Positions 1-64,000 of a stretch of 64,000 bases of DNA are shown in pieces. The notes under the pieces were generated by a model that searched no databases, was not told the DNA's origin, and saw nothing but the letters and a program-made list of their open reading frames with translations. Origin of the DNA: a virus; IMG/VR virus record IMGVR_UViG_3300009408_000001, positions 62,001 through 126,000 of that record. One strand, written 5' to 3'. A program made the translations under genes and the position numbers. Position 1 is the first letter of the stretch. Every line of letters begins with the position of its first letter.

Positions 1-2
1 CT

Positions 3-137
3 GTAGTCGCTTCCGGTGCTCGGTACTTGCACCTCACCATGTCCATCCCAGCAGAAATGCGTGGAAAAGAAATCAGTTCTTCCATGATGAACGAAATGGG
101 GGCATCTCTGCAAGAGTTTACTGTTAAGGCCATTTAG
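3..137 (+). CDS. C-terminal end of a truncated unknown protein
   Basis: An open frame enters from the left edge and ends at a TAG, giving the last 44 residues of a protein that starts outside the window. The visible tail contains a Met/Glu-rich stretch (PAEMRGKEISSSMMNEMGAS) and no recognisable motif. A strong terminator follows 13 bases after the stop, so this is the last gene of its transcript. Function unknown. Confidence 0.55.
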   Translation, partial: VVASGARYLHLTMSIPAEMRGKEISSSMMNEMGASLQEFTVKAI

Positions 138-149
138 GTCTTAGCAGTT

Positions 150-187
150 CCCAGTGCGCGCTTGCGCTGGGGCTCTTTCTTTTTTGT
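150..187 (+). terminator. Rho-independent terminator
   Basis: Stem CCCAGTGC / GCGCTGGG (one G-T pair) followed by CTCTTTCTTTTTT. It closes the truncated gene at the left edge and separates it from the early promoter at about 209. Confidence 0.85.
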
Positions 188-208
188 ATCTCCGCAGGTA
201 TTCAGAAC

Positions 209-245
209 CATATTACATAAGTGAGCATGAGCAATTGACTTATGT
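209..245 (+). promoter_or_regulatory. Early-type promoter box with leader hairpin (copy 1)
   Basis: The box CATATTAC (209-216), preceded by AGAAC, matches the TATATTAC-type element reported for early genes of phiKZ. It is followed by a hairpin with stem ACATAAGT (215-222) / ACTTATGT (238-245), then a GGAG ribosome site and the ATG at 268. Seven other intact copies with the same layout occur in the window. The assignment to the virion RNA polymerase is inferred from the family. Confidence 0.7.
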
Positions 246-267
246 ATTAATTATAACGGAGTACAAC

Positions 268-501
268 ATGTTGTATGTACAAAGACTGTGGGCGATATGT
301 GTGATTGTCCACTCCCAGAAGACCCTGAGACAGGACTTCACGAAAACGACCTGGTTCTCCATAGCCAGTGGTTCAATCAAGGGCCCCAGAGGCATTGCCC
401 TGTTCAGCACCTTCCCTGTAGTATCGGGGATCTTTGTATCGTTCATGGTAGTTTGGGCTATCCTGCGTCCCATCTTTAAACGAATAGGTAAGAAAATATG
501 A
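268..501 (+). CDS. Small membrane protein, early gene, function unknown
   Basis: 77 residues. The ATG at 268 is chosen because it lies 8 bases after an ACGGAG ribosome site and downstream of the early promoter and hairpin; a longer reading starting at 154 would run through both. The C-terminal third carries one clear hydrophobic segment (about residues 47-68, starting TFPVVSGIFVSF) followed by RPIFKRIGKKI, a basic tail that suggests a cytoplasmic C terminus. Its stop overlaps the start of the next gene (ATGA), so the two are translationally coupled. An early membrane protein could act in superinfection exclusion or host membrane takeover, but nothing in the sequence proves this. Confidence 0.6.
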   Translation: MLYVQRLWAICVIVHSQKTLRQDFTKTTWFSIASGSIKGPRGIALFSTFPVVSGIFVSFMVVWAILRPIFKRIGKKI

Positions 502-782
502 AAGACGTATATCTAGTAATCGTAACATTGGTCTTGTTGGGTATTGCTCAGTTCGCACAGGCGAACAACGTAATTGTAGTTGCAGTACAATGTTCGTCCA
601 ACGTGGTGGTCATTTCCATCAATGATAAGAAACAAACCACGGCGGTAACCATACCGTACAACCACCCTAACTACAGGGCAATACAAATGCGGGTGGATTC
701 TCTTGCCGTGTGGGCAAATGGGAGCCGTGCTGTTGAACTGTGTCGGGTCTTCTCTGGAATGGGAGCACCTGGTGGTGTTTAA
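498..782 (+). CDS. Small exported protein with signal peptide, unknown
   Basis: 94 residues. The N terminus MKDVYLVIVTLVLLGIAQFA followed by QA-NN is a classical signal peptide with a probable cleavage site near residue 22, leaving a periplasmic product of about 72 residues with two cysteines. The start overlaps the stop of the preceding membrane protein by four bases. It is the second gene of an early three-gene unit of membrane or exported products. No family recognised. Confidence 0.6.
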   Translation: MKDVYLVIVTLVLLGIAQFAQANNVIVVAVQCSSNVVVISINDKKQTTAVTIPYNHPNYRAIQMRVDSLAVWANGSRAVELCRVFSGMGAPGGV

Positions 783-909
783 GTGGTTACTGAGTTCGAT
801 TGCCACACTGATGCTCTTAACCATACTAGGGTTATATTTCATTGTACCACACATGGTACCTACCGAGGTATATTACATGCAACCGGGAGCAATCGAACTC
901 GACAAATAA
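772..909 (+). CDS. Very small single-span membrane protein
   Basis: About 45 residues from GTG 772 (or the adjacent GTG 775), chosen because GGGAG lies six bases upstream. A longer frame from ATG 703 would overlap the preceding gene by 80 bases. Residues 4-27 form a strong transmembrane helix (WLLSSIATLMLLTILGLYF), followed by a short extracytoplasmic tail. It ends 10 bases before a bidirectional hairpin terminator. Third member of the early membrane-protein unit. Function unknown. Confidence 0.45.
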   Translation: MVFKWLLSSIATLMLLTILGLYFIVPHMVPTEVYYMQPGAIELDK

Positions 910-918
910 CAGCATAAA

Positions 919-940
919 TCCTCCCCAGTATGGGGAGGGT
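919..940. terminator. Bidirectional terminator between convergent genes
   Basis: Stem CCTCCCC / GGGGAGG with a five-base loop lies between the plus-strand gene ending at 909 and the minus-strand gene ending at 943. A short T run follows on the plus strand. Confidence 0.7.
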
Positions 941-942
941 TT

Positions 943-1545
943 CTATGCACCGAGGGCAACCAATGCTTCTTCCAGTAAAGCTATCTTTTTTTCCAATGTT
1001 CCGATGGTGTTGTTCAGGTGACTTACTGTGGCGTGGGCGGATGTCCTGTCTCGGATCGCAATAGACCTAGCTCGTTCCAATTCTAGTATGGACGATGCAG
1101 GAATTGGATAGGAGGTAGGGTACCTGTGTTCGGTTATGTGAGGCTTAACCCCAATTACATCTGAGCACAGGTCAGCTATGGCACCCTTCACTGACTTTAG
1201 GGGTAGGGCGTCCGAAACGTACCCCAGTGAAACTGAGAGGTATATTTCATTGTACCCACTGCCACCGCCTGTTGGAACACCGGTAAGGAAGGCATCCGGT
1301 AGGATAGCGCTAGCACCACCACCCGCAGGTGTCAAGGTGACCATACTTACACCCGCTTGCAGGTGTAACTGGTACGTTGCCTCGGTGATTCCTTTTGGGG
1401 CATAGTACGCTACGTATACGTTGGTACCCCGACTTGTCAGTTCACCAATCGTTTCAATCGCGGTACAGGTGTAGGTTACCCCGTTACCAACCACAAAGGG
1501 TGGGGATGCCGTGTAAATCCCCGTTGCGTTAATTAGGGGTACCAT
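943..1545 (-). CDS. Putative virion protein with C-terminal coiled coil
   Basis: 200 residues, ATG preceded by GGAGCATAACC. Residues 1-140 are rich in Gly, Thr and Tyr with beta character. The C-terminal 60 residues are helical and end in a heptad-like segment (HLNNTIGTLEKKIALLEEAL) that could trimerise, as in fibre or tail proteins. It lies three bases downstream of the 424-residue gene on the same strand, so the two form an operon. No family recognised; the virion role is inferred from context and composition. Confidence 0.55.
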   Translation of the reverse strand: MVPLINATGIYTASPPFVVGNGVTYTCTAIETIGELTSRGTNVYVAYYAPKGITEATYQLHLQAGVSMVTLTPAGGGASAILPDAFLTGVPTGGGSGYNEIYLSVSLGYVSDALPLKSVKGAIADLCSDVIGVKPHITEHRYPTSYPIPASSILELERARSIAIRDRTSAHATVSHLNNTIGTLEKKIALLEEALVALGA

Positions 1546-1548
1546 TGG

Positions 1549-2823
1549 TTATGCTCCTGTGTAGCTCTGTAAAGTCATTACACGGTGATTAACACCGTCT
1601 ACAATGTAAGTAATGTAAACCAACCCGAATTCTTCCAGTCGTTGGAACCCGGTTGGCAACTCTCCACCTCCGTTGTCTTTCTCGGCAATGCGAATGGCCT
1701 GTTCAATCGAAGCAATTGCGTTCCGAGTCTTGGAGGTAAGTAGACCGTTGTTTGATTCGTTCAACGGTATAATCGCGTAATCCGGGTATAGGTCTGAGAA
1801 GGACTTAGAGCTTCCAGGCCCATCGGGGAAAGCAACGAACCCAAGTGCTTTGAAATGGGTGGTTGCCCATCGTGCATTATCAAGTAGGTTAGCATCAACA
1901 CCAGACGGAAATCGCTTGGCCAATGCCGATGCCATACTGGATGGTGACATTACAGAGGAATAAGCATAGTGTGTAGCAACACTTGACGCGATCGCAATTG
2001 CATCCCATACTGGTACCAGAGTTAGTGTTGCGTTAACAATAATGTCGGGTACACGTTCTTGCCAGTACTCTGGACTTCTGCCAGTTGTGGAGAGTAGGAA
2101 ATCCCGAATGGCTACCATCTGGTTTTCACGTACAGCCGCTTGTCTGCCGTATTCCAACAGTACCCAGGTTAGGACCAGACTTTCCCCTGTGACGGTATCA
2201 TACCAGTTAAGCTTAATCGTTGACTGTGCAGTGGGTGGAGATGAACCCTTAGCCACCGAAATGCTTTCTAACATCGTGGTGATGTCTTGCTTAGCCAATG
2301 CGGTTTTAAGGTACGTCGCCCCCTGTGCCAGATCCATCACATTCGGAACGGGGGGTATTACCCGTAATTCATGTTCATCGTATTCTGTTTGGAGTGCTTG
2401 GTCTGACAACCACACCCGGATATCGACACTGATGCCTTCACTTTCCATCGTCCACGAAATCCAGGACGGTAAGGTTGTGTCAGCCGTGGTTACGGCAGGA
2501 CCGGTGTTTGGGTTGTAAAGATCCGCATTGCGACTGCCGAGTTGCGCCGTAAAAGAAATGTCGGGCTGCGCAGTTGTAACAAAGTCGTTCAGGATTCGAA
2601 GGGTAGCGGCTTCTATCGCTGCTGTAACAGGCTCATCGTATTTCTCGGTCTTTGATGAAAACACAACCAAAGATACTGCTGGATACCTGGGGTCAGCCAA
2701 ATTCGTCTTTGTTGTACTGTAAGTACGACTGTGGATGGAAAGTTCTCCGAGGGGGGATGTGTTTCCTACCTCACCGTCCAGTAAATCGTTGATTATGCAA
2801 AACGCCTTTAATGTATAACTCAC
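1549..2823 (-). CDS. Conserved phage protein, probably virion-associated
   Basis: 424 residues, starting at a GTG (2823) with GGAG eight bases upstream. The sequence is mixed alpha/beta with no signal peptide, membrane segment or catalytic motif that I recognise. It is followed after three bases by the coiled-coil gene and probably shares its transcript. The promoter should lie in the 97-base divergent gap to the plus-strand gene at 2921. Tail or baseplate association is a guess from the neighbouring gene. Confidence 0.5.
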   Translation of the reverse strand: MSYTLKAFCIINDLLDGEVGNTSPLGELSIHSRTYSTTKTNLADPRYPAVSLVVFSSKTEKYDEPVTAAIEAATLRILNDFVTTAQPDISFTAQLGSRNADLYNPNTGPAVTTADTTLPSWISWTMESEGISVDIRVWLSDQALQTEYDEHELRVIPPVPNVMDLAQGATYLKTALAKQDITTMLESISVAKGSSPPTAQSTIKLNWYDTVTGESLVLTWVLLEYGRQAAVRENQMVAIRDFLLSTTGRSPEYWQERVPDIIVNATLTLVPVWDAIAIASSVATHYAYSSVMSPSSMASALAKRFPSGVDANLLDNARWATTHFKALGFVAFPDGPGSSKSFSDLYPDYAIIPLNESNNGLLTSKTRNAIASIEQAIRIAEKDNGGGELPTGFQRLEEFGLVYITYIVDGVNHRVMTLQSYTGA

Positions 2824-2920
2824 AGCCGTGGCTCCTATTTATGTATAGAATCTTCTTAATTTTAGCATTCGCTGCTAATCTTCTGTACCCAACATTACCC
2901 TTTATTATGGAGATAGTATC

Positions 2921-3337
2921 ATGTCCAATCATCCTGGCATCAATTATGTAATGAACCGAGAGTTCACAGTGAGCCTTGGTTCATTACTCGGGTTCCTACT
3001 CGTTGCGATCATTGGCTTCATTACTGTCTCCATGGTATTTGGTACTGAACGTGCAGAAGCAACCTCAAAGACACAGATTGAATTACCCACAGTACCCACC
3101 GCTAAAGTGACCGCTGACTTATCCTTAATGGCCATCTTTAACGACTATAACGATCAACTCACCACGATCCACCACGGAGATACACACAATGAAGTTCCTG
3201 CTAACTCTATTGGCAGTGCTGCTAGTAACAGCATGTACGGTTACCCTACCGCCAGTTGCACCGACACCCCCGGTCAAACCACAGCGAGTGGAAGTCACGG
3301 TACTGGTGAAGAACCCAATCCCAGTTGTACAACCTAA
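2921..3337 (+). CDS. Membrane-anchored protein, candidate inner-membrane spanin
   Basis: 138 residues, ATG preceded by TGGAGATAGTATC. One transmembrane helix (about residues 20-41, SLLGFLLVAIIGFITVSMVF) follows a short N terminus. The rest would be periplasmic, and its last 50 residues are rich in Ser, Thr, Pro and Gly. Its final 149 bases are shared in another frame with a lipoprotein gene that has its own ribosome site. A membrane protein whose gene overlaps a lipoprotein gene is the layout of Rz/Rz1 spanin pairs. Against this, the periplasmic part is not clearly coiled coil. Confidence 0.5.
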   Translation: MSNHPGINYVMNREFTVSLGSLLGFLLVAIIGFITVSMVFGTERAEATSKTQIELPTVPTAKVTADLSLMAIFNDYNDQLTTIHHGDTHNEVPANSIGSAASNSMYGYPTASCTDTPGQTTASGSHGTGEEPNPSCTT

Positions 3338-3611
3338 ACCCAGAGTTCGCACGGTATACAAAGAAAGGGTAGTGTATCGCGATAAGAAAGCTAAAGGGTG
3401 TACATTGTCCTCGGATGACCTGCGGATCATTGGCAGGATCAAGAGCTGGCAGAAGGGTAAGCCAGTCGGACAAACTCAAAAATTAGGGTGGGTGAATAAC
3501 CCACGGGACGCCATCATCTACTTCAAAAGACGAGCACTGTACTCAGAGAAGTTCGTTACAACCTACATGCGGGATGTCGAGGAGGCTATCAAACGTGTTA
3601 AGTGCCATTGA
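3189..3611 (+). CDS. Lipoprotein, candidate outer-membrane spanin
   Basis: 140 residues, ATG preceded by ACGGAGATACACACA. MKFLLTLLAVLLVTAC is a lipoprotein signal with the lipobox LVTAC, so Cys16 should be acylated. Residues 17-60 are proline-rich with many valines, as in outer-membrane spanins; the C-terminal half is basic and helical. It begins inside the preceding membrane-protein gene in another reading frame and overlaps the RNase H start. It is longer than a typical Rz1, so another envelope role is possible. Confidence 0.6.
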   Translation: MKFLLTLLAVLLVTACTVTLPPVAPTPPVKPQRVEVTVLVKNPIPVVQPKPRVRTVYKERVVYRDKKAKGCTLSSDDLRIIGRIKSWQKGKPVGQTQKLGWVNNPRDAIIYFKRRALYSEKFVTTYMRDVEEAIKRVKCH

Positions 3612-4989
3612 GATTCCGGAGAATCGAGTAAAACACTGTGACATCTACACAGACGGCGGAGCGAGACCATCCCGAGGTAAAGGCGGATGGGGATACTGGG
3701 GGCACGATGAGAACGGTACCACCTATTCTGGGTTGGGCTATGTCGGCGACATGGTTACGAATAACCGAGCAGAGCTGACAGGCTTTATACGTGCAATGGA
3801 AACCGCGTTGCACTTACGGTGGCAGAGCTTACACATCTACTCTGACTCGCAGTACGTCCTAAAAGGCTCTAAGTCATTCATCAAGGGGTGGTTACGAAAC
3901 GGTTGGGTAAACGCTAAGGGGGAACCTGTATCTAACAAGGATTTATGGTTAGAGATCATTGCCCTTAAGAAGAAGCTCAAAGAAGAAGGAATCAAGTTTA
4001 AGACCAGTAAGGTCAAAGCACACAGTGGGGTATACGGGAATGAGATGGCAGATGCAAATGCCACTCGTGCGATTGAACGGGGTTCACAGGGTGAGACAGG
4101 TGAGACACTGGACATTGTCTTTAAGGAAGACGAGGTTAGGAAGTTAAAACCGTGTGACTGTAACAAGTTGATCTACGGTAAGACCATCCTCTATACCACC
4201 CGTGTTTCAAACGTACTTGAAGACGGTAGGACCTCTTACCTGTTAAACAGTTTCTCAGGGAAGTTTGAAGAAGGTGTAAGAACCGGACTCTTGGCAGCTG
4301 AGTCAGTGTATGGGTGTGTGTTAACTAAAACACCAGTGACCGCATTAGATGTACTCCGTGACAGACAGGACATTGTAACACCTTCGGACTTTGTTCACCC
4401 TGCGTCGATCTTGTTAGCGAACGTTGTAAAGCCAGCAGTATGGGATGACCTAAAAGAGAACGGTACTCTTCACATTGTAGCACGTAGGCTTAACCTGACG
4501 ACCGCAGATGACATTATGTTAACCTACTTCCACAAACCTGCACGACATGCAATGCGAGGACGACAGTACGCAACGGTTGTTAAAGCACGACTATTGGACT
4601 TATCCAGTGGCAACAACGGTAACATGACTCGGATTGACATAACCGATGAGATATTTAAACCAGTACCATCTGTTCCAGAAACCAATGGAAAGAAGAGTAA
4701 GAAGAAAGTAAAGAAACCCGTACGAGCGCTTGTTCCTTCCGTACGAAAACAAAACCACTGCAAGGTGAACGTACCACATGGCAAGTTAACCATACCAGTC
4801 GTATTAACATGGGGACACGATATCCCTCCTGTAAACAACTTGTCTGCGTTAGGCAAGACTAATCCCGAACTCAAAGTTGAGGTTATCAAGTATGAAGAAG
4901 GAAAGGACAGTTTCAGATACGCGATCTACATCGAAACAAATGATTCAACAGCACTGTACGCCGCAGCATCTAACCTAAGGGTAGCATAG
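3595..4989 (+). CDS. RNase HI domain protein with long C-terminal extension
   Basis: 464 residues from GTG 3595, chosen for the GGAGG site nine bases upstream; ATG 3574 has no ribosome site. Residues 14-160 are a ribonuclease HI domain with all four acidic residues: Asp20 (YTDGG), Glu60 (NRAEL), Asp84 (YSDSQ) and Asp153 (NEMADA), plus His143. It should cleave RNA in RNA-DNA hybrids, for example primers or R-loops. The remaining 300 residues match nothing I know and contain a lysine-rich linker near residues 362-372. From memory, phiKZ also has RNase H (gp155) near its RecA-like gene. A terminator follows. Confidence 0.85.
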   Translation: MLSAIEIPENRVKHCDIYTDGGARPSRGKGGWGYWGHDENGTTYSGLGYVGDMVTNNRAELTGFIRAMETALHLRWQSLHIYSDSQYVLKGSKSFIKGWLRNGWVNAKGEPVSNKDLWLEIIALKKKLKEEGIKFKTSKVKAHSGVYGNEMADANATRAIERGSQGETGETLDIVFKEDEVRKLKPCDCNKLIYGKTILYTTRVSNVLEDGRTSYLLNSFSGKFEEGVRTGLLAAESVYGCVLTKTPVTALDVLRDRQDIVTPSDFVHPASILLANVVKPAVWDDLKENGTLHIVARRLNLTTADDIMLTYFHKPARHAMRGRQYATVVKARLLDLSSGNNGNMTRIDITDEIFKPVPSVPETNGKKSKKKVKKPVRALVPSVRKQNHCKVNVPHGKLTIPVVLTWGHDIPPVNNLSALGKTNPELKVEVIKYEEGKDSFRYAIYIETNDSTALYAAASNLRVA

Positions 4990-4998
4990 CTACCCGTG

Positions 4999-5024
4999 CC
5001 CACCGAGCCATTAGGTTCGGTGGG
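4999..5024. terminator. Bidirectional hairpin terminator
   Basis: Stem CCCACCGAGCC / GGTTCGGTGGG (one G-T pair) with loop ATTA lies between the convergent RNase H gene and the minus-strand gene ending at 5039. There is no strong T tract on either side. Confidence 0.6.
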
Positions 5025-5038
5025 TAGGTATGCTGTAC

Positions 5039-5866
5039 TTATACTACATCGTGTAATTTTTTTTGTGCTAGGTCGTACGTGCCCTGTAGTACGGTGACGC
5101 TGTAAACCAGGGCGGATAACATTTCGGTTTCTTCTGCTGCTGCTGTCACTGCCATTGCTAACTTGTTGATGGCTTGTCGGTTCGTTGGAACAACTGACCT
5201 ATCCTTACTGGCTTGCTCTACGAACAGACGTAACATCCTAGATAGATCCTCTTCACCCCGTAGGATCTTTGGAATAGAGATAGCATTTACTTTCTTCTCT
5301 ACCTTGGAGATGACGTCTGCGGTTTTGAGGAAATCGGTTCCAGTGGCGTACGCTTCTGAGAAGGGGACGTTGCCACTACCTGACGAACGAGCACCCTTTC
5401 TTTCAAAGTGTTTTGCCAGGCGTTTCTTATCCTTCTTAACGTCTCGCATTACCAGGTCTTTATCTGTCCAGATTTTAGGAATCTGGTCCGGGTCACCCAT
5501 AACTGCCTTAAGGTACATCTCTAAGGGTTTATACAGTCGAGAATAAATGTCACTATAGTCCTCAACCATGTCTTCCAGAGTGCGGGCGTATGGGAGTACC
5601 ATTGAGCGTAAACCAGTGGGCGCGGCAATCACGATCTCTTCCAGACCAAGGTCATCTACCTTTGGAAGACGTTTACGCAGGTACGATGACACTACGATTG
5701 TGTCGGAAAGGGGAGATAAGGTTTTAGCTGCGTCAGCAAACGCACTGGTAATCTTAACAGTGTATTTGTCCATGAAGCCTACAATGTCGGCGAAACCTTC
5801 CATGGCTACTAGGTCTGGGTAGTCTGCTGGCAGTAACCCACTTGAAAACTCTGCATTAGAGGACAT
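5039..5866 (-). CDS. Helical conserved phage protein, probable virion component
   Basis: 275 residues. The start is set at 5866 (MSSNAEFSSG) because AAGGGAAG precedes it; an open frame extends 53 codons further upstream but runs into the divergent RecA-like gene. The protein is mostly alpha-helical with a basic stretch (about residues 150-170) and no membrane segment. By position next to the RecA-like ATPase it corresponds, from memory, to a phiKZ virion protein (gp153 region), but I cannot confirm homology. Divergent promoters should lie in the 89 bases at 5867-5955. Confidence 0.55.
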   Translation of the reverse strand: MSSNAEFSSGLLPADYPDLVAMEGFADIVGFMDKYTVKITSAFADAAKTLSPLSDTIVVSSYLRKRLPKVDDLGLEEIVIAAPTGLRSMVLPYARTLEDMVEDYSDIYSRLYKPLEMYLKAVMGDPDQIPKIWTDKDLVMRDVKKDKKRLAKHFERKGARSSGSGNVPFSEAYATGTDFLKTADVISKVEKKVNAISIPKILRGEEDLSRMLRLFVEQASKDRSVVPTNRQAINKLAMAVTAAAEETEMLSALVYSVTVLQGTYDLAQKKLHDVV

Positions 5867-5955
5867 GATGTTTCTTCCCTTATTTTGAAAGGACAGCATT
5901 AATAGAATGTACGGAGATTGCTCTCCACCCTGATATACAATACTAAGGAAGCGAC

Positions 5956-7359
5956 ATGCTGAACATGCCACGTGCAAAACGAATAATCCCCAGGTACAAC
6001 ATGGGGTGTACACTGGATATACCAACGGGTTCCTTTGTAAAGGGTCGTCATGGTAATGCTATTTTGAATGGTGGACTTGTACCCGTTAGCGGAATCGTGG
6101 GTCCAGGTAACGTAGGTAAGTCAGAACTGGTTAACTTGTACATGACTACCTTACTGGGTCGGTACGAGAACAGCTTTGGTCACACGTACGATACTGAAGT
6201 ATCCATGCAGTATGAACGACTGGAACGAAGTCTGAGTAAGTACCCTGCCTTCGATGACGTCATTCTGGATGAAGAGAATGATCGGTACCTAATGGTAACT
6301 TCTGACCAACTGTGGGGCGATGAATGGTTCCAGCTCTATAAAGACAAGCTTAAAGAACGCAGTGTGGCTAAATATCCACTTAGAGAAAGTCCGTTCATGG
6401 ACATGTTGGGAAAACCCATCCTGGTTAAAGACCCTTTCTTTTCGGTGATCGATAGTCTGACACAGTTCCAGATAAAGAAACTCGTTGTAGATGGTATTGA
6501 GTCCAAAGCACTAGGTGACAGTAAGAATAACATGTTCTTTGCCCACGACGGTAAAGAGAAGACGTTGCTCATCACACAAACCCCTAACCTAACCGCCAAA
6601 GCGGGTGCCTCACTCATGACAGTCGCTCACGTCGGGGTTAAGATGGAAATTGATACATACGCTGCGCCTCCACCTAAACTCACTCACAGTGGTCGTGGTA
6701 GAAGCACAAAGGGCGTTCCTGAAAAGTATCAGTCCATCAACGGACATGTGATTGAGATCTTAGGCACTGGGATCCTTAACAACAGCAGTAAGGACAAATC
6801 TTGCAGGTACCCGTTACACACGCGTGACCGTGTAGAAGGTGCTGTTGATTTACTCCTGATGCGGGGGGTGTCTACCCGTAATAAGTACGGTCCCTCAGGT
6901 GTAACTTACAACTTTGTTATCTCTCAGTCCGAGGGTATTGACCCCTTGCTTACCGAGTTCCATCACAACAAGATGTATAATACAAACGGCATCGGTTTTG
7001 GAATGCACGGAAACACACAGAACTACGCGCTTGACTTGCTTCCAGAATGTAAGCTTTCTAGAACGGTTATCCGCAAAAAGTTAGCAGAGGTTCCAGAACT
7101 GGGCGTTGCAAATGGCCTTACATGTGACTTACTACAGATGCAGCAACTGTGGGGACCTGACAAGTTAGACCCCGCTATTAACTGTACTCCCCAGGAGTTA
7201 TATGACGACATTAAGAAACTAGGATACGACTGGTCGGAACTTCTTAAAACCAGACGACACTGGGTATACCCAGAGTTTGAAGATAAAGAACTCCCTCAGC
7301 TTACCATCATGGACCTGCTGTTAATGCGGGCTGGCGAATACAAACCATACTGGATGTAA
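5956..7359 (+). CDS. RecA/UvsX-like recombinase ATPase
   Basis: 467 residues, ATG preceded by AAGGAAGCGAC. Walker A is GPGNVGKS at residues 49-56. A RecA-type Walker B segment FFSVIDSLTQ lies near residue 160, and TLLITQTPNLTAKAG (about 200) corresponds to the RecA region with the catalytic Gln-type strand and DNA loop. This order is that of RecA, RadA and UvsX filament ATPases, so strand exchange or repair on phage DNA is likely. Nothing assigns the 150-residue C-terminal part. It heads an operon that runs through the RNA polymerase beta C-terminal gene. A hexameric helicase is the main alternative. Confidence 0.7.
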   Translation: MLNMPRAKRIIPRYNMGCTLDIPTGSFVKGRHGNAILNGGLVPVSGIVGPGNVGKSELVNLYMTTLLGRYENSFGHTYDTEVSMQYERLERSLSKYPAFDDVILDEENDRYLMVTSDQLWGDEWFQLYKDKLKERSVAKYPLRESPFMDMLGKPILVKDPFFSVIDSLTQFQIKKLVVDGIESKALGDSKNNMFFAHDGKEKTLLITQTPNLTAKAGASLMTVAHVGVKMEIDTYAAPPPKLTHSGRGRSTKGVPEKYQSINGHVIEILGTGILNNSSKDKSCRYPLHTRDRVEGAVDLLLMRGVSTRNKYGPSGVTYNFVISQSEGIDPLLTEFHHNKMYNTNGIGFGMHGNTQNYALDLLPECKLSRTVIRKKLAEVPELGVANGLTCDLLQMQQLWGPDKLDPAINCTPQELYDDIKKLGYDWSELLKTRRHWVYPEFEDKELPQLTIMDLLLMRAGEYKPYWM

Positions 7360-7360
7360 A

Positions 7361-7723
7361 ATGACTAAAATACCCGACATGCTTACCGTTATACATGGCA
7401 AGTTACTAGACCACGTTGATGACGTAGGTCCGGAAATCTTCATCCGAGACGCAACGAACAGTCTTGGTGACTTAAGTAAAGCGGAGGAATGGTACAGGCA
7501 GGAAGACATTCGCAGTTGGATTGCATTGTACTTCGTGAATCAAGTTGTCAATGCAAACGTGCAAACGGAAGTACCTGGCGTATTTCGCCTTGCGTACGCC
7601 ACCTGTGACACCGACTTCTTAGACATCTTTGAAACATCCGTTCTCCCTGCGTTTGTCAATTTACCGATTGTGGGCGTTGACATTCCACCACCACGAGGAA
7701 GTAAGTATGAGCAATCGTACTAA
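7361..7723 (+). CDS. Conserved hypothetical protein
   Basis: 120 residues, beginning two bases after the stop of the RecA-like gene and overlapping the next gene by 17 bases, so it is translated as part of the operon. Acidic and mostly helical, with a Pro-rich C-terminal tail (VDIPPPRGSKYEQSY). No motif recognised. Confidence 0.55.
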   Translation: MTKIPDMLTVIHGKLLDHVDDVGPEIFIRDATNSLGDLSKAEEWYRQEDIRSWIALYFVNQVVNANVQTEVPGVFRLAYATCDTDFLDIFETSVLPAFVNLPIVGVDIPPPRGSKYEQSY

Positions 7724-8381
7724 AGTAGAAGCCCTGTGGATAAAGGCGATTGATTCATACGAAGGAGGAACGGTCTCTACGACAATACTGAAGGACATCT
7801 TAAAGGACATGTCGGACAAAATGTTCGAGGCCCTCATGGCAGACTTCCGGGACGGTAACCAGTTTCCATTCATAATGGAGCCCCCTGGTGGGGAGGTTAA
7901 ACTCAGTCCTGAAAAAGGACAGGCGGCCTGTAAGAAAGCCGGAATCAATTTGTACCAACGGGTTAAGTACACGGACGCAGTTACAGGTGACGTTATCCTT
8001 ACACCGGATGAACACATGTGTTACATGCTTTCTGTTCGTCGACAAAATCAGCACTGGGAAAAGAAGAACTCCATTCCAGAAGGAGATACGACCATTGACC
8101 ACGTAACCGGTCAGGTAACTGGGACAGATAAGGGTTCCCGTTTGTCTATTCCTGAGGTACAAATCCTAGAAGCCAAGGGATTAAAGAAATCCATCCTGGA
8201 GATGATCAAAGTCAACGGGGGCGATAGGGAAGCCTCTCAGTCTATGAAGAAATCCATCCGGGAAACCGGTGGGTTTGCACTAGAGCCAATCATAGAGGCG
8301 GGTACAAAACCCACGGTAACCAAGTCACTTAAAGCGTACCTATTTGCAATGGGTCTGGATAACACGGTAGGTAAACAATGA
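7707..8381 (+). CDS. RNA polymerase beta subunit, C-terminal part (split subunit)
   Basis: 224 residues from ATG 7707 (GAGGAAGTAAGT upstream); an earlier in-frame ATG lies deep in the preceding gene. The segment TDAVTGDVILTPDEHMCYML followed by SVRR lines up with the RpoB region around DGRTGEPF..PVTVGYMYMLKL. KGSRLSIPEVQILEAKGLKK and the following SILEMIKVNGGD align with the RpoB clamp element GGQRFGEMEVWALEAYGA...L.VKSDD, and the end (KSLKAYLFAMGLDN) with SFKVL..ELQSLGLDV. The gene encoding the rest of beta (28226-32542) stops just before this region, so the two are complementary pieces. phiKZ has the same arrangement (gp178 plus gp149, from memory). Expected to be part of the packaged virion polymerase. 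Confidence 0.75.
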   Translation: MSNRTKVEALWIKAIDSYEGGTVSTTILKDILKDMSDKMFEALMADFRDGNQFPFIMEPPGGEVKLSPEKGQAACKKAGINLYQRVKYTDAVTGDVILTPDEHMCYMLSVRRQNQHWEKKNSIPEGDTTIDHVTGQVTGTDKGSRLSIPEVQILEAKGLKKSILEMIKVNGGDREASQSMKKSIRETGGFALEPIIEAGTKPTVTKSLKAYLFAMGLDNTVGKQ

Positions 8382-8872
8382 AAACCAATGTAATCTCAAC
8401 AGTCGAAGTAGAAGAATACCTCGATAAAGCAGTGCGTGTCATGCAAACCCACATGACAATAGAAGAAGTACTGTCCGGTAAGGAGTCTACGTTACCGGCG
8501 TCCATTCTACGTGCCTCTATGGGGGTTCCAATCGACAGCCTGTTGGCATCGCCTGAGACCGCCACTAACTACATCAGTAGACTTGAGAAGTCTGAGAAAG
8601 AGAAGCTGCTTTCTCTGTACAGCCGACTTATGTGTAGGATACCCACCCCCAGTGTAAAAGAAGTATCCGCAGTTTTCGCACAGGGTGCATGGGTACATCA
8701 TGTGGTGTCGTCAAATGACCGGCATCCGGTGGAGACGTTAACTACCTTGGCAGAAGCTAACTTGGTAAAGTACCCGATTCTGTTTGTGTCCGCTTTGTTC
8801 TCTAATCTGTCAGCGGAACAATATACAAAGCTTGGGGTGATTTCATCTAACAAGAGATCGAGGATCCGATGA
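8378..8872 (+). CDS. Conserved hypothetical protein in polymerase/RecA operon
   Basis: 164 residues, overlapping the polymerase piece by four bases (ATGA) and the next gene likewise, so translation is coupled. Helical, soluble, no membrane segment. No family recognised. Its position next to the beta C-terminal subunit hints at transcription or a virion role, but this is context only. Confidence 0.55.
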   Translation: MKTNVISTVEVEEYLDKAVRVMQTHMTIEEVLSGKESTLPASILRASMGVPIDSLLASPETATNYISRLEKSEKEKLLSLYSRLMCRIPTPSVKEVSAVFAQGAWVHHVVSSNDRHPVETLTTLAEANLVKYPILFVSALFSNLSAEQYTKLGVISSNKRSRIR

Positions 8873-9564
8873 GTTCCCGTCCGAATAGAAAGATCCTTGT
8901 TACCCTTGATTCTCTCCAGGACACATTCTTATCCACCTTATACCTGGCTAACCCAGAAGCAACCATGGCGTGTCTGGAGAACGGTAAGTACCATCGCCGT
9001 TTTTCCAACCGGGCTAGCTTGTTGGACAACCGGTTTGACGACAAGGAGGTTGAACGCCTGTGGAAGAACCGAGGGATGGAGACACTGATGTCGTCCGTCT
9101 GTACGGGGATCGTTCAGGAGATTCAGAAGACGGTGAAAGAGGCTCGTACAGGTGAGGAATCACCTACCCCTACTAAGGTGGAGATACATGTGGACTATGC
9201 TCCGTATCCGCTGGAGGACGGGGAGGTAGCACAGTACGCTCACATCCTGGGTAACCTGTTCGTATGTGATGCTCTCTCTATGGTTAGCTATGGAACGGCT
9301 AACCTTACACCAGCTGGATTGTCTGGATACGACATATGTGTATATCACGAGTACAACGACTGGTTCACCACACACGTAAATACATTACCCAATGGTGAGA
9401 TGCATGAGGTGGAGTTTTGCTTTCCAGAGTTAGTTTCTGCGAAGATGGACGAATGGAAAGATGAGCTACGTGGGTACCTGGCGTTTCATGCCGTGTCTCT
9501 CATGAGTGAGTTCTGTAGACCTAAGTGCATGCCCCTGGCACTGTACAGTGCTCGACACAATTAA
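8869..9564 (+). CDS. Conserved hypothetical protein
   Basis: 231 residues, start overlapping the preceding stop (ATGA). The first 90 residues are basic and helical. The remainder has mixed secondary structure and ends with a Cys-containing segment (FCRPKCMPLALYSARHN). Last gene of the operon starting at 5956. No function can be given. Confidence 0.55.
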   Translation: MSSRPNRKILVTLDSLQDTFLSTLYLANPEATMACLENGKYHRRFSNRASLLDNRFDDKEVERLWKNRGMETLMSSVCTGIVQEIQKTVKEARTGEESPTPTKVEIHVDYAPYPLEDGEVAQYAHILGNLFVCDALSMVSYGTANLTPAGLSGYDICVYHEYNDWFTTHVNTLPNGEMHEVEFCFPELVSAKMDEWKDELRGYLAFHAVSLMSEFCRPKCMPLALYSARHN

Positions 9565-9569
9565 GGGAC

Positions 9570-9612
9570 TATATTACCAATGTGAGCATAGATACCACGC
9601 ACTTAAGCGTGG
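9570..9612 (+). promoter_or_regulatory. Possible early-type promoter plus hairpin, antisense to next gene
   Basis: An exact TATATTAC box (9570-9577) is followed by a perfect hairpin CCACGC / GCGTGG (9595-9612), the same order as the early promoters. Here it sits between convergent genes and would read antisense through 9619-9996. The hairpin alone also explains itself as a terminator between convergent genes, so the promoter reading is weak. Confidence 0.3.
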
Positions 9613-9618
9613 CATTGT

Positions 9619-9996
9619 TTATGGACTCATCTTCTTCTCAACAAACTCTTCAAAGGTTACTGAGGATACTTCCGTGGATAACTCCCCCTCTATTGGTTCG
9701 AAGGCATCCAGTGCTGACGCGTCAATTCGTTCACCCTCTACTACGTTTGGACCCGGTGGTACCATCCCTGGAGAAGTGGCCTTGGATACCATAAGTAACA
9801 GCGCACCTGCCAGTTCTGTTTTAGCCTTTACACTGTCTCCGTCTACGTTTATTCGGAGTTGTGCGGTAGAGGTTTGTGACATGCTTGACAGGAGCATAAT
9901 CCGTGTTCTCGGGTCAAGGTCATCAGCAGCAAGCGCCAGTCGTTCTCTTTGAACGTAATCTAACATTGTTTGCGGGTCTGTTTTTACCGTACTCAT
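9619..9996 (-). CDS. Small conserved hypothetical protein
   Basis: 125 residues, ATG preceded by CTGGAGAACACCA. Soluble, acidic in its C-terminal half, with a Pro/Gly turn (SPGMVPPGPN) near the middle. It is a single minus-strand gene between two plus-strand operons, divergent from the gene at 10027 with only 30 bases between the starts. No family recognised. Confidence 0.55.
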   Translation of the reverse strand: MSTVKTDPQTMLDYVQRERLALAADDLDPRTRIMLLSSMSQTSTAQLRINVDGDSVKAKTELAGALLLMVSKATSPGMVPPGPNVVEGERIDASALDAFEPIEGELSTEVSSVTFEEFVEKKMSP

Positions 9997-10026
9997 TGGT
10001 GTTCTCCAGATATAAGGGACCAGGAT

Positions 10027-10545
10027 ATGTTTGGTTTTTTACTGCGTATGGTCCATGTAATCAAGGTAGATTACTACACGTTTACACTACATACGTATCC
10101 AAAGAATATATACTCCCCCGGGCGTACCCGGGTGGAGATGCAATTATGCAAGCTCATCCTAAGTCGTCGAAACGATACGGTTCACCCGTTACACGGGGAA
10201 TACATCACCTGTACAGCCATAAGTCTACCCGGGTATAGGAAGGCACTGGCTAACAACCTAATCGCCTTACAGGGTAATCGTACGAGACTTGGAACAGATG
10301 CCACCTACATGTCCACCTTTCCAGTAAAGCGAAGCCTGGGAGAGTGGTTATGGCCAACACGACGGGACAACAACTACACCTTATCCACCGTAATACACGA
10401 CATACATGCTAGCCTGACGGTCATCATGTCCACGATAGAAAAGGAGGAGGAAGCTCTCACTAGAAAACAACTGGAAACATGGTGTACCGACCTCACTGTA
10501 ATTAACAGTGAGTTAACCCGGGTACTGATTACAGTACCCAATTAA
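10027..10545 (+). CDS. Conserved hypothetical protein
   Basis: 172 residues. ATG 10027 is preferred over an upstream ATG at 9970 that would overlap the divergent gene; AAGGGACCAGGAT lies just upstream. The N terminus MFGFLLRMVHVIKVDYYTF is moderately hydrophobic, and the C-terminal third is helical with an acidic EKEEE segment. Followed after 18 bases by the next gene with its own AGGAG site. Confidence 0.5.
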   Translation: MFGFLLRMVHVIKVDYYTFTLHTYPKNIYSPGRTRVEMQLCKLILSRRNDTVHPLHGEYITCTAISLPGYRKALANNLIALQGNRTRLGTDATYMSTFPVKRSLGEWLWPTRRDNNYTLSTVIHDIHASLTVIMSTIEKEEEALTRKQLETWCTDLTVINSELTRVLITVPN

Positions 10546-10563
10546 TTCCCAGGAGAACTCTCT

Positions 10564-11235
10564 GTGGCGAATAGACGAGGTGTATCAAAAATACACCAGA
10601 TGATTGGCGATATACAGTCTGGGCGACAACCCAGACCATCTTCTATACTCCTTAGCCTTGTGTGTAAGAGTTTCTTTTCACTGGAAGTGAATGGTCCAAA
10701 GTGGGAGAAACTGGTTTCACTCTGGCAAGGAGCTAACTCAAAGGTACTAGGAAAGAAAGCCGCTACCTCCTTAAAGGGGAACCTTGAACAGGCAATTACA
10801 CGCGGCGGCATGTCCTGGTCCATATGGTATCGCTTTATACAAACCATGAACGCGGAGCACCGGTTCAAACGCATCAGGTTTACAGTGACATTCACTGACC
10901 GACAGGATAACGACATTTCAGTATGGACCGACCTAGTAGATAGGGAAGTCGGACTGGGAGACGTAGGTTTGTCAGAAGGAACACTTAATCCAGATGTTAA
11001 GGTACTTAACCCTGGGACCACGGTTGTCCCTGGGACGGTATATTTCGTGACTGACTTTAAGGACTCGAAACTTAATGGCCTTAGTCTGAAGTATACGGGT
11101 AACCACCCGGTAGAAGTACTGGACGGTGACCTTACTGGATTATCTCGGGTAGGCAGTATAATCATGACTGCATCTGGGAATATCGACAATAACTGGAGTG
11201 TTGAAAAGAATGCAGATGGAGTCGACAATGAATAA
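10564..11235 (+). CDS. Conserved hypothetical protein
   Basis: 223 residues, GTG start with AGGAGAA seven bases upstream. The first 100 residues are basic and helical; residues 100-215 look beta-rich with many Thr, Val and Asp residues. The stop overlaps the start of the macro-domain gene by eight bases, so the two are co-translated. No family recognised. Confidence 0.55.
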   Translation: MANRRGVSKIHQMIGDIQSGRQPRPSSILLSLVCKSFFSLEVNGPKWEKLVSLWQGANSKVLGKKAATSLKGNLEQAITRGGMSWSIWYRFIQTMNAEHRFKRIRFTVTFTDRQDNDISVWTDLVDREVGLGDVGLSEGTLNPDVKVLNPGTTVVPGTVYFVTDFKDSKLNGLSLKYTGNHPVEVLDGDLTGLSRVGSIIMTASGNIDNNWSVEKNADGVDNE

Positions 11236-11680
11236 GGACACCCGTGGGATCATTACTGCGGTTGCGTCAGGTGACTACGATTATGTCTTACACGGGTGTA
11301 ACTGTTTTAACCGATTGGGTCCAGTCGTGGCTAAGTTACTGGCCGATGAATACCCAGAAGTAAAGCGAGCAGACCAGGCAACTGTCTACGGTGATCGGAA
11401 TAAGTTGGGAACCGTATCGTGGGCTAAGGTTGATAACGGGACGGTAATTGTGAACGTGTACTTGCAATACCGGTACGGTCCAGCCAGACAACATCACTTA
11501 GATTACGTTGCCCTACGACGAGCACTCCTATACTTGACAATGGTGTATCCGGACGTCCTAAGTAGCAAAGTAGCATTCCCTAGGATCGGAACGGGAAACG
11601 CCGGTGGTAGGTGGGGGAAGGTTAGGAACATCCTTACTGAATTACTCCCTACATCGGAGCTTACACTTATAACCACGTGA
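11228..11680 (+). CDS. Macro-domain (ADP-ribose binding) protein
   Basis: 150 residues from ATG 11228 (GGAGTCGACA upstream). It shows the macro-domain signatures: a central strand with HGCNCFNRLGPVVAKLL, and near residues 117-127 the phosphate loop FPRIGTGNAGG followed by a helix. It is close to the small Appr-1''-phosphatase type found in several phages. Such domains bind ADP-ribose and may hydrolyse ADP-ribose phosphate or remove ADP-ribosyl groups. In a phage this could handle tRNA-splicing-type by-products or counter host NAD/ADP-ribose defence, but activity cannot be read from sequence. Ends at a terminator. Confidence 0.8.
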   Translation: MNKDTRGIITAVASGDYDYVLHGCNCFNRLGPVVAKLLADEYPEVKRADQATVYGDRNKLGTVSWAKVDNGTVIVNVYLQYRYGPARQHHLDYVALRRALLYLTMVYPDVLSSKVAFPRIGTGNAGGRWGKVRNILTELLPTSELTLITT

Positions 11681-11681
11681 T

Positions 11682-11714
11682 AAAGGAACGCCCTTAGGGG
11701 TGTTTCTTTTTTTG
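11682..11714 (+). terminator. Rho-independent terminator
   Basis: Stem AACGCCC / GGGGTGTT (one G-T pair), extendable by AAAG / CTTT, with loop TTA and a T tract CTTTTTTT. It closes the operon ending with the macro-domain gene. Confidence 0.8.
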
Positions 11715-11727
11715 GAGTATTCCAGAA

Positions 11728-12696
11728 ATGGCAGCAGAACTCAAGGACTCGGTTTTTACCTCCGGGCCAAACGAAGCACTGGACACGGTGGATGTATACT
11801 CACCAGAAGGACTACTAACCTTAAATAACCTCCTCGGAATACTAGGAGCGGGTGGTGCTACTGATAAGTCATTTGACTACCTGTCCAAGCTACCAGAAGG
11901 AGTGGGATTATCGTTTCCAGTTGGTGACTTACTTGACATGGGGATCTCACCCAATCAGTTAAGGGCACTGTTTCCAAAGGGAGTTCCCACAGGGATAGAC
12001 TTACTCCAGTATTTACGGGATTATCCTGGGCTAGACATGACTGGCTTCCGTGGGTCACTTGCCGCTATTGCTGACCTATATTCACGGGTGGACTTAGATA
12101 ACCTAACCTTAATTGAGTTCGAGCGTCTGGTTTTCTCCGGCATAGAGGGGTCTCACTGGGGACCAGGTGGCAATTACTACCCCGGGATAGAGGTTGCTAG
12201 GCTAGTAGGTCGATTGTCGGAGTTACCTCCTGTCGATGTCATTGTGGCAGTCAGGGAGATCCTCTCTCTTAACCCGGAGGTATCAGTGGCAATGGCTGAC
12301 CACATCCAGGTACTTCTTGCGGCAGTTGGAAACGTGGCTGGTGCTGCTGCTGTTAACGCAAGTGGATTGGGTTCTGGCTCCACACTTGTTGCCAGAATGA
12401 CTGTGGAAAGAGCGTTGGCATCGGTAGCCCACCATGGGCGTACCCCCTCTAAATTGGAGGCAGTGTCCTTTGTTGACTTACTCATCTCGATATTGGCCAC
12501 GTGGGGGTGGGTCATGCGCGGCGGTGTCCTTATTTCTGACCTCACCATTTATGGGTATGCTTCACGCGATGCACTTTACATGATGTTACTCGATCCAAGG
12601 GTAGCCGGTGCAGCGGACATCTGTACCCGCATCAGTGTGGAGAGACATTACGTTCGTGACGTGGTTAACCGTTCCTATCAGTACCTATCCGTATGA
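11728..12696 (+). CDS. Probable virion structural protein
   Basis: 322 residues, ATG preceded by TGGAGTATTCCAGAA. Rich in Leu, Gly and Val with amphipathic helices and a more hydrophobic helix (about 253-270, SFVDLLISILATWGWVM) that may be buried rather than spanning. It stands alone between two terminators, as single structural genes often do here. No family recognised. Confidence 0.5.
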   Translation: MAAELKDSVFTSGPNEALDTVDVYSPEGLLTLNNLLGILGAGGATDKSFDYLSKLPEGVGLSFPVGDLLDMGISPNQLRALFPKGVPTGIDLLQYLRDYPGLDMTGFRGSLAAIADLYSRVDLDNLTLIEFERLVFSGIEGSHWGPGGNYYPGIEVARLVGRLSELPPVDVIVAVREILSLNPEVSVAMADHIQVLLAAVGNVAGAAAVNASGLGSGSTLVARMTVERALASVAHHGRTPSKLEAVSFVDLLISILATWGWVMRGGVLISDLTIYGYASRDALYMMLLDPRVAGAADICTRISVERHYVRDVVNRSYQYLSV

Positions 12697-12707
12697 CAAC
12701 ATAGTTA

Positions 12708-12735
12708 CCCCTCCCTTTTTTGGGAGGGGCTTTAT
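12708..12735. terminator. Bidirectional hairpin terminator
   Basis: Perfect stem CCCCTCCC / GGGAGGGG with a T6 loop, followed by CTTTATG. It lies between the convergent genes ending at 12696 and 12737. Confidence 0.75.
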
Positions 12736-12736
12736 G

Positions 12737-14785
12737 CTACCTGTGCACCGATTTGAACAGTCCAGCGATCGTTCTTCCTGGACCGATACCTGAGAACTGC
12801 GCCGCATGGTGAGTTGGTGACATCCATGCTTCAAAACTGGCCAACTGCTGTCGCCATGCTAACTTTAACTTGGCGGTTCCATAGTACTGGTCGTACAGTG
12901 ACAACCCACTCAGACACGCAAGGTATCGTGTGAAAGCGGTTTCTTCATCGAATGCACTCATGGATAAGAAATCCAATGGTCCCGAAAGGGGAGACAGCGG
13001 CATGTGTGCGAGCTTATCTAGGTTCAGTACTGAAATCGTGATATCGATTCGTGCAGGTATGTTATCTACGGTCCACCCAATTCCACCACCGCCTGAAGTC
13101 ACCGTTACGGAATCAATGATTCCCTTCTCAATGTTGTTCTTACCGTGGTGAAACATACGACATAACAAAGGACTCGTATAAGAATGTTTACCCGTGCTCA
13201 GTGGCATAACTCCCGCAAGAATTGCAGCAAGGGGCACCAGGCGAGTTAACATAACCGAGGTTTTATTCCCATATGGACCGCCTAGTGAGATGGTAAATGA
13301 AGAAGTGGGTAACTGGGTAGTAGACGCTTCCCAGAACTCTGGCATATCTACCATTGCGCTTCCGCCTAAGCCAGCTAAGTTTCCCATGCCAATCGAAGCA
13401 AGGCCACCTTCCATCAAGTTTTTTACAGCGGTGAATGCACTTTCCGCCATGCTAGCTATGGCACCATCCCCAACGTTACCATGTGCGAAGTCAAAGAACT
13501 TACTCCTTGCACCAGAACTGGTGGAGTTAAATGATCCTTCTAGGTCGGACTTTCTAGTGGAGTTAGTCACAGACATCTGTGTGGTGGGTATGTGATCTAC
13601 GTAGAACCCTACCCACATGGAACCATCTTCTAGTTCGGCGAGTAGACTACCGTCTCTGGCTTCCTGATGTACGTCTCCTACCTCTTTGGTAGCGTACGAG
13701 ATTGCGGCGTCCTTATCCCCTGCAATTACGTCTGCGTCCAATTCTGCTCTGGTTAATCCCACACCACGCCCAACACTGCTGTTCTTATAGTAGTTGTTCA
13801 TGTACTTTAAGTAGGTAGGTTGGTTTGCATCCCCCGCATTGGCTTGCATGTAGGTTGCGATACCCGGGGGGTCCATGCGTTCCCGAATGTACTTACGAAT
13901 CGCATCATCATAGGATAACTTATCGTTGTATACCGATGCGTCTGCAATTGACTTAAGTGTTCGGTGGTGGTGATTAGCCAGTCGTTGTGCTCTAGTGGAG
14001 ACCGCGAAGATATCAATCCCCCCATTCTTGTTACGAAAGATGTCTGGCATGAGTCGATTCATGACGGAGACGTCGTCCGTGGACATAGCGTCTCCATATG
14101 AAGCGGGTAAACCTGCAGCAGAAGCCGCTTCCTTAACGGTCTCGATCGACTTGTTTAAGAAGTTAAGCGGAACAGGGGGTTCTACGATTCCCAGGTTAAC
14201 CCCAAGCTTGTTTACAATTGTGGACACAGAGCTCCAGTACAGTGCCATGGTTTGTTTTATGTAGTAGAACGATGAGTTGGCACTGCCCAGTAACATTCCG
14301 ACTACGTTGGTAACCATGTTATTAAGGCCAGCAACCGCCTGCAATGGCAACGTAAGTAAGAACCCTATCGCATACCCTGCTTCAAAGAAGAACCCTCTAG
14401 AGTCACCTGTGTTAGCCAGGCGGGCCATCTGTGTATCATAGTACTTTGAAAAGAATCCAGTTAGACTGTTGTGTTTAGGCAGTCCAAACTGGAAGTACAC
14501 GATTTCAGCGTTGTCGTCAATCACACTGCTGTAATATTCCCCCTGTCCGTCAGACATACCAACCGGTCCGAATCCGGGCATACGTGGGTCAGCAAAGGGC
14601 GTAAACTGTGGTTTGGGGTTCAGCCCAAGGTTACCACCCAGTGATGAATCTGTGTATTTCAAATCTGCACTGGTGTAGTTCCGGTTGGCTTTAGCTCTAC
14701 CCCCCATGACTTTACCAGGGATGAGGTAAACTTGCTGTATCCAATCGTGGTCAGATCGTATCTTTAGAAAATCTGCTGCGGCCAT
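12737..14785 (-). CDS. Tail/baseplate structural protein (putative)
   Basis: 682 residues, ATG preceded by AGGAGAAGATGACAC. Two Gly/Ala/Leu-rich hydrophobic stretches (about residues 130-170) could be membrane-active or buried. The C-terminal 230 residues run ISLGGPYGNKTS...TSPLLCRMFHHGKNNIEKGIIDS...GWTVDNIP..IDITISVLNLDKL. This pattern recalls baseplate/tube-connector proteins of contractile phages (SP-F...G-I-S...W...P..V.V), seen by eye only. It lies just downstream of the giant tail protein on the same strand with a terminator between. Expected in the tail or baseplate. Confidence 0.5.
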   Translation of the reverse strand: MAAADFLKIRSDHDWIQQVYLIPGKVMGGRAKANRNYTSADLKYTDSSLGGNLGLNPKPQFTPFADPRMPGFGPVGMSDGQGEYYSSVIDDNAEIVYFQFGLPKHNSLTGFFSKYYDTQMARLANTGDSRGFFFEAGYAIGFLLTLPLQAVAGLNNMVTNVVGMLLGSANSSFYYIKQTMALYWSSVSTIVNKLGVNLGIVEPPVPLNFLNKSIETVKEAASAAGLPASYGDAMSTDDVSVMNRLMPDIFRNKNGGIDIFAVSTRAQRLANHHHRTLKSIADASVYNDKLSYDDAIRKYIRERMDPPGIATYMQANAGDANQPTYLKYMNNYYKNSSVGRGVGLTRAELDADVIAGDKDAAISYATKEVGDVHQEARDGSLLAELEDGSMWVGFYVDHIPTTQMSVTNSTRKSDLEGSFNSTSSGARSKFFDFAHGNVGDGAIASMAESAFTAVKNLMEGGLASIGMGNLAGLGGSAMVDMPEFWEASTTQLPTSSFTISLGGPYGNKTSVMLTRLVPLAAILAGVMPLSTGKHSYTSPLLCRMFHHGKNNIEKGIIDSVTVTSGGGGIGWTVDNIPARIDITISVLNLDKLAHMPLSPLSGPLDFLSMSAFDEETAFTRYLACLSGLSLYDQYYGTAKLKLAWRQQLASFEAWMSPTHHAAQFSGIGPGRTIAGLFKSVHR

Positions 14786-14805
14786 GTGTCATCTTCTCCT
14801 GAGAC

Positions 14806-14839
14806 TGCATAAAAAGGTAACCCCCAGAACGGGGGTTAC
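14806..14839 (-). terminator. Minus-strand terminator after the giant tail gene
   Basis: Perfect stem GTAACCCCC / GGGGGTTAC followed on the minus strand by CTTTTTATG. It closes the 11.7 kb gene at 14853-26525 and precedes the start of the 682-residue gene, whose transcription must therefore come from readthrough or a promoter in the short gap. Confidence 0.8.
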
Positions 14840-14852
14840 ACACGGGTATATG

Positions 14853-17800
14853 CTATGACTTAAAGTCCACAACCGATTTAAACACCGTAGTGTCTGTGTT
14901 CGGCAGCGCTTTCTTTATGCTGTCATTGCTGTTACCAGAGGAATCACCCTTCACAACGATCGTAGTATCTTTACTGGCAATAGTCTCCAGTTTTTCGATC
15001 ATACGCTCTTGGTTGTTGATCATAGTATTTCTCTGTTCTTCTGCGGCGATACTGAGTGCGATCTGCTGTTTCATCGCACCAACCGTATCATCCCGAGTTC
15101 TAGACGCTAGGTCCATGTGGCGAAGTGCCAACCCATCGGATGCACTTAAGCGTTTCCGGGGAGTTAAACTGACTTCAGCTTCTGGACGACGACGAGTTAC
15201 AGGTACCGGTGTAAATTTAACTGACTCTTGTCTACGGGATGCACGGTACGCCATTTCCTTAGCGTCTTGTTCATCCCGCATCGTTTGCAGTTTACTGGCA
15301 ACCGTAATTCCTTCAGGGGGCTTGGACACAGGCTCCTTAACCGTTACCCTTTCTTCTGGAGGAAGTTGCTTAGCATTTACCCTAGCCACCATGGCGTCAT
15401 GTTCTTCCGATGCAAGCTCATTCCGCGTGGCAGGTGGGGTTGGTTGGTCATCACTAATGAACGTCATGGCCTCCCTAGCAGACAGTTTTGAAAACTGTCT
15501 CATTGTTAGCGGGTGTTTCCCGGACCGTTTCCGGATAGAGTTAACCGCTGTCAATGCCCGTTCTAACCTACTACCCTCTACATTCAGATTCCTTTCTAAA
15601 TCCTTAGAGCGATCGTAAGGTAGGGTACTTGTCCTAGGTTTCTCCGTAGGTGGGGGAGTAACCGAGGAACCGTACTTATTCGCCATCATGGTGTTACCCA
15701 TTGATTTTTTCTCTTCCATAAGCGCACCCACTTCAGTGGCGGACATCGATGCAACCTGCATCATTGACATACCGGGTTTCCCCAGATCAGCCAGGGTGTT
15801 TGACACCATGGTGTACTTACGCTGCATCACACCAATCTCAAGTTGAGACAACCCTTCGGTTGCCTTCTCAATCTCGGCAGCGGTAACTTGGTGCCTAAGT
15901 GAAGTAGGTCGCGTCACAGACGGTGTAACCCGTGTCGTAGGTTGCACAGGAGTAACCCCCGGCATTGTAGGTGCCGTGCCGTACTTATTCGCCATCATGG
16001 TGTTACCTAGGGCCTTTTTCTCTGCAACAAGTGCAGACACGGCCTCCGGTTTCATATCCATGACTTCTTGCATCGTAATCCCAGGTCGACCCAGGTCGGA
16101 TAACATGGCAGATACCATGGTGTACTTACGCTGCATCACGCCAATCTCAACCGGTGTCTTTCCTTCTGACATGGTTTCAATTTCGTCTTTTGTAACGACA
16201 TGTCGTTTTGCAACCACCTTTTCAGGAACAGGAGCAGTAGGAGAACTTCCTTTATCCGATGCAGGGCTGGCAGAATCAGTCAACTTCTGTAGCTTAGCAC
16301 TGGGTGGGGATTGCTTTGCAGCAAGGGTGTCTACCCCTTCGAGGCCATCCGACTGCCCCTCTACCTTACTCCCCTTGGCGATTTCCTCAGCGGTCTTTAT
16401 CTCATTAACCGCTGCTGTTTTGTCCACGGATCTAAAACCGGAAACCGGATCAGTAGTGGGCCCCCACTGTTTAAGGTTCTTCCGCCATTCAAAATGGAGG
16501 TGGTTACCGTCACTAAGTCCTGTGTTTCCAACGGTACCGAGCAACTGGCCCTGGAGGACGGTATCCCCTATATGTAACCCACGTGCGCGTGAGTTCATGT
16601 GGGCATACCGGGTAGATGTCCCATCTGCATGCCTCAGGTAAACGACATTGCCATAACTAGGTGAATAATGCGAACGCATGACCCTACCATCCATAGCAGC
16701 GACGACGGGTGTTCCCTTGGGTGCGGCTATATCTATTCCCTTGTGGAAAGACCGTTCCCCCCCAATGGGGTGTTTACGCCAACCGTACGGAGAACTGATT
16801 CTTCCTTCAGCCGGTATCATCATCTTAGACTTGCGTCCTAGGTCATCCCCACCACCGTATATTACAGAGGCACCAACCAATGCACCCGCAACCAAACCGA
16901 TGGCCTTTTTCTTTCCCTTCTTTTCAGTAGGGGGATTAGGGTCCCGTTCGTTTTCCTTCCTGGCTTTCTCTTCGGCATCGGTTCGTTTCTTATCGTTCCT
17001 AGACTTGTTCTTATCCTCACCAGGTAGTCCTGGTACGAAATCGAAGTCATCTAATTCAGAGTCACTCATAAGGGTTTCTAGCATGCGTCTCGTGTAGTCA
17101 AGTACAATGTCTCGCATGCTGTAAACGGGCTTACCATTGAACGGTGTTGCAAGTACCGCGTATGGGTTGAATCCCCGTTTGATGTCCTTCTCAGTTATCT
17201 GAACCCGATTGATGAACATCGCCTGGTCCTTATCGTCCATCTCATCATCGATGTCAAGTATGTCTACCCCATCGTCTAAACGATACGCTGCTTGGATATG
17301 AGTGTAGAATACGGGAATGAACCGTTTCCGGAACCACGTGTTCCACTCACGACCATGTGCGCGATCGTCCAGAAGCCTATTGAACGCTTCATGGTGCTCT
17401 TCATAGAAGTACGCCGGTTCTTCGTTCAGGGTAGGGGACCCGTTCTTATCCAGATCAATCTCTGACCTTACCTGGTCTTCGAGGGCTCGGATTGCGTAGA
17501 TGAAGTCTTCGTCCTTGAGACTCACCCCGTATTGCAAGAACCTAAGCCCTTCGACAGGTTGTACGTCTGAACCATAGGTTAAATGTTTCGTCAGTTTGTA
17601 CGCGCCCCAGGCGGCCACGCCCACAACCGCAAGGACACCCAGTCCCAACATCAGCGTCCCTACACCCAGTGCCGCAGCAGCCGTGGCTGCTGTGGTGGCA
17701 ACGCTAGTGGCAACGCTAGTGGCTGCCACGGTTGCTGCTACCCTTGCTACCGTTTGCATAACTTTACCTCCAACAGCCTTAGCTGTATCGATCACAACAT

Positions 17801-20800
17801 CCTTAGCCTTATTGACCACTCTACCACCAACATCCATAGCTTTATTGACCACTGCATCCTTAGCTCGGTTGGTATATTCACCAGCCTTCCCGGCGGCCCA
17901 TCCTACTGCGCCCCCTACGCTAGGGATGCTACCCAACGTGTTGGCACGTCGTAAGTTGCGTCGGTTTTGTTCATCTTCCTCCTGTTCTTGATCTTGCCAT
18001 GAACCATCCCGGTCACCGTCGCCATCTGCATCATTCGCGTTGGGACCAGCCGTACTCGCTTCTTGCATCTTAACAAGGTCACTCAACAGTTCAGTCTGAG
18101 TGGACATGTCTTCGCGTTCGTCTTCACCTAACTCTTGGTTCTGTTCGATGAGTGACGTTAACTCGCCAATGGTTCCAAGTAACAGGGCGTTTTCCGGACC
18201 ACTGGATACGCCTGGATTAGAACCCGGTCCATCAGTACCAGTCGTAGTAGGAGTCCCCTGCATCTCTTTCAGATTACTCAGGAGGTTCTCCCTGGACTCC
18301 AGTAACTCTACCTCAGAACTGGGGGTGTTGCGTATGAGTTCCTCTAACTCGGCAATAGATGCTCGCAGTTCTGGAGTGTGTGGCTGTGCGGTAGCTGGTT
18401 CTGGGTTAAGTAAGCGATATTCCTCTTCCGTTAAACCAGCATCGTTTGCACCGGAGGTGCCACTGACGTTGATAGATGTAAGTCCGGATAACCTATTCCT
18501 AATGCGGTCCATACGACTTCCACCGGAGAAGTCAGCATTTGGAACAAATGTTCGACCTGCCACGTCCTCTGTTCCAGGTGTAATAATCTCCGGTCCCACA
18601 TTATCTGAAGGAGTAGGAGGAGTATCCACCTGTTCTTCCACAGCTGCAAGTTCAAGTGCGACGATGTCTTCTTCTGTCAACCCAGCCGCATTAGCACTGG
18701 CGGTGTCAAATGAAGTGGCGTCCCTTAACCTACGGCGCAACCGTTCTAACCGGGTAGTAGTGTAATCAGAGTTCGGTTGGAATACCCGTGGTTCATCGAG
18801 TGGTGGTTCCGAAACCTCTTCTATTCCTGGGCTGGTGGAATCCGAAGTGGGTACATCCAATAGTGCCTCCATACCCGGAAACGGTGTGTTAGCTGCCGCT
18901 TCTGCTTCTGCTAGAGCAACACGAAGTTCCTCAGGCATACCGGTTACCGTTTCTGGTGGAGTTGGACCTTCTTCCATCGCCTGCGCTATCAGAAGATCGT
19001 TCCTTTCGGAAACACTGAGTTCCGACGTACCCACTTCCTGGACCATGGTGTCCGGGCTCGGTGGGTTAACGATTCCCTCTTGGGTGGCAGATACCACTAC
19101 AGGTACTTCCGCCCCAGTGGATCCCTCCCTCATCAGCTCTTCCATCTTAGCATCGTTGATCTGAGCTAAGGTAAGCGGAGTATCTGGGGAGTTGGGAGTA
19201 ATTCCCTCCATGAGATCGGATACCGCTTCTGAATCGGCCCGCTGTGGAACACGGGATGGACCGATGACAGGTGCATCGGTACCAGTACTGTTTCCATCCA
19301 TCAGCTCTTCCATCTTAGCATCGTTGATCTGAGCTAAGGTAAGCGGAGTATCTGGCAGTATTTCTGTTGGCGGTTTTCTTTTCTTGGGGATCGTCAATTC
19401 CAAGGCTTCCATCGCCCCAGAATAATCTTCCGCCTTCCATAGGGCAATTGCCTTCTTAAATACGTCGTCCTTAAGATCGACAGTATCATCCCATGTGAGA
19501 GGGGAACTCCCCTTATCAATGCGCATCCTCAGTTGAACCAAGAGTTCACTCTTCAAAGTGGGGTCCACAAGCTCTGATTCTTCCGTAGTGGTTCCCGGTA
19601 GTTGTACCTCCTCGACAGTATCATCGGGTTCCAACGGGTTGTGTTCCTGTAGTGGAACTGGAGCTAACGTACGACCTGGGGTTTCGTCAACCGGTGACTC
19701 TCCCATGAGTCTGGTGATTTCCAAGTCGTTAACCTGTACGGGTGTCATCTCCACCTTAGAGGACACTTCCTGTTTTTCACCCGGTTGAACTAAGGACACG
19801 GGTACCCGATCGGCACTATTCAAACTCGCTGCCATGAGCGATAACATGTCATCATCATGCCTTTGTGCGAGTTCACGAGGAGTCCCCGGTGACTCCTCTT
19901 CCCCACGGTCTGCTGGTGGGGTTTCTACACTAACGGTATCCTTCCCATCTACAACACGGTCCACTTCAGAATGGACCTGGGTTATAGTTGGTACGGAAGG
20001 GATCCCCGTTGGTGCTTCTTCCATCATAGCGGCGATCTTAGCATCGTTGATCTGAGATAAGGTAAGCGGAGCATCTGGTGCCGCACCTTCCACCTGTACT
20101 ACAGTGGGTTTCACAGGGATGTGTTCCACTGGGACAGGTGTTTCTTCCGTGGTGACCGATGGAGATGCAACCACAGTCGGTTGGGAAACCGGTGCAGGTG
20201 GAGCCTCTTCAGGTTCATCTTCCATCATAGCGGCGATCTTAGCATCGTTGATCTGAGATAAGGTAAGTGTCGTCCCAGGTGTGATGTCGTCCTGTGCGAG
20301 TACTGTGGTCGGTTTAACACTGTCTGTTGTCAGGGTGGTTGGACTAGGTGCGATTGAAAGCGCATCCTTCACTGTTTCCGGTACCACAGGGGCAACGGGG
20401 GTAGTCGGGATAACCACTGGAGAACTACCCGGCAATGGAGCAGGAGTTGCAGGTGCTGGAGTAACCGCCTGTTTTACGCCTTCTGGTTTTGACTCCGTTC
20501 CGGTTAACATTTCCATTGCCAGTGAAACATTCCCTTCCTTGAGTGCAATGGATGCCAGTTCTACAGTGTCACTTACATCGGCGGTGGCTGTCTTAACCAC
20601 CTTACCAATACTGCTGTCTGCAACCTTACCTTTGAGCTCCTTGGCTTTCTTAACCACGGTGCTTTCCGAAATGGTCTTTCCAGCAGTCTCCAGGGCAGAA
20701 CCTACCTCAGAACCCACTTTACTTTCCTTAGCAGACTTAGCAGCGTACTCTGCTGCTTCCTTCATGAACTCTTTAGCAAGCGCATGATCTCCCTCGGCCA

Positions 20801-23800
20801 TGGCTTCCCTAGCCATCTCCAGTGAAGCTGCGGTGTTTTCCTTAACATCCTGTATCCGAATGTAAGTATCTGAGGCCATAATGGTTTCGAGTGTCTCTTC
20901 CTTGAGTTTCTTTGTGTGGGTCACAATGTCCTTAACCGTTTCGGATTCCATGAGTTCTTCTGCTTTAGAGGCTGCGGTCTTAGCCACCTCCTTCGCTTTC
21001 TGACCCAGTGCTGAATCGGACACATCCGCAGCCAAGTCCGATGCCACGTCCACTGCTGAACCCACTGCCTTACCAACCGCAGAGTTACCAACCGCTTTAC
21101 CCACGTCAGATTCGGCTATTTCCTGGCCAACTAACTTAGCCCCATCTGACAAGATGGTACCCACTTCAGCGTAGTTCCCTTTACGAGCCGAGTCGATTGC
21201 CCACTCTGCACTGGTTCCCGCTACTTTCGCAATGTTCGTCGCACGTTTAACCGCGTCAGAGTTTGCGACATCATCCAGTACTTCTGTGGCGTTGGCGACA
21301 ACCGTACTGTGCTTTATGTCTTCCTTAAGTTGCGTCGCTTTCTTTGCGGTGGCCTTGTACGCATCCGTACTCTTAACCGTCTTCTCTACTTGTGCGTACA
21401 CCTTAGCCAGTTCAGACTTGGTCACCTCATCGGTAGCATCCGCCATACCCTGTTTAAGGATAGTCAGTGCTTCTTCCTTGTTACCCTTCTTATACGCCTC
21501 GTAACCCCACTCTAAACTGGTCTTACCAATCTCCGAGATGTTCTTAACACGGGTTACGAAATCAGAACTGGTAATGGTATCAGAAAGGTCTGTCGCTGCG
21601 GTTTTGACTTTCTTAACCGCTTTACTTTCCGATACCTCGGTTGCAAGCTTACCAGTAGCCTTGTACGCTTTGGTCTTGGCTACCTTAGTTTTAACATCCT
21701 TTAAGACACGGGCCAGTTCAGACTTGGTCACATCATCTCTAGCATCCTCCATACCCCGTTTAAGGATCTCGAGTGCTTCATCGGTATTCCCTTTCTTGTA
21801 TGCCTCGTAACCCCACTCTAAACTGGTCCTACCAGTCTCAGAGATGTTCTTAACACGGGTTACGAAATCAGAACTGGTAATGGTACTTACCGTGTCTTTT
21901 GCCATCTGCTTTGCCGACTGTGCTACCTTGCTGTCGGCTACAGCGGTGGCAGTAGAGGATGCGGACTTATACGCCTTACTTGACTTGATGTCCTTTTCCA
22001 GTTCCTTAACTGCTTTAGCGAGTTCAGACTTGGTAACCTGATCAGACGCATCAGACATACCACGTTTAAGGATAGTCAATGCTTCTTCTTTGTTACCAGC
22101 TTCCATTGCCTCATATGCCCAGCCTACCGTAGTCATCCCGATCTCAGATAGGTTAGATACCCTGGTCATCGCGTCTTTCAACGTGGTGCTTTCTACAACA
22201 CTGTCTTTCAAGGTAGTTGCTTTCTCTACTAAGGAGTTAGCAATCTTACTTTCCGTGACGGTGTTCTTCGCAGAATTAAAGAGAGACCCGAGTTTATCAA
22301 TCGCGTTCTCTTTAGGCGCACCCGGTGTAGCAGGGATTACCATTACAGCTGGAGCAGGTGGTGCATCGGGGTCTACCGGCATTGGTTTCCCTTCTGCATC
22401 CAACTGAGGTGCCGCAGGGGCGGCCATTGTCATACCCGCAGGTAAGGTTAAACTCACCGTCGGAGCACTCGTAGAGAACTCCATGATCCGTGTAAGGATC
22501 TTTTTAAGCACTCCAGTCTGTTCATCGATGTGCGGAACAGCGTCGGCTGACATGTAACCGGTACCCACAGAGTCCTTCGACTTCAGCCCCCGGAGTCCTG
22601 CGGCCCCAGCCCCCCTTGTTGCTGAGAAAATACCACGGTTCAGTTTCACAGTGGTTTTGGCCAGCCCCTTGGCAATCGTACTTCCCATGGAAAAGGCCTT
22701 ACCGATCGCTTTCCCGGAGTACCCGGTTAATGCGCGTAGTAATCCACCAGAACCCAACGTTACACCGTTCTTATCAACCAGTCCTTGTTTGATATCGTCA
22801 ACCGTTAAAACGATGTTCTCACCTTCATAGACGTCGCCGTTTATGTCAGTGATTGCTTTTATAGGGCGACCGTCTTTGTCAGTGTACCTACCTGCCAACA
22901 TAAGACGCGACAATAGCCGAGGTGTGCTTTCACCATCAACATACACGTCACGCCGTTTCAGAGATCGACTGGCCGTGTTAAGCAGCCACTTACCAGCACC
23001 ATACGCGCCTTTAATGATTGCTGTCTGTACGCCAAAGACACCACTGACTGCACGGGTAACCGGAGAGAGAAGATCAGAGATAGACTTTCCTCCCTTCTCT
23101 ACCAAACCAGTTTCGATATCGTCTGCTGTTAGGATCACGTTTCCAGTTGCGTTTACAACCGGACCCTTGATGTCCTTAAGTGACTTAATCGGATCACCTG
23201 ACTCTTCATCGAAGTACTTACCCGATTTCATGCCGCGTGCGGTTAAGACCGGTTCAGAATCACCCTTAATGTAAATGTCATCAGTGAAGTAACTGGTAAC
23301 GCCACGGGTTACGGTTTTAACACCCCCTCCGAGGACACTGGCTGCTGCTCCTGCAACTTTACCCATTCCTTTGTAGTAACTACCGAGTAACCCCGTTAAT
23401 GTCCCTACGCCGGATTTCATGGTTCCAAAAACACCAGACGCTAAAGCACCTAATTTAACGCCTCCGCTACCACCTCCAGAAACAACACCTTCCGCAATGG
23501 ACTGAAGGAGTAGGTGTGTGGTTCGTGAGTTGCCATCGATGGATTCCACCACCGAACGGAACCCCGGATCCAAGTCGGAGTATCCTTCGAAAATATCCGC
23601 TGTACTGAAACCACTCGACAGGTGTTCCTTGGCTTTCTCTAAGGCAGTTAACTCTTCCGCTGACTTAGGTGACTCGTCTTCGACTTCCCTAGGTATGGGT
23701 GCTGTTTCAAGTAATGCAGCGGCCCGCTCCAATAGGTCTGAGGTATTGGTTAGTGACGCTGTGGTTGATTCTACCACAACCGCCTCGGTTTCCTCCACTG

Positions 23801-26525
23801 CACTCGGAGTATCCCCGTACTGTAACGCTATCTCTCTGTCATTTCTTTCAGCGGGGGATAACCCTCGTCTGATTCTACCCCATACTCCTTCTCCCTGTTC
23901 AGGTGTTGGTGGAACTGGATCCCCGGATGGAGAAGGGGGTTGAGATGACTCGCTCGCATCACCAGATGGAGAAGTTGGGGTTGGGGTTGGTGGTACCTCT
24001 GCTGGAGTTGGAGTTGGTGACGAAGGATTGGGTTCAGACCTACCGGATAACCAGTTGTCTATTCTACCGAATAGACCGGGTGGAGGTGGGGGTTCCACGT
24101 CGTCCGCATCTGATTCAGAACGGTGTGCATCTGGATCCTCTTCTGTTTCTTCGGCACGTCTCGCACCACCGAAGAAACCAAACAACCGACTGACTACACT
24201 TGTGTCTTCCTCGACTGCGGCTTCTGGTGGAGGTTGTGGAAGTATACGACCATCGTCCTCAATGTGAGCGTACCCTTCCGGACGTGGACCACGGAATCTA
24301 GCACGGTCACGGATATCCCGTTCACCTGCAATGGCACCCATGTGATTCGAAGCGTCTGTCCCTTCTGCGATGTTGGAACCCAGTCTCATGTCGTTCCATG
24401 CTTCGGCGGATATTGCAGAAGACCCGTCCTCCTTATAGGTCAGAAGGCCAAGTCGTTCGAGTGCTTCCCTTTGTCCGTTGTAATGCAGCGATGATGTAAC
24501 CTTATCTGCATCCAGGCTACGGGCCCGCATCCGTTTAAACTTCTTCTGGATCTCCTGCATGTGGCGTCCGTCACGATCGGCGTTAACCGCGTTTAACTTA
24601 CCACTGATCTCCTCACCAATCTCGGCACCGTACTTCTTGGTATAGAAGTCTTCATCGGAAAAGTCACTCACCGCAAACCCAGTACGTTTATCACGGACCA
24701 ACATCATCCGTTCTGCCAGTGCTTCGCGGGCTTCATCAGACAACGTACGGTCTTTATCAAGTTCGTCTACGGCATCGTAGGCTGCACGTTTCTTATGGAC
24801 AACGTCTTCATCAGATACCATCTTCTGCGCGAGAAGGTTGTCATTCTCCTCGGTGGTGATAAATGCTTCTTTCTGAGTAGAATAGACGATTCGATCACCC
24901 GACTCCCCGGCGATCTTAGCAACGGTTTGCAAGATACGGGAGAGGTACCCTGGAATGATCTCGTTGATACTGCGATGGGTTATCGTGTCGAATGACGTAG
25001 CGGTGGATAGGTTGTCTTCCAACTTACCTCCCATTGATAGGTCATCGGAATACGACGGGGCAACTTCCTTAAGGAACTCACCAGCCGCGTTTACCATCTT
25101 TCCAAATGCACCGGGTGTAGAAACTTCCACATCGTCATCATCACCGGGATTGGATGCCAGGTCGCGGGCTTTAGCTCGGGCAGATACTCCGTCGGTTACG
25201 CGTTTGCCAACCCGGGTATCCCCCATTCCAAATGCGTCTACGAACCAGGATATTGCTTTGTCCTTTTTCTTTCCGACATTGGAAGCCATGTTATTTGCAC
25301 CGGCCACCAAGTCCTGGTAGCCCTGCATTTCGGTAACGTCGCCACCCTCTTCTACAAAGGCTTGAAGTGCCGCTGCTTTGTTACCACTGTGGTATCGCAA
25401 CAGGTCATTTAACCTCCCGACGGATTTATTCTTAGCAAAGAACGAACCGAGTTTACGGGCGGCTCTCTCACCGAGTTTACCAGACGCGTATTCTACGGCT
25501 GCACCACCTGCCATTTGACCTGCGCTTGGTCCTCCATCATCATCCCCACTCATTTGTTCAGCCATGTCTGCCGCGCCCTCTATCCCGGAGGATAAAGTTT
25601 CGGCAAAGTCCATGACAACATCTTTAACATTGTTTTTCAGTTCGGAGGTGTACTTAGATGTAAACCGACCAATGCCTTCACTCATATTACCCAACATGCC
25701 ATCTTGCATAATCTCGCCAAGTCGCTCAGTGGCCTTATACTTAACGGTATCAGGTAATCCTGTGTTGTGCTGTATGTTCTGAAGGTGACTAATGTTGGTT
25801 TCGAAGAAGGGCTTTGACACCCCGAGTAAATCCCGCAGTGTGAAGTAAGTGCGATGTTGTAACTCTAATGACTTTCTTTGGTAGTTAACAAGGATGCTAT
25901 CCTGGTACCCTACCAACCTACCAATAGAAACCGCGATCTCTTTATCAACCGCGATTGTCTGGGTATGTCTCAGGTCAGAAGAGTGCTCGGAGGCCTCATC
26001 CCGTTTAACGGTATAATCATCCCTGACGGCATCAACCTCCCTTTCCTGAGTAAAGATCTCAGAAAGGGATGCTTGGATTGCGGATTCATCTGGGTCAACG
26101 TAATCTCTGGAGTAAGAGGTATCTTCTGCAAAGTCCTTTATCCTAGAGGCGATGCCTTCTGGTAGGATCTTCTCGATTACAGACTCTGTACTCCGTAGTG
26201 CGGACTTCATCGAGTCAACAGCGGGCTCTAAAGCCTTTTCGGCGGAATCGTATATCTCCTCGCCTGCTGAAGCGATTTCATCTATGTCATCTAGAGCACC
26301 AGCGTATCCTTTAGGGAGTACGTTTTCTCTGATGGCTCGTCCTGCTGCTTGTGCGGAAGAGGCAGACAAGGCTGTCTCTAATGCACCAGCCTTAACTTGT
26401 CCGGCAATGCTTCGGTCTGATTCGGCGGGGCCATCCGAAAGCCCCTCCATATCTGGGCCATCGCCAAAGTCATCGTCCATGTCGCTCATAAACTCATCTG
26501 GATCAAAATCTAGGTCGTCAGACAT
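14853..26525 (-). CDS. Giant tape-measure-like tail protein with M23 peptidase domain
   Basis: 3890 residues in one uninterrupted frame. Domain order: acidic helical N terminus; helical region to about 750; Pro-rich linker (760-900); two related ~105-residue units near 1075-1290 (xYVxGxSxPxL...VLTxDDIxxGLVxK); degenerate ~102-residue helical repeats (about 1445-2010); a Pro/Thr-rich region with repeated short motifs (about 2085-2520); a strongly hydrophobic Ala/Gly segment (2920-2975); an M23/LytM peptidase domain (3230-3365) with all zinc residues (His3261 and Asp3265 in HKGID, HLH at 3342-3344); then two 103-residue repeats (3440-3625) and a coiled-coil end. It lies divergent from the polymerase beta' gene, like phiKZ gp181 and its relatives (from memory). 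It likely sets tail length and opens murein during infection. Confidence 0.85.
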   Translation of the reverse strand: MSDDLDFDPDEFMSDMDDDFGDGPDMEGLSDGPAESDRSIAGQVKAGALETALSASSAQAAGRAIRENVLPKGYAGALDDIDEIASAGEEIYDSAEKALEPAVDSMKSALRSTESVIEKILPEGIASRIKDFAEDTSYSRDYVDPDESAIQASLSEIFTQEREVDAVRDDYTVKRDEASEHSSDLRHTQTIAVDKEIAVSIGRLVGYQDSILVNYQRKSLELQHRTYFTLRDLLGVSKPFFETNISHLQNIQHNTGLPDTVKYKATERLGEIMQDGMLGNMSEGIGRFTSKYTSELKNNVKDVVMDFAETLSSGIEGAADMAEQMSGDDDGGPSAGQMAGGAAVEYASGKLGERAARKLGSFFAKNKSVGRLNDLLRYHSGNKAAALQAFVEEGGDVTEMQGYQDLVAGANNMASNVGKKKDKAISWFVDAFGMGDTRVGKRVTDGVSARAKARDLASNPGDDDDVEVSTPGAFGKMVNAAGEFLKEVAPSYSDDLSMGGKLEDNLSTATSFDTITHRSINEIIPGYLSRILQTVAKIAGESGDRIVYSTQKEAFITTEENDNLLAQKMVSDEDVVHKKRAAYDAVDELDKDRTLSDEAREALAERMMLVRDKRTGFAVSDFSDEDFYTKKYGAEIGEEISGKLNAVNADRDGRHMQEIQKKFKRMRARSLDADKVTSSLHYNGQREALERLGLLTYKEDGSSAISAEAWNDMRLGSNIAEGTDASNHMGAIAGERDIRDRARFRGPRPEGYAHIEDDGRILPQPPPEAAVEEDTSVVSRLFGFFGGARRAEETEEDPDAHRSESDADDVEPPPPPGLFGRIDNWLSGRSEPNPSSPTPTPAEVPPTPTPTSPSGDASESSQPPSPSGDPVPPTPEQGEGVWGRIRRGLSPAERNDREIALQYGDTPSAVEETEAVVVESTTASLTNTSDLLERAAALLETAPIPREVEDESPKSAEELTALEKAKEHLSSGFSTADIFEGYSDLDPGFRSVVESIDGNSRTTHLLLQSIAEGVVSGGGSGGVKLGALASGVFGTMKSGVGTLTGLLGSYYKGMGKVAGAAASVLGGGVKTVTRGVTSYFTDDIYIKGDSEPVLTARGMKSGKYFDEESGDPIKSLKDIKGPVVNATGNVILTADDIETGLVEKGGKSISDLLSPVTRAVSGVFGVQTAIIKGAYGAGKWLLNTASRSLKRRDVYVDGESTPRLLSRLMLAGRYTDKDGRPIKAITDINGDVYEGENIVLTVDDIKQGLVDKNGVTLGSGGLLRALTGYSGKAIGKAFSMGSTIAKGLAKTTVKLNRGIFSATRGAGAAGLRGLKSKDSVGTGYMSADAVPHIDEQTGVLKKILTRIMEFSTSAPTVSLTLPAGMTMAAPAAPQLDAEGKPMPVDPDAPPAPAVMVIPATPGAPKENAIDKLGSLFNSAKNTVTESKIANSLVEKATTLKDSVVESTTLKDAMTRVSNLSEIGMTTVGWAYEAMEAGNKEEALTILKRGMSDASDQVTKSELAKAVKELEKDIKSSKAYKSASSTATAVADSKVAQSAKQMAKDTVSTITSSDFVTRVKNISETGRTSLEWGYEAYKKGNTDEALEILKRGMEDARDDVTKSELARVLKDVKTKVAKTKAYKATGKLATEVSESKAVKKVKTAATDLSDTITSSDFVTRVKNISEIGKTSLEWGYEAYKKGNKEEALTILKQGMADATDEVTKSELAKVYAQVEKTVKSTDAYKATAKKATQLKEDIKHSTVVANATEVLDDVANSDAVKRATNIAKVAGTSAEWAIDSARKGNYAEVGTILSDGAKLVGQEIAESDVGKAVGNSAVGKAVGSAVDVASDLAADVSDSALGQKAKEVAKTAASKAEELMESETVKDIVTHTKKLKEETLETIMASDTYIRIQDVKENTAASLEMAREAMAEGDHALAKEFMKEAAEYAAKSAKESKVGSEVGSALETAGKTISESTVVKKAKELKGKVADSSIGKVVKTATADVSDTVELASIALKEGNVSLAMEMLTGTESKPEGVKQAVTPAPATPAPLPGSSPVVIPTTPVAPVVPETVKDALSIAPSPTTLTTDSVKPTTVLAQDDITPGTTLTLSQINDAKIAAMMEDEPEEAPPAPVSQPTVVASPSVTTEETPVPVEHIPVKPTVVQVEGAAPDAPLTLSQINDAKIAAMMEEAPTGIPSVPTITQVHSEVDRVVDGKDTVSVETPPADRGEEESPGTPRELAQRHDDDMLSLMAASLNSADRVPVSLVQPGEKQEVSSKVEMTPVQVNDLEITRLMGESPVDETPGRTLAPVPLQEHNPLEPDDTVEEVQLPGTTTEESELVDPTLKSELLVQLRMRIDKGSSPLTWDDTVDLKDDVFKKAIALWKAEDYSGAMEALELTIPKKRKPPTEILPDTPLTLAQINDAKMEELMDGNSTGTDAPVIGPSRVPQRADSEAVSDLMEGITPNSPDTPLTLAQINDAKMEELMREGSTGAEVPVVVSATQEGIVNPPSPDTMVQEVGTSELSVSERNDLLIAQAMEEGPTPPETVTGMPEELRVALAEAEAAANTPFPGMEALLDVPTSDSTSPGIEEVSEPPLDEPRVFQPNSDYTTTRLERLRRRLRDATSFDTASANAAGLTEEDIVALELAAVEEQVDTPPTPSDNVGPEIITPGTEDVAGRTFVPNADFSGGSRMDRIRNRLSGLTSINVSGTSGANDAGLTEEEYRLLNPEPATAQPHTPELRASIAELEELIRNTPSSEVELLESRENLLSNLKEMQGTPTTTGTDGPGSNPGVSSGPENALLLGTIGELTSLIEQNQELGEDEREDMSTQTELLSDLVKMQEASTAGPNANDADGDGDRDGSWQDQEQEEDEQNRRNLRRANTLGSIPSVGGAVGWAAGKAGEYTNRAKDAVVNKAMDVGGRVVNKAKDVVIDTAKAVGGKVMQTVARVAATVAATSVATSVATTAATAAAALGVGTLMLGLGVLAVVGVAAWGAYKLTKHLTYGSDVQPVEGLRFLQYGVSLKDEDFIYAIRALEDQVRSEIDLDKNGSPTLNEEPAYFYEEHHEAFNRLLDDRAHGREWNTWFRKRFIPVFYTHIQAAYRLDDGVDILDIDDEMDDKDQAMFINRVQITEKDIKRGFNPYAVLATPFNGKPVYSMRDIVLDYTRRMLETLMSDSELDDFDFVPGLPGEDKNKSRNDKKRTDAEEKARKENERDPNPPTEKKGKKKAIGLVAGALVGASVIYGGGDDLGRKSKMMIPAEGRISSPYGWRKHPIGGERSFHKGIDIAAPKGTPVVAAMDGRVMRSHYSPSYGNVVYLRHADGTSTRYAHMNSRARGLHIGDTVLQGQLLGTVGNTGLSDGNHLHFEWRKNLKQWGPTTDPVSGFRSVDKTAAVNEIKTAEEIAKGSKVEGQSDGLEGVDTLAAKQSPPSAKLQKLTDSASPASDKGSSPTAPVPEKVVAKRHVVTKDEIETMSEGKTPVEIGVMQRKYTMVSAMLSDLGRPGITMQEVMDMKPEAVSALVAEKKALGNTMMANKYGTAPTMPGVTPVQPTTRVTPSVTRPTSLRHQVTAAEIEKATEGLSQLEIGVMQRKYTMVSNTLADLGKPGMSMMQVASMSATEVGALMEEKKSMGNTMMANKYGSSVTPPPTEKPRTSTLPYDRSKDLERNLNVEGSRLERALTAVNSIRKRSGKHPLTMRQFSKLSAREAMTFISDDQPTPPATRNELASEEHDAMVARVNAKQLPPEERVTVKEPVSKPPEGITVASKLQTMRDEQDAKEMAYRASRRQESVKFTPVPVTRRRPEAEVSLTPRKRLSASDGLALRHMDLASRTRDDTVGAMKQQIALSIAAEEQRNTMINNQERMIEKLETIASKDTTIVVKGDSSGNSNDSIKKALPNTDTTVFKSVVDFKS
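15660..16210 (-). repeat. Two tandem ~309-base coding repeats in the giant tail gene
   Basis: Two 103-codon units follow the M23 domain. Shared blocks include IGVMQRKYTMVS (offset exactly 309 bases, 15808 and 16117) and GNTMMANKYG (15672 and 15981). A third, degenerate copy may precede the C terminus (around 15530). The matching DNA shows duplication rather than convergence. Confidence 0.75.
18960..20275 (-). repeat. Repeated short motif LTLxQINDAKIxxLM in disordered region
   Basis: A motif of about 17 residues recurs in a Pro/Ser/Thr-rich stretch. The best copies read TLTLSQINDAKIAAMME, PLTLSQINDAKIAAMMEE, and PLTLAQINDAKMEELM twice. Degenerate copies keep the N-D...I/M...L-M core (VQVNDLEITRLMGE, VSERNDLLIAQAMEE, LAQRHDDDMLSLMAA). 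Two pairs are almost identical at DNA level (19128-19190 with 19296-19355, and 20020-20072 with 20218-20268). Spacing is irregular, which suggests docking sites on a flexible linker. Confidence 0.7.
20500..22190 (-). repeat. Degenerate ~102-residue helical repeats in the giant tail gene
   Basis: At least three clear units of about 306 bases (for example the shared block at 21541 and 21847) plus two degenerate ones. Each has SDFVTRVKNISEIG..SLEW followed by GYEAYKKGN.EEALxILKxGMxDA...TKSELAK. The helix-turn-helix pattern with GN.EEAL is TPR-like. Such repeats probably arose by tandem duplication that lengthened the protein. Confidence 0.75.
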
Positions 26526-26572
26526 GACAATACTCCTTATATGTTCAAAATATTTGCTAAGAAGGGCCTACT

Positions 26573-28207
26573 ATGAAACAGAAAAAACTCCCGTTTAACA
26601 TTTCCATCCTAACCCCAGACCGTAATAGGATTCGGGGTCTTCTTCCTGTACAGGTGTTGGACATGTACGATAACGTGTCCGGAGAATTCCACCCACAGGG
26701 ACTTTACTCTAATGAAATCTTTGGTCGACCTGGTACACCGGAACGAAGTGAACGCCATGGATTCATGAACTTACGTACTACGTTGTTCCATCCTAAGTTG
26801 TACATCGAGTTAACCCGGTTGAAGTCTCTGTACGGGGATATCTTATCCGGGCGTGGCTTTGCGGTATGGGATAAGAAACTAAGGGACTTTGTTAAGTCAG
26901 ACGTGATCAACGGTGAAACGGGGTATGCTTTCTTCATGGAGCACTTCACCGAGATCAAGTTCGTTCGAAACAAATCGCACCAACGTGACCTCCGGGTTGA
27001 CTTAATCGAAAAATTCAGAGCAGATGCGCTATCGGATTATTGGATCATATTACCTGCTGGATTACGGGATGTCCAGTTGGATGAGGAAGGTCGGCCCATC
27101 GAAGTAGACGTTAATAAGTCTTATCGTAAGCTACTGATGTTAGCCAACACGATCTCAGAGGCGTTTGTGGGCAAGTCTATCCCTATCCTAGATAGAACAC
27201 GACACAGTATGCAGATGACACTACAGGACATCTGGGAATACTTCATGCTCCTGTTCTCTGGTAAGAACGGGTTTATGGAAGCTAAGTTCGGGAGTCGTAA
27301 GATCGCAAACGGTACGACCAATGTGATCTCCTCTATGGACGTGGCTCCTGAATCACTGGATGGTCCGTCTGCGAAAGATGCCAGTGCCAGTACGGTTGGC
27401 TTGTTTCAGTATATGAAAATGACGGATGTTATCATGACTGAGTACGCGATGGTTAAGGGAATCGCAAGTTCATTAATTGAAACGGTTAACGCCACCAGCA
27501 AGTTAATTAATCCTAAGACCCTAAAGTTAGAAAGCCATGACACAACCGAGGTAACCCGTGTGAACTGGGGAACGCTCACGGGTAGACAAGGGTTGGTTAA
27601 CCGGTTTAATGACTCTAGGCACCGCCACAGACCGGTTTGGATTGACGGCAAGTACCTAGCCCTGATTTACAGAGACAACCGTTTCTTCAAAGTACTTTAC
27701 GACATTGATGACCTGCCAGAGTACATGGATAGGTCGAAGGTGTCTCCCTTAACCTGGGCAGAGTACTTTTACATCGAAGCCTGGTCATACAACGACCGTG
27801 TCCGGGGTTTCCTTAACAGGTACCCCATTACAGGAAGCGATAGCATCTACCCGTCTACCATTTATGTTAACACCACCGTGGTCACAAACCGCTTACGGGC
27901 GTTAGACGAATCGTGGGTTCCCGAATATGGAGAAGACTCGGAACTTCCAGAGTTTCCCGATACCGCTGGCGCGAGTGCCTTCATTGATACGTCATCTCCA
28001 CATCCGTTAAAACTGTCTGGCCTGGGTGCGGATTTTGATGGAGATCGGGGTAGCACAACAGGTGTTGCCTCCGATGAGTCAATCGCGGAAATAGACGAAC
28101 ATCTGAACAGTCCAGCCACGTACCTTGCACCAGACGGTACATTACGTATGTCATCTGGTACGGATCTGAATGTTTGGATCTTTAACAACTTTACTGGTTA
28201 CCAGTAA
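26573..28207 (+). CDS. RNA polymerase beta' subunit, N-terminal part (virion polymerase type)
   Basis: 544 residues, ATG with AAGGG upstream. Residues 39-78 (QGLYSNEIFGRPGTP...HGFMNLRTTLFHP) match the beta' N-terminal pattern DGLF...IFGP...MGHIEL..PV.H. Residues about 484-493, GADFDGDRG, are the universal catalytic NADFDGDQ loop with all three Asp residues that hold the catalytic magnesium; the flanking Asn and Gln are changed. It ends about 50 residues after this loop, so the bridge helix and trigger loop must be in another protein outside the window (phiKZ gp80-like). Nineteen bases separate it from the beta gene. Confidence 0.85.
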   Translation: MKQKKLPFNISILTPDRNRIRGLLPVQVLDMYDNVSGEFHPQGLYSNEIFGRPGTPERSERHGFMNLRTTLFHPKLYIELTRLKSLYGDILSGRGFAVWDKKLRDFVKSDVINGETGYAFFMEHFTEIKFVRNKSHQRDLRVDLIEKFRADALSDYWIILPAGLRDVQLDEEGRPIEVDVNKSYRKLLMLANTISEAFVGKSIPILDRTRHSMQMTLQDIWEYFMLLFSGKNGFMEAKFGSRKIANGTTNVISSMDVAPESLDGPSAKDASASTVGLFQYMKMTDVIMTEYAMVKGIASSLIETVNATSKLINPKTLKLESHDTTEVTRVNWGTLTGRQGLVNRFNDSRHRHRPVWIDGKYLALIYRDNRFFKVLYDIDDLPEYMDRSKVSPLTWAEYFYIEAWSYNDRVRGFLNRYPITGSDSIYPSTIYVNTTVVTNRLRALDESWVPEYGEDSELPEFPDTAGASAFIDTSSPHPLKLSGLGADFDGDRGSTTGVASDESIAEIDEHLNSPATYLAPDGTLRMSSGTDLNVWIFNNFTGYQ

Positions 28208-28225
28208 CTCAAGAGGATAGCCCCT

Positions 28226-31200
28226 ATGAAGTACGACCAATACCTTAAGCAATGGACACCACTCCGTATAGACCAACTGGCCACGTTTAAGTCTACTAAA
28301 GACCGTGACCTGGACCTACCGGACTACTCTACAATCCACTACGACAGTGACAGCCCCTCGGATAACGGCATACGTAAGAGCCATCCCCTTCTTAACACCC
28401 ATAAGAAACACATCCGAGTTTACCACGTTACCGACCTGGAGAAGGCACAGGGTAAACCACGAAAGAGGTCCTTTAACTCGAACGGTGCAATCAAACAGTA
28501 CCTACGGGAACGACCCAGGGGTTTCTATAGGACACCTGACCTCAAACGGGTTATGCAGGATAGGAACAGTGCGGTCATCATTGATCGAAGTCTACTCAAA
28601 CACATGTGGGTTTACCAGACCTCCCGTTTGGCCTTTCTGGATGAATGGATTAACGACCTGGCTACCCTAGCGGTTCAGATTAAGAAGGTTAGTACTAACC
28701 GGGTGCAGTTCATCCCAGTCATCTTACCGAAACGTATTCCTGCAATCCAGGAACTCAAGAAGTTGTCTAGCAGCAAGCCAGAAGCTGTAATTCCTGCTTT
28801 GTCTGAAGAACGCATGTTAGACCTCATGTGGTTATGGGACATGGCAACCGGTAATGGAACAAGTGTATCATTACTGGACAATGAACACCTGGAACAATGT
28901 GTCGTGGTCATCATTGATCAAGATGAGGTATTTCAAGTACGGTTATCCAGCTTGGTTACATGGGGAATGGATGAACCCACTAAGTGCTCTATGCTTCTCC
29001 ATAAACGCATGGTTAGCATGGCCAGTAAGCGAATGGAATCTACGGTCGAGGGTAGTACTGAGGGCGATGGGGTAGCACCGGAACCGGTTGGGACGGATCC
29101 TATCTTACTGCCACCAGTGGAAGACAACGTGGGTGAGAACCGCATTAGTTTGATGGTCAATGACCTTGGTAAGTCCGGTAGTTTAACAGTGGCACAACAA
29201 AACCGACTCATCGGACTGGCGTCTTCATATAAGAAGATAAAGAACCCCAGTGGCAAGGGTACCGTCGCAGACGTTATAACTGAGCCCGCGATTGCTAATG
29301 CGGTAGACAGTACCCTCCAAACCTTACCGGACAAAACCAGTGTCATAGATAAGACCTTATTGCGAGCGTCAATTGACACTATGGAAAAAGAAGGTGTCCG
29401 TAACATTCAGAAGGATGTACTTAGTGCTGTGGTCAACATCCAACGGGGTGGAATCATTGTACGGGACATTACCACGGAACGGAAAGATGATGCGTTGAGT
29501 TCAACCACACTGTACAAGGTGAAACTTCAGCCAGTACGTGGAAGCGAATCTACCTTGTCTTTTGAGCTGCCTAATGTAAGTGAGGCGGGTGAGTTTCAGG
29601 TAAACGGTGTCAAGTATCGTTTGGATCCACAACGAGTTGACATACCGATACGTAAGGAAGCACCCTTTAGAACGTCCCTGTCATCGTACATGGCAAAGGT
29701 GTTTGTCACACGTAGTCAGAAGGCGGTCAGTAACTATGGCAGATGGATTCGTTCCAAACTGGCCAAAGATTCCATGGACCATGAGAATGGGGTGGTTACG
29801 GTACTGGTCCTTAATGATAATGTTCTTCCACAGAAGGCATTGTGCAGACATTACACGGCACTGGCCGAGGGCATTGTAGCCATGCGTGCTCATGGGTATC
29901 ACTTTAACTTCGGGTACATCCATCGAGAGGAAACCTTTGGAAAAGAGGTACTTGCTAAGTTAGAGAAAGACGACCGAATTGTTATTGCGTCTGGTAACGA
30001 TGGACACCTGGTGATGGACACGGATGGAATTCTTCACTCTATAGTAAAGGGAAAGGAAACCATGTTATCCAGCTTCCCCGAGTTCATCTCCCCAGGATGG
30101 GGTGAAGGCCCTGCGGAGTATGCCGAGCTTGGTATCTACGGAAAGGGTGTTCCGGTAGGGGTAGCTATTGGGATGATGGTGGGTCTGGAGAAACTTCTAA
30201 AACTTACGAAGTGTACCCACCGCTGGGTTGATTCAGGAAAGGCAGTCAACCTGGAATCCTGGGAATATCGCATTCGTTTTAAGGACGAGTCTCTGGTTGT
30301 GGATAAACGAAACATCCACGCATCCCTCATTGTCGGTGGATACATGGGCATAAAGAAAACCACACCGCTATACGATGTGAGTGCGTTTAATGACCCAGGG
30401 ACATATGGACTAGCCATGGAAAACGAAGGGATTGGAAGACACGTTGGTAAAGAACTCCATCTAATGGTGGATTACTTTGTGGATCCAGTTACCAAAGAGA
30501 TCTTAGAGGAGTACAACGAGCCAACTGAGTTTGTCCCCTTGTTGATCCGTGCTGTAGAGTTGCTCGTCACGGATAACTGGACAGACGAAATGGATCCGGT
30601 GTACATGCGTACTCGTGGTTATGAACGGTTCAGTGGGTTTGTGTACTCTAGGATGTTAGCAGCGGTTCGTGAACAGCGTAACTCCCCTGTACCCGGTAAG
30701 GCGAAGGTAAGTATTCCACCCAGAGAAGTATTGGCTGCGATCTTAGCCGATCAATCGGTTGTACTTGTGGAAGAAACAAACCCGGTACATGCTCTAAAGG
30801 AGAGAGAAGCGGTTACCTTTACAGGTGAGGGTGGACGTAGTCCTAGAACCATGGTTGCTAGAAGTCGTGTCTTTCATAAGCACGATGTTGGTGTTATCTC
30901 GGAAGGAACCCCGGACAGTGCTAAAGTGGGGATTCGGTCCTACCGAACACAGAATGCGAAGTTCACCAGCATGCGGGGTATGTCGGAACGATATGATAAA
31001 AAGGAAGACGGGCTGTCGTCTGCTTTCTCATCTACTGCACTGGTATCCCCTGGTGCCCTCAACAACGATCCCAAGCGGATTAACATGTCCAGCATTCAAT
31101 GGAGTTCTGAAGTAGACTGCATCGGTGGTAAGGTCATGCCAGTTAGAACTGGCGGTGAGATGATCATCGCAAACCGGGCTCCGGATAAGTTTGCTTACAC

Positions 31201-32542
31201 TGCTAAGTCTGCCGGGAAGATAGTCGGGCTGGATGCCGGTTCTATTACACTGAGGTACGACCACGACATTGACTTTAAACCAGGTCGGGTGTTCGAGTCA
31301 GATTACAAAACACATTATGACTTGAACCAAGTGATCTACGATGTGAATGGTAAACGAAGTGCCGAGGTGGTGAACCTTAAGGACTTAGTAACCGGGAAGG
31401 AAAAGAACGACGGTGCAAACTGTGTTCTCTTACTTACGATCGAGGGAAAGGTGGTTGTAGCGGAAGGCGCGTACTTGGTTACGAAAGCGATCAAGGATGG
31501 GAAACGTGCGGTACAGTGTTACATGGCACACGAGGGGATTACTAAGGATGCGGTTATCTCTAAGGCGTCTGCTGCTTCTAAGAAGATCGCAGACGTTTAC
31601 GGTAAGGATGGGGTAGATGATGTAACCTTGCCAGTAGGTACCCACATTGGACGGGGTGCTGGCGCGGTCATTTCTCACAAGATCGTTACTGACTTAAAAG
31701 TGGGACATGTCTTTAAGATAGGTGATGCTATTACCTGGAATGAAGGCCACTTTGCTCGTGACTACGCTAACCCAGGTGGTGTGAGTTTGCGTACGGGTAT
31801 TCCAACCGTAGTGTGCCTTACCGAAGCTTCTGAGACGTATGAGGATTCCTCTGCTATCTCTAAGGAACTGGCACAGGGACTGTCGACCAGCATCGGTAAA
31901 GAAAAGACCCTGCTCATCCGGTTTGACCAGGCCATTAATAACCTTGTGTCCGTAGGCGATGAGATAGAGAGCACGTCTATTTTATGTACCATCGAAGAGT
32001 CCGCTACTGCGGATATCATAGATGAGGACGAATCACTTGCTGGTTTGACAAAGTTGGCAGCCAGCGTTCCCAAGGCGAAGTTTACAGGGGTCATCGACCA
32101 AGTTACAGTGGTCTACATGGGAGATCCAGCTGAGGCAGATGAGTCCGTACAGCGTCTCATCAAGAAAGACAACTCCAGACGCAATGCGTTACGGCGGAAA
32201 CTGACTGAACCCGGTCTTCCTGCGACGGGTGAAATTATGAACTCCACATTTGTGGGTGGTCAACGGGTCACTGCAAATACGATGGCGGTTACCATCGTCA
32301 TCTCGAAAGACGCCGGAATGGTGGTTGGGGATAAACTCGTCGTGGATACGGCTCTCAAGGGAGTACCAGCACGCATTATTGAGGGTGGGGATACTATGGA
32401 AGACGGTACTCCGATTGGAATGTACATGAGCTACAGAACCATCTCGGCTAGGATCATGACTTCTCCTGAGAAGTATGGCCCATACAACTTCGCCTGTGTC
32501 AAACTGGCTAAGACACTATCTGATATTTACTTCGGGACTTAA
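28226..32542 (+). CDS. RNA polymerase beta subunit, large N-terminal part (virion polymerase type)
   Basis: 1438 residues, ATG preceded by AGAGGATAGCCCCT. Landmarks in RpoB order: GEFQVNGVKYRLDPQRVDIP near 460 (RpoB G.F.INGTERVIVSQ); NDPKRINMSSIQ...GGKVMPVRTGGE near 947 (RpoB D.NRALMGSNMQRQAVPT); TYEDSSAISKEL near 1205 (RpoB NFEDSI.ISE); GDKLVVDTALKGVPARII followed by DGTPIGM near 1370-1400 (RpoB GDKM.GRHGNKGV...DGTPVDI). The sequence stops at the point where the protein at 7707-8381 takes over, so beta is split. Residues 265-320 look like a low-conservation linker. Like phiKZ gp178 it is expected inside the virion, injected with DNA and used for early transcription. Confidence 0.85.
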   Translation: MKYDQYLKQWTPLRIDQLATFKSTKDRDLDLPDYSTIHYDSDSPSDNGIRKSHPLLNTHKKHIRVYHVTDLEKAQGKPRKRSFNSNGAIKQYLRERPRGFYRTPDLKRVMQDRNSAVIIDRSLLKHMWVYQTSRLAFLDEWINDLATLAVQIKKVSTNRVQFIPVILPKRIPAIQELKKLSSSKPEAVIPALSEERMLDLMWLWDMATGNGTSVSLLDNEHLEQCVVVIIDQDEVFQVRLSSLVTWGMDEPTKCSMLLHKRMVSMASKRMESTVEGSTEGDGVAPEPVGTDPILLPPVEDNVGENRISLMVNDLGKSGSLTVAQQNRLIGLASSYKKIKNPSGKGTVADVITEPAIANAVDSTLQTLPDKTSVIDKTLLRASIDTMEKEGVRNIQKDVLSAVVNIQRGGIIVRDITTERKDDALSSTTLYKVKLQPVRGSESTLSFELPNVSEAGEFQVNGVKYRLDPQRVDIPIRKEAPFRTSLSSYMAKVFVTRSQKAVSNYGRWIRSKLAKDSMDHENGVVTVLVLNDNVLPQKALCRHYTALAEGIVAMRAHGYHFNFGYIHREETFGKEVLAKLEKDDRIVIASGNDGHLVMDTDGILHSIVKGKETMLSSFPEFISPGWGEGPAEYAELGIYGKGVPVGVAIGMMVGLEKLLKLTKCTHRWVDSGKAVNLESWEYRIRFKDESLVVDKRNIHASLIVGGYMGIKKTTPLYDVSAFNDPGTYGLAMENEGIGRHVGKELHLMVDYFVDPVTKEILEEYNEPTEFVPLLIRAVELLVTDNWTDEMDPVYMRTRGYERFSGFVYSRMLAAVREQRNSPVPGKAKVSIPPREVLAAILADQSVVLVEETNPVHALKEREAVTFTGEGGRSPRTMVARSRVFHKHDVGVISEGTPDSAKVGIRSYRTQNAKFTSMRGMSERYDKKEDGLSSAFSSTALVSPGALNNDPKRINMSSIQWSSEVDCIGGKVMPVRTGGEMIIANRAPDKFAYTAKSAGKIVGLDAGSITLRYDHDIDFKPGRVFESDYKTHYDLNQVIYDVNGKRSAEVVNLKDLVTGKEKNDGANCVLLLTIEGKVVVAEGAYLVTKAIKDGKRAVQCYMAHEGITKDAVISKASAASKKIADVYGKDGVDDVTLPVGTHIGRGAGAVISHKIVTDLKVGHVFKIGDAITWNEGHFARDYANPGGVSLRTGIPTVVCLTEASETYEDSSAISKELAQGLSTSIGKEKTLLIRFDQAINNLVSVGDEIESTSILCTIEESATADIIDEDESLAGLTKLAASVPKAKFTGVIDQVTVVYMGDPAEADESVQRLIKKDNSRRNALRRKLTEPGLPATGEIMNSTFVGGQRVTANTMAVTIVISKDAGMVVGDKLVVDTALKGVPARIIEGGDTMEDGTPIGMYMSYRTISARIMTSPEKYGPYNFACVKLAKTLSDIYFGT

Positions 32543-32543
32543 C

Positions 32544-32753
32544 ATGAAAACATACACGAACACAGTAAAGGCACATCGGACAACCATGTCCCGTGCCACG
32601 TTGGCAAACGTCTTAGCCCTGGGTCGACGGGTTGTAACCAACCTAACCGGCAACGAGTTGGCAAAGGGAGGGGTTTGTCCTGATGAATACCTCGCTTCTA
32701 AACTGAAAGGGTGGCTGAGCGAGGAATCTGCGAAAGTGAGAATGGAATTATGA
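32544..32753 (+). CDS. Small basic conserved hypothetical protein
   Basis: 69 residues from ATG 32544, directly after the beta gene stop; an upstream reading would overlap beta. Basic N-terminal half (KTYTNTVKAHRTTMSRA), helical, and its stop overlaps the next start (TATGA). No motif recognised. Position suggests late expression with the polymerase and head genes. Confidence 0.5.
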   Translation: MKTYTNTVKAHRTTMSRATLANVLALGRRVVTNLTGNELAKGGVCPDEYLASKLKGWLSEESAKVRMEL

Positions 32754-34210
32754 TTACTCAAGGACAGACTGAAAAGGTACGGGCATCATTGCGTAGCTTA
32801 AGTTGGGAATCCGTGGTTATAACCGCCAAAGCTGGAACACCCCTGGATTGCCTTACCCTTGCCATTGGTACTATCCACGAACCGGATGGTGACGAAGATG
32901 AAGCCGGTAATGAAAAAGCCCTATGTGAGGCAAGTAACTGTGGTGACCACGATCTCGAGTTGACAGAAACCGCAGCATGGGTCACCCGTAAGATCTCTGC
33001 AAGCATTAACTATGCGCGTAACACAATCAACCCACTGGTCACCGACGTCGTTGAAGCATGTGAAGACATTCTCGAACTTCGTAACGATACATGGGAGTCC
33101 ACACACGAGATCATCCCGTTTAAGTTGAGTGAGATTTATTTCCATCCAATCTTTAACGTGTTACTGGATGGTACTACTAACACCCGTGCTACAGGTCACG
33201 CAAGTGTACCCGCTACCATCGTATCCCATCTCGAGAAAACGTACTCCGAAGAAGAGATTATGAAATCTCTCCTAACTGGGGATGAGTCATTTGATACACT
33301 CGTTAGGGATGTAAACCAACACGAGTGGTTGATGAACCTCTCGGGTAGTCGGAACATGACGTCCAACAGTGGGATGTTATCCCCTATTGAACTGAATCGG
33401 CTGTTATTCCGTTTCTTGATATTGGTAGCCATGCGGTCTGGTAAATTGGAAGGCTTCAGTACTCGTGGTTTATCCAATGCAGAGAACTTAGGTTTGGGTA
33501 AAGCGGTTACGTCTATGGGTCACCAACTTAAGGCCCAACTAACCCGCTACCAAGCGATGATCGAGTCGGATACACACTTCATTGCCTCTGTGGAGTATAG
33601 ACGGATCTACGTAAACGAGCGCTCTTACGGCAAGTGGTTGAAAGCAGGTGGTTCTGCTGACAGTATCCTAGGGTTCCTCGATAAGCAGGGCTTAAATGAC
33701 CGTGATCGGGTTAACCTGGTAAATACCGGGACATGGAAAGCATATAGTGAACTCCTCTACAAGTCGCTCAGTGAGCCAGGTGGTTGTCCATTCGCTAAGT
33801 ACCTGTTACGGAAACATCGTACTACCCAGACAGTGAACGCAGGTAAGACCTGTAAGAATGTGGATAAGGCGATCCATGGGATGGTACTCGAGTTCATTCG
33901 CAACCACTACGCTGAAGGAACAGACCCCCGCACTACTCTGGTAACCAAAGCGAATGCCGCATTGGAACACGGTGGTTATCGGGCATCGTATGACATTGAA
34001 TTGTACGTCTTAGGTAAAGTATGTAAGATCCTGTCTGTGGACCAGAACGACGCTTACGCCATCCTACTGAGCATTCGGGAATACATGCAAGCCAACAAGG
34101 AAGCAACCGTACAGGACGCCGCTATTGTTGCAACACTTAACCTGTACTACAACTGGGCCGTAAGCCAACTTGAATGCACCGTCGTTCGTAATGACAACGA
34201 GTTGTACTAA
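32750..34210 (+). CDS. Probable head/virion protein downstream of the polymerase
   Basis: 486 residues from ATG 32750, overlapping the preceding stop. Mostly helical and soluble. I checked it for the missing beta' C-terminal elements (trigger loop, bridge helix) and found none. By order between the beta gene and the prohead protease it corresponds, from memory, to the phiKZ gp177/gp176 head-protein region. Homology is not proven. Confidence 0.5.
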   Translation: MITQGQTEKVRASLRSLSWESVVITAKAGTPLDCLTLAIGTIHEPDGDEDEAGNEKALCEASNCGDHDLELTETAAWVTRKISASINYARNTINPLVTDVVEACEDILELRNDTWESTHEIIPFKLSEIYFHPIFNVLLDGTTNTRATGHASVPATIVSHLEKTYSEEEIMKSLLTGDESFDTLVRDVNQHEWLMNLSGSRNMTSNSGMLSPIELNRLLFRFLILVAMRSGKLEGFSTRGLSNAENLGLGKAVTSMGHQLKAQLTRYQAMIESDTHFIASVEYRRIYVNERSYGKWLKAGGSADSILGFLDKQGLNDRDRVNLVNTGTWKAYSELLYKSLSEPGGCPFAKYLLRKHRTTQTVNAGKTCKNVDKAIHGMVLEFIRNHYAEGTDPRTTLVTKANAALEHGGYRASYDIELYVLGKVCKILSVDQNDAYAILLSIREYMQANKEATVQDAAIVATLNLYYNWAVSQLECTVVRNDNELY

Positions 34211-34929
34211 TGGACGTATCTGTTCTCAAAAGAGATCCCGTTGCTGGGGCCAAATGGTTGAAAGCATCTGGGGACCAGTACGTAGCTACTGTTGACCTGG
34301 ATGTGTATCTTCCTAAGTCCTGGATGTCCGGGGCTTTGGCGAATGCAGGTGAGACCATTACCAGTCTCGCAGTATTCGCTATTGTGGTGGGTAACAAGTA
34401 CGTTTCTTCTGTTTCGTGCTGTAACCTTAACTTTGTACCAGATACAACGTCGGAGATCATGATAGATGATGTTCCTTATCTAGAGCTGCACTATGAGAAA
34501 GGGTCTGCGATTACGACGACCAGTGAGTCGGTTAAGAATGCGCCCATCCTCTTTAACATCTACGATGAGTTTACAGCTAAGGGTAAGAAGCCGTGGTACA
34601 TCGACGGCATTGACGAGGCGAGAATGATGGATACCGCGAGTTATCATGCTGGTGCTACACCGGGTGCTAACCGTGCCATTTTAGAAATGATGGTTGCTTC
34701 TCGTTACCGGATGGCCGGTGATCGAAGTAAGTATTATAAGGAAGGATTTAAAACACAGAAAGAGTACGACGCGGCCATACCCGACGTTATCCCAGCAAGG
34801 TCTGTTACCTACGGGGCGACCAATACCTCAGCTAGGTTAATGGGGTCATATACATCGGATGCCATGAACGCGTCACTTGTCAATCCCAGTGAGAACCTCG
34901 AATCAATAGAGGAACTCCTATTCAGTTAG
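34210..34929 (+). CDS. Probable virion protein upstream of prohead protease
   Basis: 239 residues; start overlaps the previous stop by one base and no strong ribosome site is visible, so translation is probably coupled. The first half is beta-rich (DQYVATVDLDVYLP...SLAVFAIVVGNKYVSSVS), the second helical. Ten bases separate it from the protease gene. No family recognised; a head role is inferred from position. Confidence 0.5.
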   Translation: MDVSVLKRDPVAGAKWLKASGDQYVATVDLDVYLPKSWMSGALANAGETITSLAVFAIVVGNKYVSSVSCCNLNFVPDTTSEIMIDDVPYLELHYEKGSAITTTSESVKNAPILFNIYDEFTAKGKKPWYIDGIDEARMMDTASYHAGATPGANRAILEMMVASRYRMAGDRSKYYKEGFKTQKEYDAAIPDVIPARSVTYGATNTSARLMGSYTSDAMNASLVNPSENLESIEELLFS

Positions 34930-34938
34930 AGGTGTAAC

Positions 34939-35757
34939 ATGATGAAGTCGAACAGCGGAAGGGGTACCCTTTCCTTGAAGGTTGCTGCTAAACCCAGTCT
35001 CACATACGAGTGCTTGGTTATACATGACCCGTCTAAAAAGAAGAAGTTGAAGAAGTCCAAGGACGGGTGGTACGAAGTCATCGCAGGTGCGTTTAACACC
35101 CCGTCGTATAAAGGCATGGTGTATCCACTTACCCCCATGGTTCGTGACCAGTACACGGGTGACAACGCAATGACCCGCGCGTTGTCAAAGCGGCAATTGT
35201 ACGGCGAAATGGGACACCCTACTCCATTACCTGGACAAAGTATGTTGGACTTTATGGCACGGGTTGCTGTGGTGAACGAAAAGAACTGGGCTACCGTGTA
35301 TCGGAAGCATTCGTTTAAAGAAGCCACCAGTGACACTGGTAAACCATATATCCTTTCTGTGGTGGAGGTCAAACCTTTCGGTACCCATAAAAACGTGGTG
35401 GAGGAGAGTTTCAATGACCCTTCTATAAACTCGGCACTGTCCATGCGCTGTATTACCGATTACCCGGCCATGCGAAATGGTCAGTGGGAGAAAGATATAA
35501 CCAGCCATGTCACTTGGGACTTCGTAGGGGAACAAGGTATGCCGGATGCATGTAAGTACCTGACTCCCTCTATGGAGAGTCTGAGTAGTCCGGTTGTGTT
35601 CACACAAGAAAACACCAATGCTCGTCAGTTAAGTCTGGATGACTACGTTGGTATGGAGTCTTTGGGAACAGGGGTTGAACGCATCCTAACGGACGCGGGG
35701 TGGTTAACCGTGGTTGAACCTACCCGCGTACAACGAAAGGGGTTTTTGTCACTGTGA
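34939..35757 (+). CDS. Prohead maturation protease (T4 gp21 / phiKZ gp175 type)
   Basis: 272 residues, ATG preceded by AGAGGTGTAAC (Met1 and Met2 are adjacent). The segment KRQLYGEMGHPTPLP has the catalytic-His motif of the herpesvirus-like phage proteases (Y-G-E-L-x-H-P), with His at residue 93. The segment INSALSMRC around residues 165-175 is a candidate for the Ser-bearing strand. This enzyme should cleave scaffold and head proteins inside the prohead before DNA packaging. Position two genes after the virion polymerase beta gene is as in phiKZ. The C-terminal 70 residues may be removed by self-cleavage. Confidence 0.75.
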   Translation: MMKSNSGRGTLSLKVAAKPSLTYECLVIHDPSKKKKLKKSKDGWYEVIAGAFNTPSYKGMVYPLTPMVRDQYTGDNAMTRALSKRQLYGEMGHPTPLPGQSMLDFMARVAVVNEKNWATVYRKHSFKEATSDTGKPYILSVVEVKPFGTHKNVVEESFNDPSINSALSMRCITDYPAMRNGQWEKDITSHVTWDFVGEQGMPDACKYLTPSMESLSSPVVFTQENTNARQLSLDDYVGMESLGTGVERILTDAGWLTVVEPTRVQRKGFLSL

Positions 35758-36131
35758 AAAAATGGTCTGCACTTGCCATGCCCGTGTTACACGGGCGGTC
35801 AGAAGGTTGGACTTACGGACTGCACGTAGGTAAAGTGTGTACGGTACACAGCAATGGGGACGAGACGGTTCTTCGTTGGCTGGACATCGCAGAGGAGATC
35901 GTGTACGCATTCGAATCGGAATACTGTCTTAAGTGCGTCTGTACAGATGGGACGGTGTATACGGTCATTGATGGGAAAATTGTCAACATAGCTGTACCGG
36001 AGTGTGGAGAGGTTGTACACTACGCGAGTAACACACCTGGGTGTCCCTTTTGGGAGACCGAGGAAGGGTGGATGGGATTCTACATTGTAGAACGCAAGAC
36101 AGGGAAGTATCAGATACGATATGTTACATAG
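35754..36131 (+). CDS. Unknown beta-rich protein
   Basis: 125 residues, GTG start overlapping the stop of the protease gene, with AAAGGGG about 11 bases upstream. Rich in Trp, Tyr, Val and Gly with alternating strand pattern (VYTVIDGKIVNIAVPEC), resembling the other unknown early proteins of this region. It ends at a long hairpin. Function unknown. Confidence 0.5.
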   Translation: MKKWSALAMPVLHGRSEGWTYGLHVGKVCTVHSNGDETVLRWLDIAEEIVYAFESEYCLKCVCTDGTVYTVIDGKIVNIAVPECGEVVHYASNTPGCPFWETEEGWMGFYIVERKTGKYQIRYVT

Positions 36132-36132
36132 G

Positions 36133-36160
36133 AGTACCAGGGGCGTATGCCCCTGGTACT
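36133..36160 (+). terminator. Strong hairpin, probable terminator
   Basis: Perfect 12-bp stem AGTACCAGGGGC / GCCCCTGGTACT with loop GTAT directly after the stop codon. There is no T tract, so it may end transcription weakly or protect the 3' end of the mRNA. Confidence 0.6.
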
Positions 36161-36203
36161 TATGCCGTATTTACTAAAACTGGTTTCAATGATTCTTAAA
36201 CAT

Positions 36204-36240
36204 TATATTACCTTAACGATCATAAACAATATTGTTTATG
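36204..36240 (+). promoter_or_regulatory. Early-type promoter box with leader hairpin (copy 2)
   Basis: Exact TATATTAC (36204-36211), then CTTAACGAT and a perfect palindromic hairpin CATAAACA / TGTTTATG (36221-36240). It drives the gene at 36281. Confidence 0.75.
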
Positions 36241-36280
36241 GCGTCTATCTACTGCTCTTACTGAGCAAAAGGACTTAAAG

Positions 36281-36757
36281 ATGACATACCACATTAACGT
36301 TAAAGAAGTAACCATGTCAACCGAAGAAAAAGAAGAGCTGTTGGAACGGAGGCACACAACGTGGCATTGTACAGGAAACCTGTCGGAGGACAGTAGTGTA
36401 CATCTGGCAAGGGAAGCCTACTTCGCCAAAGGCGGAAATGGGATAGTTGAGTTCACTGTGGAAAACGGTAACCTGGCAATACGTCACCATAGCCTGGACA
36501 CGCCCAACTGTGCCTACCGCATGGTCGGAGGAGCACTCCAATGGTGGGCCCCCTTAAAGGGGGGGTGGGATGAATGCGAGAATGCTTCGGCGTGGCCATT
36601 GTCAGAAATCCCAAAAGATGCATATGGGGACCAGTGGGTTATCCGTACCCGAACCCAAATTCTTGCGGTGCGTGGACTGATATTAAACACCCCTATTCAA
36701 TACGGGGAGACACCAATAGATGCCTGGTGGAAAGCGATCAACACGCTACCATCATGA
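36281..36757 (+). CDS. Unknown early protein
   Basis: 158 residues, ATG preceded by AAAGGACTTAAAG; a second Met at 36314 has a weaker site. Beta-rich in the middle, many Trp and His residues, ending DAWWKAINTLPS. A similar WWK-x-(x)-x-L end occurs in the early protein at 60818 (QWWKSYHELTT), which hints at a family. The stop lies in a perfect palindrome (CTACCATC / GATGGTAG), followed by a terminator. Function unknown. Confidence 0.55.
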   Translation: MTYHINVKEVTMSTEEKEELLERRHTTWHCTGNLSEDSSVHLAREAYFAKGGNGIVEFTVENGNLAIRHHSLDTPNCAYRMVGGALQWWAPLKGGWDECENASAWPLSEIPKDAYGDQWVIRTRTQILAVRGLILNTPIQYGETPIDAWWKAINTLPS

Positions 36758-36768
36758 TGGTAGATTAA

Positions 36769-36802
36769 AGAAGGAGCCCCATTGCGGGGCTCTTTCTTTT
36801 TT
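36769..36802 (+). terminator. Rho-independent terminator
   Basis: Stem GAGCCCC / GGGGCTC with a short loop and tail TTTCTTTTTT. Confidence 0.85.
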
Positions 36803-36848
36803 GTTATTTTCACGACTTAACCTATATCACCCGTATAAGGGAAACAGC

Positions 36849-36899
36849 ATGTACAACCCATTTAAGTCACGCTCCACTGGGCCGTTAGATCACGACTAA
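36849..36899 (+). CDS. Possible 16-residue microprotein
   Basis: ATG 36849 with AAGGGAAACAGC upstream opens a 16-codon frame (MYNPFKSRSTGPLDHD) that ends ten bases before the next early promoter. A TATATCAC box lies about 20 bases upstream of the start. Short frames with a good ribosome site arise by chance, so this is tentative. Confidence 0.3.
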   Translation: MYNPFKSRSTGPLDHD

Positions 36900-36907
36900 T
36901 TAAAAAC

Positions 36908-36947
36908 CATATTACCTAAGTGATCTCAAGTACATTACTTAGATCAC
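36908..36947 (+). promoter_or_regulatory. Early-type promoter box with leader hairpin (copy 3)
   Basis: CATATTAC (36908-36915) preceded by AAAAAC. The hairpin starts five bases later: GTGATCT / AGATCAC enclosing AAGTA / TACTT, twelve pairs with one bulged C. Drives the gene at 36985. Confidence 0.75.
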
Positions 36948-36984
36948 AACACAATAACTACGCTCAATGAGCACGGAGTATGAC

Positions 36985-37266
36985 ATGTTTAAACAAGATT
37001 ATCCACAGATTACACAGTTGCCGGAGCACGTCGACGCACTGGAGCGGGCTCAGGCACTGACAACCCTAAAGTGTGCCTACCAGTCCATTGCCATTCGTGC
37101 GAAATCCGGGGATATTGACAGCAGATACATTAAGTCCTGTAGGAATATCCTTAACACGTTTGGAGATGAGGACACTGGGGAGTGTTACCCCTTTGCCGAT
37201 GAGATAACAACCACTGACTTAACTGCACTCGCAGAGGTGTGGTACGACCTGTGTTTAAAAATGTAA
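36985..37266 (+). CDS. Small early protein, unknown
   Basis: 93 residues. ATG 36985 is chosen over 36967 because CACGGAGTATGAC gives a ribosome site at the same spacing as in the other early leaders. Helical and acidic, with three Cys residues. Followed after 14 bases by a gene with TTGGAGAATCGAGT. Function unknown. Confidence 0.55.
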   Translation: MFKQDYPQITQLPEHVDALERAQALTTLKCAYQSIAIRAKSGDIDSRYIKSCRNILNTFGDEDTGECYPFADEITTTDLTALAEVWYDLCLKM

Positions 37267-37280
37267 TTGGAGAATCGAGT

Positions 37281-37901
37281 ATGAGCACATCCATATTTTT
37301 GAAACTGTGTCGTAAACACCCTGCTGTTATACAAGGACTGTTGGCACCGTACCACCCCGAAACACTGGACATCCGAACGGCGTGCAGTTTTAGATATGTG
37401 TCAGAAGGAACTTGGCATCATGTGAAGTACCCATGTAGTAACGGAATGCACATTCGTCGCGTTCCAGATACTCTGTTCATGGGTGCATTAATCGAAGGAC
37501 CGACCGTTGCGCCACACCTCACCATGACCATATGCGGACAAGTATACCTTGTTTCAAATGAGCCAGAACTCCTGTATACCCCATCTCAGTTTGGTCTGGT
37601 TATCCCGGGTACTGCTAGAGCAGTACCTGTGGGAAAGCACAGTACTGTTGTAACATGGTGCATGGTAGACAGTGAGAACGAGGTGTATTTACATACGTTA
37701 CTCCTGGGTAAACCTGGAGAGAACCACATGTACGCAGGAACCTACCCACTGGGTGAATACATGGAGGGCGGAACTAGCGTACCTACTGTAATTAAACGGG
37801 TGGATGCGGTACACCACGTTATAGTGTCCAACAACGATATCCCATTTATACACCCCGTATCTTCCACCGGGGTACATATAACGAAAGCACATGTTGCATG
37901 A
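37281..37901 (+). CDS. Unknown beta-rich early protein
   Basis: 206 residues from ATG 37281 (TTGGAGAATCGAGT upstream). After a short helical start the protein alternates strands and turns with many His, Tyr and Val residues (about 60-206), as in a propeller or beta-sandwich fold. Its stop overlaps the start of a small downstream frame (ATGA). It belongs to the same early unit as the 93-residue gene. Function unknown. Confidence 0.55.
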   Translation: MSTSIFLKLCRKHPAVIQGLLAPYHPETLDIRTACSFRYVSEGTWHHVKYPCSNGMHIRRVPDTLFMGALIEGPTVAPHLTMTICGQVYLVSNEPELLYTPSQFGLVIPGTARAVPVGKHSTVVTWCMVDSENEVYLHTLLLGKPGENHMYAGTYPLGEYMEGGTSVPTVIKRVDAVHHVIVSNNDIPFIHPVSSTGVHITKAHVA

Positions 37902-38035
37902 TGCTCTCTCCAAAGATACACCACGAGGGCAAACTGAAAACCGCTGTTAATTTCCCTGAAACCGGGGAACTCTTCTTACTCACGGGGACAGACGTAGAAC
38001 GCGTAACACACCTTACAGTGAGGAGGGATAAATGA
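37898..38035 (+). CDS. Small 45-residue protein, translationally coupled
   Basis: A frame of 45 codons begins at ATGATG overlapping the preceding stop and ends at TGA 38033-38035. Basic start (MMLSPKIHHEGKLK), then a strand-rich segment (GELFLLTGTDVERVTHLTV). Coupling and clean packing suggest a real gene, but it has no homologue I know. Confidence 0.45.
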   Translation: MMLSPKIHHEGKLKTAVNFPETGELFLLTGTDVERVTHLTVRRDK

Positions 38036-38073
38036 CTGATGCATACCGGTACAGGTTGATCGTCGGTAATTGA
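38032..38073 (+). CDS. Possible 13-residue microprotein
   Basis: ATG overlaps the preceding TGA, and AGGAGGG sits five bases upstream, one of the strongest ribosome sites in the window. The frame is only MTDAYRYRLIVGN. It may be a leader peptide for the gene at 38123 or a remnant. Confidence 0.3.
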   Translation: MTDAYRYRLIVGN

Positions 38074-38084
38074 CTAATACTAAT

Positions 38085-38101
38085 CCCTGACGCCGTCAGG
38101 G
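38085..38101 (+). promoter_or_regulatory. Leader hairpin upstream of the 38123 gene
   Basis: Perfect stem CCCTGAC / GTCAGGG with a three-base loop, then ACTACACAGGGGAACGGAAC and the ATG at 38123. No TATATTAC-type box precedes it; TTGACTAATACTAAT lies just upstream and could include another promoter type. Confidence 0.45.
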
Positions 38102-38122
38102 AACTACACAGGGGAACGGAAC

Positions 38123-38659
38123 ATGCAGAAATTAGCTACGCGCATTAAGAAAGGTGGAGTTGAGCACGCGATTAACAACGAGTATGTCGACATCACTGAC
38201 TGGGAGGGGTATACCCTATCCTGCTATGACGCCATACCCTTCCAGATGCTAGGGCTGTACGAAGCAGAGGATACTATTTACGGGGTCTGCGAAAGTCACG
38301 TGTTTTGTATCTATCCTGAGAAGGATACTACGTACATTCCCATCTGCGATAAACCCACACCTGGCTTCAAAACAGCAGGGGCATATGGTGACAGTAACGG
38401 AGTACTGGTTGTTAAAACAATGCAATATCCTCCAGGTGGTGAATCAATACTGATGTGTCGTATTGCCCCACTAACTGGGAAGAAGACCCGGGAGGAGTAC
38501 GTCTCAACCGTTAACGTCTTCTGGGAGGAGGACATCGTAGATGTTGTAGTGTTTGGAAAAATGCTATTCACCGTGAATGCAACGGGCGTTTCATCTAGCT
38601 ATGAAGTAACCGTTGAACCGACAAAGGACTCCCCGGGGATCCTTGTCAACGTAGGGTAA
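38123..38659 (+). CDS. Unknown beta-rich protein
   Basis: 178 residues, ATG preceded by GGGGAACGGAAC. After about 25 helical residues the protein is strand-rich with repeated hydrophobic-alternating segments (GVCESHVFCIYPEKDTTYIP, SSSYEVTVEP). It has five Cys residues and no catalytic signature. It ends at a terminator before the SbcC-like gene. Function unknown. Confidence 0.5.
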   Translation: MQKLATRIKKGGVEHAINNEYVDITDWEGYTLSCYDAIPFQMLGLYEAEDTIYGVCESHVFCIYPEKDTTYIPICDKPTPGFKTAGAYGDSNGVLVVKTMQYPPGGESILMCRIAPLTGKKTREEYVSTVNVFWEEDIVDVVVFGKMLFTVNATGVSSSYEVTVEPTKDSPGILVNVG

Positions 38660-38672
38660 GTTACACACAGTT

Positions 38673-38707
38673 AAAGAAACAGCCGGTAAAGGCTGTTTCT
38701 TTTTTTG
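38673..38707 (+). terminator. Rho-independent terminator
   Basis: Stem AAAGAAACAGCC / GGCTGTTTCTTT with loop GGTAAA and a T tract. Confidence 0.85.
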
Positions 38708-38757
38708 CCCTTCAACCGTATCGTGTATAGGAAGAACTTAAACGGAGAACACCACAC

Positions 38758-41277
38758 ATGCGCATCATCGCCATGGAGCTTATAAAGTACGATCGGTTAG
38801 CACTATCAGGAATAGACCATCTACGCTGGGTTATCACGAGCCCACTGCAACTCATCATTGGATCTAACTCATCAGGTAAGACCTCTGTAATGGAGATGAC
38901 AAACCCACTTCCCGCTAAGAAGGAAGATTTCCGAGAAGGAGGTGGTAAGAAGATATGGATTGAACACCAAGGGAAATATTACTACCTATCCTCAATATTG
39001 TCCCGTTCAATGGTACACAGTTGCGTCTGTTTAGGGGACGAGTTCGATCCACTTGATGACGAGTCAGGGGAAGAGCTAAATGGGTCTGGAATTAGTACAG
39101 TGCAGTCCGAGTTAGCCGAGCGTATCTTTGGATACACACCTTGGTTACACAAGTTACTTACCGGGAAAGTGAAGTTCACATCCTCCAGTACTGGTATGCG
39201 TGAGGAAATACTGGCTAAGGTAAGTGACCTTGACATGCGGTATGCACAGGGCGTATACGACAAGTTAAAAACAACACGGCGTGACTTGATGGGTGCTCTT
39301 AAGCACTGTAACACAAAACGCGAGAATCAAGCATCTGCATTAATGGTACTGGGTGACCTTAAGTCAGAGATTGCAGAATCTGTGGTACTGGAGAGTGGGC
39401 TAAAGGAATTATTTCCACTTACGATCAACACGGACCCAGAAGTGGAAGGGAAACGGTTGTCTTACAACCAAGCGGTTTCCAGTCTAGCGGGTGAGATTGA
39501 GGCATGTAAGAAATTGGCTGTTGCTGGGGATACCCTGGGACATCCGGATATGGACAGTGTCAAGAGTGAACTGGATATGACAGATAAGGTTATCCACACT
39601 ACAGACGGGTTCATCAAGCATCGTTTAAATGAGTTGGCAGAAATACGGAAGCTTAAGTCACGAATAGAAGAAGGCGAAAACGCGTGTAAGCACGAAGACG
39701 GAACGGATGGTTCCTCAGAAGACCTAGAGGCGGTGCTAACGGAACGAAAGGCCAAACTTGTTGCAATGCCTTGTCCAGTTACTGCAACGTACGAGGGAGA
39801 GCTACAGGGGGTCGTTAAAGAACTCGGCCAGTTTGTATACGGTATGCAAAGTCGAGTCAATGTGTCAATCGGGGTGGAGAGTGTCTGTACCAGAGAGGAG
39901 TACGATGCATCTCGAGTGGAATACCAGTCCTATAACATGGCGTTACAGGAGAACACCTCTAAGTTGGATACTGCAAATGGGTACATTACAGAATACCTGG
40001 CGCTTGGTAAGCAGGCAAAGGAATGTGGGTCCTGTGGTACCCTGGTTCAGTTTGATGAACGGGGTAGTGAAGCCTCTGTAAACCGAATCCGTGCTAAGAA
40101 ACGCATTCTGGAAAAGGAACACGACCGCATTAAAGCTTCAATGAGTGACTTAAAGAAAGTGGGAACTGCGCGTGGAGAATACATGCAGTATCACACCCGA
40201 ATACATTTAGCTATGAAAGAAGCGTATCGGTTACATCCACTCTGGTCCATGATGGACGGGGGAATCGAATGGTGTGTAACAAACCACGTTGCGTTTCTTG
40301 AGAAGTGTCGTGTTGAAATCCGTAACCTGGAACTGGTTATTTCGTACAGGGAAGTAGAAACGTCCGTCAAGGCGTTAGAAGACACCATAGCGCTTAGAAA
40401 GATCGCAGGAGATGGAAAGACCGCAGTACGGGAGAAGAAGCTCTCTGTCGAACTAGAGGGGCACTATGCTGCAAGAGATACTCTTTTAGCAAGACGTGCT
40501 AAACTTACCACCGTGTTATCTGACTACACTGCGTTTGCTAACAAGATGAATACTGTAGAGAAAGGAGCCTCTATGGTGGCTACCTTGTTTGCGGCCTACA
40601 CAAATGCAATAGCACACACTGAGGTTGGGAATGCGGTTAAACAAAAACAACGGCGGTTGTCTACCATCATGTCGTCAGTGAGTGAAAGAGACATTGTAGG
40701 AAGGAACGTACAAGAGCTAACAGATGAACAGCGTACCCTGGCGGACCGCATAAAGCACGTTGATAAACTGATGGAAACCCTTTCCCCTAAACACGGGTTA
40801 ATCGGTGAAAAGATGTCTACCTTCGTGGATGGCTTCATGGAACAGGTCAGCGCTGTTATATCTAGGGTGTGGTCCTTCCCAATGGAAATTGGAAAGTGTA
40901 ACATGGAAGAAGGTGGCATGACTTACGTATTTCCCATTGTAAGTGCCAGTCGTGTTGTAAAGGATGTGGGTAAGGGGTCAGAGGGGCAAAAGGAGATTAT
41001 TAACTTTGCATTTACTCTAGTTCTAATGCAATACATGGGCCTTGATGACTACCCTATCTACATTGATGAATTGGGACCCACCTTCGATGAAGTACACAAG
41101 GGAAAGCTAATAGATTACATCATCCACATGATCGATGAAAGAGAGGTGAGTCAGATGTTCATGATAAACCACTTCAGTAGTTTCTACGGTGGACTGACAC
41201 ATAAAGAGACATTGGTGCTAAGTGAAACCAACGTCGTATTGCCTCACGTATATAACGAAGGTGTCACATTCAAGTGA
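38758..41277 (+). CDS. SbcC/Rad50-like ATPase
   Basis: 839 residues, ATG preceded by CGGAGAACACCACAC. Walker A GSNSSGKTS at 35-43; long alpha-helical arms; a zinc-hook-like CGSCG (one CxxC) near 423 midway between the arms; ABC signature-like KGSEGQKEI near 739; Walker B with PIYIDELGPTFDE near 765. This is the SMC/Rad50/SbcC/T4 gp46 layout. Rad50-type proteins work with an SbcD/Mre11 nuclease on DNA ends, in repair, recombination-dependent replication or host DNA breakdown. No SbcD/gp47-like partner is seen in the window. Confidence 0.8.
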   Translation: MRIIAMELIKYDRLALSGIDHLRWVITSPLQLIIGSNSSGKTSVMEMTNPLPAKKEDFREGGGKKIWIEHQGKYYYLSSILSRSMVHSCVCLGDEFDPLDDESGEELNGSGISTVQSELAERIFGYTPWLHKLLTGKVKFTSSSTGMREEILAKVSDLDMRYAQGVYDKLKTTRRDLMGALKHCNTKRENQASALMVLGDLKSEIAESVVLESGLKELFPLTINTDPEVEGKRLSYNQAVSSLAGEIEACKKLAVAGDTLGHPDMDSVKSELDMTDKVIHTTDGFIKHRLNELAEIRKLKSRIEEGENACKHEDGTDGSSEDLEAVLTERKAKLVAMPCPVTATYEGELQGVVKELGQFVYGMQSRVNVSIGVESVCTREEYDASRVEYQSYNMALQENTSKLDTANGYITEYLALGKQAKECGSCGTLVQFDERGSEASVNRIRAKKRILEKEHDRIKASMSDLKKVGTARGEYMQYHTRIHLAMKEAYRLHPLWSMMDGGIEWCVTNHVAFLEKCRVEIRNLELVISYREVETSVKALEDTIALRKIAGDGKTAVREKKLSVELEGHYAARDTLLARRAKLTTVLSDYTAFANKMNTVEKGASMVATLFAAYTNAIAHTEVGNAVKQKQRRLSTIMSSVSERDIVGRNVQELTDEQRTLADRIKHVDKLMETLSPKHGLIGEKMSTFVDGFMEQVSAVISRVWSFPMEIGKCNMEEGGMTYVFPIVSASRVVKDVGKGSEGQKEIINFAFTLVLMQYMGLDDYPIYIDELGPTFDEVHKGKLIDYIIHMIDEREVSQMFMINHFSSFYGGLTHKETLVLSETNVVLPHVYNEGVTFK

Positions 41278-41292
41278 CACAGGAGAAACAAG

Positions 41293-41820
41293 ATGTTTGA
41301 AACAGAAATTGTAGACTTGGTAACGTACCACAAATTTACTGGGATATGGGCACTTATCCTTCACCTTATTGCGATATGCATCGGTTGGATTGTCTCCGGG
41401 GGTGTCGTAGATGCACGATTCGACAATCGAAAGATCCTACTGGCAAGTTGTACATACTTCCTATTTGTAACAGGGTACATGTACGCGGTTCCTGGCAACC
41501 TATACAGTGCCACGCTACCGACCTTGTTGGTGTGTGCTGCACTTATCCCATCCTACGTGGTGCGAGTGTCTCCTGGTAGAAGGGTATTCCTAGAGGAAGT
41601 GAAGTTACGGAATAACTTTTCGGCAGTACTGCTTGCACTTGTTGTGATCTACGTCATTGGGATGGAGTTCTTTACCCCACTTAGTTACAAGGAAAGTATT
41701 CCCAGTATGATCGCAGTTGTAATGTTACTCATCGGGATTGTTACATCTCGATTAGGTCAACGGTTATTAGTAGAGTGGCACCGCCTTATTGTCGTGGATA
41801 AGGTTACACCTCCCGAGTAA
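41293..41820 (+). CDS. Multi-pass membrane protein, unknown
   Basis: 175 residues, ATG with CAGGAGAAACAAG upstream, 15 bases after the SbcC-like gene. About five hydrophobic helices (roughly 17-36, 50-67, 72-88, 110-127, 135-153), with Arg/Lys-rich loops between. No transporter or holin motif recognised; too many helices for most holins. Likely placed in the host inner membrane. Confidence 0.6.
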   Translation: MFETEIVDLVTYHKFTGIWALILHLIAICIGWIVSGGVVDARFDNRKILLASCTYFLFVTGYMYAVPGNLYSATLPTLLVCAALIPSYVVRVSPGRRVFLEEVKLRNNFSAVLLALVVIYVIGMEFFTPLSYKESIPSMIAVVMLLIGIVTSRLGQRLLVEWHRLIVVDKVTPPE

Positions 41821-41845
41821 ACCCGTTCCACGTACATTTAAAAAC

Positions 41846-41881
41846 CATATTACCTTAGTGACACTACACCCGTAATGTCAC
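41846..41881 (+). promoter_or_regulatory. Early-type promoter box with leader hairpin (copy 4)
   Basis: CATATTAC (41846-41853) preceded by AAAAAC; hairpin GTGACA / TGTCAC (41858-41863 and 41876-41881). Drives the gene at 41895. Confidence 0.75.
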
Positions 41882-41894
41882 AACTACGGAGCCA

Positions 41895-42296
41895 ATGGCA
41901 ATGAATAAGAAAGCGATACAGGGTATGGTAAAAGCAATTAAGACCGACATGTCTGTCGTGGATGGAAACATTACAGGTGGGGAGGACCTGTTCTATTCTC
42001 TCGCGCCAGATGGAGTTACCAAGGAATCCACCGAGGCCCACATGGACCACATAACCCTATACTCTGCCGCTACATTACAAGCGGTTGCAGAGTACGCGAG
42101 TGAAAACCCCGTTGACAATCCGAGTACCATTTGTGGGGAGTTCGCACTGGCACACGGGTTAGACACGAACGTTGTACTCACCCGGGTTGAGGGTGGTTAC
42201 GATCCAATGTTGGAGGTGAAAGTTGGGTTCTGTGACCAAGCGCAAATCGCATATGAAAATGCGTTGCAATGGGTGGAGGACAACTTAGATGAGTGA
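41895..42296 (+). CDS. Small acidic early protein, unknown
   Basis: 133 residues. ATG 41895 follows ACGGAGCCA; Met3 at 41901 is an alternative at longer spacing. Helical at the ends, acidic C terminus (WVEDNLDE). It overlaps the acidic microprotein that follows by eight bases. No family recognised. Confidence 0.55.
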   Translation: MAMNKKAIQGMVKAIKTDMSVVDGNITGGEDLFYSLAPDGVTKESTEAHMDHITLYSAATLQAVAEYASENPVDNPSTICGEFALAHGLDTNVVLTRVEGGYDPMLEVKVGFCDQAQIAYENALQWVEDNLDE

Positions 42297-42393
42297 TCTT
42301 GAAGTGGGTGCGGATGTGGGTGAGGATGAATATGAAGAGGACGAGCTCCGACAGGGTCTAATAGACGATGCGGAGGAATGGAACAACGGGTGA
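42289..42393 (+). CDS. Highly acidic 34-residue microprotein
   Basis: ATG overlaps the end of the preceding gene; GGTGGAGG lies about 11 bases upstream. Of 34 residues, 14 are Asp or Glu and only one is Arg (core DVGEDEYEEDELRQGLIDDA). Small acidic early phage proteins often bind host nucleic-acid enzymes as DNA mimics, but here that is speculation. Too short for homology claims. Confidence 0.45.
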   Translation: MSDLEVGADVGEDEYEEDELRQGLIDDAEEWNNG

Positions 42394-42556
42394 CCGTGTG
42401 TTACCCACTCGGGTGGCCACCTTTGCCGGAATAACGGCACCATTTCGCCACATGACTCGACGCTAACTACTGGGTGGATGAAGAGGGCGAAGTACAATGT
42501 GACGCAGGTGAAGGTCCCTTCAGCCCGGGGATTCTAAACCTGTAGTAAGTAACATA
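42394..42556 (+). other. Apparent gene-remnant region
   Basis: Between the acidic microprotein and the terminator no frame longer than about 30 codons has a start and ribosome site. One frame (42456-42543, ending LDANYWVDEEGEVQC...PGILNL) looks like a C-terminal coding remnant by its composition, but it has only a GTG start without a ribosome site. Confidence 0.3.
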
Positions 42557-42561
42557 AGCTG

Positions 42562-42590
42562 GAGGCCCTTCACGGGGCCTCTTTCTTTTT
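42562..42590 (+). terminator. Early-cassette terminator (GAGGCCC family)
   Basis: GAGGCCC / GGGCCTC stem, loop TTCACG, tail TTTCTTTTT. Nearly the same sequence recurs at 56143, 60731, 62490 and 63952. Confidence 0.9.
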
Positions 42591-42614
42591 GCCGTTTCAG
42601 TCATTATTAAGAAC

Positions 42615-42647
42615 CACATTACCTTACTGATAACACGTCCGTGTTAT
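42615..42647 (+). promoter_or_regulatory. Early-type promoter box with leader hairpin (copy 5)
   Basis: CACATTAC (42615-42622) preceded by AAGAAC; hairpin ATAACAC / GTGTTAT with loop GTCC (42630-42647), then CATTTGGAGATTTAAAG and ATG 42671. The copy at 60782 is the same leader with 22 bases removed. Confidence 0.8.
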
Positions 42648-42670
42648 TTAATCCATTTGGAGATTTAAAG

Positions 42671-44281
42671 ATGTCTATTGTAAAAAATGTACCTGCATGC
42701 CCGTATTCCCTACATATCGAAAGAACCGTTAGCAACGGTATTAAATGTGTACGGGTCATTCGCCGTGGAGAGGAGGATAGTGCTGACCTCCTGTACACTT
42801 TACACTCAACGCGTCGCGTTCCGCTGATTGATGATTCGCACCCAGAGTTAACCATTGCTATATTAGGGAATTCGATGTATGTGCTCGGGAAGACCTCTGG
42901 GGTGGTGACCAAAACAACCATTCCAGAAGGATACGTTGCAGCACAACAAACGACCGTGACTGGGTGGATTCCTGAACACATACACGGGCTATCAAACAAA
43001 TTCGCGTTCAAGTTAGAAGGAGGGCAGCGCGTGGTACGCACCATGGAGGCCTGTTTCCCAGGTACAGGTGTTAAGGAAGGGGAGTCAATTCTTGCTCCCT
43101 TCGAGGAGAGACCGGCCGTTCTTCCGACTCCTGACATAGGTCAAGTACGCCGAGTACCGGACGTTGCAGGTAACGTGCTGAAACTCAAAGACTGTGGAGA
43201 CACGGTGGGTGTTCCGTGTCAGGTAGGTGCCCATGACATGCCGACCCTAGTGGGTCGTTATCGTATACTTGAAGACGGTACCCCTGCTCTGATCAACATT
43301 GACGATGTACACCTCATCGGAAAAGAGATCCAGATTCGAAGCATTACGAAGTGTCGTTCTCCAAACCCAATGAACAGCTGTAAAGTGTGCAGTGGAAACC
43401 CACTACTAGTGGTACACACCATGGAGGCCTGTTTCCAAGGTACAGGTGTTAAGGAAGGGGAGTCAATTCTTGCTCCCTTCGAGGAGAGAGCGGCCATTAT
43501 TCCAACCCCTGATATAGAAAAAGTACGCCGTGTAGTGGATGAACAAAAGGGGTGCGTAGGGCGACGTACCCAGGCTGAAGAGGATAATCCGACCATTGAT
43601 TCTATAATCAACGCCGCGAGAGCTCGAGTCGCCGCTGGTGCCAAAAACCAACCACTGGAGAATAAAATGATTACACCCGATTACACAAATGAGGATGGCA
43701 AAGGCTGGACATTCATTCTAGATGGGGATGAACTCTATGTATCCCATGGGGATGACTTCAATCCCAGTGATACTGCTAGCTGTTACATGGTACAGCGGCT
43801 CACTAGTGTACATGCTAGTCCCAATTACCCGGGTGGTAACCGTTGCCAGTTAGGTAGGCACACGGTGTTCGTCAGCACCGAAGGTACACTCCGTCACATT
43901 GATGCAGAGACCGGGGTAGTATCCACTACCCTCTTACCCGGGATCTGTCTGGAAGACCTAGAACAAGAAAGAATTGAACTCCAACTCTCTCTGCCAGAAG
44001 GTGGCACACACCTAGTACCGGACGTTACCGATATCGTTCTGGGACTTATTGAATGTGGAGATACCCTAGGTGTCATCTGTATGAATTGCATACGCTTCAA
44101 CGAGGCCGTCGTATCATTCAGTTCAATCCGTCAGGGTAGTGCTGTCACATATGTGGAAACACACCCCGTGGATGAACAGTGCGAAAACCTCGGGGTTACT
44201 GTTACTTGTACGGATGGGAATCACATGACGTTCATGGTAGGGACCCATGCACATACCCTGCCACTGCATGATCTCAGTTAA
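42671..44281 (+). CDS. Unknown early protein built from duplicated modules
   Basis: 536 residues from ATG 42671 (TTGGAGATTTAAAG); an upstream reading through the leader is rejected. The protein is beta-rich and internally repeated. The segment VPDVAGNVLKLKDCGDTVGV (about 170) recurs as VPDVTDIVLGLIECGDTLGV (about 450), each preceded by a strand block with an LPxG or IPEG turn. A 27-residue block starting HTMEACF and ending LAPFEER is present twice near residues 125 and 250 with almost identical DNA. It is the first gene after an early promoter and ends at a strong terminator. Function unknown. Confidence 0.6.
   Translation: MSIVKNVPACPYSLHIERTVSNGIKCVRVIRRGEEDSADLLYTLHSTRRVPLIDDSHPELTIAILGNSMYVLGKTSGVVTKTTIPEGYVAAQQTTVTGWIPEHIHGLSNKFAFKLEGGQRVVRTMEACFPGTGVKEGESILAPFEERPAVLPTPDIGQVRRVPDVAGNVLKLKDCGDTVGVPCQVGAHDMPTLVGRYRILEDGTPALINIDDVHLIGKEIQIRSITKCRSPNPMNSCKVCSGNPLLVVHTMEACFQGTGVKEGESILAPFEERAAIIPTPDIEKVRRVVDEQKGCVGRRTQAEEDNPTIDSIINAARARVAAGAKNQPLENKMITPDYTNEDGKGWTFILDGDELYVSHGDDFNPSDTASCYMVQRLTSVHASPNYPGGNRCQLGRHTVFVSTEGTLRHIDAETGVVSTTLLPGICLEDLEQERIELQLSLPEGGTHLVPDVTDIVLGLIECGDTLGVICMNCIRFNEAVVSFSSIRQGSAVTYVETHPVDEQCENLGVTVTCTDGNHMTFMVGTHAHTLPLHDLS
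43031..43489 (+). repeat. Near-identical 81-base direct repeats inside the 42671 gene
   Basis: Copies at 43031-43111 and 43409-43489, offset 378 bases (126 codons, in frame), differ at only about two positions. The surrounding sequence is much less similar, so the block was copied recently or kept alike by gene conversion. Confidence 0.85.
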
Positions 44282-44296
44282 CCAAAATAAGGCATA

Positions 44297-44330
44297 AAAG
44301 AAAGGGCCAAACGGCCCTTTCTTTTTTTTG
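44297..44330. terminator. Bidirectional terminator between early and tail genes
   Basis: Stem AGAAAGGGCC / GGCCCTTTCT, loop AAAC, followed by eight T on the plus strand. It separates the convergent early gene (plus) and tail tube gene (minus). Confidence 0.85.
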
Positions 44331-44349
44331 CTGTTACCTAACCAAAAGG

Positions 44350-45318
44350 CTAGTTGGTACCGATACCAGGAGAAGGCCAAGTGCCCTGTGAAGGAGCGCC
44401 CTGTCCAATGCGGAACTCGGGAGTATCCACAGCGACTTTGTTCAGCTTGTCGACGTAACCTTCGCCACCAACTCCACCGTATTCGGATGGTGCGACGTAC
44501 ATGCTCTCAACAGCGTCAAACGCTGCTGGTAAGGATGCTGGACGAGAACCCAGTTTAGCAAGCGAATCAAGATGGAATTGTGCCAGTTGAGTAACACGAT
44601 CTCCACGCTGTGCTTCGTTTGTAAACTCATAGGTGTGCTCAACCGTTTCGTTGGCCTCACCCATGACGCGTTTCATCTCACCAGAACCAGTGCTCTTAGG
44701 CATCATGTTGGTACAGATGACTGCACTGGTAATGCGTGACATGTCAATGGATGGCTCGTAGAACAAGCAAGACATTGAACGAGTATCAGGCAAGAACTCC
44801 GGCTTATTAGAATTACGGTAAGACGCTTTGTTGATCAGAGTAGGATGGAACGTATCTGGGTCAATGATCAGTTCACGGATCCACTGGTCAAAGTAGTTCC
44901 AGAAGGCACGACCTTCCAACTCAGGAACAACGAACGCAGGAGCACAACGAACACGTGCTGTCTGGGTAGGTGTCTCATGAACTTCCCCGGCATTACCGAC
45001 TTTATGTTCACCATAGGTGACATCGATCTGTTCCATCAGACCCGTTACTGAAGTAGGCAACACTTCTACGAAGGCTTTCAGCATTTTAACACGCTGAGCA
45101 CCATCACGCATGTAAGTACCCATGAAGGTTGGGGCTTCAAGTAAGACACAATGCATCTTCTGGCGACTGTAGGTAGCAGAAGACATGAAATGTCGTGGAT
45201 CACGCATGTGACCCTGTTGACCACCATGTTCAAAGGACACTGCACGAGTATACCCCTGGGAGATCGTTGCGGCATTTGTTACTAGGGGAGTCGTATATCC
45301 CCGCTCATTATTAGCCAT
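44350..45318 (-). CDS. Tail tube protein (putative)
   Basis: 322 residues, ATG preceded by AAGGAGTTAACC, 11 bases downstream of the sheath gene on the same strand. Mixed alpha/beta composition without membrane segments. Tube genes directly follow sheath genes in contractile phages, and phiKZ gp30 follows gp29 in the same way (from memory). The assignment rests mainly on this order and on size. It should polymerise around the tape-measure protein to form the inner tube. Confidence 0.7.
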   Translation of the reverse strand: MANNERGYTTPLVTNAATISQGYTRAVSFEHGGQQGHMRDPRHFMSSATYSRQKMHCVLLEAPTFMGTYMRDGAQRVKMLKAFVEVLPTSVTGLMEQIDVTYGEHKVGNAGEVHETPTQTARVRCAPAFVVPELEGRAFWNYFDQWIRELIIDPDTFHPTLINKASYRNSNKPEFLPDTRSMSCLFYEPSIDMSRITSAVICTNMMPKSTGSGEMKRVMGEANETVEHTYEFTNEAQRGDRVTQLAQFHLDSLAKLGSRPASLPAAFDAVESMYVAPSEYGGVGGEGYVDKLNKVAVDTPEFRIGQGAPSQGTWPSPGIGTN

Positions 45319-45329
45319 TGGTTAACTCC

Positions 45330-47360
45330 TTATAAGTCGCTGTAGCGCTTGGCGATTACGTTAACGGTGGAGACAGTTTTCATGCCTTTCGCGTAAACCC
45401 GGTTGTTCTGAGTCCAGCTGTATCCACGCGCTTCATCAGCTTTGGTGTATTCAGCTTTAGGTTTGACCTGGACACGCCCGTCGTAGATGCCTTCGACCAA
45501 CTCAGACATCAGGGTATCAGAAGCAGCCAAGAACGCACCGTCTTCCATGGTACCATTACCGGTCAAGCGACGATGGACAGTGTAAGACTTCTTCAGAACG
45601 TCAACCATGATCAACATGGTGATGTCAGAGTTAAGAACACTGGTGTCGTTGTCATACACGGTCTGCTGTGCAGGCCAGAACAACTGACTCATGTCAGCGT
45701 AACGAGGAGCATTCATGCCCAATTCCCAATCTGCACTTATGACAGACTTAGGTTTCCAACCGTTGCTCACGTCTTTCATTGTATCAAGAACGTTAGCAGG
45801 GAAGACATCGTACGCGTAGACGTTGTTCATGACGCCGTTTGAGGCACCCATGTACTTAGAACGCTTGTTGATGATGTCCATGATGGTAGGAACACGTTTG
45901 CCATACTTACTGGTTTTAAACGTACCAACGCCACCGTAAACTACAGCGCGACAAGTGGGTGTACCATAGAAGGTAGACTCAGGAGTCAGACGTGCGGTAG
46001 AACGAAGAACCGCCATGATGGAACTATCTTCACCACTGGTGTTGTCTTTTTCGCCAACAGTCTGAGTACATGCGCCAATGGAGATATCATCTCGCATTGC
46101 CATGGTGCCCAGGATAGCCTGTTTGGTAGCCATTTCAAAACCGGTGTCATACACGACGGAAATGGGGAATTGTGCGTCATCAACCAAAGGAGCGTTCACA
46201 TTGTCCCACTGGTGCAGACATTCGTCTTTGACCAACAAGTTCAAAGTAGCTTCGTTAACAGTACCGTCTTTACCGCCCTGTACATAGTGGGTGGTAGAAG
46301 CATTCATTGAAATGCTGGTGGCATCCATGCGTGCTGCATAGTGGTCATTACCGTCAATGTCGAGAACATTCATGATGTTAACGAGGTCCGCTTCCACAAT
46401 GGCAGCGTTATGGGTAACTTCCTGGGTCTGAATCAGTGCCAGCACTGCATCGACATTGTCTTGGTAGACATACAGCTCATCCATTGGACCATCGATAGGT
46501 GGGGTACCATCGGGTTCACTATGGGTGTACTCGGTTAAGACTTTTTCGAAATTGTACTCGACGTCGGTTTTGGAGTTAACCACACCGGCTTTCAAGCAGA
46601 AGTCAACATTGGCTTCTTTGGCAATGCTGAACAACGTACGAGGGGTGGAAGTAGCGGTATCGCGTTCCATCCATTCCATACGGTAGACAACGGCACCATT
46701 CTCTTCCATGACAGCTAAGTCAGTAGGAGCAGCAGTGGTTGGACCAGGGAAGCTGAAGCGCATGCCAGTGTTGTTGATGTAATCACCAATTCCGCCTTTC
46801 ATTGCGAACATTGGATACACAGTACTTGTTTGACCACCGGCACCAGTAAGGGTACCCGTCACGTTCAACTCACCGCGAAGATTGGTGATATCAGACAAGG
46901 GTGCAACAGACCATTTTAGACGATAGCCCAAGTTGGTTGCCGTTGGACTCAGGGTTTTAACACCACTGGCATCACGAACAACAGAACCATCGGCATTACG
47001 TACATACGCAGCCAGCGTATCTTCCACGACTTCCAAGAAGAACACCAGTGAACCAGCAGAAGAATCAGCAGGTACAACGCGTTTCAGGAAGATCTTGTTA
47101 CCATTGCCGTTACAGATTTTTGCACCCAACGTTTGATGAGAGAAGTACTTGCTTCTGTCTCCAAAGGTACTGGCACCGTAACTGCGAAGCATTGGTCCGC
47201 CAGAAGTAAGTTGGGGAACCAGTTTACCACGTTCTGACATGATATAAAAAATAGGGCAATGCTGTGGCACTGCTTGCTTTTCAGGCACTAAGGCGCGACC
47301 AGACTCATCTTTGAATCCGTTGTTCAGCGCGTTAGGTGCCGCATTTAGAATTGCAGCCAT
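45330..47360 (-). CDS. Contractile tail sheath protein (putative)
   Basis: 676 residues, close to the roughly 700 residues of phiKZ gp29. ATG preceded by AAGGACATTAAC. The C-terminal part (about 560-676) shows the usual sheath ending: a GWKPKSVISADWELG insert, a DVLKKSYTVHRRLTGNG segment and a domain ending VYAKGMKTVSTVNVIAKRYS. The N terminus (MAAILNAAPNALNNGFKDE) is a flexible arm that could link neighbouring subunits. It lies upstream of the tube gene and divergent from structural genes leading to the terminase. Confidence 0.75.
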   Translation of the reverse strand: MAAILNAAPNALNNGFKDESGRALVPEKQAVPQHCPIFYIMSERGKLVPQLTSGGPMLRSYGASTFGDRSKYFSHQTLGAKICNGNGNKIFLKRVVPADSSAGSLVFFLEVVEDTLAAYVRNADGSVVRDASGVKTLSPTATNLGYRLKWSVAPLSDITNLRGELNVTGTLTGAGGQTSTVYPMFAMKGGIGDYINNTGMRFSFPGPTTAAPTDLAVMEENGAVVYRMEWMERDTATSTPRTLFSIAKEANVDFCLKAGVVNSKTDVEYNFEKVLTEYTHSEPDGTPPIDGPMDELYVYQDNVDAVLALIQTQEVTHNAAIVEADLVNIMNVLDIDGNDHYAARMDATSISMNASTTHYVQGGKDGTVNEATLNLLVKDECLHQWDNVNAPLVDDAQFPISVVYDTGFEMATKQAILGTMAMRDDISIGACTQTVGEKDNTSGEDSSIMAVLRSTARLTPESTFYGTPTCRAVVYGGVGTFKTSKYGKRVPTIMDIINKRSKYMGASNGVMNNVYAYDVFPANVLDTMKDVSNGWKPKSVISADWELGMNAPRYADMSQLFWPAQQTVYDNDTSVLNSDITMLIMVDVLKKSYTVHRRLTGNGTMEDGAFLAASDTLMSELVEGIYDGRVQVKPKAEYTKADEARGYSWTQNNRVYAKGMKTVSTVNVIAKRYSDL

Positions 47361-47531
47361 TGTTAATGTCCTTGTTGCTGTCGACAGGACGCGAGTGCCT
47401 AAGTTACTAGGTCCTAGTTAGTCACCGCGCTATGTTAGGCTTGTGATCTTATGCCTCCTCGAGGCGTATCCAACCACCGCATAATATAGCGGTAACTTAT
47501 TTTTTAGATGATCCGCTAATTGGAGAATAAC
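47361..47531. promoter_or_regulatory. Divergent control region of sheath and 47532 genes
   Basis: 171 bases without a gene between two divergent late operons. It contains three short inverted repeats: ACTAGG / CCTAGT, GCCTC / GAGGC and CCGC / GCGG around an AT-rich core (ATAATATA). No TATATTAC-type box is present, consistent with late promoters. The long structured leader of the sheath transcript may stabilise this abundant mRNA. Confidence 0.45.
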
Positions 47532-48473
47532 ATGAACGCATACGACACATTACCTGGTGAACCCTATACCGATGAAATCAAAGAGATCAAGGAAGTCATT
47601 GAAACCCAGGTTGCAATGGGTTCGGAAGGAAGATACCGTGAAACTACCGGCGGGTTGAACTACGCTGAAGTGGACAATGAAAAACTAGGTGGTTGGGTAC
47701 ACCCCTTTACCATGGGGGACAAGGTATACGGTGACCCTCGTCCATTCTTAAACTCTCGAGGCGGGGTTCGTTTAAGTACAGACCACGCCTTCTTAACTGT
47801 ACGGATGGCCATGGAACAAGAATGGTCACAGTCTGCTTCTACCTTTGAATCATTTATCACACCCTGTGCTGCGGTGTTCGGACAGTGGGTATCTGGCTCT
47901 GTCTTACAACGGTATGGCCTTACCGCTATTGACGAGGTCACTGTAAAGGTGTTGGCAAGTACATGGTACATTGCAGTTATCCTGGCGGGCATTGAAGTAC
48001 AGAACACTGAAGACAGGTTGAAAAATGACTTGGGTAACTACATCAGTGTGGATGATCTCATTACAATGTCACTTCGTTCACTTGGTTCGCGTGGCGTTGG
48101 AATCCCAGCAGAGTTTACAAATGAGTTACTAGAGAGTAACGACGGTATATTCTGCAAGGCCCTCGTTACGGGATTTCCCAGTATGCAACTCTTGACGGAT
48201 GCCATTACTGACTCTATCTCTACTAAACTGGGTGAGTTTAGTCCACTGGCACTTCGAAGAATTATGGCAGGTGGCAGCTGGTTGGGGTACATGGCGGATA
48301 CTTTCTCGTTGGTGGCAATGGAATACCCACCGATGTTGGTATCTATGTTGTACTTCATTGAGAAGAACCCCAGTTTCCGAAACAAGACCCGCATCGGTCG
48401 GTCCTCTAACATTGTAGGACGCAAGGGTGGTGTGGAAGCATTAGCTAAATCCGTTGGTAGAATCCTCCCATGA
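47532..48473 (+). CDS. Structural/morphogenesis protein, unknown
   Basis: 313 residues from ATG 47532 (TTGGAGAATAAC upstream; a TTG three codons earlier lies in the ribosome site). Helical in the second half, with a hydrophobic helix near 145-160 (VLASTWYIAVILAGIEV). Its stop overlaps the start of the next gene by four bases. By order it corresponds, from memory, to phiKZ gp28 between sheath and terminase. Role unknown. Confidence 0.55.
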   Translation: MNAYDTLPGEPYTDEIKEIKEVIETQVAMGSEGRYRETTGGLNYAEVDNEKLGGWVHPFTMGDKVYGDPRPFLNSRGGVRLSTDHAFLTVRMAMEQEWSQSASTFESFITPCAAVFGQWVSGSVLQRYGLTAIDEVTVKVLASTWYIAVILAGIEVQNTEDRLKNDLGNYISVDDLITMSLRSLGSRGVGIPAEFTNELLESNDGIFCKALVTGFPSMQLLTDAITDSISTKLGEFSPLALRRIMAGGSWLGYMADTFSLVAMEYPPMLVSMLYFIEKNPSFRNKTRIGRSSNIVGRKGGVEALAKSVGRILP

Positions 48474-50980
48474 TAGACTTACCCAGTTTAATTTATGACA
48501 CAGCTAAGTCGGAGCTGTGGACTAACCCACATAACGACCGACAACTAACCTACAAGCCAACCAGACTCTGTACGATACATGGGTCGGTTGGTTCTGTAAC
48601 CACTCACATGGCAACCCAACGACTTCCAGATGTAACCACCCGTTGGGTGTTATATGACTTTGGTAACCTGCCACTGGAAGGAACAGGAATACAGAGCCTT
48701 AATACCACGTGGTCTACTGGTGAATCAATAATGGTAGACAACGCCATGTTACTCAGTGTGTACTGCAATGGGGTTACGTTTGCGCCTGGTCAGTACCAGA
48801 TGCGACGTACCAGCAGAAAACACGTGTTACTGGCACTGGAGGCCGTACCCAACAGTAGCGCACTGTCGACTCTGGAACCGTTGTTCTTCCGAACGTATTC
48901 CAACGTATGGCACTCTACCTCGGCTAACCCGTATCCTGTACCCGTGTTACCCAGAAGTGTAACCTGCATGGCACCAGCAGATACGACTACGGTTTTATTA
49001 CACCAGGATGAACCGGTGGTGGGTAACCGCATGTTGTTCCACAATGGATATTACGTTTCTGATATTACCAGTAACGACATATCGAACGGGGATACCGTGT
49101 ACCAACTGGATGACTTACCGGGTAACGGATACGTCGACATTCCGGTGAATGACCTGAGTCATTATGTTTCGGACAACGATCGACGTGGCAAGTATGTCGT
49201 GATGCACCCTACCAATGGCACACCCCTGGCAATGGAACCAATGGATGAACTGGAGTTATTCGTTTGTTGTACCACGAAAAGTATAAATGGTGAGAGAGAC
49301 GTTGTTAAAGGTGTCTACTTCGGGAGAACTAAAGTAGGTGACATGCGTATGTTAACCCACCGAGATTACTCCATCGATGTTAGAAAAGTAACAGGATTAA
49401 CAGTGTCCCACCGCACTATCTTTGGAAACCGGGATGTTTTCTTTCGGGTATTTACTCGCAAACACGAAAACGGTAACCTGACAATTCTAGATGGGTCTTA
49501 CCTACTCGACCTCTTTAGACTAGAGGACAAAGATCGGGTTCGGATGATGACTGGAACCGGTGGGTTTAAAGGGTGGAGATGTACTGAACTGGAAAAGGCC
49601 AACTCCATACTGTGGCAGAGTCACGCATGGTGGGAATTAACCCAACCAGATAGTTTGAAGAATACTCTGGCATTGCCAGCGGTAGCCGAGCTTGTAGCTA
49701 CGGGTACCGTGAACGGTAACACACATACCCTTCCCTTCTCCATGCGACTTGGTGGTAAAGCAATTGGTTATGACGTAAACGGTGTTCTCATATCCATAGA
49801 AACCATTCCCGTTGATTCGGATGGTACTGTGATGGCGCTTCCAGTGGGAGTGGTCAATGTGGAGTACATCCCTGGAGAATTCATCACCGATGGTAGGATG
49901 ATTGATGAGCCCATGTACGGTGGTGAGAAAGCCAACTGGTTTAATGAGGTGTACTACTACAATGAAACGGAAGGGGGACAATGGCTACAGGGTCTAATAG
50001 ATAGGGACTACCACATTGATGCTGGTACCGGTGAGGTGTTGTGGGATGAGAGGCTTGCAACCGCAGGGTGGACAAGGCGCACGTGTAAGTACAGTTCTCA
50101 TCGTCGCATACGCACTGCTCCAAACACACTACATTACAAGTACTCCATGTGGGAAACCAACGAACCCGTCATTGCGGTAGGATTGTTTAAGACCGAGGTC
50201 TACATCAATGGCCACCAGCTAGTGGAAGGGATTGAATACACTGTAATTGGGCATTCTTTCCGGGTGAACAGTGCAGAGTACTACAATGGAGACGATCCTG
50301 AAGTTGTCATTGATGTATTCCATTATGGGGTAAGTGACCGTGGGGAAGAGAGAAAGATATCTGGGTTCATCCAACATCGGAAGGCGGTACCCATTACTGG
50401 GGAAGGACTGTTCATTAAAGGACGGAACCGGGTTTGCTTTAACTCTGGTTGTCTGGTAAGTGCGGATAAACTTGGCATACTCGAATCTCCAGGAACGGAG
50501 ACAGACCCAGCATACAGAGAAGGCTCATTGTGGGCAGCGGAAACAAGACCTATGTTACACAGTCGTTGGGGATTGCGTGCGTTTGGGGAGGAAGACGGGT
50601 ACTCTGAAATAATCAGTCGATCTGTGTTCAGACATATTCCAAAGCCGGATTTATCTGGACTGCTTACCATTCCCAAGCAACACCTCTTGTTCTCTCCGTT
50701 CATCAAGCGGGTAGTATGGTTGCTTATAAATAAGACACTGGATGTTTCCGTATTGGGAACCAGTCGATCATCAGTACAGTCCGCAATGGTACCCTATCTA
50801 GACCTACTAGCAGAAGACCCTACCTCACGATTAAGTTCGGATGGTCAACTTGGGATATCCCCCCTGCCGGAGTCTACCGTAACAACCATCTCAGGCAGTG
50901 AGATGGCCTTTCTTAGAGAAGTCGTTGCACTGTACTACAACGGTAACGTAACATTAAACCTCCACCTTCGGGTGGTGTAA
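48470..50980 (+). CDS. Large virion structural protein (phiKZ gp27 position)
   Basis: 836 residues, ATG overlapping the preceding stop. Beta-rich throughout, many Tyr, Trp, Thr and Gly residues, no catalytic motif recognised. The middle and C-terminal parts contain strand-turn patterns (YINGHQLVEGIEYTVIGHSF, VGVVNVEYIPGEFIT) typical of neck, tail or fibre-like virion proteins. It lies in the operon leading to the terminase. Confidence 0.55.
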   Translation: MIDLPSLIYDTAKSELWTNPHNDRQLTYKPTRLCTIHGSVGSVTTHMATQRLPDVTTRWVLYDFGNLPLEGTGIQSLNTTWSTGESIMVDNAMLLSVYCNGVTFAPGQYQMRRTSRKHVLLALEAVPNSSALSTLEPLFFRTYSNVWHSTSANPYPVPVLPRSVTCMAPADTTTVLLHQDEPVVGNRMLFHNGYYVSDITSNDISNGDTVYQLDDLPGNGYVDIPVNDLSHYVSDNDRRGKYVVMHPTNGTPLAMEPMDELELFVCCTTKSINGERDVVKGVYFGRTKVGDMRMLTHRDYSIDVRKVTGLTVSHRTIFGNRDVFFRVFTRKHENGNLTILDGSYLLDLFRLEDKDRVRMMTGTGGFKGWRCTELEKANSILWQSHAWWELTQPDSLKNTLALPAVAELVATGTVNGNTHTLPFSMRLGGKAIGYDVNGVLISIETIPVDSDGTVMALPVGVVNVEYIPGEFITDGRMIDEPMYGGEKANWFNEVYYYNETEGGQWLQGLIDRDYHIDAGTGEVLWDERLATAGWTRRTCKYSSHRRIRTAPNTLHYKYSMWETNEPVIAVGLFKTEVYINGHQLVEGIEYTVIGHSFRVNSAEYYNGDDPEVVIDVFHYGVSDRGEERKISGFIQHRKAVPITGEGLFIKGRNRVCFNSGCLVSADKLGILESPGTETDPAYREGSLWAAETRPMLHSRWGLRAFGEEDGYSEIISRSVFRHIPKPDLSGLLTIPKQHLLFSPFIKRVVWLLINKTLDVSVLGTSRSSVQSAMVPYLDLLAEDPTSRLSSDGQLGISPLPESTVTTISGSEMAFLREVVALYYNGNVTLNLHLRVV

Positions 50981-50990
50981 GGAGTAAATT

Positions 50991-52658
50991 ATGGGTGGAG
51001 TAGTAGTACGAGACGTCCGACTTAGGGGACGCGTTTTACATCTGGATGAAATCTGGATGGGTATAGAGGGCACGATTAACGATGGTCTGATCGTTGCTAA
51101 CATTGATGATGTGATCATGGGACCCGGTGGCATTTGGAGGGTCGCGTTGGTTGACGAGGTAACGTCCATTCCGGTGTTGGTGTCCATGATAGATGAATTG
51201 AGTGGCAAGAGCAGTACGCTCAGTTCGGATGTATTGGACGATGGGTTACGCCACTACCCTGCAGCCATCACCAGTCGTTTGTTTTTATCCACGGCGACCG
51301 AACCCTACACGATAACGTTGGATGCTACATTTCAGGTACGTGGGGCAGACGCGTCTCACCTCCGTCTCTTTTATGGCACGGATACCAGTTCAAAGGGAAA
51401 GGCAATAAGTCACAGTTTGGATACAAACGGCAAGATCCTGAGTGACCTTGTTGACTTACAGCCACTCGATCCGAATAACCTAGCCATCAAACGCCCTGGT
51501 GCAATGTACACGACCTTTAACATGCAAGACGGTGATACCTGTACCGCCGTATCTTACTCTGCGGATGGGAGAATCCATGATGAGCGGAGACTCGTGGTTA
51601 TCAACGCAGGTAGCATTGCTCCATTTGACACCAATGGGGTTTACCTAGAAGACATTAGTATTGAAAGTCCACTATTGTCTGCGACAGACCCACTGGTCAT
51701 CGAGAACCCGGTTAACCATACCTTTGACACGGCACTGATTACCGCGAAGTTACATTACAGTAACGGGGATGTGATACATCACCCTATAGACGGTAACAAA
51801 GCCATTCTGTTTGGCCTTTCTAACTTTGACAGTGGACGCGTAGGTAAGCCTGTGGAGTTAATGATAAGTTACTACCCGGGGCCAAGTGAACCAGCCATTA
51901 ACTTGAAAGGTGTGCTTCGTCCTAACTTATCGAAGACGTATACCCTGTCAAACGTAGCTACTGAAGGGGATTACTCCCTTAAGGTATACGCCATTCCATA
52001 TCGGGTTGCAGACAAGTGGGCAGTACGATGGATCCTAACAGATGCAGCCTATGGGGTAGCATTAGACGTCAGTGCTCATACCACGGTACTCAACGACACA
52101 AACCGGGCATTTAACTTCGATAACGATGGAGTATTGCAACGGATGTTAGTGACAGTTAACGTGGGTGAGGCAAACAGCATCAAATACCCAGGACACATTC
52201 ACACCCAGAAATTGGATATTTCGTTCCCCAGTTTCAGCACCATCGATCACAGTAGCTGGGTCATGGATTACGGAATTGACGGGAACACCGTGTTTGGTAA
52301 GGACCTGTACGCTACGGTAAATCAAACGGGTGAAAAGGGATACAAGGTCGATTGTAACCTACCTGATATGAACACCTGGTTGGACACCTTGTACCGTGGT
52401 GTTGATCCAGTGTACGATCCTGCATCCTATGGGACAGCACCGGTACCGACACACGTGCGTGTGGAACACGGGGGTCCAGATGGAAGAAAGGTCATCGGGG
52501 AGTTCCCTGTAGATGAGTGGGACCTTGTGCATTACATGGGGTCCTCTGGTACATGGGAAGACACAATGTCGATGAGTCTGGTATGGCTTGTTAAGACAGT
52601 GGATACTACCCTGACCCTGGCCATGTCTCCTCTTCAAATAAAATACCTTCTGGTATAA
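50991..52658 (+). CDS. Virion structural protein (phiKZ gp26 position)
   Basis: 555 residues, ATG preceded by AAGGAGTAAATT. All-beta appearance with repeated strand pairs and Asp/Asn turns. No enzyme motif. It shares style and operon with the preceding 836-residue gene and lies directly before the terminase, separated from it by a perfect hairpin. Role in head completion or neck is inferred only from position. Confidence 0.5.
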   Translation: MGGVVVRDVRLRGRVLHLDEIWMGIEGTINDGLIVANIDDVIMGPGGIWRVALVDEVTSIPVLVSMIDELSGKSSTLSSDVLDDGLRHYPAAITSRLFLSTATEPYTITLDATFQVRGADASHLRLFYGTDTSSKGKAISHSLDTNGKILSDLVDLQPLDPNNLAIKRPGAMYTTFNMQDGDTCTAVSYSADGRIHDERRLVVINAGSIAPFDTNGVYLEDISIESPLLSATDPLVIENPVNHTFDTALITAKLHYSNGDVIHHPIDGNKAILFGLSNFDSGRVGKPVELMISYYPGPSEPAINLKGVLRPNLSKTYTLSNVATEGDYSLKVYAIPYRVADKWAVRWILTDAAYGVALDVSAHTTVLNDTNRAFNFDNDGVLQRMLVTVNVGEANSIKYPGHIHTQKLDISFPSFSTIDHSSWVMDYGIDGNTVFGKDLYATVNQTGEKGYKVDCNLPDMNTWLDTLYRGVDPVYDPASYGTAPVPTHVRVEHGGPDGRKVIGEFPVDEWDLVHYMGSSGTWEDTMSMSLVWLVKTVDTTLTLAMSPLQIKYLLV

Positions 52659-52663
52659 CGGAC

Positions 52664-52685
52664 CTACCTGGGGAGACCCAGGTAG
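52664..52685 (+). promoter_or_regulatory. Perfect hairpin just before the terminase start
   Basis: Stem CTACCTGGG / CCCAGGTAG with loop GAGA (a GNRA-type tetraloop), ending 13 bases before ATG 52699. No T tract follows, so a control or processing role is more likely than a full terminator. Confidence 0.5.
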
Positions 52686-52698
52686 GGTGGGACCTTGT

Positions 52699-54849
52699 AT
52701 GATTTTATTTCTGGATGATTGGAAGAAGTACCCCGGTGCCATTGCTGATACAAAGACGACCAACCAGTCCTTCCTACGAATGGCCTCTGTTTACAGGGCG
52801 AGTGGGGTTAAGAATTATTACTGGCACCTAGCGTTATTTGACCGACGGTTACAAGGAATCGACCCACATGACCCTAACTTAACCCAAGAACAGATTGCAT
52901 GGATAGCTGTAGAATGTACAGTTAACCCTATTTACACCTTACGGGAAATGATTAGGGTACCCTCACATGGTTCTCCTATTCCTAAGAAGTTCATTGCCAA
53001 CAGGGGTAACCTTGCCGTAATTTGGGCTTACATGGTACACATTGACGTGTACAACATCCAACCCAGACAAACAGGGAAGTCTGCATCAATCGATTGCTGG
53101 TGGGTTGTACTGCTTATAACAAACGCATACAGCTTTAAGGTGCAGTTGTTTACTGAGAAGGAGAAACTGCGTAGGGAAAATGTAATCCGGCTCAAGGATA
53201 TACGAGATTTGTTACCTTCGTATATAAACGCAACGGAACCGGGTAAGGACATGGACAACCATGAGACCGTTACGCTGGTTGGTAGAAAGAATCGGTACAT
53301 TACTGCGATTGGTAATGCCAGTACTGCTAAGGCCCGTAGTTTGGGTCGTGGCATGTCCTCTGGTACTATCCAACCAGATGAGTTTGCGTACATCCCAAAT
53401 GTGCACATCTCTATGTCGGTTGCTAAAGGTTCCTCTACTGCTGCACGTGCTGATGCCAGGATGAACGGTTCTCCTTACGGAAACGTGTTTACAACAACGG
53501 CGGGTTTACCGGATACAGTGGAAGGGGCATACGCATACAAGGCAGTCATGAATGCCATGGTGTGGGATGAGAAACTCTTTGACTGCAATGACATTGATGA
53601 TTGTCAAGTGGTTGTTAAGAAACACAGTCGTTCACTGGGACCTTCATTGAACGTAACCATGTCACATACCCAACTGGGACTAAGTGACCAGTGGCTAGAG
53701 GACGCGATCGCTAATGCAGAGGGTGACCCTGCTACCATTAACCGAGATTTCTTTCAGATATGGCAACCAGGCAGTGGACATTCTCCACTCAGTAATGACG
53801 TACTCAAGGTCATTCGATCCGGTGTAAAGCAACCTTGTTTTACAGAACGTACTCGGGAACACTACTTTATCAAGTGGTACATTCAAGAGAGTGAAGTACT
53901 ACGGATTATGAACAGTACGAACACAGTAGCTACCCTTGATTCGGGGAATGCAGTTGGTCAAGATGCAAATGCCGTGGTTATAATGGATGTCCGTGACATG
54001 TCCATACTGGCTACCTGTGAAGTAACGGAAGCCAGCCTGCTACACTATGGCCAATGGTTAGGTAACCTAATGGTCCGTTTTCCTAAGATGACACTGGTGC
54101 CAGAGAACAAATCCTCTGGGCAAGCCATCATCGATATCGTATCTGCGGTATTGGAAACTGCCGGACAGGATCCATTCAAGCGGATCTTCAATAGGGTAGT
54201 AGAAGAACGTGGTGCAAACCCAAATGCGTTCGCTCTGTTAACCCAACACGGGAGAAACCGTGGTACTGAAGTTTATGATCGACTGAAGAAGAAAATGGGG
54301 TTCATGACAACCGCCAGTACTCGAGAGTTCCTTTACTCTACAGTACTGCACCGTGCAACCAAGTCGACAGGACATCGGGTTGTAGATGAGACACTCTCTA
54401 AGCAACTCGGTACGTTGGTATATAAGCATAGTCGTGTGGATCACCCACCCGGTGGACATGATGACATGGTGATTAGCTGGTTACTAGGACACTGGTTCGT
54501 TAACTATGCTACTGACTTACGTCACTATGGGATTGAACGTGGTGTTGTGTTATCCAAGGTGTCTGCTGAAGGAGCATTACTGTCACCGGAAGAACAGGCA
54601 AAGAAAGATGCACAACAATACTTACGAGCACACATTGAGGTTAAGAAGAAAGAACTGCGTAAGAAACTTACACCTACACAGTACGCTAGGGCCGAACGGG
54701 AGTTAGCGATCCTGACTGCCAAGACAGAACGTGATGGGGGAGAGGTTGTATCCATGGATGAGCTTCTCGTTGAAGTGAAGGAGCACACCCACAAACGGGC
54801 ATCCGTTAGAGATGCGTTAGCTAACCTGAGGCTGCGGAAAGCGGTATAG
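52699..54849 (+). CDS. Terminase large subunit
   Basis: 716 residues from ATG 52699; GTG 52687 is possible but lies at the base of a hairpin. ATPase: Walker A QPRQTGKS at 121-128, Walker B with acidic pair in TIQPDEFA near 225, coupling motif FTTTAG near 263. Nuclease of the RNase H fold: TLDSGNA (Asp near 413), LVPENKSSG near 467 and HPPGGHDDMV with paired Asp near 588. The C-terminal 90 residues are a charged coiled coil. It packages DNA into proheads and cuts the concatemer. phiKZ gp25-like by order. A terminator follows. Confidence 0.9.
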   Translation: MILFLDDWKKYPGAIADTKTTNQSFLRMASVYRASGVKNYYWHLALFDRRLQGIDPHDPNLTQEQIAWIAVECTVNPIYTLREMIRVPSHGSPIPKKFIANRGNLAVIWAYMVHIDVYNIQPRQTGKSASIDCWWVVLLITNAYSFKVQLFTEKEKLRRENVIRLKDIRDLLPSYINATEPGKDMDNHETVTLVGRKNRYITAIGNASTAKARSLGRGMSSGTIQPDEFAYIPNVHISMSVAKGSSTAARADARMNGSPYGNVFTTTAGLPDTVEGAYAYKAVMNAMVWDEKLFDCNDIDDCQVVVKKHSRSLGPSLNVTMSHTQLGLSDQWLEDAIANAEGDPATINRDFFQIWQPGSGHSPLSNDVLKVIRSGVKQPCFTERTREHYFIKWYIQESEVLRIMNSTNTVATLDSGNAVGQDANAVVIMDVRDMSILATCEVTEASLLHYGQWLGNLMVRFPKMTLVPENKSSGQAIIDIVSAVLETAGQDPFKRIFNRVVEERGANPNAFALLTQHGRNRGTEVYDRLKKKMGFMTTASTREFLYSTVLHRATKSTGHRVVDETLSKQLGTLVYKHSRVDHPPGGHDDMVISWLLGHWFVNYATDLRHYGIERGVVLSKVSAEGALLSPEEQAKKDAQQYLRAHIEVKKKELRKKLTPTQYARAERELAILTAKTERDGGEVVSMDELLVEVKEHTHKRASVRDALANLRLRKAV

Positions 54850-54852
54850 TGA

Positions 54853-54880
54853 TCGGACCCCACTGGGGTCCGATTCATTT
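54853..54880 (+). terminator. Terminator of the terminase operon
   Basis: Perfect stem TCGGACCCC / GGGGTCCGA, loop ACT, tail TTCATTT. Confidence 0.8.
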
Positions 54881-54926
54881 ATGTTCTTACCTCAACAGGG
54901 AGTACTATACTCAACAGGAGTTAACA

Positions 54927-55187
54927 ATGTACGATACAATACCGGAACCACACAACGGCTCTAGACTGCTCACAATTAAGGAGTTAAACGACATGTACTT
55001 AGCTAGGTGCAGGGATATGTCGAACAACAGTATCCCAGAACGTCTTTTACACATAGCAGAAGCAGTACAGACCATAACGAAAGAAATGGCTTCTAGGAAC
55101 AATGTATCTGGGATGACTGCGGTTATGTCAAAGTGTAGCTATAACTTACATACAGAGAAACAGCATGAACATGGAAGACCCGACTAG
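54927..55187 (+). CDS. Small hypothetical protein
   Basis: 86 residues from ATG 54927 with CAGGAGTTAACA upstream; a longer reading begins inside the terminase terminator and is rejected. Helical, with an EAVQTITKEMASRNN segment. It overlaps a following short frame by 23 bases and belongs to a small operon ending with the dUTPase. Function unknown. Confidence 0.5.
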   Translation: MYDTIPEPHNGSRLLTIKELNDMYLARCRDMSNNSIPERLLHIAEAVQTITKEMASRNNVSGMTAVMSKCSYNLHTEKQHEHGRPD

Positions 55188-55248
55188 TCGACAAGATTCC
55201 ATCGCCCTGCTATTTGATGACCTATATGTCAGAGTACGTGCAATTTAA
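55165..55248 (+). CDS. Possible 27-residue microprotein
   Basis: ATG 55165 (a second Met at 55171) opens a frame MNMEDPTSRQDSIALLFDDL...VRAI that fills the gap up to the dUTPase start. Ribosome site is weak (AGAGAAACAGC). It could be a real coupled peptide or a remnant. Confidence 0.35.
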   Translation: MNMEDPTSRQDSIALLFDDLYVRVRAI

Positions 55249-55254
55249 CGGACC

Positions 55255-56016
55255 ATGGCATCCCTAACACGAAATAACTATCGTTCCTATTCTGGAACGC
55301 ACAACGGAACATTACCTATGTGTGAACAAGCGTTTAAAGAAGTTGTTGAAGCAGTGTTGGAATTCTCAAAAGAGAATGAAGAGGTTCGACTTAAGGACCC
55401 AGTGTGTTGTGAACGTACCCCGGATTGGAACATGGCCGGTGCAAGAGAGACCTCTGAGTTCCTTGGAACACTTGGTTTGGAGTGGTACAGTCCTATCGAA
55501 GCTGATCTGATCGAGTCACAGTTGGAGATCATTGACGTTCTAATTTGCATGGTACATCGCATGATAGAACAAACCGAAGAGCCTGAAGATGTAGCGTCCG
55601 AGTTAAAGGACATGTGGCTTGAATGCAAGTCCCATAACCTCGAGTACATGTCCATGCGGGACATGGCACTGAGCCTCATGCGTTCATTTATTAATGTGAA
55701 AGCCATAATGGTGATTACATTACTGTTCTTGACGAACATCATGAAACGTCTAGAGATGGAACCCGCTATGATCAGTGGGTTACTGGTAGGTAAGCTTATC
55801 CTCATTCGGTTCAGACACGCCTACGGTTTCCGAGAGGGTGCGTATGACAAGAACTGGAACGGAGTATCGGACAGTAAGGTAGTGTACCAGTTTCTCATGG
55901 GGACCAACATGGACCCTACGCGTTTACGAGAGCACCTGGCTTCTGAGTACAGCAAGTACCTTAAAACCATTGTACCCAGGACTGACACATCGCCATGGCT
56001 CTGTTTAAGCAGATGA
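55255..56016 (+). CDS. Dimeric (all-alpha) dUTPase
   Basis: 253 residues, ATG preceded by AACGGACC. All-helical with the metal-binding pattern of the dUTPase/MazG-type pyrophosphatases: ETSE near 64-67 and EIID at 91-94. The C-terminal signature GKLILIRFRHAYGFREGAYD followed by KNWNG corresponds to the GK..L..FR...GY..G.Y.K.W.G motif of dimeric dUTPases. It should hydrolyse dUTP to dUMP and diphosphate, keeping uracil out of phage DNA and supplying dUMP. The final 30 residues are not part of the family core. Confidence 0.75.
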   Translation: MASLTRNNYRSYSGTHNGTLPMCEQAFKEVVEAVLEFSKENEEVRLKDPVCCERTPDWNMAGARETSEFLGTLGLEWYSPIEADLIESQLEIIDVLICMVHRMIEQTEEPEDVASELKDMWLECKSHNLEYMSMRDMALSLMRSFINVKAIMVITLLFLTNIMKRLEMEPAMISGLLVGKLILIRFRHAYGFREGAYDKNWNGVSDSKVVYQFLMGTNMDPTRLREHLASEYSKYLKTIVPRTDTSPWLCLSR

Positions 56017-56055
56017 TGTAGGGTCTTAACTAGAGCTATCAATAGGAGAACACAC

Positions 56056-56127
56056 GTAACTAAAGAATACGTTGAAGATCACGTAAAGGAAATACATAAA
56101 CGGGTATCCCCGTGTAATTTGACCTAA
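56056..56127 (+). pseudogene. Short frame with ribosome site but no start codon
   Basis: After an AGGAG ribosome site (56045-56049) the next in-frame codon at normal spacing is GTA, then 22 sense codons (TKEYVEDHVKEIHKRVSPCN, LT) and TAA. A GTG-to-GTA change would explain loss of the start. The frame ends just before the terminator at 56141, as a last gene would. Confidence 0.3.
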
Positions 56128-56140
56128 TGACCGCATAAAG

Positions 56141-56170
56141 AAGAGGCCCTTAACGGGGCCTCTTCTTTTT
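56141..56170. terminator. Early-cassette-type terminator (GAGGCCC family)
   Basis: AAGAGGCCC / GGGCCTCTT stem with CTTTTT tail between the convergent dUTPase operon and the minus-strand gene ending at 56169; probably works both ways. Confidence 0.85.
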
Positions 56171-57818
56171 ATGTATAATGCTTGTAGGTTAGAATGCGGA
56201 GTGCTAAATAGACCAGTACCGCTATACGCGCAGGAGCGGTCGTAGAGCTGGACTTGTGCGCAATAGGTGATCTACTTAGGATATGTTCCATTTCGTCCCT
56301 TACGTACAGGATATCGGCATTTGTAACCTGTGATGACCGGAACATGTTCCTTAAGTTAACGACCAGGTGGATCATGGTATCTCCTGTCTTACCATTCTCC
56401 CGGTAGTAGTCGGTTATGTAGAGGATCATTTTTTTTACCATCTGGTGGATATCAAAGTACTTTGTATCCTCGTGGTGTTCCGATATGAAAGCCAACAGGA
56501 CCTTAACGTGTTTCATCTGCACAGTAGGAACCATGGCTAATGTCTGATCTAACAGATCGTCCTTAACCAAGTCAATCGGGTCTGCAATCACCCGGTCCAT
56601 TAGACGTACCAGAGTGTCGCTGTCGTCGACGTACTCCCGAATGGTTATCTCACCCTCCCTAGACACATAAGAAGACTGTGACATGACCCTGGTCTCCTTC
56701 TTAAGGAGATCGTGGTACAGTATGTTGATCTTCACCACCAACTTACGAATTCGTGTCTGGGTATCTGCCACTGCGTACAGAATCCGATCATCCGGTGCAA
56801 AGTCCATGAACGCCTTGTGATGCACACACGCCTTAGAACTCATGACTTCTGCACGGTGGTTAATGACCCCGCCCCAGGTATGGTACTTCTTAAGCAAAGA
56901 CTTCTTACTCAATGATTCGTACAGGGCCATTGCTACACTCTCTTGTGCAGCGTACTTATACGAGCGAGACATAAGCGAAGATAGGAACTTGTTATGCATC
57001 ATCCTCCATACTGCCTGAGAGGCGTACTGCTTGTCTTTGTCAGACAACTTAGGGTTGGTTAGAAATCGGTGTGCCAAGTAGACGTACGACATGTTCAATG
57101 CGGAACCGGTTACTTCCCACCCTGGGTTTACTTCTCTTTGATCGTGGTAATCGTCTACCAGTGCGCTCCAGTCGTCTACCCCTAGTATTTCCTCGATCCA
57201 AAGACGATCGTCGATTGAGGGGGCGTAGCGGAACTTATAGACCCCTACCAAGTTAGACCCCAGGAACTTTATGTTATCTTCTGACTTTGTTTCGAAGGCA
57301 TACACGTGTTCCATTACTTTCTGTGCGAACTTTCGATCAAAGGTAATGTGTTTTAGGTAATCCGTAAATACGGCTTTGATTGATTTGAACCTGCCTTTGG
57401 GATCTCGTTTCCATTCGGATTTGTCCTCGCTAGCCAGTGCCCTGAATTCTTTCCAGGTCCGGCTGGGTTTGTCTTGTCGGAAAGCCTCCATCGCTACGGC
57501 CATTTGTTCACCGGCTTCGTCTACATCATCTTCCGTATCATAGTTTGCATCACGGCCAGTGGCCTCATGCCAGGATGAAATATACTGGGTTTTTTTTACG
57601 TAAGTAGCGTAGTTGATGGTTGCGGAGATGTCCGTTTCCCACACGAGGTCGTCTGTGTCCACGTCCAGGGTGTACAGCCACACTGCCTTGTCTTGGGATG
57701 GGTTTGTTCCAGCGCCGTCTCCTGCGCGTTCTATGGCCTCTCCGGGTTGACTATACACCACCGTCTCAGATGGGAAACGAGTCATTGCTTCTTCTTTAAC
57801 TGCAACGTACATGTACAT
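56169..57818 (-). CDS. Conserved phage protein, probable virion protein
   Basis: 549 residues, ATG 57818 preceded by AGGGAACCCACAT (a second Met two codons on). Mostly helical, acidic in the first 120 residues, with Lys/Arg-rich helices after 130. A few hydrophobic residues at the extreme C terminus (IAVLVYLALRIL) could form one membrane helix. It is the only minus-strand gene between two early regions, with its stop in the terminator. Length and lack of early promoter suggest a late, structural role; no family recognised. Confidence 0.5.
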   Translation of the reverse strand: MYMYVAVKEEAMTRFPSETVVYSQPGEAIERAGDGAGTNPSQDKAVWLYTLDVDTDDLVWETDISATINYATYVKKTQYISSWHEATGRDANYDTEDDVDEAGEQMAVAMEAFRQDKPSRTWKEFRALASEDKSEWKRDPKGRFKSIKAVFTDYLKHITFDRKFAQKVMEHVYAFETKSEDNIKFLGSNLVGVYKFRYAPSIDDRLWIEEILGVDDWSALVDDYHDQREVNPGWEVTGSALNMSYVYLAHRFLTNPKLSDKDKQYASQAVWRMMHNKFLSSLMSRSYKYAAQESVAMALYESLSKKSLLKKYHTWGGVINHRAEVMSSKACVHHKAFMDFAPDDRILYAVADTQTRIRKLVVKINILYHDLLKKETRVMSQSSYVSREGEITIREYVDDSDTLVRLMDRVIADPIDLVKDDLLDQTLAMVPTVQMKHVKVLLAFISEHHEDTKYFDIHQMVKKMILYITDYYRENGKTGDTMIHLVVNLRNMFRSSQVTNADILYVRDEMEHILSRSPIAHKSSSTTAPARIAVLVYLALRILTYKHYT

Positions 57819-57864
57819 ATGTGGGTTCCCTATGGTAAGTATAGGATCCGACGTATTTCAAAAC

Positions 57865-57897
57865 AATATTACCTTACTGATAACACGTCCGTGTTAT
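57865..57897 (+). promoter_or_regulatory. Early-type promoter box with leader hairpin (copy 6)
   Basis: AATATTAC (57865-57872) preceded by AAAAC; hairpin ATAACAC / GTGTTAT (57880-57897), then CTAATTGGAGCTTTACTT and ATG 57921. Confidence 0.8.
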
Positions 57898-57920
57898 TTA
57901 TTCTAATTGGAGCTTTACTT

Positions 57921-58742
57921 ATGAACAAACCTGTCTTTTTCAATCGTAATGTTCCCCTTGATGAATTCAAGGATCTCTTCGAAACAAAACTGGTGCCGGT
58001 TGAACTGGGTCGACATTACCTGCGTCCACCACAGGCAACCATGACCTCCTCGTGGGTAGCCGGTACTGACGTAATTCGCCATGTCACTGTACCCGGGTAT
58101 GACCACGATTGGGCGATGGTGTACGGTAGCATTGTAACCGAGACAGTACACATTGTTCCCCTGATCCCTCACATGGACGGTGTTACCCAGAGTATCCTGT
58201 TACTATTGGTAGACCACCGAAATTGCACACTGGACCTTGTAGAGGTAGTTTACACCGAGGAGCCGATTCACACCCTAACCGGGGAGGACATCATAGCACG
58301 TGTATCTGCGTACCTTCAAGCCGAACGTGAGAATGTGCTTTTATTGGAACGCGTTGAAGCAGACGATGGGTTTACGAACTGGCCCGACCCCGATGTGTTC
58401 CAAATCGAAGGCGGTACCCTGAGCGGACTTGCACACGCCATTGAAAGGGGGGGTAACCCCATGCTAGCGAAACATGTCCGGGAAACCCTGGTCGGGATGC
58501 AGGGTGATGGGAATACCGACCCTACAACTATGACATGGGATGCCACGGAGTATTTACGGATGTGGGGTAGTCCTGCGTCCACGGTGGAAACGGGAGAACC
58601 CGAGGGTGAATCCCAGAGACATAGTTTGGACGATGAAGTGGAACCTAATAGCGTAACCTGGGCACTGGACGATGCCACTGTGTCGGCCATTGCAGCATTG
58701 CTGATTGAAGCCCACCTACCGGAGGACCAGGGCGATGACTGA
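57921..58742 (+). CDS. Unknown early protein
   Basis: 273 residues from ATG 57921 (TTGGAGCTTTACTT). The first 130 residues are beta-rich, the rest helical and acidic, with a Glu/Gly/Ser linker near 225. An open frame extends upstream through the promoter into the minus-strand gene and is rejected. It overlaps the next gene by eight bases. Function unknown. Confidence 0.6.
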   Translation: MNKPVFFNRNVPLDEFKDLFETKLVPVELGRHYLRPPQATMTSSWVAGTDVIRHVTVPGYDHDWAMVYGSIVTETVHIVPLIPHMDGVTQSILLLLVDHRNCTLDLVEVVYTEEPIHTLTGEDIIARVSAYLQAERENVLLLERVEADDGFTNWPDPDVFQIEGGTLSGLAHAIERGGNPMLAKHVRETLVGMQGDGNTDPTTMTWDATEYLRMWGSPASTVETGEPEGESQRHSLDDEVEPNSVTWALDDATVSAIAALLIEAHLPEDQGDD

Positions 58743-59010
58743 GAAGTCGGGTAATAATGCGAGTCGTACCGAAAAGGGATTCGACATCGTAGTTGATGCA
58801 TTGTCTGACGTACCAGAGGTGTATGTACGCCATATGAACGAACATCTTTTAACAGATAAAGGAAAGAGTAATATGAAAAACAACGCCTACGGGAGTGGGG
58901 TTCTCCCCCGGACATGGGGGTCTAATAGATCCGTGGCAACCAGACCGAACAACCATAAGCAAGGGGGACCCGTACAGTCTCGTGGAAAGGGCAAAAGTAA
59001 GCGGTACTAA
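58735..59010 (+). CDS. Small early protein with KGKSKRY tail
   Basis: 91 residues, ATG inside the end of the preceding gene with CCGGAGGACC upstream. Helical acidic first half; basic Gly-rich C terminus ending QSRGKGKSKRY. The same frame stays open beyond the TAA for 77 more codons and ends KGKGKVKRY, so a paralogous copy follows. The basic tail could bind nucleic acid. Confidence 0.5.
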   Translation: MTEKSGNNASRTEKGFDIVVDALSDVPEVYVRHMNEHLLTDKGKSNMKNNAYGSGVLPRTWGSNRSVATRPNNHKQGGPVQSRGKGKSKRY

Positions 59011-59243
59011 CCCAAGGGGATTGACCTGTGTAAAAGCGATAAGTGTGAAACAGGTGGAGATGAACCCTTTAGAGACCCGTTCGATGAACGCATCAAACAC
59101 TATACCAGTGTATACGACATCGGGTCCTCACACCCCCTATACTTGAACAGCCCTTCTGAGTACACGGTTACACGTAAGACTTACCTTACTACCTTACCAG
59201 GTCCTCGTATGTCTAAAGGTAAAGGTAAGGTTAAACGGTACTG
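59011..59243 (+). pseudogene. In-frame continuation: readthrough extension or start-less paralogue
   Basis: Directly after the TAA of the preceding gene, in the same frame, 77 codons remain open and end with MSKGKGKVKRY and TGA, mirroring the RGKGKSKRY end upstream. There is no ATG, GTG or TTG start in a sensible place near its beginning. Either the TAA is read through at low level, or this is a tandem duplicate whose N terminus was lost. Confidence 0.45.
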
Positions 59244-59360
59244 ATATACCTTCACTTCTTTCACTTCTATTATTAATAAAGGAGGTACCTATAGTGTAGA
59301 CGTCATACGCACCTATCCTGTAAAAGGGATAGGGGTGGAGATGAACCCTTTAGAGACCCG
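59053..59360 (+). repeat. 27-base direct repeat pair
   Basis: Identical 27-base sequences at 59053-59079 and 59334-59360 (beginning GGTGGAGATGAACCC, ending GAGACCCG). The first lies in the open frame after 59011, the second in non-coding DNA, marking a partial duplication. Confidence 0.75.
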
Positions 59361-59674
59361 AAGGGTCTAATAGATAAGTGAACGAAGTGAACTCCTTACT
59401 ACCTAACCATAACAGTTACTAGAGTAGTTAAGGTAATGACAATAGAGGACTAAAGGGTAGTACTGACTATACCCTATACATGAAGGTAACTATACACTAC
59501 CTTTAATGTAATGGTTACTACTTGACATACGGGATTAGACCTGATTAAGGATAAGGGATAGATAGACTTAACATAGATACATGATAGTAATACATGTAAG
59601 CTATGAGGTAATGAGATACACTGAAGTGATAAGGGTAAGTAATGATGCTTACTCTAAACTAGGGGAATGCGAAA
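59244..59674 (+). other. 431-base AT-rich region without a gene
   Basis: No frame with start and ribosome site longer than a few codons. It holds a perfect GGAGGT site (59281-59286) followed seven bases later by GTG-TAG, a CCTATCC / GGGATAGG hairpin (about 59311-59332), and a second copy (59334-59360) of a 27-base sequence also found at 59053-59079. Then comes a purine-rich stretch dense in GTAA, GATA and ATGA words with stops in all frames. No tRNA cloverleaf seen. Confidence 0.5.
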
Positions 59675-60154
59675 ATGAGTAATACAGTGGTTAAAGGGGT
59701 TGTACCACTTCTTAGCTTACATGACCCCATTCGTCCACCTGTAGAGGACTGTGACCTATACACCGGACCTAACGGAGACCAGATCATCGTAATGCCCGAT
59801 GGCAACCACCTGCTTATTCGGCATAGCGAACACTATACGCTGCCTTACGTCATTGACTTACCCCTTACCTTGGATATCCACGCTAGGTCGGATAAGTGGA
59901 GACGGGGGTGGGAAGACACTCACTTACAAGTTAGAGAACAGGTGTTGACTATAACGACATGGGGTTCCCATAGTAGTCGTCGAGTTTTAGTTAGGAACCG
60001 CCCCATCTTGGGAATGGTTCCTCTTTCTGGGAAACGCTTACCTAAACAACAAGTCTGTATGTTAAAGGATCGTTCCCTTATCCTTGTTAACCCAGAGACA
60101 GCGGAAATAACTGAGCTGTATACACAGAAACCTACCGGGCGTAAAGAGCAATGA
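59675..60154 (+). CDS. Unknown beta-rich protein
   Basis: 159 residues, ATG preceded by AGGGGAATGCGAAA. Strand-rich with short repeats of turn and strand (NGDQIIVMPDGNHLLIRHSE, KDRSLILVNPETAEITEL), resembling single blades of a propeller, and a basic tail. No early promoter box is visible in the 400 bases upstream. It overlaps the following gene by four bases. Confidence 0.55.
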   Translation: MSNTVVKGVVPLLSLHDPIRPPVEDCDLYTGPNGDQIIVMPDGNHLLIRHSEHYTLPYVIDLPLTLDIHARSDKWRRGWEDTHLQVREQVLTITTWGSHSSRRVLVRNRPILGMVPLSGKRLPKQQVCMLKDRSLILVNPETAEITELYTQKPTGRKEQ

Positions 60155-60348
60155 ATGCTGAAGGGGTACACATGTACCCCCTTGTGGGAGAACGCAGCTG
60201 TGAGGGCATTCTAGAGGGTACAGTACGTATAGAAAGGGACCTGCCACAGTACAACCAATACGATTTACTGGATAATGGTTCGAACGTAGGTGTCAACGTA
60301 TCCCGATATACGAACCAAAGTCAGTTACATATCCCAGTAACAGCATAA
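60151..60348 (+). CDS. Small hypothetical protein
   Basis: 65 residues, start overlapping the previous stop (ATGA). Contains GILEGTVRIERDLPQYNQYD and a polar C terminus. Ends at a terminator. No family recognised. Confidence 0.5.
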   Translation: MNAEGVHMYPLVGERSCEGILEGTVRIERDLPQYNQYDLLDNGSNVGVNVSRYTNQSQLHIPVTA

Positions 60349-60352
60349 GCAG

Positions 60353-60385
60353 GAGGCCCCGTTAAGGGCCTTTTCTTTTTTCTTT
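60353..60385 (+). terminator. Rho-independent terminator
   Basis: Stem AGGCCC / GGGCCT with loop CGTTA and tail TTTTCTTTTTT. It resembles the GAGGCCC family with the loop reversed. Confidence 0.85.
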
Positions 60386-60407
60386 GCCCTCACGCATATT
60401 TCAAAAC

Positions 60408-60440
60408 CATATTACCTTACTGATAACACATCCGTGTTAT
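60408..60440 (+). promoter_or_regulatory. Early-type promoter box with leader hairpin (copy 7), gene lost
   Basis: CATATTAC (60408-60415), hairpin ATAACAC / GTGTTAT with loop ATCC (60423-60440), then CTAATTGGATATCG. The usual ribosome site is TTGGAT rather than TTGGAG, and no gene starts there; the next credible start is the TTG at 60550. Confidence 0.7.
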
Positions 60441-60549
60441 TGATTCTAATTGGATATCGAACACGTGTTCGATGATAGAGTGCACGGACTACTGAAGGAA
60501 GACCAGTCCATGGTATCTATTTACATCCAAGCCACCTGAGGATAAGTAA

Positions 60550-60726
60550 TTGTTCCTGTACATCCCTAAAAAGAAACCAGTTCCTAAACGTGGAGATATC
60601 ATCTCCACCCGGGGTAATGTAACCTACGTTCGTTTTAAGGTAGAACCCCGCCGGTTCATTAAGGGGTCTAGTGAAAAATGCGTCAGGGTTAACCCTGACA
60701 AGGACGATACCGATAAACCAACATAA
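60550..60726 (+). CDS. Small basic protein, TTG start
   Basis: 58 residues. TTG 60550 follows CTGAGGATAAGTAA; there is no other start in frame nearby. Very basic (FLYIPKKKPVPKRGD... KVEPRRFIKGSSEKCVRVNP), with a small beta-barrel-like pattern, then an acidic tail. It ends four bases before a terminator of the early family, and an early promoter lies 110 bases upstream. A preceding nine-codon frame (60511-60540) may be a remnant or leader. Function unknown; a nucleic-acid-binding role is possible. Confidence 0.5.
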   Translation: MFLYIPKKKPVPKRGDIISTRGNVTYVRFKVEPRRFIKGSSEKCVRVNPDKDDTDKPT

Positions 60727-60730
60727 ATAG

Positions 60731-60757
60731 GAGGCCCTTCACGGGGCCTCTTTTTTA
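60731..60757 (+). terminator. Early-cassette terminator (GAGGCCC family)
   Basis: GAGGCCC / GGGCCTC stem with T6 tail, as at 42562 and 62490. Confidence 0.9.
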
Positions 60758-60781
60758 TTTGCGTTCCAGCCATTATTAAGA

Positions 60782-60817
60782 ACCACATTGTTATTTAATT
60801 CATTTGGAGATTTAAAG
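60782..60817 (+). promoter_or_regulatory. Deleted copy of the early promoter leader
   Basis: The sequence ATTATTAAGAACCACATT joins directly to GTTATTTAATTCATTTGGAG. Compared with the copy at 42606-42670, 22 bases are missing, covering the last two bases of the box (AC) and the 5' half of the hairpin. The ribosome site and start are intact. Confidence 0.75.
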
Positions 60818-61480
60818 ATGAATAACCGCTTAGAAACAAAAGTCTGTGTAGGCCCCTATCTAATATCCGTATCAAAGGGGACAGTATGCATAACTGCTAT
60901 GGATTCTGTACCCTCCGAAATGGGGAAACCCAAGTTTAAAGACGCAGTTGGAATTATCCCGGGTGCCGGAAGTCGTGTTTACATTGTGTGTTCCTCCGGA
61001 CGCAAGGAACTGGCCATTCGGGAATACAATGTGTATGGGAATGAGTCCGTCGATGTAGAACTAGCCATGGCGACTTGCACTCGTCTAGGTATGGAAGAAG
61101 CCGGACCTTACTCGTGTACCCGGGTACACGATGGGATTTTGTACCACAGTAGGGACATGTCCGAATCCCAGACAATGGTACCGGTACCCATTGGGGTCGG
61201 TTTAAAGGTGCGTGGTTTGATTGGTAACCTCTCCACCCCTACGGTGGTCATATTGGAAGATGGTACCGTTCTGTCGCTGACTGCCAATGGAAAACTAACG
61301 TTCTTATTTACAACGGTTAATCCGTACGAAGATGAACTTGCAGTACACCATTACAGTAAGCCCACGAACGATGGAGATCCTGGACAAATAGTACAGTGGT
61401 GGAAATCTTACCATGAACTAACGACACTGGCTTCAAAGTACTACGACAACATAGTCCCTTCCAAGAAAAACATAACCTAG
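60818..61480 (+). CDS. Unknown beta-rich early-type protein
   Basis: 220 residues from ATG 60818 (TTGGAGATTTAAAG). Strands alternate through residues 10-180 (PYLISVSKGTVCITAMDS; TPTVVILEDGTVLSLTANGK), resembling the gene at 42671 in style and sharing its leader. It ends with QWWKSYHELTTLASKYYDN. Its own promoter is damaged, so expression may rely on readthrough. The next gene follows after nine bases with AGGAGAACAAC. Confidence 0.55.
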   Translation: MNNRLETKVCVGPYLISVSKGTVCITAMDSVPSEMGKPKFKDAVGIIPGAGSRVYIVCSSGRKELAIREYNVYGNESVDVELAMATCTRLGMEEAGPYSCTRVHDGILYHSRDMSESQTMVPVPIGVGLKVRGLIGNLSTPTVVILEDGTVLSLTANGKLTFLFTTVNPYEDELAVHHYSKPTNDGDPGQIVQWWKSYHELTTLASKYYDNIVPSKKNIT

Positions 61481-61489
61481 GAGAACAAC

Positions 61490-62470
61490 ATGACAAAATG
61501 TGAAGTATATGCAAATCACAAATTCGAAGGATACCTTCGGTTCAGTCAAGATTACATTGTCCTTCTTACCCCCTGTATGGATGATACCATCCGCTGGCAT
61601 AATGTCGTGCCCCCAGAAGGAGTAGATGTAGAGGTACACATTAAGGTAACCCAGGAAATGTTCGCGGCAGAAGGTGTCAAAGCCCTTGATAGACTGTTTA
61701 AACGAGTAACCCCTGAAGAACGGGAAGCCGTGCTTAACGCACACGGTTACGTAGACCTATATGGCGCATCGTACATGGTACACAACGGAACCCTATATTA
61801 CTTCATGGGCGATAACGTGTACACTGTCTTTGAGTTTTATCCCGTTACGGGGATTGTCCGTGATGGTTTGAGTGTGGTTACCACACAATCTTTCAAAGGC
61901 AAACCAATCGGACAGTACCGGGTAAGTCCAGAAAAGCCAGTACCCTTGTTGTTGGACCAAGACAACGAGCTGAACATTCCTAACTTACTCCCTTCCACTA
62001 CCTCCCTCTTGGATTTACAGCAGTTGGTCCGAGTCCCAGTGAGGCGACATTCCGGTGTGGCCAACTGGAACGTGGACATCACAAGAGCAGATACTACAGC
62101 GCACGTGATGCGTATTCACCATGACGATACTGATCTCGAATTTGAAATCGTTAATGGTTCGGTAACGGTGACTTCAGGCGGAGGCATTAGTGAAATAAAG
62201 ATTCAAGATGACCGGGTTGCATATTCCCTATGTCCAGTTGGTAACGACCGGTTATTAATCACATGTACGGATAATACAGTTTGGGAAACCTCTGTCGAGG
62301 GTGAAGTGATGTTAGCAACCCACCCATATGTTCCAGGCTACACGGTAACTGCGGTGTGTACCTTGGACCCTACGGAAGAAGACCCAGCGTGTTTCCGGGT
62401 TGACGCCATTCGTGTGGTAGACGGTGTGTTGGTACGGGGGTTCAACCTGGGTTATCTATTCTTTAGTTAA
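61490..62470 (+). CDS. Unknown beta-rich early-type protein
   Basis: 326 residues, ATG preceded by CTAGGAGAACAAC. A short helical segment (about 50-85, TQEMFAAEGVKALDRLFKRV) interrupts an otherwise strand-rich protein; residues 90-140 and 195-326 have propeller-like strand-turn repeats (GASYMVHNGTLYYFMGDNVY; DNTVWETSVEGEVMLATHP). It forms one unit with the preceding gene and ends 20 bases before a terminator. Function unknown. Confidence 0.55.
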   Translation: MTKCEVYANHKFEGYLRFSQDYIVLLTPCMDDTIRWHNVVPPEGVDVEVHIKVTQEMFAAEGVKALDRLFKRVTPEEREAVLNAHGYVDLYGASYMVHNGTLYYFMGDNVYTVFEFYPVTGIVRDGLSVVTTQSFKGKPIGQYRVSPEKPVPLLLDQDNELNIPNLLPSTTSLLDLQQLVRVPVRRHSGVANWNVDITRADTTAHVMRIHHDDTDLEFEIVNGSVTVTSGGGISEIKIQDDRVAYSLCPVGNDRLLITCTDNTVWETSVEGEVMLATHPYVPGYTVTAVCTLDPTEEDPACFRVDAIRVVDGVLVRGFNLGYLFFS

Positions 62471-62489
62471 CCGACGACGACATAAATAA

Positions 62490-62520
62490 GAGGCCCTTAA
62501 CGGGGCCTCTTTCTTTTTTA
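62490..62520 (+). terminator. Early-cassette terminator (GAGGCCC family)
   Basis: GAGGCCC / GGGCCTC stem, loop TTAACG, tail TTTCTTTTTT. Confidence 0.9.
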
Positions 62521-62543
62521 CCGTTTCAGACATTATTAAGAAC

Positions 62544-62576
62544 CACATTACCTTACTGATAACACCTCCGTGTTAT
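62544..62576 (+). promoter_or_regulatory. Early-type promoter box with leader hairpin (copy 8)
   Basis: CACATTAC (62544-62551) preceded by AAGAAC; hairpin ATAACAC / GTGTTAT with loop CTCC (62559-62576), then CATTAGGAGATTTACC and ATG 62599. Confidence 0.8.
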
Positions 62577-62598
62577 TTAATCCATTAGGAGATTTACC

Positions 62599-63246
62599 AT
62601 GGCTACATTGCTAAAAGTATTCCACATTATCGACCCGTCTGACTCATCGCCAGTTGTCCAACAATTATCTTTCGCGGTGGCAGATACTGACTACACGGTA
62701 GGCGCAGAAGTAATAGGCCACTTGGTGTTAACTTCTTCCATTGCCCAAGTTCGTCCATGGGAAGCACTGGAATGCAGGGTGGTACTTACCACCCCAGATC
62801 TAGTCAAGCTCACACTAACCCGAAAGGAGAACCCGGAAGACGTACATGCTCTCCTCTTTTCGATCGTGCTGGACGCCCTAGAATCAGAACCATCACATAG
62901 TCCTGATCTACGTCGGTACGCAGAGAACCCACAGATGCCTCATCCGGTGTTCCCGTCAATTCCGCCTAGTCCGCACGGTAACCAACCACAACCATTCCAG
63001 AGTTACTGCCATCCCCAACCCCATGTTCATCCTTCTGACTCAGTCTATTCAGCAAAGGGTGCTTTAGATTCCGCAATGGGTGATTTAGATTCCGCAATGG
63101 GTGATTTAGATTCCTCAATGGTTGCTTTAGATAAGTTTATAAATGGACCGAAACAGGGTCCTGCCCCTTCAGGTAAAACCCCCGCCAAACCTACAGAGGA
63201 AGTGAGAGAAACTGACCCGGCTTCTAAGAAACCCACCACGCATTAA
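62599..63246 (+). CDS. Early protein with Pro-rich linker and short heptad repeats
   Basis: 215 residues, ATG preceded by TTAGGAGATTTACC. Residues 1-95 look like a compact beta domain (LLKVFHIIDPSD...LKLTLTRKENPEDV). Residues 100-150 are Pro/His-rich and disordered. Residues about 155-175 are three copies of a seven-residue unit (LDSAMGD), a possible small coiled coil. The C-terminal tail is Lys/Pro-rich. Function unknown. Confidence 0.55.
   Translation: MATLLKVFHIIDPSDSSPVVQQLSFAVADTDYTVGAEVIGHLVLTSSIAQVRPWEALECRVVLTTPDLVKLTLTRKENPEDVHALLFSIVLDALESEPSHSPDLRRYAENPQMPHPVFPSIPPSPHGNQPQPFQSYCHPQPHVHPSDSVYSAKGALDSAMGDLDSAMGDLDSSMVALDKFINGPKQGPAPSGKTPAKPTEEVRETDPASKKPTTH
63061..63123 (+). repeat. 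Three tandem 21-base repeats
   Basis: Three in-frame copies of a 21-base unit (GATTTAGATTCCGCAATGGG plus T), the last with three or so changes, encoding LDSAMGD-type heptads. Copy number is likely to vary. Confidence 0.85.
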
Positions 63247-63252
63247 TAAACA

Positions 63253-63276
63253 ACACGGGTGCTAACCCACCCGTGT
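63253..63276 (+). promoter_or_regulatory. Intergenic hairpin
   Basis: Perfect stem ACACGGGT / ACCCGTGT between the genes at 62599 and 63290, without a T tract; it could lower or tune expression of the downstream gene or end part of the transcripts. Confidence 0.45.
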
Positions 63277-63289
63277 ACTTGGAGAACAC

Positions 63290-63775
63290 GTGAATACCTT
63301 ACAAATGCTGCAAGTCGACACCATTCTTTTTTCTACTCTTCTCGCCAACGCCCTACCTGTTGGGCACAAAGATAGGCAAGAAGCATTCTTAACCGCCCGT
63401 GCAGTAGAGAGGTCTCTAAAGGGTTCATCTCCACCGGAGTTGATTGATGTACGTGTCCAAAACATCTCCACCCGCAGTAAACTGGACTCCACATTGGATA
63501 ACCTAGACACATTGCAATCGACCTTACCTAGGGTAGATAGGTTACGCGAATTAGTAACTCGGTTAAAGGGAGCTACTGTTACCCTGTCCCTAAAGGAAGA
63601 AACCGTAGTAAAACATGCGGTTGCCCTCATTGGGTCACATTCCATGGTACCTCGTACTTTGTTACAGCGAGGTTTGGTTAAGACCGAGGAAGCGTGGCGT
63701 CGGGTTTCCGAGAAGCAACGAGAGAAAGATACAGAAGTAACCCACCGTAACCACCTACCTACCTGGGCAAAGTAA
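63290..63775 (+). CDS. Unknown helical protein
   Basis: 161 residues, GTG start with TTGGAGAACAC upstream. Helical throughout and basic towards the end, with a coiled-coil-like region around residues 60-110 (RSKLDSTLDNLDTLQSTLPR). No membrane segment or motif recognised. Second gene of the last early unit. Confidence 0.55.
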   Translation: MNTLQMLQVDTILFSTLLANALPVGHKDRQEAFLTARAVERSLKGSSPPELIDVRVQNISTRSKLDSTLDNLDTLQSTLPRVDRLRELVTRLKGATVTLSLKEETVVKHAVALIGSHSMVPRTLLQRGLVKTEEAWRRVSEKQREKDTEVTHRNHLPTWAK

Positions 63776-63822
63776 CCCATTGTATGTATAAGCTATTCTC
63801 CTGAGTAGTCCATTTGTGGTGG

Positions 63823-63951
63823 ATGGAAACAGGCCTCAGGCGAGCACATGTATATGTGACATTCACACCCTTCCGTGTATCGGAAACGTTGTGCGACATG
63901 TACCGCTGTGTCCATATGTCTGAGAACCTGTTGGTAAATGGTGGTACTTGA
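63823..63951 (+). CDS. Possible 42-residue protein before the last terminator
   Basis: An ATG frame of 42 codons (METGLRRAHVYVTFTPFRVS...) ends exactly at the base of the terminator hairpin, as expected for a last gene. The ribosome site is poor (GTGGTGG directly before the ATG). Tentative. Confidence 0.35.
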   Translation: METGLRRAHVYVTFTPFRVSETLCDMYRCVHMSENLLVNGGT

Positions 63952-63982
63952 GAGGCCCTTCACGGGGCCTCTTTCTTTTTTT
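63952..63982 (+). terminator. Early-cassette terminator (GAGGCCC family)
   Basis: GAGGCCC / GGGCCTC stem, loop TTCACG, tail TTTCTTTTTTT, as at 42562. Confidence 0.9.
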
Positions 63983-64000
63983 GCCGTTAACGCGGTACAA

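Follow-up and report, generated by a model that had tools for sequence, protein, structure and literature searches.

The window analysed here is a stretch of 64,000 nucleotides that forms part of a virus record of 197,530 bases, from an uncultured phiKZ-like giant phage. A long open reading frame on its minus strand encloses the interval (18960–20275) in which an earlier note had described a repeated peptide motif. The gene, its neighbours and its internal features are as follows, in coordinates of the window.

12737–14785, minus strand: gp182-like gene, a conserved neighbour (phrog_3181, 3.5e-167; order as in relatives)
14853–26525, minus strand: tape measure-like ORF with a peptidoglycan hydrolase domain, 3890 aa
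16467–16748, minus strand: M23 peptidase domain, aa 3260–3353 (Pfam PF01551 Peptidase_M23, 1e-30; M23 relatives in the PDB)
18891–20498, minus strand: Pro/Ser/Thr-rich insert, predicted to be disordered, with the motif array, aa 2010–2545 (composition; AF2 pLDDT 46.5)
19398–19466, minus strand: short predicted helical hairpin inside the array, aa 2354–2376 (AF2 pLDDT about 82, the best-predicted element of the insert)
20496–22208, minus strand: lineage-specific helical region with six TPR-like hairpins, aa 1440–2010 (TPR_19; AF2 hairpin; DNA repeat family D1)
22626–23279, minus strand: conserved middle block with two repeats, aa 1083–1300 (blastp against family members)
24366–26414, minus strand: N-terminal domain kept across the family, aa 38–720 (blastp against family members)
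26573–28207, plus strand: divergent RNA polymerase beta-subunit piece, a conserved neighbour (phrog_2986, 2.6e-166)

The 3890-aa protein matches phrog_3201 (1.1e-168, PHROGs search). Its first 720 residues matched 207 phage records by tblastn, all at less than 60% identity, and the matches listed for this part are phiKZ-like giant phages. It resembles phiKZ gp181 and SPN3US gp239 in the N-terminal, middle and C-terminal blocks and, like them, carries a hydrolase near the C terminus. Here this is an M23 peptidase domain within the C-terminal half, which is also present in the homologs from MS32 and BONAISHI, whereas phiKZ gp181 has been reported as a virion peptidoglycan hydrolase of a different class, a glycosidase (PMC5380687). 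Eleven relatives share the gene order, with RNA polymerase pieces diverging upstream and a gp182-like gene downstream, and SPN3US_0239 occupies the same position in this order as the present ORF. SPN3US gp239 has been reported to be the tape measure protein and to be lacking from tailless particles (PMC5105663, PMC10052503); what is known is location alone, in the tail, and for this ortholog (PMC5105663, PMC10052503). Given the family match, the gene order and the tail location of gp239, comparison of sequences identifies the 3890-aa protein as a putative tail tape measure protein of the phiKZ gp181/SPN3US gp239 family.

Elsewhere in the window, positions 44350–54849 encode a tail sheath, a phrog_3185 structural protein and the large terminase subunit, an order shared with SPN3US 0255–0260. 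A small ORF at 11198–11680 on the plus strand (GIITAVASGDYDYVLHGCNCFNRLGP) resembles macro (ADP-ribose-binding) domain proteins; in DT01 a NADAR gene lies at a similar distance from the gp181 homolog. Two places hold long stretches of exactly repeated DNA, apparently shared by neighbouring paralogous genes: 42561–43489 of the window and, outside it, G000:C1 174314–178842.

The present protein stands apart from its relatives by its length, 3890 aa against 1750–2880 aa in most of them. About 1670 aa separate its middle and C-terminal blocks, compared with about 235–280 aa in the Vibrio phages MS32 and BONAISHI and in Goslar. Homologs from 88 viral loci and 11 named phages mostly show the full set of three conserved blocks, in a few cases two of them, and none has the array. 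The only relative of similar length, L114 (3747 aa), carries different repeats. In its ORF (1619–12859) these are 'DPHALSDTxxGxxDWAxIRxA' and 'TPAATTAAEAANA', at aa 1076–1200 and 2250–2510. The insert with its hairpins and motif array is thus peculiar to the present protein among the homologs compared, and since relatives keep the flanking blocks and lack the whole insert, the array appears to be lineage-specific and dispensable for the core tail function of the family. The earlier note had proposed to count motif-less homologues with unchanged flanks against the motifs. In form such homologues are what we found, with the blocks kept and the insert missing as a whole; this does not make the motifs inert in this phage.

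The array chain is acidic, with 12% Pro, 17% Ser+Thr and 0.7% aromatic residues. An AF2 prediction for aa 2031–2560, made from the single sequence without an alignment, has a mean pLDDT of 46.5 and a pTM of 0.19. Both composition and prediction agree with the Pro/Ser/Thr-rich disordered setting that had been described, and the single stable domain that would have spoken against docking peptides is not seen; the region is predicted to be a disordered chain. The array matched neither solved structures nor Pfam, and its predicted fold matched none.

The motif can be written L[ST]xx[QE]x[NH]Dxx[IM]xx[LM]M. The protein contains eight copies, all on one strand and in one frame of the same gene; seven of them lie within the interval and start at aa 2087, 2154, 2217, 2260, 2395, 2451 and 2503 (window 20267 down to 18972):

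20220–20267, minus strand: copy a, LTLSQINDAKIAAMME; AF2 helix at aa 2089–2099
20019–20066, minus strand: copy b, LTLSQINDAKIAAMME, DNA identical to copy a; AF2 helix at aa 2156–2168
19830–19877, minus strand: copy c, RELAQRHDDDMLSLMA, diverged, the weakest of the seven; AF2 helix at aa 2216–2236
19701–19748, minus strand: copy d, MTPVQVNDLEITRLMG, diverged; no AF2 helix
19296–19343, minus strand: copy e, LTLAQINDAKMEELMD; AF2 helix at aa 2397–2410
19128–19175, minus strand: copy f, LTLAQINDAKMEELMR, sharing a 57-nt identity with copy e; AF2 helix at aa 2453–2467
18972–19019, minus strand: copy g, LSVSERNDLLIAQAME, diverged; AF2 helix at aa 2505–2518
23814–23861, minus strand: copy h, LSPAERNDREIALQYG, aa 889–904, in Pro-rich linker 1 outside the interval (matrix score; motif HMM, which is circular)

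The earlier count of eight or nine copies in the interval was therefore slightly high, the eighth being copy h in the other Pro-rich linker, whereas the irregular spacing that had been noted is real (43–135 aa from copy to copy) and a regular ruler can be rejected. Two further candidates were discarded. The sequence at aa 2427–2440 (PQRADSEAVSDLMEG) has a matrix score at the level of noise, although AF2 places a helix there, and that at aa 555 in the conserved N domain (FITTEENDNLLAQKM) looks similar and scores 3.0–4.7. Short helices are predicted on six of the seven array copies (a, b, c, e, f and g) and not on d. The motif, with a hydrophobic residue followed by Ser/Thr and, three residues on, by Gln/Glu, has the shape of a helix start (capping box). 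Strong amphipathicity of the motif was looked for and not seen. Because helix stability does not account for N7 and D8, these two positions would be the best candidate contact residues.

The motif array exceeds chance. With a matrix built from the two recent sequence types alone (LTLSQINDAKIAAMM, LTLAQINDAKMEELM), copy d comes 5th, copy g 7th and copy c 12th in the six-frame open sequence of the genome (142,822 residues), and the scores it gives to the four diverged copies were reached by 0 of 2000 linker shuffles. In a leave-one-out comparison copy c was the weakest, being equalled by 18 of 100 whole-protein shuffles. Copy h scores 6.7 with the two-sequence matrix and 17.6 with a five-copy matrix that excludes it (shuffle 99%, 14.4; maximum, 17.0). 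The motif is exclusive to the 3890-aa protein and confined to its Pro-rich linkers: the search of the phage proteome and relatives proposed earlier found nothing above shuffle level in the rest of the 197.5-kb record or in the relatives (88 viral loci and 11 named phages, about 100 homologs). An exact degenerate-DNA search of viral contigs for the motif gave no match, and neither did the array as a query against viral and bacterial genome contigs.

The earlier note had distinguished copies duplicated at the DNA level from others that had diverged with the core kept, and the nucleotide sequences confirm this. Copies a and b are identical over 50 nt and copies e and f over 57 nt, with zero synonymous differences in either pair, and the flanks of both pairs are mostly unalignable. 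This points to recent copying; short-unit copying or gene conversion can explain the identities, which purifying selection on the peptide cannot, and the near-identical pairs add nothing to a case for selection. The four diverged copies are saturated at synonymous sites with the peptide core kept. Identical codons occur in 22 of 63 same-residue pairs, where 24.2 would be expected if codons were chosen independently. At the amino-acid level the identity is 0.33 for the core, compared with 0.10 for the flanks. Conserved positions even use different codon families (AGT and TCC for Ser; CTT, CTC and TTA for Leu). Retention of the core after synonymous saturation, a comparison made within one gene as array orthologs were not found, argues for selection on the peptide or, possibly, for its repeated independent origin.

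These same data bear on a mostly neutral repeat expansion, in which in-frame units would be gained by recombination between short repeats and tolerated by the flexible linkers. Copying of a/b and e/f at the DNA level, between mostly unrelated flanks, is what such a process would produce, and two further repeat families with recent DNA identity, D1 and D3, lie in the same gene; different repeats in the related L114 protein and the missing insert in other relatives would also fit. Neutral units would, however, be expected to lose their core, while the diverged copies have kept it through synonymous saturation, and the motif recurs in a distant second linker. We consider this explanation fairly unlikely for the array as a whole. 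As to D3, it lies in the C-terminal part of the protein (window 15426–16208) and consists of two clear and one diverged 'RKYTMVSxxLxDLGxPGxxM' module. L114 holds modules that resemble D3, the match being weak (E 0.018).

The helical region directly N-terminal to the array might supply a partner within the protein itself. TPR_19 matches aa 1440–2010 at 2.9e-5 and 24.8 bits, just under the Pfam cut-off of 25, and the AF2 hairpin shows a likeness to a peptide-binding TPR, across 38 columns, that is not significant (Foldseek E-values above 1). The hairpin region found no match in other viruses and is specific to the 3890-aa protein. The motif helices might then bind these TPR-like hairpins, within one subunit or between subunits, and so fold or bundle the long insert in the tail tube or release it on ejection; that hairpins and array are adjacent, peculiar to this protein and missing together from relatives would agree with such an arrangement. 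On the other hand, copy h lies 550 aa away, and a pairing of seven hairpins with seven motifs has to be rejected, since the hairpin inside the array is missed by an HMM of the other six. Taken with the marginal TPR score, this leaves docking to the protein's own hairpins an unlikely explanation.

A tape measure protein is expected to exit the tube on ejection. The array could accordingly take on a virion or effector protein, which would enter the host along with the tape measure, or capture a host factor on ejection, and multivalency would suit loading. Space in the tail lumen is limited, however, and no candidate cargo was found, with no other protein of the genome carrying the motif or a matching repeat, so that we regard cargo docking as improbable. 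That the repeated unit acts as DNA, as a recombination or protein-binding site, is barely credible despite the perfect 50- and 57-nt identities, for the diverged copies keep amino acids while their codons differ, and every copy lies within a single gene, on the same strand and in the same frame, the rest of the genome having none.

The reading that we favour, at roughly even chances, is that this lineage has inserted into its tape measure a multivalent array of short helix-forming motifs, the likeliest partner being a phage protein of tail assembly or of the tail lumen. The motif statistics, copy h in the second linker, synonymous saturation with a kept core and the six predicted helices out of seven support a docking array; against it stand copy d, which is not predicted to be helical, the origin of the helix prediction in a single sequence, and the lack of the motif in relatives, hence of cross-species conservation. 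Of the multivalent docking peptides proposed in the earlier note, the predicted disorder, the repeated helix-forming motifs, the constraint on the peptide, the additional copy h and the lack of a single-domain fold all hold up; the partner is putative. That note had looked for a partner packaged in the tail or head, and since the host protein is a putative tail protein, a tape measure, one packaged in the head would be less natural.

In such a docking array each motif peptide would be disordered when free and is predicted to form a helix of three to four turns on binding, with the conserved N, D, I/M and M side chains contacting the partner. The array would offer several sites to one kind of partner, and one tape measure chain could thus hold several partner molecules. 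This partner would most likely be a phage protein that the tape measure encounters while the tail is being built or inside its lumen, for example an assembly chaperone or scaffold. A protein of this kind comes first among the candidates, since repeats in tape measure proteins have been described as anchoring small auxiliary proteins (PMC3271669).

Those repeats, of 11 aa or 11-11-18 aa and marked by Trp/Phe (Belcaid 2011, PMC3271669; TP901-1, PMC5099701), are alike in being repeated short anchors, also proposed as sites for small assembly proteins and shifting in copy number by duplication. The present array differs in its irregular spacing of 43–135 aa, its predicted disordered linker and its far fewer copies; it has neither an 11 nor an 11-11-18 spacing, nor a Trp/Phe marker (0.7% aromatic residues). 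Such repeats may also be tolerable without strict function, as alanine replacement of one tape measure repeat in TP901-1 had little effect (PMC5099701).

The array also resembles another class, its short conserved core being dispersed in a chain predicted to be disordered. Multivalent arrays of short linear motifs have a short conserved core, variable disordered spacers, a capacity to form helices and dispersed copies. The array shares these features and differs in that no orthologous array was found in the relatives and contigs searched; its docking role is putative. One could go further and picture the tape measure as a multivalent carrier, whose eight peptides dock a single dedicated phage protein, carried in the tail and delivered along with it, or dock its own TPR-like hairpins and fold the tape in the tube; we think this doubtful.

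It is understood for few phages how the tape measure protein stays stretched out and covered while the tail is being built, and the phiKZ-like giants are the least understood. A sharply defined repeated peptide provides a direct handle on this process, a 16-residue bait with which the partner could be fished out. A partner from the lumen or from assembly would put a name to one component of the tail-building process in giant phages; a cargo would demonstrate that tails can be loaded.
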